Virus record (IMG/VR): IMGVR_UViG_3300023172_000196
Location: 1-23,574 of that record
DNA: 23,574 nt
Source of the DNA: a virus
Reading direction: 5' to 3' (one strand)
Notes under the pieces: generated by a model
Seen by the model: the letters and a program-made list of their open reading frames with translations, nothing else
Database searches by the model: none
What the model was told of the DNA's origin: nothing
Made by a program: the position numbers and the translations under genes
Part shown: positions 1-23,574 of the stretch, one piece after another
How positions within the stretch are numbered: the first letter of the stretch is position 1
Layout of the letters: each line of letters opens with the position of its first letter

Positions 1-742
1 CAGTGAATCCAACATCACCAAATCTTACAATGCTGGAAAAAGCACTTGAACCTGCTCTAATAAAATCAGATGCTAAAAATCCGCCTAATCTATCTGAGTT
101 GGATGCTGTTCCCCAAAATCTATGATCCGTTGATGTCACACCGTTTGTGGTAGATTGTGTGTTTACAAGTGTGATACCCTTTTTCACCACATCAAATCCT
201 GTGATTGTGTTTGAAGGATCAGTAGTGCCAATTGTGAATGCTGTTGAACTGAACAACATTACAGTTGTGTTGTTCACTTTGCCTTCTATGATTACTTGAT
301 TGCCATCTAAATTATCTTTGATCTGTCTTGAAACAAACTGTGTTACAGTGCTACCTACACCCTGAGGACCTACAAGGATAAAACTTGTGCCATCCCAGGC
401 ATACAATTGACTGTTGGCTGAATCCCACCAAAAGTCACCAGTGGTTAATCCTGCTGGAGCACTGGTGGCAACTTCAGCACCACCTGTTGTTCTAAATTTT
501 GTACCGTCATAAAACTTCAATTTGCTGTTGCTGGTATCAAACCATATCTGACCGCTGATTGGTCTGGTTGGCTGACTGCCACTAGCAAAATTTTCTAATA
601 AATGTAGGAAGTTTTCGTTTTGAATTTCACCGTATCCAGCGTAATTTTTACCTATGAAACGTAGATTGGTGGTACTGTCAATAGTACCATCTTCAACAGT
701 TGCTATCAGTGTTCCATCAAATTTGTTAACAATATATGCCAT
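1..742 (-). CDS. Tail fibre protein, N-terminal 247 residues (runs off window)
   Basis: Begins with ATG at 742-740, protein start MAYIVNKFDGTLIATV. The frame stays open to the window edge, so the stop lies outside. An AAAGGG ribosome site at 752-747, four bases upstream, supports the start. Residues 1 to about 125 match the N-terminal domain of the two fibre genes upstream: G(K/R)NY(A/S)G(Y/F)GE, NEN(F)xxLLENFA, PIxGQ(I/L)W(F/Y)D and a second GDFWWD...QLYAWDG hairpin ending in LVGP. Similarity continues through about residue 247 (a RFWGTA...FIRAGSSAF stretch resembles FLRSD in the 675-residue fibre). This points to a third paralogous fibre that docks on the baseplate through its N-terminus, with a receptor-facing C-terminus out of view. 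Whether it ends in a collar, a chaperone domain or something else cannot be said. It is separated from the preceding gene by 30 bp that carry a late-promoter-like octamer, so it may be expressed independently. Confidence 0.85.
   Translation of the reverse strand, partial: MAYIVNKFDGTLIATVEDGTIDSTTNLRFIGKNYAGYGEIQNENFLHLLENFASGSQPTRPISGQIWFDTSNSKLKFYDGTKFRTTGGAEVATSAPAGLTTGDFWWDSANSQLYAWDGTSFILVGPQGVGSTVTQFVSRQIKDNLDGNQVIIEGKVNNTTVMLFSSTAFTIGTTDPSNTITGFDVVKKGITLVNTQSTTNGVTSTDHRFWGTASNSDRLGGFLASDFIRAGSSAFSSIVRFGDVGFT
585..616 (-). repeat. Dispersed 32-bp DNA repeat, copy in third fibre gene
   Basis: Encodes the ENFLHLLENFA stretch of the shared docking domain. By eye it matches the copy at 4841-4872 at 28 of 32 positions, and a more diverged copy lies at 2817-2848. 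All are in the same frame and same place in each gene. Confidence 0.7.
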
Positions 743-746
743 AATA

Positions 747-752
747 CCCTTT
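747..752 (-). promoter_or_regulatory. Ribosome binding site AAAGGG
   Basis: AAAGGG ends four bases before the ATG of the third fibre gene and fixes its start at 742. Confidence 0.6.
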
Positions 753-760
753 ACTTGTTA

Positions 761-768
761 TATTTATC
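761..768 (-). promoter_or_regulatory. Putative T4-type late promoter (GATAAATA)
   Basis: Read on the minus strand, the 30-bp gap between the two fibre genes contains GATAAATA, seven of eight matches to the T4 late consensus TATAAATA recognised by the gp55 sigma-like factor. It lies about 20 bases before the ATG at 742, directly ahead of the AAAGGG ribosome site. Late promoters of the form NATAAATA have, as I recall, been described in T4-like cyanophages. The motif is short and the DNA AT-rich. Position in a gap and the recurrence at 5641-5648 are the main support. Confidence 0.5.
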
Positions 769-772
769 GTTC

Positions 773-2977
773 CTATGGTGTTAGTCCTAATGTGATCTCT
801 CTATCAAATGCCCATGCACCATTATTAACCACAAATTGTAATAATTTTCTTGTTGGTGCGAACGTGATAGTACCAGTAATATTAGAAGCATTTGAAATAT
901 CTTCCACTACTTGTTTGTTCGCGGCACCTACCACAGGAGTTCTTTCAACTGTGCCCACTGTACAAGTGGCACTTTGCCAACCTGCCACAGATGTGTCTAA
1001 ATCAATTGTGAAACTCACAAAATTTGGAGATTCTGCTGGAAATTCAGCCGCCTGTATTGTGTAATTGCCATCTATATTAGCAGTGACTCCGTTAACCACA
1101 GTTGTGCCAGTTATAACAATCTGTTGTCCACCTTCGTAAAAGTGGGAAGCGGTTGTGGTAATTTTTGTTGTGGCACCAAGTGTCGGGTCTTGAGCGCCAA
1201 ATGTTACAGAAGAAATAGTTCTTTGTTGTACTGTAATTGTTTGGTCCACCTGTGTAAAGTTTTTCAATGTAGAAAAATCCAGTGTTGGAATTGTAAACCC
1301 ACCGCCTGCTCCATAATCCACAGTCAATACTCTTGCTATTGCTCCTTGATTTCTTGCTGGTATTACAGCACCTGGAACTAGAATTGGTGGCTCTGATGAA
1401 CCGGAATCATAACCATCCACAGGATACAATCTTTCTAACACTTCTCTAGTATTCAAATAATTACTGCCCACAGTGTTGTTGGTAAAGTTTGAAACATCCA
1501 ACTGTAAACTGATAATTGTCGAACCATCTGTGTATTCTTTTGTAGCAACATCTGAAGCATTTATAGGTGTACCTACACCAGTTATTCTTTTATTATTCAA
1601 AACTTCAATAGCACTGGTGCTTGAATCCAATTTTAACGATACAGCATTCACTGAAGATATTGTTGAACCGTTTAGATTGATATCATCTACATTCAGATTG
1701 CCTAGTGTACCCAAAGAAGTCAAAGACGATCCTGTAACTGTTCCACCCAATGTTGTTTCTGTAAGCACTGTGTTGGTATTAATTTTAATACCTCTACCCG
1801 CCGCAAAATCTATCCATTCAGAACTGGTCCAAGCATCTGTACCATTTGACCAAGCAAATGTTTTATCACCATCTGCAGATTTTAATGTAAATCCACCACC
1901 ATCTGCACCAGCATCGTCTGTGGTCACTCCTATACTTGAAATGTTGAGTTCAATATTTTTGTCTTCTACTCTCAAATTTACTGTGTCAACTGATGTAGTT
2001 GTGCCACTAACTGTTAGATTTCCATCTATCTTTGTGTTACCGCCAACGTGTAAAGTAGCAGTAGGATTGGCTTTATATATTCCAACAGCACTTGCACTTG
2101 TGTCAATTTTAAAAGCACTTACTTCTGCTGGAGTTCTAACTTTAATTTCTACATCTTGGTTTGAAAGTTGATTTGCTATTGTGAAAGCATTGTTTGTAAA
2201 CTGTAATTTTGTGTTGTTGTTCAATCCAATTGTTAGTCCAGCATTGTTTTGAATTGTTAACGCACCCACTGTGGTATCATCACTATCAGAAACAAGATAT
2301 TGATCGGCTGTTCTCACCACACCATTACCATCCACTAAAGATTGTGCTATTGTGGCTGTGCCAACATATTTGTAATCTGTACCTACAGTGTTAAAACCTT
2401 TTTGTAAAGTTCCTAAAGGATTAGAAACAGTGACTAATTCTTGTATTCTTGCTGAGGCAATTGGAGTAAATGTTGCATTGGCATGTACACCAACAAGATT
2501 ACCGCCCACAAACATTTTGACCACAGTTTGTGTGATATTTTGTGTATCAACAATACTGTTGACTTGAAATCCTGATGTGCCTTGTGCAGTTGAATAAGCA
2601 GGACCTACCAACTGTAATCTCACACCGTCAAAGAAATACAATTGACTCTTTGTGCTGTCAATCCATAGATCACCTGCCACCATGTTGGGCTGTTGCTCAG
2701 CAACAGTGGTTCCACCTGATGAAGTAAATGCTGTTCCGTTATATACTTTTAATCTATTTTCTGAAGTGTCGTACCAAAGTTGTCCTCTTATAGGATTGAT
2801 TGGAGCAGATGTGTTGGCAAAATTTTCCAGTAATTGAATAAAGTTTTCATTTAATACTTCACCAAACCCAGAGTAATTTCTACCAATCAGTGTTAAATCA
2901 CTAGATGAAGTATCCAGTTGACCATCTACAAGATCAACTAATAAACTGCCATCTGTTTTGTTTAACTTATAACTCAT
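773..2977 (-). CDS. Tail fibre protein (734 aa), paralogue without collar domain
   Basis: Structural fibre, probably trimeric. Residues 1 to about 125 are the N-terminal domain shared with the neighbouring fibres (LIGRNYSGFGEVLNENF, LLENFAN, PIRGQLWYD, then GDLWID...QLYFFDG...LVGP), inferred to attach to the baseplate. Residues about 315-395 carry a module I associate with marine phage fibres: NLTVSGTTTSVDTVNLRVED, DKNIELN, then a GADGGGFTLK...DKTFAW...WTSSEW stretch. Near residue 480, RITGVGTPINASDVATKEYT is another stretch common in such fibres. The last ~200 residues are Thr/Ser/Val/Gly-rich beta-type sequence ending in DREITLGLTP. No collar domain or autocleaved chaperone motif is visible. 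The ATG at 2977 forms TAATG with the upstream stop and has a strong GGAGGAG site. It stops at TAG (775-773). The function as a fibre is secure by family resemblance; the receptor and the exact place on the virion are not known. Confidence 0.88.
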   Translation of the reverse strand: MSYKLNKTDGSLLVDLVDGQLDTSSSDLTLIGRNYSGFGEVLNENFIQLLENFANTSAPINPIRGQLWYDTSENRLKVYNGTAFTSSGGTTVAEQQPNMVAGDLWIDSTKSQLYFFDGVRLQLVGPAYSTAQGTSGFQVNSIVDTQNITQTVVKMFVGGNLVGVHANATFTPIASARIQELVTVSNPLGTLQKGFNTVGTDYKYVGTATIAQSLVDGNGVVRTADQYLVSDSDDTTVGALTIQNNAGLTIGLNNNTKLQFTNNAFTIANQLSNQDVEIKVRTPAEVSAFKIDTSASAVGIYKANPTATLHVGGNTKIDGNLTVSGTTTSVDTVNLRVEDKNIELNISSIGVTTDDAGADGGGFTLKSADGDKTFAWSNGTDAWTSSEWIDFAAGRGIKINTNTVLTETTLGGTVTGSSLTSLGTLGNLNVDDINLNGSTISSVNAVSLKLDSSTSAIEVLNNKRITGVGTPINASDVATKEYTDGSTIISLQLDVSNFTNNTVGSNYLNTREVLERLYPVDGYDSGSSEPPILVPGAVIPARNQGAIARVLTVDYGAGGGFTIPTLDFSTLKNFTQVDQTITVQQRTISSVTFGAQDPTLGATTKITTTASHFYEGGQQIVITGTTVVNGVTANIDGNYTIQAAEFPAESPNFVSFTIDLDTSVAGWQSATCTVGTVERTPVVGAANKQVVEDISNASNITGTITFAPTRKLLQFVVNNGAWAFDREITLGLTP
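2817..2848 (-). repeat. Dispersed 32-bp DNA repeat, diverged copy in 734-aa fibre gene
   Basis: Same position in the docking domain (ENFIQLLENFA). It shares the first eleven bases and the last eight with the copies at 585-616 and 4841-4872 but differs in the middle. Confidence 0.6.
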
Positions 2978-5004
2978 TACGCTCCTCCAGTGTAAATTAT
3001 GTAATTCAATGTTAAGTATGGATTCATCACATCCATTGCTTGTCCAATTGTGCCGTCGATGCCACCTGAATTAGGCAGTTGTTGTGCGCCGTTGGCATTG
3101 GCTAAATCTGGTCCTGATGTTGTGGTAACTTCTGGATCTGTAGAAGCACCTGCTATATTTCTTGAGGCAAAGAATTGATCACCGTTATTGGCTCTCAATG
3201 AGTGTTCGTGTTCTGGTAAATTTTCTTTTGTAATTGTTTTCTTCTCATTGCCAGCACCTAATCCTAGTGCATCTGCTGTAGGAGATGTTACTCTGTCTGC
3301 TGATCCTTGTCCTAAACCTGGATTGCTCATATTGTCCTTACCAAGTGCAAATCTTCCTCTTAAATCAGGCAGTTTGAATACTGATGAATTTGATGGTGTT
3401 CCGTACTGTGTTCCGATAACTTGAAACAAAGTGTTATAAACAGATCTTTGTATTTCTGCTCCATCACAGAATAACCAATCTGATGGTGCAGTTGCGCCAG
3501 CATATGCCATGATTGATCCTACTGGAGGAGTTGGAATACTGTTTGTAATGGCACCCACTGTGGTTTTGAAAATTCCTGTGGTGCCTGCTGTTCTATTGAT
3601 TATGATTTCATCACTCACATTGCTTGTGGTTGTCAATGTTTGATTACTGATAAAAGTGTTACTGATGGAAGTATTAAATGTTCTTGGAGTACCTTCATTA
3701 CCTATGAATGAAAAATCCGTAGCAGTAACATCACCAGTCATTCTGAATGTACTTGCTTGAGCCAGTTGGTTAGCAGTGGTGGCTGTTGAGGCATTTCCTG
3801 TGATACTACTGGTTACAACACTTCCTGCTTGTATTTGATTTGCGTAAACTGTGTTGTATCTTTTAGACGTACTTCCTATATTATAAGTTAAATTATCTGT
3901 TGGAATAATGTTGTGTGCTGTGATGTCTCCACCAAATGTTCCTGCTCCGCCTACATTGGCACTCAAAGCAACACCTAATCCACCTTTGGATACAATTGCA
4001 CCTGAACCAATATTAATACTTGGCGATGTACTGTTGGAAACGATTGTGCCAGATGACAGTATGTTGCCTGTTACATCTAATGCTTCTGTAGGATTTGTTT
4101 TATTGATTCCAACTTGTCTTTGTGAACTGATTCTCATCACCGTAGATACAGAACCTTGGTTGTTCAATCTAAAATCTATTTCTTCATCCAGTGTGCCTAA
4201 TTGTATCACACCTGCTTGGTTTTCAACAAACATCTTAAACGTGCCAGCGGCACCAACTTCTAAACCGTCATCTGTTTTAATTTTGATAGGGAAATCTGTC
4301 AATGAAGTTGTATCACTTCTTAAAAAATTACCTGCGGCTACTGTTGTATTTCCTACAACCAAGGCTTCTGCTTTTTCTGATATACCGTAAACTTTATTGA
4401 TACTATCACCAAAGTTGGTTGAACTGATGTTCATTCCTGGATTTAATTGTGAAAAACCAGGAATAGTAATTTTAGGAGTGAATGAATCTTTAGCAATGAT
4501 AGCCACCACTTTAGCATCAACTTCTAATTGTATGATACTGTACGTTAAATCATCTGTGCCTGATACTGTGACCGGTGTTGCTCCTGTTGTTAAACCTTCG
4601 CTGTATTGTGGTCCAATCAAAACCCAACCAGATCCAGTAAACAGATAAAGTTGTTGAGCATTTGTGTCTACCCATAGATCTCCTGAAATACTTTCAGATG
4701 CACTTGGTTGATTGATTGCTTTTTTCAATCCACCTGATGCTACCCAATTGGCACCATCATAAACTTTAAGTTGATTTACGCCTGCTGTGGTGTCAAACCA
4801 TAATTGACCTTCAATAGGTCTTAATGGTGCTGTGCTATTAGCAAAATTTTCTAATATGTGTAAAAAGTTTTCCGCTATTACTGTGCCATAAGAAGTTGTG
4901 TTCTTACCTGGAAAATTAACACTGGTTTCATTGTTTACTGTGTTGTCTTCAATGGTGATAGTACCTTTGTTTACAGCATCAGTAAAACTTATCGTGTATG
5001 CCAT
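2977..5004 (-). CDS. Tail fibre protein with C-terminal tail-collar domain (675 aa)
   Basis: A fibre in the short-tail-fibre style. Residues 1 to about 135 are the shared docking domain (NFPGKNTTSYGTVIAENF, ILENFANSTAPLRPIEGQLW, GDLWVD...QLYLF...LIGPQY). The middle is beta-rich, with HNIIPTDNLTYNIGS followed by KRYNTVYA near residue 370, a form common in trimeric phage fibres (P..D.TY.LGS...RW..VYA). Residues about 496-675 match the phage tail-collar family (Pfam Collar): GSIMAYAGATAPSDWLFCDG, a YNTLFQVIGTQYG stretch, LPDLRGRFALG, NLPEHEHSL and the end NPYLTLNYIIYTGGA. The same family forms the tip of T4 gp12. His599 and His601 form an HxH pair. Start at 5004 is supported by GAAGGG five to ten bases ahead. 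It lies 3 bp after the 203-residue gene and overlaps the next fibre as TAATG. A receptor-contacting or surface-locking fibre is likely; direct equivalence to gp12 is inference. Confidence 0.9.
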   Translation of the reverse strand: MAYTISFTDAVNKGTITIEDNTVNNETSVNFPGKNTTSYGTVIAENFLHILENFANSTAPLRPIEGQLWFDTTAGVNQLKVYDGANWVASGGLKKAINQPSASESISGDLWVDTNAQQLYLFTGSGWVLIGPQYSEGLTTGATPVTVSGTDDLTYSIIQLEVDAKVVAIIAKDSFTPKITIPGFSQLNPGMNISSTNFGDSINKVYGISEKAEALVVGNTTVAAGNFLRSDTTSLTDFPIKIKTDDGLEVGAAGTFKMFVENQAGVIQLGTLDEEIDFRLNNQGSVSTVMRISSQRQVGINKTNPTEALDVTGNILSSGTIVSNSTSPSINIGSGAIVSKGGLGVALSANVGGAGTFGGDITAHNIIPTDNLTYNIGSTSKRYNTVYANQIQAGSVVTSSITGNASTATTANQLAQASTFRMTGDVTATDFSFIGNEGTPRTFNTSISNTFISNQTLTTTSNVSDEIIINRTAGTTGIFKTTVGAITNSIPTPPVGSIMAYAGATAPSDWLFCDGAEIQRSVYNTLFQVIGTQYGTPSNSSVFKLPDLRGRFALGKDNMSNPGLGQGSADRVTSPTADALGLGAGNEKKTITKENLPEHEHSLRANNGDQFFASRNIAGASTDPEVTTTSGPDLANANGAQQLPNSGGIDGTIGQAMDVMNPYLTLNYIIYTGGA
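2980..3519 (-). other. Phage tail-collar domain (C-terminal part of 675-aa fibre)
   Basis: Residues about 496-675 of the collar fibre. Landmarks in order are WLFCDG, YNTLFQVIGTQYG, LPDLRGRFALG near residue 548, NLPEHEH near 596-601, and the final NPYLTLNYIIY. The order and wording match the collar family closely. Confidence 0.9.
2982..2988 (-). promoter_or_regulatory. Strong ribosome binding site GGAGGAG inside upstream gene
   Basis: GGAGGAG lies four bases before the ATG of the 734-residue fibre and encodes the last Gly-Gly-Ala of the upstream collar fibre. It is the strongest Shine-Dalgarno match at any gene start in the window and allows loading or re-initiation at the TAATG overlap. Confidence 0.7.
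4841..4872 (-). repeat. Dispersed 32-bp DNA repeat, copy in collar fibre gene
   Basis: Encodes ENFLHILENFA in the docking domain. The first 16 bases and the last eight are identical to the copy at 585-616. Confidence 0.7.
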
Positions 5005-5007
5005 TTA

Positions 5008-5619
5008 TTACCCTTCGTTAAAACCTGTCAAACTTTGAACTCTAACTGTGTAGTCAATCTGTATTAATCTGTTTAAACTTTTTTGTACAGGATGGAATAT
5101 CACGTGGGTCAAAAGTTTGCCAGTGCCATCCGGTGAATAACTTACTAAACCTAATTCATCAAACACATACAAACTGTTTGTGGCACTTGCGGCATCCACA
5201 GCATCTTGTCCGTTTGGTTCACCGTAGTCTAACAAACAAGTTACCAGTACATCTGTGTAATTTGTTCCATTCACGTGTCTTGTTTCAATTTTATTTCTCT
5301 GTGGATCCAAGTTAGAAACGGATCTGTCATCCACAATTTTTGAATACGTTTGATTGTACAGCGTTGCATTTGTGCCTGTTGAGTTTGGTGTAAGGTATGT
5401 GATGATTCCTGTTGGATCTACACTGGTTCCACCATTACCAAATGCCATTGAATTGATAAATCCTTGCCCTTGATTGGCTATACTTTCTGCCAATGCCACA
5501 CTCATATTTTCGTAATGAATTGCATTGCGTTTATTCACAAAAACCTTGTTGGATTCTGGATCGTGTATCTTTATGTGCCCTTGAATTAGTACACCGCTGT
5601 TTTCGTTAATTTTGCTCAT
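5008..5619 (-). CDS. Conserved-looking virion protein of unknown role (203 aa)
   Basis: Starts MSKINENSGVLIQGHIKIHD and ends RVQSLTGFNEG. The central part (FVNKRNAIHYENMSVALAES, then ANQGQGFINSMAFGNGGTSV) is soluble and mixed alpha/beta in appearance. There is no signal peptide, membrane segment or obvious enzyme motif. I associate this sequence style with small structural proteins of marine T4-like phages but cannot name it. It sits between the giant baseplate-type protein and the first fibre, 24 bp after the former and 3 bp before the latter, so an adaptor or fibre-attachment role is a reasonable inference. In T4 this zone holds gp8 to gp11, but I see no motif tying it to any of them. The start at 5619 is fixed by GGAG with a five-base spacer. 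A late-promoter-like octamer lies just upstream, which would make it the first gene of a unit with the two fibres. Confidence 0.8.
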   Translation of the reverse strand: MSKINENSGVLIQGHIKIHDPESNKVFVNKRNAIHYENMSVALAESIANQGQGFINSMAFGNGGTSVDPTGIITYLTPNSTGTNATLYNQTYSKIVDDRSVSNLDPQRNKIETRHVNGTNYTDVLVTCLLDYGEPNGQDAVDAASATNSLYVFDELGLVSYSPDGTGKLLTHVIFHPVQKSLNRLIQIDYTVRVQSLTGFNEG

Positions 5620-5624
5620 TTTTG

Positions 5625-5628
5625 CTCC
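5625..5628 (-). promoter_or_regulatory. Ribosome binding site GGAG
   Basis: GGAG followed by five bases and the ATG at 5619 fixes the start of the 203-residue gene. Confidence 0.6.
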
Positions 5629-5640
5629 GTTCTACCATTG

Positions 5641-5648
5641 TATTTATT
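5641..5648 (-). promoter_or_regulatory. Putative T4-type late promoter (AATAAATA)
   Basis: On the minus strand AATAAATA overlaps the TAA stop of the giant gene and lies 21 bases before the ATG of the 203-residue gene, the same distance class as the octamer at 761-768. Seven of eight positions match TATAAATA. Transcription from here would start in the 24-bp gap and cover the 203-residue protein and two fibres. Confidence 0.5.
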
Positions 5649-8600
5649 GCGGCACAGCCACTTCCTTTTGACGTATGAATCTTGCTATGTCATTCTCCGT
5701 CTGACTGAGTGGATCTGAGCCTGATTGCCATATTCTACCTTGTTTTCTTACCAGCACTATTTTAGCATTTTCGGCTGGTGTTTCAGTGAATGTTATTCTA
5801 GCAGTTGTACCATCAACACTGAACTCCGCAGGAACTGTCACATCTGCTTCTGGACTGTCTTGTCCTACTGTTGGATCGTACACGCTGATTGCATTTTTTC
5901 GCAATCTCTTACCACCCACAAACAATTCAAATTGATTCACATTTGAAGGTACAAATCCTATATTCAATACATTGTTTACCACGTCTGTGCCAATATAGGT
6001 TTCAGATATGAATTGATCTTGGTAAGGAACATTTTGGAATGCACTTTGATCAAACACTTCTGTATTGACATGATGTACTTCTGCTATTCCTGTACCAAAT
6101 GTTCCTCTTCTTAATTGCTGTAAACTGTTGCCGTCTTTTTGATAGTATTCTATTCTTTCACCATCTATAAAAATTATGCCTGGTAATTGCGAAACCACAC
6201 TAGGTTCTGTGATGCCTGTGGCATCGGTCAGCACAATTTCCTTGTCATACCAGTTCAAGTTTTGTGCCAAGAAGTATTGTCGGTCATTGCCTATACGTTT
6301 GAAATGTGTTCTGTTCATCACATCTTTAAACTGTCTATAAGCAAATTTGCCAATGAATGATGGTGCTGTGAAATGTATCACATCTATTTCATCATTTTGT
6401 GATAGTGTTCTATTAATTTTTAGATACATCTGGTCATTGGACACTGTGTAGTCTATGCTAGGTGCTAACCATTCGCCATTCACGCACACCCAAACATAAT
6501 GAGCATCCACTGCCGGTCTGTTCAATTGAACAACTCCATTGGTCAGTTGATTGTATTGATAATAATCTTCTGTGTTCACTGTGATGGTTAATTTAGCAAT
6601 CACATCATATTGTGTTCTGTCTATTTCTTGAATGTCGTGTTTGCTGAATTGATAAGCAGTGATTTGATTTCCTTGAGCAGGCGCAACACTTAAACTTAAA
6701 ACTCCTGAGTCAGACACTGAGTATTCACCGTTCTCTATGTACACATCTAAAATATCTCCCACAACACCAATTCCTCCTGTCAGCGTAACACTGGAGTTGC
6801 CTGGATTCCAAGTGTATTCTGCGGCTGTCAATTCTCTGTTGTTTAGATATGCTCTGACATCTGTGGTATTGATTGTGCCTGGTAGTAACTGCCAATTTTT
6901 AAATTCATATTCTCTCAAGGCACTAACTGTGTGTTTCTTATGGAATCCACTTCTCAACACATTGTCGTTCACTTTTACAATCACATTGTTTGTGAAAGGT
7001 GTCTGTGTGAAAGGTGTTGGATTCAATTGATATTGTGTAGTACTACCATCACCTGTGTAAATGTTTTGTGTCACTTCGCTGAATGATTGTGATTCACTTG
7101 CGTACACCACAATATTGATCACACTGCTTTGTGCTGGTGCTGTGTTAAATCTAATTGCTACTCTTTCTGCCACAGCATAACTGGAATCTGTTTCAATTAC
7201 TGAATATGTTTGAGTTTCTCCATTCACTTTTACAAATGTTTGAACATTGCCTTGTGTGTATTTTGCTCTTGTTACAAATTCGGTTGTGCTTCCGTCACCT
7301 GTAAATGTATCAACGTCCAATATAGATTCACCATTGTTGCCCATAGTGATAAAGTTTATTTTGTCTCCTGAACTAGGTGCTTGATTAAACACAATATTTT
7401 TGTTTTGATAGTCAACTGTGTATGTGTCATTGTTTTTCAGGATGTTATTCACACTTAAAAATATTGCTGTATTGCTTTGAGGATTATCCACAAATGCAAA
7501 AGTTGTGTTTGAACCATCACCCACATAATTGTAACTGTTAATTTTGCTTCCGGTGTTGGCTCCTCTATCATAAACTTGTATGTCCAGTGTGTCTAACACT
7601 TGTCCTGGCACAAATTCTTCTGGACCTTTGGCTGATATTTCTGTTACAAAACCATCACCATCTATGTTGATGTCTTCAGCATTTATACCTTGTGCTGTTG
7701 AGTAGGCAAGATCTCCACCTTTCACCAATGTGTCCACCGCACTTGGATCTGGCAAGAACGAACCATCACTTGTGGATTTTCTAACAATTATTACATCGCC
7801 GCCAGATACAGTGTAAGTATCAACTGCACCACCTACAACTGTGATTATAGTTATGGTTACATTATTGAACGGAGTTACTCCACCAACATTTTTTCCTAAA
7901 ACTGTTATTATGTCACCTGAGGCAAAATTTTGTCCAGCATTGGTAAATGTTGCTGAATAAGTCGCATTTATTTTATTAATGTCAATTACTGCACCAGTAC
8001 CATTGCCTGAAGTTGTCCAAGCAACTGAATTGTATGTCGCATCAATGTATTCTGATGGTTCTAAAGCACTGATATCGACAGTTTTTGTAGATCCGTCTCC
8101 TATAATTGTTGGTAACGTGTCTGGATCTTTTCTAATTCCGTTTTTATACACATGATATTCAACACCTGCTTCTAACGTTTTAGATAGATCCAGAGTTAAT
8201 GTACTACCATCCAAATAGAAAACTTCATCTTCATAACTTTCATCATAATTGTCCCAATCACCCTGCATATAAGGTTCATTGCCCCAACCTGATGTATCTT
8301 CAAATCCTATACTTCTAACTTCTACTCCACCATAATCTATTCCGTCAATCACTTGAGCAAGTTCTTTGCCTGGCATTCCAGCAGTTGGTTGATAGAGATC
8401 AAATCTATCAGCAGTGTTCAACACATCTTCATTGATTTTGTATGTGATAGATATGGCAGACAAATTGGCTGGTGGTAAAACAAATTGAATGTATCCTGTT
8501 TGTCTAGCATAAGATTTTGTTGTGTCATTATCATTGCCATATGTAAAAGTACTCTTCAATTGTTTTGTTCCATCCACTAAAATTTCAATAGTATTTGTGC

Positions 8601-11600
8601 GTAGATCCATTGGCCATTTCAATTTAAATTTTAATTGACTGTTGTTACCTGTAAAAGTTTCTGTTCTTTGTAAATTTGTTATTAAGGTTGTGCCTGTGTT
8701 TCTATCGAACTTAATACCTATGTGTGATGTGCGTGGTAAACTTTCTCCCAACACAGCACTGGCTTTGGCTTGTACACCTGTTGTTGAACCACTCAATGTT
8801 ACTGTTGGTGAAGAAATATATCCCGATCCACTATTGATTACATTGATTCTACTGACTGCGCCATTTTTTATGTAAGCACGAGCAGTTGCTCCTGATCCTC
8901 CACCGCCAGTGATTTCAACTGCTGGTGGATTTTTGTATTCAGTGCCTGGATCTGCCACATTAATAGCAGTTATCTTATAGCCAATGTTGTCTTTCCAATT
9001 CTTATCTGGATAAGAGTTAATATTATCAGCACCCAATAATTCATCGTTAAACACAGTGACCTTTGAAGGTTCAATGTTTCCGTTAATATATCTAGGAGGA
9101 TAATCAAAATCTGTAATAACAGAATTTGTTGGTTCGGTTTTTTGATATGAACTTACGTATTCTCTAATTTTAGACTTGTAAGGTTTAACTTCTTGAACAT
9201 AGTCTTCATAATTAGATAGATTGTCATTTTTAAAAGTAATTTTTTGTGTTAATTCACCAACATTGTGCTGTGCTTTTACAAAACTGGTTTTGAACACAAA
9301 GTCGTTCAGTTTGTTTTCAGAAAGAGCGTAGTGGATGCCAGCAAAATATAATTTGTTATATTCTACTGCTAACTCTTCTACAAATATTCTATCACGCACT
9401 GTTTCCAGTATAACTCTTGTTTCTTGAATAGGTTGTCTGTCGTACAATTGAATATCAAAACTGTTTGAATCAAATCCAACGTTTCCGCTGTACACATAAA
9501 GTTTATCTGAGAACTGAATTGTTCCGTTTTGTCTTCCTATTGTTTCATAATTAACAGTGTAATCAACATCAGGTTGTGAATCTATTTTTTTCAACAACAA
9601 CCAACCGCCTGCGCCTATGTTGTTGATTTTTATTATTTGACCAACTGAATCACTAATGCCATTTATTTCATAACTTTGTGAAATCACATGATCTATTGCT
9701 GTGAATTGATTGTACCCTTCAGCATACCAATCTGCATAATCCCAATACAAGTTGACATTGTAGGCTTGTATTTTAGATTTTAACCAACCTTCTGTGATTG
9801 AATAACTGTAGATTGCCCATTTGCCATCAACAGTGCTGTCCGAAGAAACAAGAGCACTAAATTTTCTGATTTCAACTGTGGCAGTGTTTGAATAGTTTTT
9901 GCCTTGAGATAATATTCTAGCACTGCTGATAGATCCATTTGAATCTATAGACAATCCAATCACTCCGCCTTCTCCTGTGCTAGTTTTGATCTTGTATGTA
10001 GGAATAGTTCTGTAACCTTTTCCTGGATCTGTAACAACAGCGTTGATTAATTTGCCATTTTCAACTGTGATGTTTATGGAAGCAGGTTTTACTGAACCTA
10101 CACCAACAAAATCTAAATCTTTTTCTGTATCCACAATCAAATCAAACAAACCAGTATTAATGCTAGGCGCTGGATCAGATTGAGTCAATGTGTCAATGTT
10201 AACTTCATCAACAATTAAGTTATTGATCAAAACCGAATTAATTCTTTCAACAGTTTGCTTCAGTGCCTCTTGTTTGTTTGCGAACCAACTCTGTCTTGGC
10301 GCTTGTAGTGTTCCATATTTTAATTTTTCACTTAAATTAGGATCAGGTATAGGATTGAATTGTTCATCATATCCTATTAAACTGTTAAACCAAACTGATT
10401 CAATATCTTTAGGCAGTGTGCTTTCAGCAGAACCTTCAGTAAGCAACGCATATTCTTTGTGGACATTGTTGTTTGTTTCGATTGATTTTAATCTAAAACT
10501 GATAATTGTGTCTTGATCTTGAATAAATTGATCACAATTCACAATGGCAAATTTATTTTTGCCAAATATTGTTACATATTTGTAACCTTGACTTCTAGGA
10601 TTTTCTATCAATTTAGCAACAGCATTGGCACTCAATGATCTTGATTCTATTTCCGGGGTGGTTGTTTTTCCTTTTACCCAGAAGTAATATCTATTAGATA
10701 AAACACCTGCCACTTTGTCATAAACTTTTCTTGTCACATAATCTGTTGGATTATCAACGGTGCCAGTAATTCCAAGTGCTTCGCCTTCCGCAGATGCACT
10801 TATTGAATTGTATTGAGTTGGAGTGTACTGAGATTCAGTCCATTCATGAACATCTATACTGGCTCCTACAAACAACTTGTTCCAATAAGAATTGTTAAAA
10901 ATTATTGTGCTTTGATATGGATAGTAATATTGTGCTTTGCTGATATTCCACCAAAGTCTACCTACCTGTGTTTTGTCCCAATGATTTGTTTTATCTATTG
11001 TACCTACTGCTGTGTCCATATTGTAGACAGCAGGATCGTAATTTGTTTTATAATACAGTTCTGCTTCTGCAGGTCCAGGAATTTTTCCAAATATTGGATC
11101 CACATAATCTAATCTTGTAAGCAATTTATTCTGTGATTTACTGTACAAGAAAATACCATCTATTTTGCTCAGATCAGGTTGATCAATACCTTCACTGCTT
11201 TCATGGATACTGTTCCAATTGTTTTCATTTGGTGCTTTTCTAAAGTCTACCACTGTGCCTTTTTGTTTATCTGTCAATTGAAGTTTCGGTAAGCCAACAT
11301 ACACGTGATTATTATTAACTAATAAATTAGTGCCGAATTGGTCAAAACTGTTATCATAACTGAATTTTTCAGCATACAATAATGTGTTTTCAAATTTTTC
11401 AAAAAGATGAACCGATCCAACATCATACCTTGTGTCTAACACTGTTGAGCCATCATCAACCTGTTGATCTCCTTTTAAGGAAGTTACAGCCAACACATCG
11501 CCGCTGAATGATAATGTATTACCAAACTGCTCTGATATTTCTTTGTCTGGACTGGACAATGTTTGATTCAACGTGTAAATGCCAGTGTCATTGTTTACTT

Positions 11601-14600
11601 TCTTGTAAACATAAACCACTCCCATGTCCACTTGTGATAAATCTTTCAACGGTGAACCCACTGCTATTAATTCTCCATTGCCCGATATACTGACGTCAGA
11701 TCCAAAATCGATTGTTGGAGCGGAATCCTCCGGTGGGATTATTGTTTGTTTGAATGTGTAGTGTTCACCATGTAGTCTATAAACTGTGACATCTTGTGTG
11801 CCATTGTTGTATTGATTGGTGATTACTATGTTAACTCCGTTGGTGTCAACGTCAAATGTTTGAGCAAATCTTATTAATCTACTCTGATCTAGAGTAGAAT
11901 CACCATGCAGTTCAATGCCACTATCATTGGGAATATATCCTAAGAAGTCAGCATGAGTATCTTGTAAATCCCATAAATTAGAATTCCAACTGTTGGCACT
12001 GATATTTGTTTTGGCTTTGTAAATTTGATTGTTAAACGCAACTAATTCATCTTTCAAATAATCAGCAGTATCATCAAATTCACCCATGTAATTTTCATCT
12101 ACACCCAACCACCAATTTTTTGTAGAATTATACTTGACAAAATAAATCTTGCCTGGCAAGTTGGTTGTGCCATCTCCTTGAGCACTGATAAACGCAACTG
12201 TGGTTCCATCAACATCACGCAGTTGTATTTTAGATCCTAAACGCAATCCTGACTGAGTATCTGGAACTGTGAATGCTGAATTATAAGCGTACTGTCCTGA
12301 TGTATCTTTTTTGTAAACTAAAAAGGCACCTTGATTGGTAAATCCACTTGCTGTGCCCTCTCCTATTGGAATATTGTAAGTTTGAATCCAATCTTTGTTT
12401 TGACTGCTAGGAATATTTGCTGTTTGAGGAATTCCTTGAACATTTTCAAATTCATCCCATATCCAATATTCAATATCATTGACAGAATAGAACGCAGGAT
12501 CTCCAGAAACTGTGATGGCAGACGAGTGTTCAAATACTAAAATGTCTCCATCTGTTGGTCCTGACTGTACAGATTGTTCTATTGAACCAAGTAATCTATC
12601 AACTCCTCCGCCTAATCTTTGTATGGTGGAAGATGCTCCTGCATCAGATCCTAAACTGAACAATTTGGATCCTGTTGGATTGACTGTGTTTCTAGCATTT
12701 CTAAAGTAAACTCTAATTTTCTCAAGACCTATAAACTGAACAAATGTTACATCTGCTTCAACAAATGTTGTTGTATCATAAATTCTGTGTACGCCTGCTT
12801 CAGGAAAATAATAATTTGTGTTATTGTCTGGTTGAGAATCTATGTCTACATAACCTTCCCAAACATCTACAACTTCTTTTACACCATTTGTGTCATCACT
12901 GTCTATGTTTAAATCGGCAAAATCAAAAGCATTCTGATCCACATTGTTAAACCAAACACTCATATCATTTGTTGAATTGCTTGAATTTAAACCACTGTCA
13001 TGAGCAATGTCATAACTGGTTCTCACAAACCATTTGTTGCTCAATATGTTTGTGCCTGTAATCTCCCAACTGTTGTTGGCAGGATTGATATGATATTGTT
13101 GATAATGTGATCCTACTCCAAATTGTGCTTTAACCAAAGGACTTTGTGGAGTTATAGGATTTATACTTTGTTCCAATGAACTAGAAAACCTATTTGTATC
13201 TCTAATTTCATTCAATAATTTTATATCTTGTACTACTACATTGGCAGAAATGTCTGCACCTGCATTGGTTGACACACCGGCTCCTATTCCAACTTTCCAC
13301 CAACCACCTAAATAATCATAATCTTCTGTGTTTACTCTTGTGTAATCTCCAATTGGTAATGTGTCTAACAATAAATTACCGCTGGCAGAAAATATTCCGC
13401 TCACATTTTTCAAATACAATATAGTTTTAGCCGCAACTTTTCTAAGATAAACTATGGTTCCTTCAGCAGTATCAGTGCTGACCAAGTTGCCTATTTGTGG
13501 GTCTGTCAGTGTTAATTCTATTTGTAAAATTTCATCTACCTTTTCTTGAATTGAAATTTCAGCACCAGAAAACACATTATTCTTTATGGTAGGAGCACCA
13601 ACTCCATTGAATGGTTGATTAACAGGTTTGTTGTAATTGTTTCGATCAATGGGATATTCTGTACTGAAATCAAGATATTTTAAAACCAATTTATCCCCGA
13701 TTTTTGTTGCTGTGTATTGATCAGCAGATGCTCTTATCAACAAGTGATCTGTGGTTTCGTTTGGAAATACACTGTCACCAATTAACAGATTAGTAGTTTG
13801 GAATCCTATGTTTTCTTTGTAAAAAGCAGAAGCATCTACTGTAGAAAATAAATCGTTAGCAACAGCACCTTCTATTTGATTGGTTGCTCTCCATAATTGA
13901 TTTTTGTATTGAACAATGTTACCAATATTGTAATTTGATGTAGTATTGTAAATTCCTTTGTATTCTGTTTGTAAGTTGCTGGCAGTTGGAGCACCTATCA
14001 ACACAAAATTGCCATCTGAAGAAATATCTACTGCCTGACCAAAACTGCTGTTTGAATCAAACAGTTCAAGATTAAACAATGGATCAGATGTAGGAGCCTC
14101 TATCACTTGAGACAATCTTAGCAATCCACTTTCAGTGCCTCTTATGAACACATAAATTTTCCCATCTCCGTCTGTTGGTTGACTCACCAATAATGTTGAA
14201 TTTTGTTTATTTGCGGCAATTACTGTTCCGAAACTTTCGTCACCTGATGTGCTGGTTGAACTTACTTCATTGTGTGTGCTAAACACAAATTTGTTATTAA
14301 CAATTTTCCATTTACCGTCATCACTTTGATCTATCCAGAATTTTTCATTATCCTGTAATCCTTGATCATTAATCACTGTGTTGATATCATCGATAGATGC
14401 AAGTCTGTGAGTGATAAATCTTTTAATATAACCGTTTGCTGGATCCACTGTTACGAAACCTTCTTTGTCCTCACACACAATTTCAGTACCATTTACTGAT
14501 GTACATTTTAAAACATAATCAGTACCATCCACATTAACAACAAAAATCTCTCCTGGATTCATAACAGCATTGTTCACTGTGTTTACTGTGATAATGTTCG

Positions 14601-17600
14601 AGTCTTTCACAATTGACGTAGTTGTTTGTTGTGTGGCTATGTACTTGAAAACTGTCCAGGTTTTATTGTAATTTCCAATCCATACATACTCGCCTTCATT
14701 TAAATTTTCGACTTTTGTGTCAGTCAACATATCATCATACTGTGATAATGTTAAAGATATATCAATCGGATTTACTGGTCCTGCTGTTTTGATATAAGTT
14801 TCTCTGTCATACTTGACAGGAAATGGAGTGTGTTGATAATTTTTCGGAGCAAGATAAGTTTGTCCCGACTGTATGCGATATACTAAATCAGTGGCATTGG
14901 TAGATGATTCATCCGTTAACTTTATGGGTTGAGGATTTAGTCTAAATTTTGATTCGTCCAATCTATATTCAATTTCATCAAATGTATCCACAGCACCATA
15001 CTGACCTTTTCTAATAGCCCATTCTTCATAAAAATTTAAACTTTCTTTATCAGCACTTGCCAAAGCATCAAATAACTTGTTGAGTGAATTAGCCGTTCCT
15101 TTTTCTCTTATGAATCCTTGATAGAATTTGTATTGACTGACGTCATCATTAATAATGTTTCTTAAATATTCTCTTGGTTGGTATCCTATCAAATGCTGTG
15201 CTAATTTTTGCTGTTGACTGTCAAAATTATCTGTGTCTAAATCATAAAAGTCTGCGAATTGATTGGTTTTATAATCAAAGTTAGATAAAAGACTGCTTTG
15301 AGGTTTACCATCAAGTCTACGCCAATCTGTGTCATTGAACTCTTGAGTTCCTTTAAGTTTACTGTTTGCTGTGTAATAAAATTCTTTGTGTTTAACCACA
15401 TCACTCATTGCGTAATCTGTGTATGGAGACCATTCAGTCACTTTGGCTTCATCAAACACAAATCCTGGAATATTTAAACTGCCATCCCATTCGGTTATGT
15501 AACCTAACATTTTTATTCTGTCTTGTTTGTACCCACTTGCTGGATCATAAATCAAGTCGTTGAATTCTGTAACGTTGTCGATCAAACACACGTGTTCTTT
15601 TTGAACTACAGGTATCTTAGCAAAATATATTCCGTTTATTGTGTTTTTTGTAAACAGTTCAAAAAGATTTGATTGTCTAGTAATTCTTAAATTTTGTTTA
15701 CTTAAATTATTTCCATCCTCTTTTAATACACCATGGGAATAAAAATTATCCACCACGTTGTCAGTTGTGGCATATTCAGTACGAACTACCAGTTTTTTAC
15801 TGGCAGGACTTAAACTGATCACAGCACCTTCGTTCCAATTCTGTGTGGTCCAAAACAAAAATTCTTTGGCACTCAACTGCCAATTTGCCACCAATAATGT
15901 TTGAGGATCGAATTGATCAAAAAGGAAACCTTTAGACTTCAAATATGATTCATAACCTAATATAACATCAACAATTGATTGAATCGAATCATAAACTGTG
16001 CCATAAGGAACTTCAACAAAACTGTCTGTAATAAATTTTTTCCTAAACACAGCAGTTGCTCCGCCTTCTGTAGGCAGTTCAACTAATTTTACAAATTTAG
16101 TACTGTCAAATGTAGCATCTGAAATATGTGTTTCGTTCACAGCATAAAATTCATTAGCGTATTTGACATATGCTCCTCTGTCATATCTTTTGTTTTCACT
16201 CCAATTCACAAAAGACGCACTTACTCCTCCTACTCTTATCACTGGATCATTGTTTTGTTCAAACACTGTGTGATATCTTACATATGGATCATTTTTATCA
16301 TATCCTTTTATGCTGTATCCACTGGCTAATTTTTCAATAATTAATCCACTGTAAGTTAAAATTTCAATAGGAGTTGATACGTTATAAACCAATTCATAAT
16401 TTTCATCTGGCACAAACAGTGTCGTCGAATTGATAGGAGTTTTACTGTCTAACAACAGTTTAAAATTGTTTTTGTTGCTGTATCCTCTTACTTTAAATCC
16501 AATCTGTGTCTCAAGACCAATAAATTGTGATTGGTATTCATCATAATTTGTGGTTTGTGAATTTTCAACCACTTCATATATGTAATTGATTAAACCAGAT
16601 GTTAATTGTGTTTCTTTATCATTAATACTGTTTGGAAATAAAATATCTTTAGGCTTAATTGCTGTTAAAGAATTGTAAACAATTTGTCCACTGGCATTTC
16701 TTTTTGTTCTACTTACATCTAAACCAATACCGATTGCTTTGTTTGGTTGATGTAAAATATAACTTTTTAACAGAGCAAATGGATAGTGTACACTTCTTCT
16801 CCAGGCATTTTCTATTGGTGCATGGTCACCGAATTTGTATTTTTGTTTTGTTAATTGTAATACTGCTCCTCTGGCATAAGCACTATCAAATGGACTTTTT
16901 ATATTGCCTTCACCATCTACTGGAATTGTGTTTGTTAAACCTGGTCTTTTGTATTTGTCTTTAATAATAATTTTTTTGTTAGGTTCTCTAACAATGCCTT
17001 TTTCTAGATCCTGCCATAACACAAGATTATCACCTGTGTAAGGCGCTGGACCATAAACAGTTTGCCACCATGATGGTTCTTCAGTGAAACCCAATATCTC
17101 CCAAGGAGCAATATTAGGTCTATCTGTATCATAAGCATATTTGTAGATGCCTCTCCAGAATCCTAATAGTTTTTCTCCTGTAGGAGAAACCATGTTAGAA
17201 TAATTCCAGGTTAAACTGTTGTCATCTGTTTGATAAGAGTTAGCAGTGTAATCTTCATTGCCAATAAAAGTTAGCCAATCATTAAAATCACTCAGCAATG
17301 TTTTGTTGATAGATTCAAATGTAAAAAGATTGGTTGTGTTAGCACGTGGTAAAAATGTTTTGATGCCAAATAAATCTTCATCAAACTCCACTTTGATATT
17401 GTTGTAAATTCTTTTCTCTAATTCTAAGATGACATCATCTCTAAAATCATTAAACGCAACAGTGACACTGCCATCATGTCCTTGAATCACATTCAATGGT
17501 TCAACAGCCGTGGTATCTAAATATTTTTTTGGAGTGTATTTAGGATATAAACCCAACTTGGTCGGTGTTGCTGGTATGTGACAACCGTTTGTTGTTTCAA

Positions 17601-20499
17601 ATTCGTTGATTATGATGGTGTCATCCAATGTTAATGCTTTGGTTACACTAACAAACCCATCAGAAAAAATATAGTCATGCCCATGTAATAATTGTTCCCC
17701 ATTCAGATATACATACACTGCTTGACTGCTCAGTGTTGTAAGATTGTGATTTTTAGATAGAGCAAAAAATGTATTGCCAACATCTAACACTTGATGTGTG
17801 GTGCTGATAAAAGCACCTATACCCAACATATCAGTTTTAAAGTATGGAAGACTGCTGTTGTTGTCTATGTTTAATTTTTGTAAAATTTTATCAACTATCT
17901 GTACTGGAGTTCCTTCAAAACCTAAATCATCCATAGCAGTCACAAATGAACGTTTAAATTTATAGTAATCATTTTGATTTTGAGAAATTGCTGTTATCAA
18001 ATTGACAGATTTATTATTCAATAAAAATGAAGATAACACCATAGGCCCACTGTGCTGTAAAAATTTTCTACCATATGCTGAAGCATTTGGAAAATCTCTT
18101 AAGTTGCTGATGCCTGGTGTCACACCTTGAATCTCTGTTAATTCATTGGTGATTGTTTTCACATGGTCAGTGACCTGCCCCACAGTGAATGTGCTTAATT
18201 TTTCATTAAGCGGATTTGCCTGCATATTTGTAGGAAATTCGTAGTGTCCATTTTGATTTTTATCTGTGGCACTTGTGGTTCTAATCAATAATACATCGTC
18301 TTTTTTGAGATCTTGATTAAATTTTACATAGGCAACTGAATTTAATCTCAAAATGTACCAATCTACATTTTCAATTTTTTTAATATTGTTTACAAATACA
18401 TTGGCTTTTAAGTCATTTAAATCACCGCTTTTGTCATAAACATCTATAGCAAAATCATTAGTTTGATCATCTGCCACATATAATCTATTAATTTTTTGGA
18501 AACTGTCTGTTGGTGCTTTGGTCCAACCGTTAATAACACTTGCCTGTCCTTGAGCATTGTATTTTTTTAAAAATGCTGATTCGGAATTAAGAGTTCCGCT
18601 AACTGCTTGTGATTGATACACATAAGATTGAGTTACTAGATCAAAATTAAAAACAATGTCACCGATGTTTTCAACATTTTGATACTGTAATGGAAATCCC
18701 AGTTCAGCATCATTTGTGCCTGAACCCACAGCGTAAGAAAAGATTTTGTTTCCTCTGAAAGAACTATTAGGATATAGTATGGTGTCATTGAAACTGTTGC
18801 CGTCGGCGTCAAACAGATCAAATAACGGAGTTTGATTTGTGTTGATTTTTTCCTGACCCACGTTCCAACTGGTATCATAATAATACAATTTGCCTTGATT
18901 TTTTACACCATTTGTAACCAACACAGTTTCGCCTGATACAGGATTGCTGTTTGCTGTTTCAACCAAACTGATCTGTCTTGTGGTAACACCGTTATCTTCA
19001 AAGTCAATAAATTTTACTTCAAAAATTTTATTTTTTACCAAAGGATCTTGGTCAGCAGTGAATAAAATCTTTACACCATTGGTTACTGCCACACCGTCCA
19101 CATAAAAACCTTGAGATCCTTCCACGTCACTCATTACATCTGTTGTAACTGTGTCAATAAAATCTACATTGCCTTTTGATGTTGTTCCAAAATTAAATAA
19201 TTTAATTCCTGGTTCAAACTCTATAATGGGTCTACGTGCTCTACTAGATTGATCTATGGATGGTACTTCACCATTTGCCTCGGCGCTGTTTTCTATAACA
19301 GAACGATGAACCCATCTGTTGTGTCTGCTCCATGGATTTCTATCAGCACTGGCTCTGTTGATCACAATGTAATCTTTATTGATAGCATATGAAGTTGCTG
19401 TTCCAAATCCCACTGTGTCAAAATTTTGAGAATCAAAAGGTATTGGCACATTGTTTGTAAATGAACTGACAACTTCTAATTCTTGAGCATTGATAAGTTG
19501 AATTGACTCTCCAACACCTTCCACATAGTATTCTCCTTCAGCATAAGACTCCGGAGTCACTGTGCCTTTAAAGTTCACTTTCATACCATTAGAAAGAGCA
19601 ACTCCGTCAGCAGTGGTGTAGTTTTTCTTGCCTGCCACTTCTTTCAATACATCAATAGCAGAATTTTCTTCTATATCGTTTATGAGTATTAATCCCCAAG
19701 CATTGATATCGTTAGATGAACCATAGTATAATTTTTCTGGAGCAGAATCTTTAACTATAAAAGTGATTACTCCGTTTTCAACACCTTGAACATCTATTCC
19801 ATCAGTAACATTGTAAGAATCATCTAGTATTCTTTGTGTTCTAATAACAAAAGGTAAGCCTTCAGCATTTATATCAAACTTGTATGTTTGACCTTTGTAT
19901 AAATTTAATGTAGGATTTGCTGTTACACCATCTGGGGTAAAAATGTAAGCATAGTTATCACCTTGATCAGATTTTGTTACTGTGTATGTGCTGACAACAT
20001 TTCTTTGTTGTCCTGTGATTGACACTGTGGATGCACCGTATGGCATCCAAAAATATTCTCTGTAATTAACAAACTTGTCCCAATCTATTCTAGGTGACCA
20101 TGCATAATATTCTTGAGCATTCATCACACTGTGATTGACCATCGAACTGTTGTAATTTTTAATTTGATTTACAAAGTCAATATAATCACTATAAAAATTT
20201 ACATTACCAAGATCATCTTTTTGTACCACACTGGGTTCGAATTTATAATTTTCTCTATCAGCACTTACTTCAGGCACATACAAATCGCTAGGATTATAAG
20301 CATCTGTGACTTTTCTTCCATAGTAAGCATTAAGTTTTTCAAGAGTACCTTGAGATATCAGTTGATCAAGAGTGCTGTGTAAAAACTTTTGATTTACTGG
20401 TGTACGAAAATATTTAGGTAAAAATTCTGACGATTCTCTTTTGCCATTGTCTTTGCCTGCTGGCAAATCAAAATCTTTTTGATTGTTGTCGAAAGCCAT
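5644..20499 (-). CDS. Giant modular virion structural protein (4,951 aa), probably baseplate/tail periphery
   Basis: One open frame of 14.86 kb from ATG (TAATG overlap with the wedge gene) to TAA at 5646-5644. No signal peptide, membrane segment, intein motif or enzyme motif is seen, and only about six cysteines. Layout by residue: 1-170, an N-terminal domain (FLPKYFRTPVNQKFLHSTLD; YYAWSPRIDWDKFVNYREYF); about 295-340 and 470-520, two copies of a DGVAxxNGxKxxF motif; about 1141-1172, WQTVYGPAPYTGDNLVLW; about 1793-1860, REKGTANSLNKLFDAL; 2088-3090, a split FG-GAP-type propeller; about 3140-3220, VGRLWW and SIDVHEW; about 3487-3543 and 3845-3915, Gly-rich GxGY repeats; about 3946-4080, YQPTAGMPGKELAQVIDG; about 4326-4535, tandem GDGSTT beta repeats; about 4775-4830, FIDGERIEYY and QLRRGTFGTG. 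Four aromatic modules near 1433, 1686, 2177 and 2803 resemble CBM5/12. The slot after a gp6-like gene is that of T4 gp7, but the length is nearly five times greater and gp7 homology is not shown. I class it as a giant structural protein of marine T4-like phages. Confidence 0.88.
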   Translation of the reverse strand: MAFDNNQKDFDLPAGKDNGKRESSEFLPKYFRTPVNQKFLHSTLDQLISQGTLEKLNAYYGRKVTDAYNPSDLYVPEVSADRENYKFEPSVVQKDDLGNVNFYSDYIDFVNQIKNYNSSMVNHSVMNAQEYYAWSPRIDWDKFVNYREYFWMPYGASTVSITGQQRNVVSTYTVTKSDQGDNYAYIFTPDGVTANPTLNLYKGQTYKFDINAEGLPFVIRTQRILDDSYNVTDGIDVQGVENGVITFIVKDSAPEKLYYGSSNDINAWGLILINDIEENSAIDVLKEVAGKKNYTTADGVALSNGMKVNFKGTVTPESYAEGEYYVEGVGESIQLINAQELEVVSSFTNNVPIPFDSQNFDTVGFGTATSYAINKDYIVINRASADRNPWSRHNRWVHRSVIENSAEANGEVPSIDQSSRARRPIIEFEPGIKLFNFGTTSKGNVDFIDTVTTDVMSDVEGSQGFYVDGVAVTNGVKILFTADQDPLVKNKIFEVKFIDFEDNGVTTRQISLVETANSNPVSGETVLVTNGVKNQGKLYYYDTSWNVGQEKINTNQTPLFDLFDADGNSFNDTILYPNSSFRGNKIFSYAVGSGTNDAELGFPLQYQNVENIGDIVFNFDLVTQSYVYQSQAVSGTLNSESAFLKKYNAQGQASVINGWTKAPTDSFQKINRLYVADDQTNDFAIDVYDKSGDLNDLKANVFVNNIKKIENVDWYILRLNSVAYVKFNQDLKKDDVLLIRTTSATDKNQNGHYEFPTNMQANPLNEKLSTFTVGQVTDHVKTITNELTEIQGVTPGISNLRDFPNASAYGRKFLQHSGPMVLSSFLLNNKSVNLITAISQNQNDYYKFKRSFVTAMDDLGFEGTPVQIVDKILQKLNIDNNSSLPYFKTDMLGIGAFISTTHQVLDVGNTFFALSKNHNLTTLSSQAVYVYLNGEQLLHGHDYIFSDGFVSVTKALTLDDTIIINEFETTNGCHIPATPTKLGLYPKYTPKKYLDTTAVEPLNVIQGHDGSVTVAFNDFRDDVILELEKRIYNNIKVEFDEDLFGIKTFLPRANTTNLFTFESINKTLLSDFNDWLTFIGNEDYTANSYQTDDNSLTWNYSNMVSPTGEKLLGFWRGIYKYAYDTDRPNIAPWEILGFTEEPSWWQTVYGPAPYTGDNLVLWQDLEKGIVREPNKKIIIKDKYKRPGLTNTIPVDGEGNIKSPFDSAYARGAVLQLTKQKYKFGDHAPIENAWRRSVHYPFALLKSYILHQPNKAIGIGLDVSRTKRNASGQIVYNSLTAIKPKDILFPNSINDKETQLTSGLINYIYEVVENSQTTNYDEYQSQFIGLETQIGFKVRGYSNKNNFKLLLDSKTPINSTTLFVPDENYELVYNVSTPIEILTYSGLIIEKLASGYSIKGYDKNDPYVRYHTVFEQNNDPVIRVGGVSASFVNWSENKRYDRGAYVKYANEFYAVNETHISDATFDSTKFVKLVELPTEGGATAVFRKKFITDSFVEVPYGTVYDSIQSIVDVILGYESYLKSKGFLFDQFDPQTLLVANWQLSAKEFLFWTTQNWNEGAVISLSPASKKLVVRTEYATTDNVVDNFYSHGVLKEDGNNLSKQNLRITRQSNLFELFTKNTINGIYFAKIPVVQKEHVCLIDNVTEFNDLIYDPASGYKQDRIKMLGYITEWDGSLNIPGFVFDEAKVTEWSPYTDYAMSDVVKHKEFYYTANSKLKGTQEFNDTDWRRLDGKPQSSLLSNFDYKTNQFADFYDLDTDNFDSQQQKLAQHLIGYQPREYLRNIINDDVSQYKFYQGFIREKGTANSLNKLFDALASADKESLNFYEEWAIRKGQYGAVDTFDEIEYRLDESKFRLNPQPIKLTDESSTNATDLVYRIQSGQTYLAPKNYQHTPFPVKYDRETYIKTAGPVNPIDISLTLSQYDDMLTDTKVENLNEGEYVWIGNYNKTWTVFKYIATQQTTTSIVKDSNIITVNTVNNAVMNPGEIFVVNVDGTDYVLKCTSVNGTEIVCEDKEGFVTVDPANGYIKRFITHRLASIDDINTVINDQGLQDNEKFWIDQSDDGKWKIVNNKFVFSTHNEVSSTSTSGDESFGTVIAANKQNSTLLVSQPTDGDGKIYVFIRGTESGLLRLSQVIEAPTSDPLFNLELFDSNSSFGQAVDISSDGNFVLIGAPTASNLQTEYKGIYNTTSNYNIGNIVQYKNQLWRATNQIEGAVANDLFSTVDASAFYKENIGFQTTNLLIGDSVFPNETTDHLLIRASADQYTATKIGDKLVLKYLDFSTEYPIDRNNYNKPVNQPFNGVGAPTIKNNVFSGAEISIQEKVDEILQIELTLTDPQIGNLVSTDTAEGTIVYLRKVAAKTILYLKNVSGIFSASGNLLLDTLPIGDYTRVNTEDYDYLGGWWKVGIGAGVSTNAGADISANVVVQDIKLLNEIRDTNRFSSSLEQSINPITPQSPLVKAQFGVGSHYQQYHINPANNSWEITGTNILSNKWFVRTSYDIAHDSGLNSSNSTNDMSVWFNNVDQNAFDFADLNIDSDDTNGVKEVVDVWEGYVDIDSQPDNNTNYYFPEAGVHRIYDTTTFVEADVTFVQFIGLEKIRVYFRNARNTVNPTGSKLFSLGSDAGASSTIQRLGGGVDRLLGSIEQSVQSGPTDGDILVFEHSSAITVSGDPAFYSVNDIEYWIWDEFENVQGIPQTANIPSSQNKDWIQTYNIPIGEGTASGFTNQGAFLVYKKDTSGQYAYNSAFTVPDTQSGLRLGSKIQLRDVDGTTVAFISAQGDGTTNLPGKIYFVKYNSTKNWWLGVDENYMGEFDDTADYLKDELVAFNNQIYKAKTNISANSWNSNLWDLQDTHADFLGYIPNDSGIELHGDSTLDQSRLIRFAQTFDVDTNGVNIVITNQYNNGTQDVTVYRLHGEHYTFKQTIIPPEDSAPTIDFGSDVSISGNGELIAVGSPLKDLSQVDMGVVYVYKKVNNDTGIYTLNQTLSSPDKEISEQFGNTLSFSGDVLAVTSLKGDQQVDDGSTVLDTRYDVGSVHLFEKFENTLLYAEKFSYDNSFDQFGTNLLVNNNHVYVGLPKLQLTDKQKGTVVDFRKAPNENNWNSIHESSEGIDQPDLSKIDGIFLYSKSQNKLLTRLDYVDPIFGKIPGPAEAELYYKTNYDPAVYNMDTAVGTIDKTNHWDKTQVGRLWWNISKAQYYYPYQSTIIFNNSYWNKLFVGASIDVHEWTESQYTPTQYNSISASAEGEALGITGTVDNPTDYVTRKVYDKVAGVLSNRYYFWVKGKTTTPEIESRSLSANAVAKLIENPRSQGYKYVTIFGKNKFAIVNCDQFIQDQDTIISFRLKSIETNNNVHKEYALLTEGSAESTLPKDIESVWFNSLIGYDEQFNPIPDPNLSEKLKYGTLQAPRQSWFANKQEALKQTVERINSVLINNLIVDEVNIDTLTQSDPAPSINTGLFDLIVDTEKDLDFVGVGSVKPASINITVENGKLINAVVTDPGKGYRTIPTYKIKTSTGEGGVIGLSIDSNGSISSARILSQGKNYSNTATVEIRKFSALVSSDSTVDGKWAIYSYSITEGWLKSKIQAYNVNLYWDYADWYAEGYNQFTAIDHVISQSYEINGISDSVGQIIKINNIGAGGWLLLKKIDSQPDVDYTVNYETIGRQNGTIQFSDKLYVYSGNVGFDSNSFDIQLYDRQPIQETRVILETVRDRIFVEELAVEYNKLYFAGIHYALSENKLNDFVFKTSFVKAQHNVGELTQKITFKNDNLSNYEDYVQEVKPYKSKIREYVSSYQKTEPTNSVITDFDYPPRYINGNIEPSKVTVFNDELLGADNINSYPDKNWKDNIGYKITAINVADPGTEYKNPPAVEITGGGGSGATARAYIKNGAVSRINVINSGSGYISSPTVTLSGSTTGVQAKASAVLGESLPRTSHIGIKFDRNTGTTLITNLQRTETFTGNNSQLKFKLKWPMDLRTNTIEILVDGTKQLKSTFTYGNDNDTTKSYARQTGYIQFVLPPANLSAISITYKINEDVLNTADRFDLYQPTAGMPGKELAQVIDGIDYGGVEVRSIGFEDTSGWGNEPYMQGDWDNYDESYEDEVFYLDGSTLTLDLSKTLEAGVEYHVYKNGIRKDPDTLPTIIGDGSTKTVDISALEPSEYIDATYNSVAWTTSGNGTGAVIDINKINATYSATFTNAGQNFASGDIITVLGKNVGGVTPFNNVTITIITVVGGAVDTYTVSGGDVIIVRKSTSDGSFLPDPSAVDTLVKGGDLAYSTAQGINAEDINIDGDGFVTEISAKGPEEFVPGQVLDTLDIQVYDRGANTGSKINSYNYVGDGSNTTFAFVDNPQSNTAIFLSVNNILKNNDTYTVDYQNKNIVFNQAPSSGDKINFITMGNNGESILDVDTFTGDGSTTEFVTRAKYTQGNVQTFVKVNGETQTYSVIETDSSYAVAERVAIRFNTAPAQSSVINIVVYASESQSFSEVTQNIYTGDGSTTQYQLNPTPFTQTPFTNNVIVKVNDNVLRSGFHKKHTVSALREYEFKNWQLLPGTINTTDVRAYLNNRELTAAEYTWNPGNSSVTLTGGIGVVGDILDVYIENGEYSVSDSGVLSLSVAPAQGNQITAYQFSKHDIQEIDRTQYDVIAKLTITVNTEDYYQYNQLTNGVVQLNRPAVDAHYVWVCVNGEWLAPSIDYTVSNDQMYLKINRTLSQNDEIDVIHFTAPSFIGKFAYRQFKDVMNRTHFKRIGNDRQYFLAQNLNWYDKEIVLTDATGITEPSVVSQLPGIIFIDGERIEYYQKDGNSLQQLRRGTFGTGIAEVHHVNTEVFDQSAFQNVPYQDQFISETYIGTDVVNNVLNIGFVPSNVNQFELFVGGKRLRKNAISVYDPTVGQDSPEADVTVPAEFSVDGTTARITFTETPAENAKIVLVRKQGRIWQSGSDPLSQTENDIARFIRQKEVAVPQ
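11957..12090 (-). other. CBM5/12-like aromatic module 4 (giant protein)
   Basis: Residues about 2803-2848. YMGEFDDTADYLKDELVAFN, then NQIYKAKTN and a closing NSNLWDLQD. It lies between propeller blades C and D. Confidence 0.5.
12345..13965 (-). other. About 540-residue insertion inside propeller blade B
   Basis: Residues about 2178-2718. It begins right after the EYKG of blade B with an aromatic CBM5/12-like module and ends just before GAFLVYKK, which reads as the missing second half of that blade. The rest is beta-rich sequence with GGWWKVGIGAG, WFVRTSYDIAHDSG and DIEYWIWDEFENV stretches that I cannot assign to a family. Confidence 0.5.
13840..13968 (-). other. CBM5/12-like aromatic module 3 (giant protein)
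   Basis: Residues about 2177-2220. YNTTSNYNIGNIVQYKNQLW followed by RATNQIEG. It lies at the exact start of the insertion in propeller blade B. Confidence 0.45.
15303..15441 (-). other. CBM5/12-like aromatic module 2 (giant protein)
   Basis: Residues about 1686-1732. EWSPYTDYAMSDVVKHKEFY then YTANSKLKG and a closing DTDWRRLDG. This is the most complete copy, including the final W. Confidence 0.5.
16090..16205 (-). other. CBM5/12-like aromatic module 1 (giant protein)
   Basis: Residues about 1432-1470. NWSENKRYDRGAYVKYANEF followed by YAVNETH has the W...xxYxxGxxVxYxxxxYxA spacing of chitin/cellulose-binding type 5/12 modules. Fold assignment is by pattern only. Confidence 0.45.
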
Positions 20500-20501
20500 T
20501 A
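20497..20501 (-). promoter_or_regulatory. TAATG stop-start overlap linking wedge and giant genes
   Basis: The TAA of the wedge gene (20501-20499) shares one A with the ATG of the giant gene (20499-20497). Upstream there is only a weak GGGGG at 20516-20512 and a GGA at 20507-20505, so translation of the giant protein probably depends on ribosomes finishing the wedge gene. Confidence 0.6.
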
Positions 20502-23500
20502 GTATCCACTACCCCCACTAGAGCCTCCAGTAGAACTTAATGTTCCGCTCAAAGTTGAAGTACTGGTTGAACTGGTTGTGATGTTACCGTCTGCTTTCAA
20601 CTTGGATGCTGTGATGGTATCTATTATTTCAACGTCTGAAACTTTAGCACCACTTATAAAAATTTCATCATTTTCTGATTTTACTTCAAATAAACTGCCA
20701 AAAGATTTAGAACCTTGTTTAGGCACAATTACAAAAGTGGTAATATCTGGAGACAGTTGGTTCATTACATATGTGCTCAATTCTGTGAAATAAAAAGTAT
20801 CGCCAAACTCCCAATTTTCCAAAGCAAAAAATTCATTTATTGCTGTGATCACTCTGCTTTTGATGTCACTATCATTTGTGACTTGATCTGTATTTTTTAC
20901 AATTTTAAATGTTGCTTGTACATCTGTGTCTGCTATAGAACCAAATAATATTTTGTATTTTACAGGATGATATATCACAGTGTCACTGATTGATTTAATT
21001 TTTGCTAAAGGTGTGTTAAAATTGTTGTACAATGAATCACTGCTTGGCAACAAAGGTTTATTTTCAATCACTCCTGCTAGCCATAATCTAAAATTGATGT
21101 CATATGTTCTAGTTAAAATGTACATATCAATAATATTTGAAGAACTAGGATCTAATCTTGTATTGCCATCCACAGTGTGTACATACTGAAACTTGATTCC
21201 ATCTCTACCCACGTGAGCCACATAATTTGTTACGTCAGAGGTTGTATTGGTTTCTGTATTAATCTGTTTGAAACTGTCACTGTCTATGATATAAACAATA
21301 GATCCGTTTGGATAATCTCCTATTGCTCCCACAGAAGTTTGTCTAATATAGATGTGTTCTTCAGCGGCATCCACATATTGATAACGCTGTGTTCCATCTG
21401 CATCGTTATACAATTTTTGGAAAATATATTTTGTGTTGCTGTTGTTGTTTGGATCCACCACTAGGTTAAAAGCATCTGGATCATCCACTATGCCATCTTG
21501 GTCTGAGTCAAACTGTGTCAATTCTAATTTGGCACTGTCTACGTAACCACTTACTGTTCTATATTCTGTTGAAACAGCAAAATTGATATCGTTTGTGAAT
21601 GCTGTGTTACTGTCAGGCTGAGTGTTTATACTCAACACTGTGATTTTATCTTGTAAAGTAACTCCTGTTTGAGCATTGAAATTTCTATCAGCACTGTCAT
21701 AAAAGAAACGCACTTCTTTTTTGCTTTCAAACACATATCTTAATCCTCTGTATGTAACAGTGTATGTGGAACCATCACTGATACATTTTATTAACCAACT
21801 GTTGTCTAACTGTTGATTGGAGGTGTCTCCAGTTTTACCTGTGCTGAATGTGCCATAAACACTTAAATTGTTTTCGTCAATGACTTGCCATTTACGTGTG
21901 GCAACGTCATATCTTATTCCAAAATTATTATAAGCAAAAGCCTGATCGATTATTACAGTTTTAACATCTTCATCAAATTGTTTAGCAAATTTAGGCAACA
22001 CCTGTGTGGCAATTGCTCCTGTTGGTACCACATCATTGAATTTGATAGCACCTTCTCCTGTGCTAGAATTAGCAACACCGTCATTCAACACACTAACCAC
22101 AGAAGTCCAAATATAATCTTTAGCACCTGGATGATCAGTATCTCCTGCCATTAAACTATTATCCTGCATGAAGTGTTGTCCTTCTGGCGCAACAAATTTT
22201 ATCATAGCACCTGGTTCAATATATTTCAATTGGCTGGCTGTAAATGTACCCACTTGATAATCCAACACGTTCACAGCATCAATGAATTTACCTGTTGATT
22301 CATTTGTTGATGAAGTAACTTGTTGCCAAACAGGATTTAAATCATTTAAAAATACTTTAGGAAATTTCTCAATGTAATAATTTCTTGTTTGGTTTTTAGA
22401 TAACAAAGGCTCTAATTGATTTATTATTACACCTTCTATGTCTGTTTGTGTGGAAAAACTAAAAGTGTCTAAATTTTCTGTTTCTTCTTTGTAAATGGAA
22501 CCATCTGCGCCAAAAATATTTGTGTTGCTGTATTTGCCAGTTGAGTCAATCAGATCATAATATCTAGAAATACCACTTGATGTTCTGTTGGTTGCTTTTA
22601 CTTTTATTATTTCTTGATTAGTACCTAAAGGAGCCACATTGTAATCTTCACCTGTGATCATTCTATTTTGTGTGTAGTAAGTTGCTGGCGCATTCAGTCT
22701 GATATTGTTGTTAGTTTCTGAAGTTGTAGCATTATCAACAGTGTATTGAAGTCCTAAAGTTAAAGTCAATATTTCTACTTGATTGTTTGAAGAAACATAC
22801 TGTACATCAATTTGAATATTCTGCATATCAGCAGGTGTTATTCTAATATTTTGATTTTTACTTCTTCTATAATAAACTTTAAAACTACCTTGCGGAAGAT
22901 TTCCAAACACACCATCTGCAAATTTTAAACTGATAGAATCATCTGTGTCACTCAATACTGAGTAAATGTTTCTAATGTCTTTGGCCGTAGAATTATAAAT
23001 CACATTGTTGCCAATCACTGAATCAACTTTAGTCCATAAGTCGCTCTCTAATCCTGTTTCAACATCTATTTGATATAACCATACATCTGTGTTGTTTATA
23101 TTGTTGGCATCAATTGCCACAGTTTGGTTATTTGATGGAACGTCTATGCCAAAGTTTCCTTGGTCTAAAACTCCCTGTCTAAAATGTGCAAAAAATCCTG
23201 TGTTGTTGGAAGCATTGCCTTTGCCATCATCTCTGTGTAACAAACTGAAACGTCTTCCTACCAAAGGTGCTTCTTCTGTGATCGAACCATTCTCAAATGA
23301 TGTCGACACAATTTCAAATGGTAAACTTTGTCCATTAACGGATTTTGTAAAAGAATACACAGGAACATCTGTGCTGTTGGCATTGATTCTGTATTGTGCT
23401 GTTGGAATAGCATCAATGTTTTCCGATTTGACAGGATTACCAAATTTTTCATTTTCTGATAAAGAAGCATTCATAACTTTGATGAACTGCTCGTACCAGT

Positions 23501-23574
23501 TTGGATTGCCTGGATCGTTCCAAGATATCGTCTGACCACTTAAATTTAAATTGTTGCTGTCCACAACATTTTCT
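20499..23574 (-). CDS. gp6/J-like baseplate wedge protein, C-terminal ~1,024 residues (5' end outside window)
   Basis: The frame stays open through the upstream window edge, so the GTG at 23564 is not taken as the start. Counting from 23564: residues about 210-260 contain FADGVFGNLPQGSFKVYYRR, and about 290-315 IRLNAPATYYTQNRMITGED. Both match the baseplate gp6/gpJ pattern (GDG.FG..P.G...YR; ...R.VT..DY). Residues about 860-980 (YHPVKYKILFG; FFALENWEFGDTFYFTELST; TTFVIVP) resemble the C-terminal domain of the same family. Between them lie about 540 residues, far more than I recall in T4 gp6. At 686-697 there is a DxDxDGxxDxxD calcium-loop motif. The end is a Ser/Thr/Gly-rich tail of about 25 residues. 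The wedge of six such subunits surrounds the hub at the tail tip in T4. The gene overlaps the giant gene as TAATG, so the two are likely translated together. It could instead be a second gp6-like paralogue rather than gp6 itself. Confidence 0.75.
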   Translation of the reverse strand, partial: ENVVDSNNLNLSGQTISWNDPGNPNWYEQFIKVMNASLSENEKFGNPVKSENIDAIPTAQYRINANSTDVPVYSFTKSVNGQSLPFEIVSTSFENGSITEEAPLVGRRFSLLHRDDGKGNASNNTGFFAHFRQGVLDQGNFGIDVPSNNQTVAIDANNINNTDVWLYQIDVETGLESDLWTKVDSVIGNNVIYNSTAKDIRNIYSVLSDTDDSISLKFADGVFGNLPQGSFKVYYRRSKNQNIRITPADMQNIQIDVQYVSSNNQVEILTLTLGLQYTVDNATTSETNNNIRLNAPATYYTQNRMITGEDYNVAPLGTNQEIIKVKATNRTSSGISRYYDLIDSTGKYSNTNIFGADGSIYKEETENLDTFSFSTQTDIEGVIINQLEPLLSKNQTRNYYIEKFPKVFLNDLNPVWQQVTSSTNESTGKFIDAVNVLDYQVGTFTASQLKYIEPGAMIKFVAPEGQHFMQDNSLMAGDTDHPGAKDYIWTSVVSVLNDGVANSSTGEGAIKFNDVVPTGAIATQVLPKFAKQFDEDVKTVIIDQAFAYNNFGIRYDVATRKWQVIDENNLSVYGTFSTGKTGDTSNQQLDNSWLIKCISDGSTYTVTYRGLRYVFESKKEVRFFYDSADRNFNAQTGVTLQDKITVLSINTQPDSNTAFTNDINFAVSTEYRTVSGYVDSAKLELTQFDSDQDGIVDDPDAFNLVVDPNNNSNTKYIFQKLYNDADGTQRYQYVDAAEEHIYIRQTSVGAIGDYPNGSIVYIIDSDSFKQINTETNTTSDVTNYVAHVGRDGIKFQYVHTVDGNTRLDPSSSNIIDMYILTRTYDINFRLWLAGVIENKPLLPSSDSLYNNFNTPLAKIKSISDTVIYHPVKYKILFGSIADTDVQATFKIVKNTDQVTNDSDIKSRVITAINEFFALENWEFGDTFYFTELSTYVMNQLSPDITTFVIVPKQGSKSFGSLFEVKSENDEIFISGAKVSDVEIIDTITASKLKADGNITTSSTSTSTLSGTLSSTGGSSGGSGY

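Follow-up and report, generated by a model that had tools for sequence, protein, structure and literature searches.

A predicted seven-bladed FG-GAP-type propeller with nested insertions in a giant phage protein at the gene position of gp7

The giant reading frame and its neighbourhood

The window, i.e., the whole stretch of DNA that was analysed, comprises 23,574 bases of the virus record IMGVR_UViG_3300023172_000196. Its minus strand carries a gp6-like gene and, directly after it, an open reading frame of 4951 residues, in which two conserved core segments flank the region of interest (residue numbers refer to this protein throughout):

20499-23573, minus strand: gp6-like gene for a baseplate wedge protein, extending beyond the window end (phrog_10646, E 4e-241)
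5644-20499, minus strand: giant baseplate-associated open reading frame, 4951 aa, no internal stop, in the gene position of T4 gp7
14560-20499, minus strand: conserved N-terminal core (residues 1-1980), common to cultured jumbo phages
11200-14286, minus strand: whole propeller region with its insertions (residues 2072-3100), from Pfam, the AlphaFold2 model and structural match
9100-11187, minus strand: conserved C-terminal core (residues 3105-3800), after the propeller, from homology with relatives

Base 20499 is common to both genes; in T4, gp7 likewise follows directly on gp6 with overlapping ends. The best family of the giant protein is phrog_10938 (phage virion protein, E 9e-296), the match running over the core, and its homologue in phage PA5oct is annotated as a virion protein by ESI-MS/MS. 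Comparison of the core profiles with a single T4 gp7 sequence by hhalign returned a probability of 0.1%, and the hhalign comparison with T4 gp6 found no similarity. Profile searches of the PDB with both cores found no baseplate structure, the N-terminal core giving weak CBM-type matches alone; CBM5/12-like modules are present in the conserved core of the giant protein, too. The designation gp7 refers to gene position and not to homology, and a peripheral location in the baseplate is something that we infer from gene order, since the comparison with T4 gp7 revealed no link in sequence.

Sequence and model evidence for the blades

Positions 11235-14240 of the minus strand correspond to residues 2087-3088 of the giant protein. 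For this stretch an earlier note, made from the letters of the sequence, had proposed a seven-bladed FG-GAP-like propeller, split inside its second blade and completed by an orphan strand. The elements of the propeller are the following:

14260-14280, minus strand: N-terminal strand (2074-2080), expected from the structural match to complete blade 7 as fourth strand
14083-14232, minus strand: blade 1 (2090-2139), from blade profile and model
13984-14043, minus strand: strands 1-2 of blade 2 with FG and GAP (2153-2172), from blade profile and model
12262-12336, minus strand: strands 3-4 of blade 2 including GAFLVYKK (2722-2746), from blade profile and model
12106-12240, minus strand: blade 3 (2754-2798), from blade profile and model
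11734-11877, minus strand: blade 4 (2875-2922), predicted by the model, blade profile 2.3 bits only
11551-11706, minus strand: blade 5 (2932-2983), best FG-GAP_2 match, from profile and model
11359-11529, minus strand: blade 6 (2991-3047), predicted by the model, blade profile 2.3 bits only
11230-11337, minus strand: blade 7 (3055-3090), predicted by the model, fourth strand from 2074-2080

The FG half-patterns at residues 2090 and 2153 lie where the earlier note had placed them, and its five later blades were recovered, with FG at 2932, 2992 and 3055 and degenerate versions at ~2754 and ~2875. Blade 2 has its FG and GAP parts, and the separate GAFLVYKK stands at 2724-2731, after a gap of ~550 residues where ~540 had been given. 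In Pfam, residues 2040-3128 matched FG-GAP_2 (PF14312) with 57.0 bits against a cut-off of 23 (E=2.3e-15) in three stretches; the virus record itself contains no PF01839 (FG-GAP), the fitting family being PF14312.

A blade profile was constructed from eight relatives, with the window left out and 200 shuffles as the control. Five of its matches in the window reached 41.7, 19.4, 15.8, 11.2 and 8.2 bits, compared with 4.1 for the best shuffle, and the match ranges, with two weak ones included, were 2090-2139, 2153-2195, 2717-2750, 2754-2795, 2903-2925, 2932-2993 and 2992-3038. Blades 4 and 6 remained under the shuffle maximum and blade 7 gave no match with this profile, such that blades 4, 6 and 7 are assigned as predicted by the structure model. 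The match at 2153 covers profile positions 1-31, and that of the orphan strand at 2717 covers positions 22-55; together, the two partial matches make up one blade, and the orphan strand does complete the split blade as had been claimed.

The window region was modelled by AlphaFold2 with 26 relatives in the alignment, giving a mean pLDDT of 80.4. Values were mostly 85-95 in the propeller blocks and 87-95 in blade 2 and the strands of the CBM-like module inserted in it, and they dropped to 55-62 at ~2210-2229 and to 56 at ~2680-2689, which fits flexible tethers at both ends of a large insert of ~490 residues, whose orientation the model does not fix (pTM 0.59). Excision of this insert was represented by a natural relative, L062, which exists without it, and not by an altered sequence; here the pTM reached 0.80. 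Both with and without the large insert, a closed propeller of seven four-stranded blades was predicted, as the earlier note had anticipated, and strand 2165-2170 would pair with 2724-2731, as read from the model strands and from relatives.

Compared with known structures, the window model matched integrin alpha-M with Z 30.3 over 357 residues (3.4 Å, 15% identity, residues 2071-3096), and the L062 model matched integrin alpha with Z 31.9 over 356 residues. Integrin alpha chains bearing an inserted I domain align with both models from end to end; the assignment of the N-terminal strand derives from the alignment with integrin alpha-M, whose first positions are residue 32 of the model and residue 1 of the integrin. 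WD40 propellers also score Z near 28-29 against the models, so that the fold class is clear and the closeness to integrins rests on the sequence profile and the FG-GAP motif. Along these lines, a profile of the region retrieved integrin alpha-4, alpha-L and alpha-6 among PDB sequences with E ~1e-6 to 1e-7, and a chitinase with E 0.02. The count of seven blades is supported by the model and by matches of the whole propeller to integrin alpha and WD40 structures with seven blades.

A module within a blade and a domain within the module

The gap in blade 2 is filled by two layers, and a further module follows on blade 3:

13864-13974, minus strand: CBM5/12-like module, N-terminal part (2176-2212), in the 2-3 loop of blade 2, from Pfam, alignment and model
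12394-13863, minus strand: domain of ~490 aa inside that CBM-like module (2213-2702), from alignment with relatives
13300-13806, minus strand: first copy of the insert duplication (~2232-2400), from hhalign of the halves
12550-13050, minus strand: second copy of the insert duplication (~2484-2650), from hhalign of the halves
12364-12414, minus strand: C-terminal part of the CBM5/12-like module, including the W strand (~2696-2712), from alignment to L062, L067, L070 and L071, strand in the model
11956-12102, minus strand: second CBM5/12-like module (2800-2848), in the loop joining blades 3 and 4, its location and motif matching those of L062, strands seen in the model

The CBM-like module starts at ~2180 and breaks off at ~2213, and its W strand resumes at ~2703 after ~490 residues, the same arrangement being present in the insert-bearing relatives. 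In the relatives L062, L067, L070 and L071 the 2-3 loop of blade 2 carries the CBM5/12-like module in one piece, as shown by YKGAFNVNANYLIGDIVLYAGRLYKATDNIQGDGSTIDVYSNEWTEV in L070, and L064 and L079 have no CBM module in this loop. CBM_5_12 (PF02839; cut-off 26.2 bits) scored 29.1 bits in the propeller region of L062, in which Pfam finds two such stretches, and 34.8 bits in that of L070, with the best stretches at the homologous place; the split copy of the window reached 17.3 bits, under the cut-off. The architecture is a propeller that contains a CBM-like module, which in turn contains the domain of ~490 residues. Insertion into a blade loop, as claimed by the earlier note, was borne out by the relatives with an empty site and by the position in the 2-3 loop of blade 2; its single layer had to be given up, the CBM module itself being split by the ~490-residue domain. 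The nested layers, the second CBM-like module after blade 3 and the long loops on one face go beyond what had been described.

The two halves of the insert are homologous to each other (hhalign of half against half, probability 96.7, E 3e-10), and in the model the insert appears largely beta with a tandem duplication. Searches of Pfam, PHROG and PDB sequences with the insert found no match beyond the CBM edge; its weak profile matches elsewhere in giant proteins were judged to be noise. In tblastn against cultured phages, no match came up for the insert or for the propellers of the window and of L079. With L070, the same search led to an FG-GAP gene at another place in phage Phosso and to nothing else, and a contig search with L070 as query returned no relatives.

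The phages with this giant protein are uncultured and mostly marine. Their relatives can be arranged in a series that begins with the cultured jumbo phages, which have no propeller, and continues with a bare propeller, a propeller bearing the CBM module and a propeller in which this module is split. The cultured jumbo phages PA5oct, Atu_ph07, Phosso, SCTP-2, RaK2 and Vibrio 2.275 possess the cores and no propeller, its site being taken by other material of 100 to ~1500 residues, and the propeller region is a variable segment of an otherwise conserved giant protein. Mean identity is 33% for the insert, 38% for the propeller, and 52% and 49% for the cores. Furthermore, L063 carries a different domain in the same CBM-like loop; over 72 residues it has 43% identity with a module at 4155-4225 of the window protein, which most relatives lack there.

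Scanning viral contigs yielded 273 stretches encoding relatives of the insert, 80 of which were kept. All 87 insert copies examined, which are not 87 independent phages, some loci overlapping the same contigs, lie at this one position of the giant protein, with no copy elsewhere; a blade match precedes the insert in 84, and the remaining three begin at a contig edge. On a core tree (residues 1150-1860 and 3105-3430, 59 rows, from a quick search and with some long branches) a single change accounts for the large insert (SH-aLRT support of 80 for its branch and of 97 for the union with L058), and two are needed for the presence of the propeller, e.g., one gain and one loss in L066; such counts, taken by themselves, do not distinguish gain from loss.

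Among the 2-3 and 4-1 loops, 61 of 280 cells hold a long loop, of at least 25 residues, as opposed to 8 of 260 among the 1-2 and 3-4 loops; the cells are defined by model strands and the sequences are related, so that the 61 are not independent events. In propellers generally, the 2-3 loops of an up-and-down four-stranded blade share a face with its 4-1 loops, and the CBM-like modules and the insert would therefore all project from this face, a display that follows from the predicted blade topology.

Proposed role and comparison with known systems

The most probable role of the closed propeller of the integrin-alpha type, flanked by the two conserved core segments, would be that of a rigid display platform at the baseplate periphery, turning modules for the binding of glycans or surfaces towards the envelope or capsule of the host, with the large insert held by flexible tethers at both ends. 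In this view, the giant protein, encoded at the gp7 position, is a component of the baseplate wedge of a large phage, and its propeller and nested modules serve display or adhesion; as a whole, this best explanation is judged moderately probable. Adhesion is favoured by the CBM5/12-like modules on the 2-3/4-1 face, by the variable occupancy of the site, and by the stronger divergence of insert and propeller compared with the cores; in this sense, the propeller might be the 'carbohydrate or receptor platform' of the earlier note. Classical receptor-binding tips are often hypervariable, and it speaks against adhesion that the insert is not, being kept in kind across many contigs. Furthermore, the CBM5/12-like modules occur in the conserved core as well, and these modules may therefore serve structure.

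This occurrence in the core also fits the main rival, appreciably less probable in our view, according to which the propeller and its inserted modules form a docking hub that binds phage proteins such as tail fibres or gp8/gp10-like proteins and sets the geometry of the baseplate, with no direct contact to the host. In T4, gp7 and gp8 together provide a platform for gp6, and gp7 also contacts gp9 and gp10 (PMC3004832); the insert is always found at the same place and co-inherited. Against a hub of this kind speak the dispensability of the propeller in RaK2, PA5oct and L083-L085, which are related jumbo phages with the same core, the greater divergence of the propeller region than of the core, and the different domain that L063 accommodates in the same loop. 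That the ~490-residue insert is an enzyme, for instance a glycan depolymerase presented by the propeller, is improbable: tail-associated depolymerases are common in phages and the insert is large, but it lacks a match among Pfam, PHROG and PDB sequences, and the model shows a largely beta tandem duplication. Least probable is that no insertion took place and that two independent domains bear FG-GAP-like motifs by chance or as a non-closed array. Blades 4 and 6 are weak in sequence, which speaks for this reading, yet relatives with an empty site exist, matching halves of one blade flank the gap, and full-range matches to closed propellers were obtained with and without the insert.

Returning to display and adhesion, a more far-reaching version would see an integrin-like adhesive head on the baseplate of widespread uncultured phages, one face of which repeatedly accepted modules, among them the domain nested in a CBM within a blade, in functional parallel to the integrin alpha-I domain, and which might serve as the main or a secondary receptor-binding device; this is a tentative and rather doubtful proposal. 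FG-GAP propellers are already known to be widespread in viral proteins, as is domain insertion into a propeller from the integrins; what is new here is that the insertion is nested, that natural intermediates form a series, and that the setting is a baseplate. A full-text search of part of the literature found no paper describing this propeller arrangement in a phage tail or baseplate. The series documents how further domains were accommodated first by a blade loop and then by a loop of the module placed there, and it points to candidate surface-binding modules in uncultured phages.

Among phage proteins, the closest counterparts are the phrog_10938 virion proteins of the jumbo phages PA5oct, Atu_ph07, RaK2 and SCTP-2, with collinear core homology (residues ~1-1970 and ~3080-3800) and the same position after a gp6-like gene; in place of the propeller they have a short linker, Gly-rich repeats or other domains. 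T4 gp7 shares the overlapping position after gp6 and differs in length (1032 versus 4951 aa). A structure search of BFVD matched the propeller fold in viral FG-GAP_2 (PF14312) proteins, including FG-GAP repeat proteins of uncultured Caudovirales, the Atu_ph07 'hemagglutinin', the S-TIM5 virion protein and giant-virus proteins, which, judged by their names and lengths, seem to be proteins of another sort. The CBM5/12 (PF02839) modules, of the chitin-binding type, gave weak profile matches to chitinase domains.

The best structural and profile match is to integrin alpha chains with an alpha-I domain (alpha-M, alpha-L, alpha-X), which likewise have seven FG-GAP blades, a similarly aligned N-terminal strand, and a large domain near blade 2 on the face of the 2-3 and 4-1 loops. 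In the integrins this alpha-A (alpha-I) domain lies between blades II and III of the propeller (PMC12383024), whereas here the insert resides within blade 2, in the 2-3 loop, and is nested in a CBM-like module. The integrin domain is a von Willebrand A, Rossmann domain, in contrast to the largely beta and duplicated insert, and the calcium motif DxDxDGxxD of integrins is not present in the 1-2 loops of the window (2-5 residues), blade 3 having only RDVDG. Finally, an integrin is a heterodimeric receptor and the window protein a phage baseplate protein. The likeness is one of parallel placement and not of membership: by blade topology, a large domain would have been inserted on the same propeller face as integrin alpha-I, in this case arising in phage baseplates.

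Inserts and modules in the giant protein

The concentration of long loops on one face of the seven-bladed FG-GAP propeller, namely in the 2-3 and 4-1 loops, has exceptions: in some relatives, blades 3 and 5 carry long inserts of 91-149 residues in their 3-4 loops, at the following places:

L071, ~2345-2500
L069, L078 and L082, 5C-5D loop

Nearer the C-terminal part of the 4951-residue baseplate-associated protein lies a module of ~86 residues, which has the appearance of a shuffling module, and besides the CBM5/12-like stretches at the propeller two more are found in the conserved N-terminal core:

7801-8058, residues ~4148-4233, ~86-residue module
16075-16218, residues ~1428-1475, CBM5/12-like stretch
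15295-15432, residues ~1690-1735, CBM5/12-like stretch

The ~86-residue module is present in the window and in L011, and is missing at that place from L004, a relative of ~82% identity, and from most others; a copy (2267-2338, 43% identity) is housed in the CBM5/12-like module of blade 2 in L063. Matches comparable to the core stretches occur in the cores of PA5oct, SCTP-2, Atu_ph07 and Phosso.

Neighboring tail genes

Three consecutive genes occupy the low-coordinate end of the window:

2-742, minus, P0006
773-2977, minus, P0003
2977-5004, minus, P0004, with a Phage Tail Collar domain at its C-terminal end

Their N-terminal ~120 residues are alike when compared by eye, and the three products are probably paralogues of tail fibre or pin type.

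The propeller site in Atu_ph07 and Phosso

In these two phages, the propeller site is taken up by ~1500 residues in which Gly-rich motifs of the form GxGY..P.v.i.GGgg.GA recur; residues ~3840-3915 of the window protein match these motifs as well. The regions are:

Atu_ph07 (L025), residues ~1650-3170, Gly-rich repeat region
Phosso (L026), residues ~1670-3200, Gly-rich repeat region

The baseplate giant protein of Phosso lacks a propeller, but Sinorhizobium phage Phosso encodes a separate giant protein, the product of gene 108 (L098, 2806-6960), with 14 FG-GAP_2 stretches within the first 1385 residues (413 bits).
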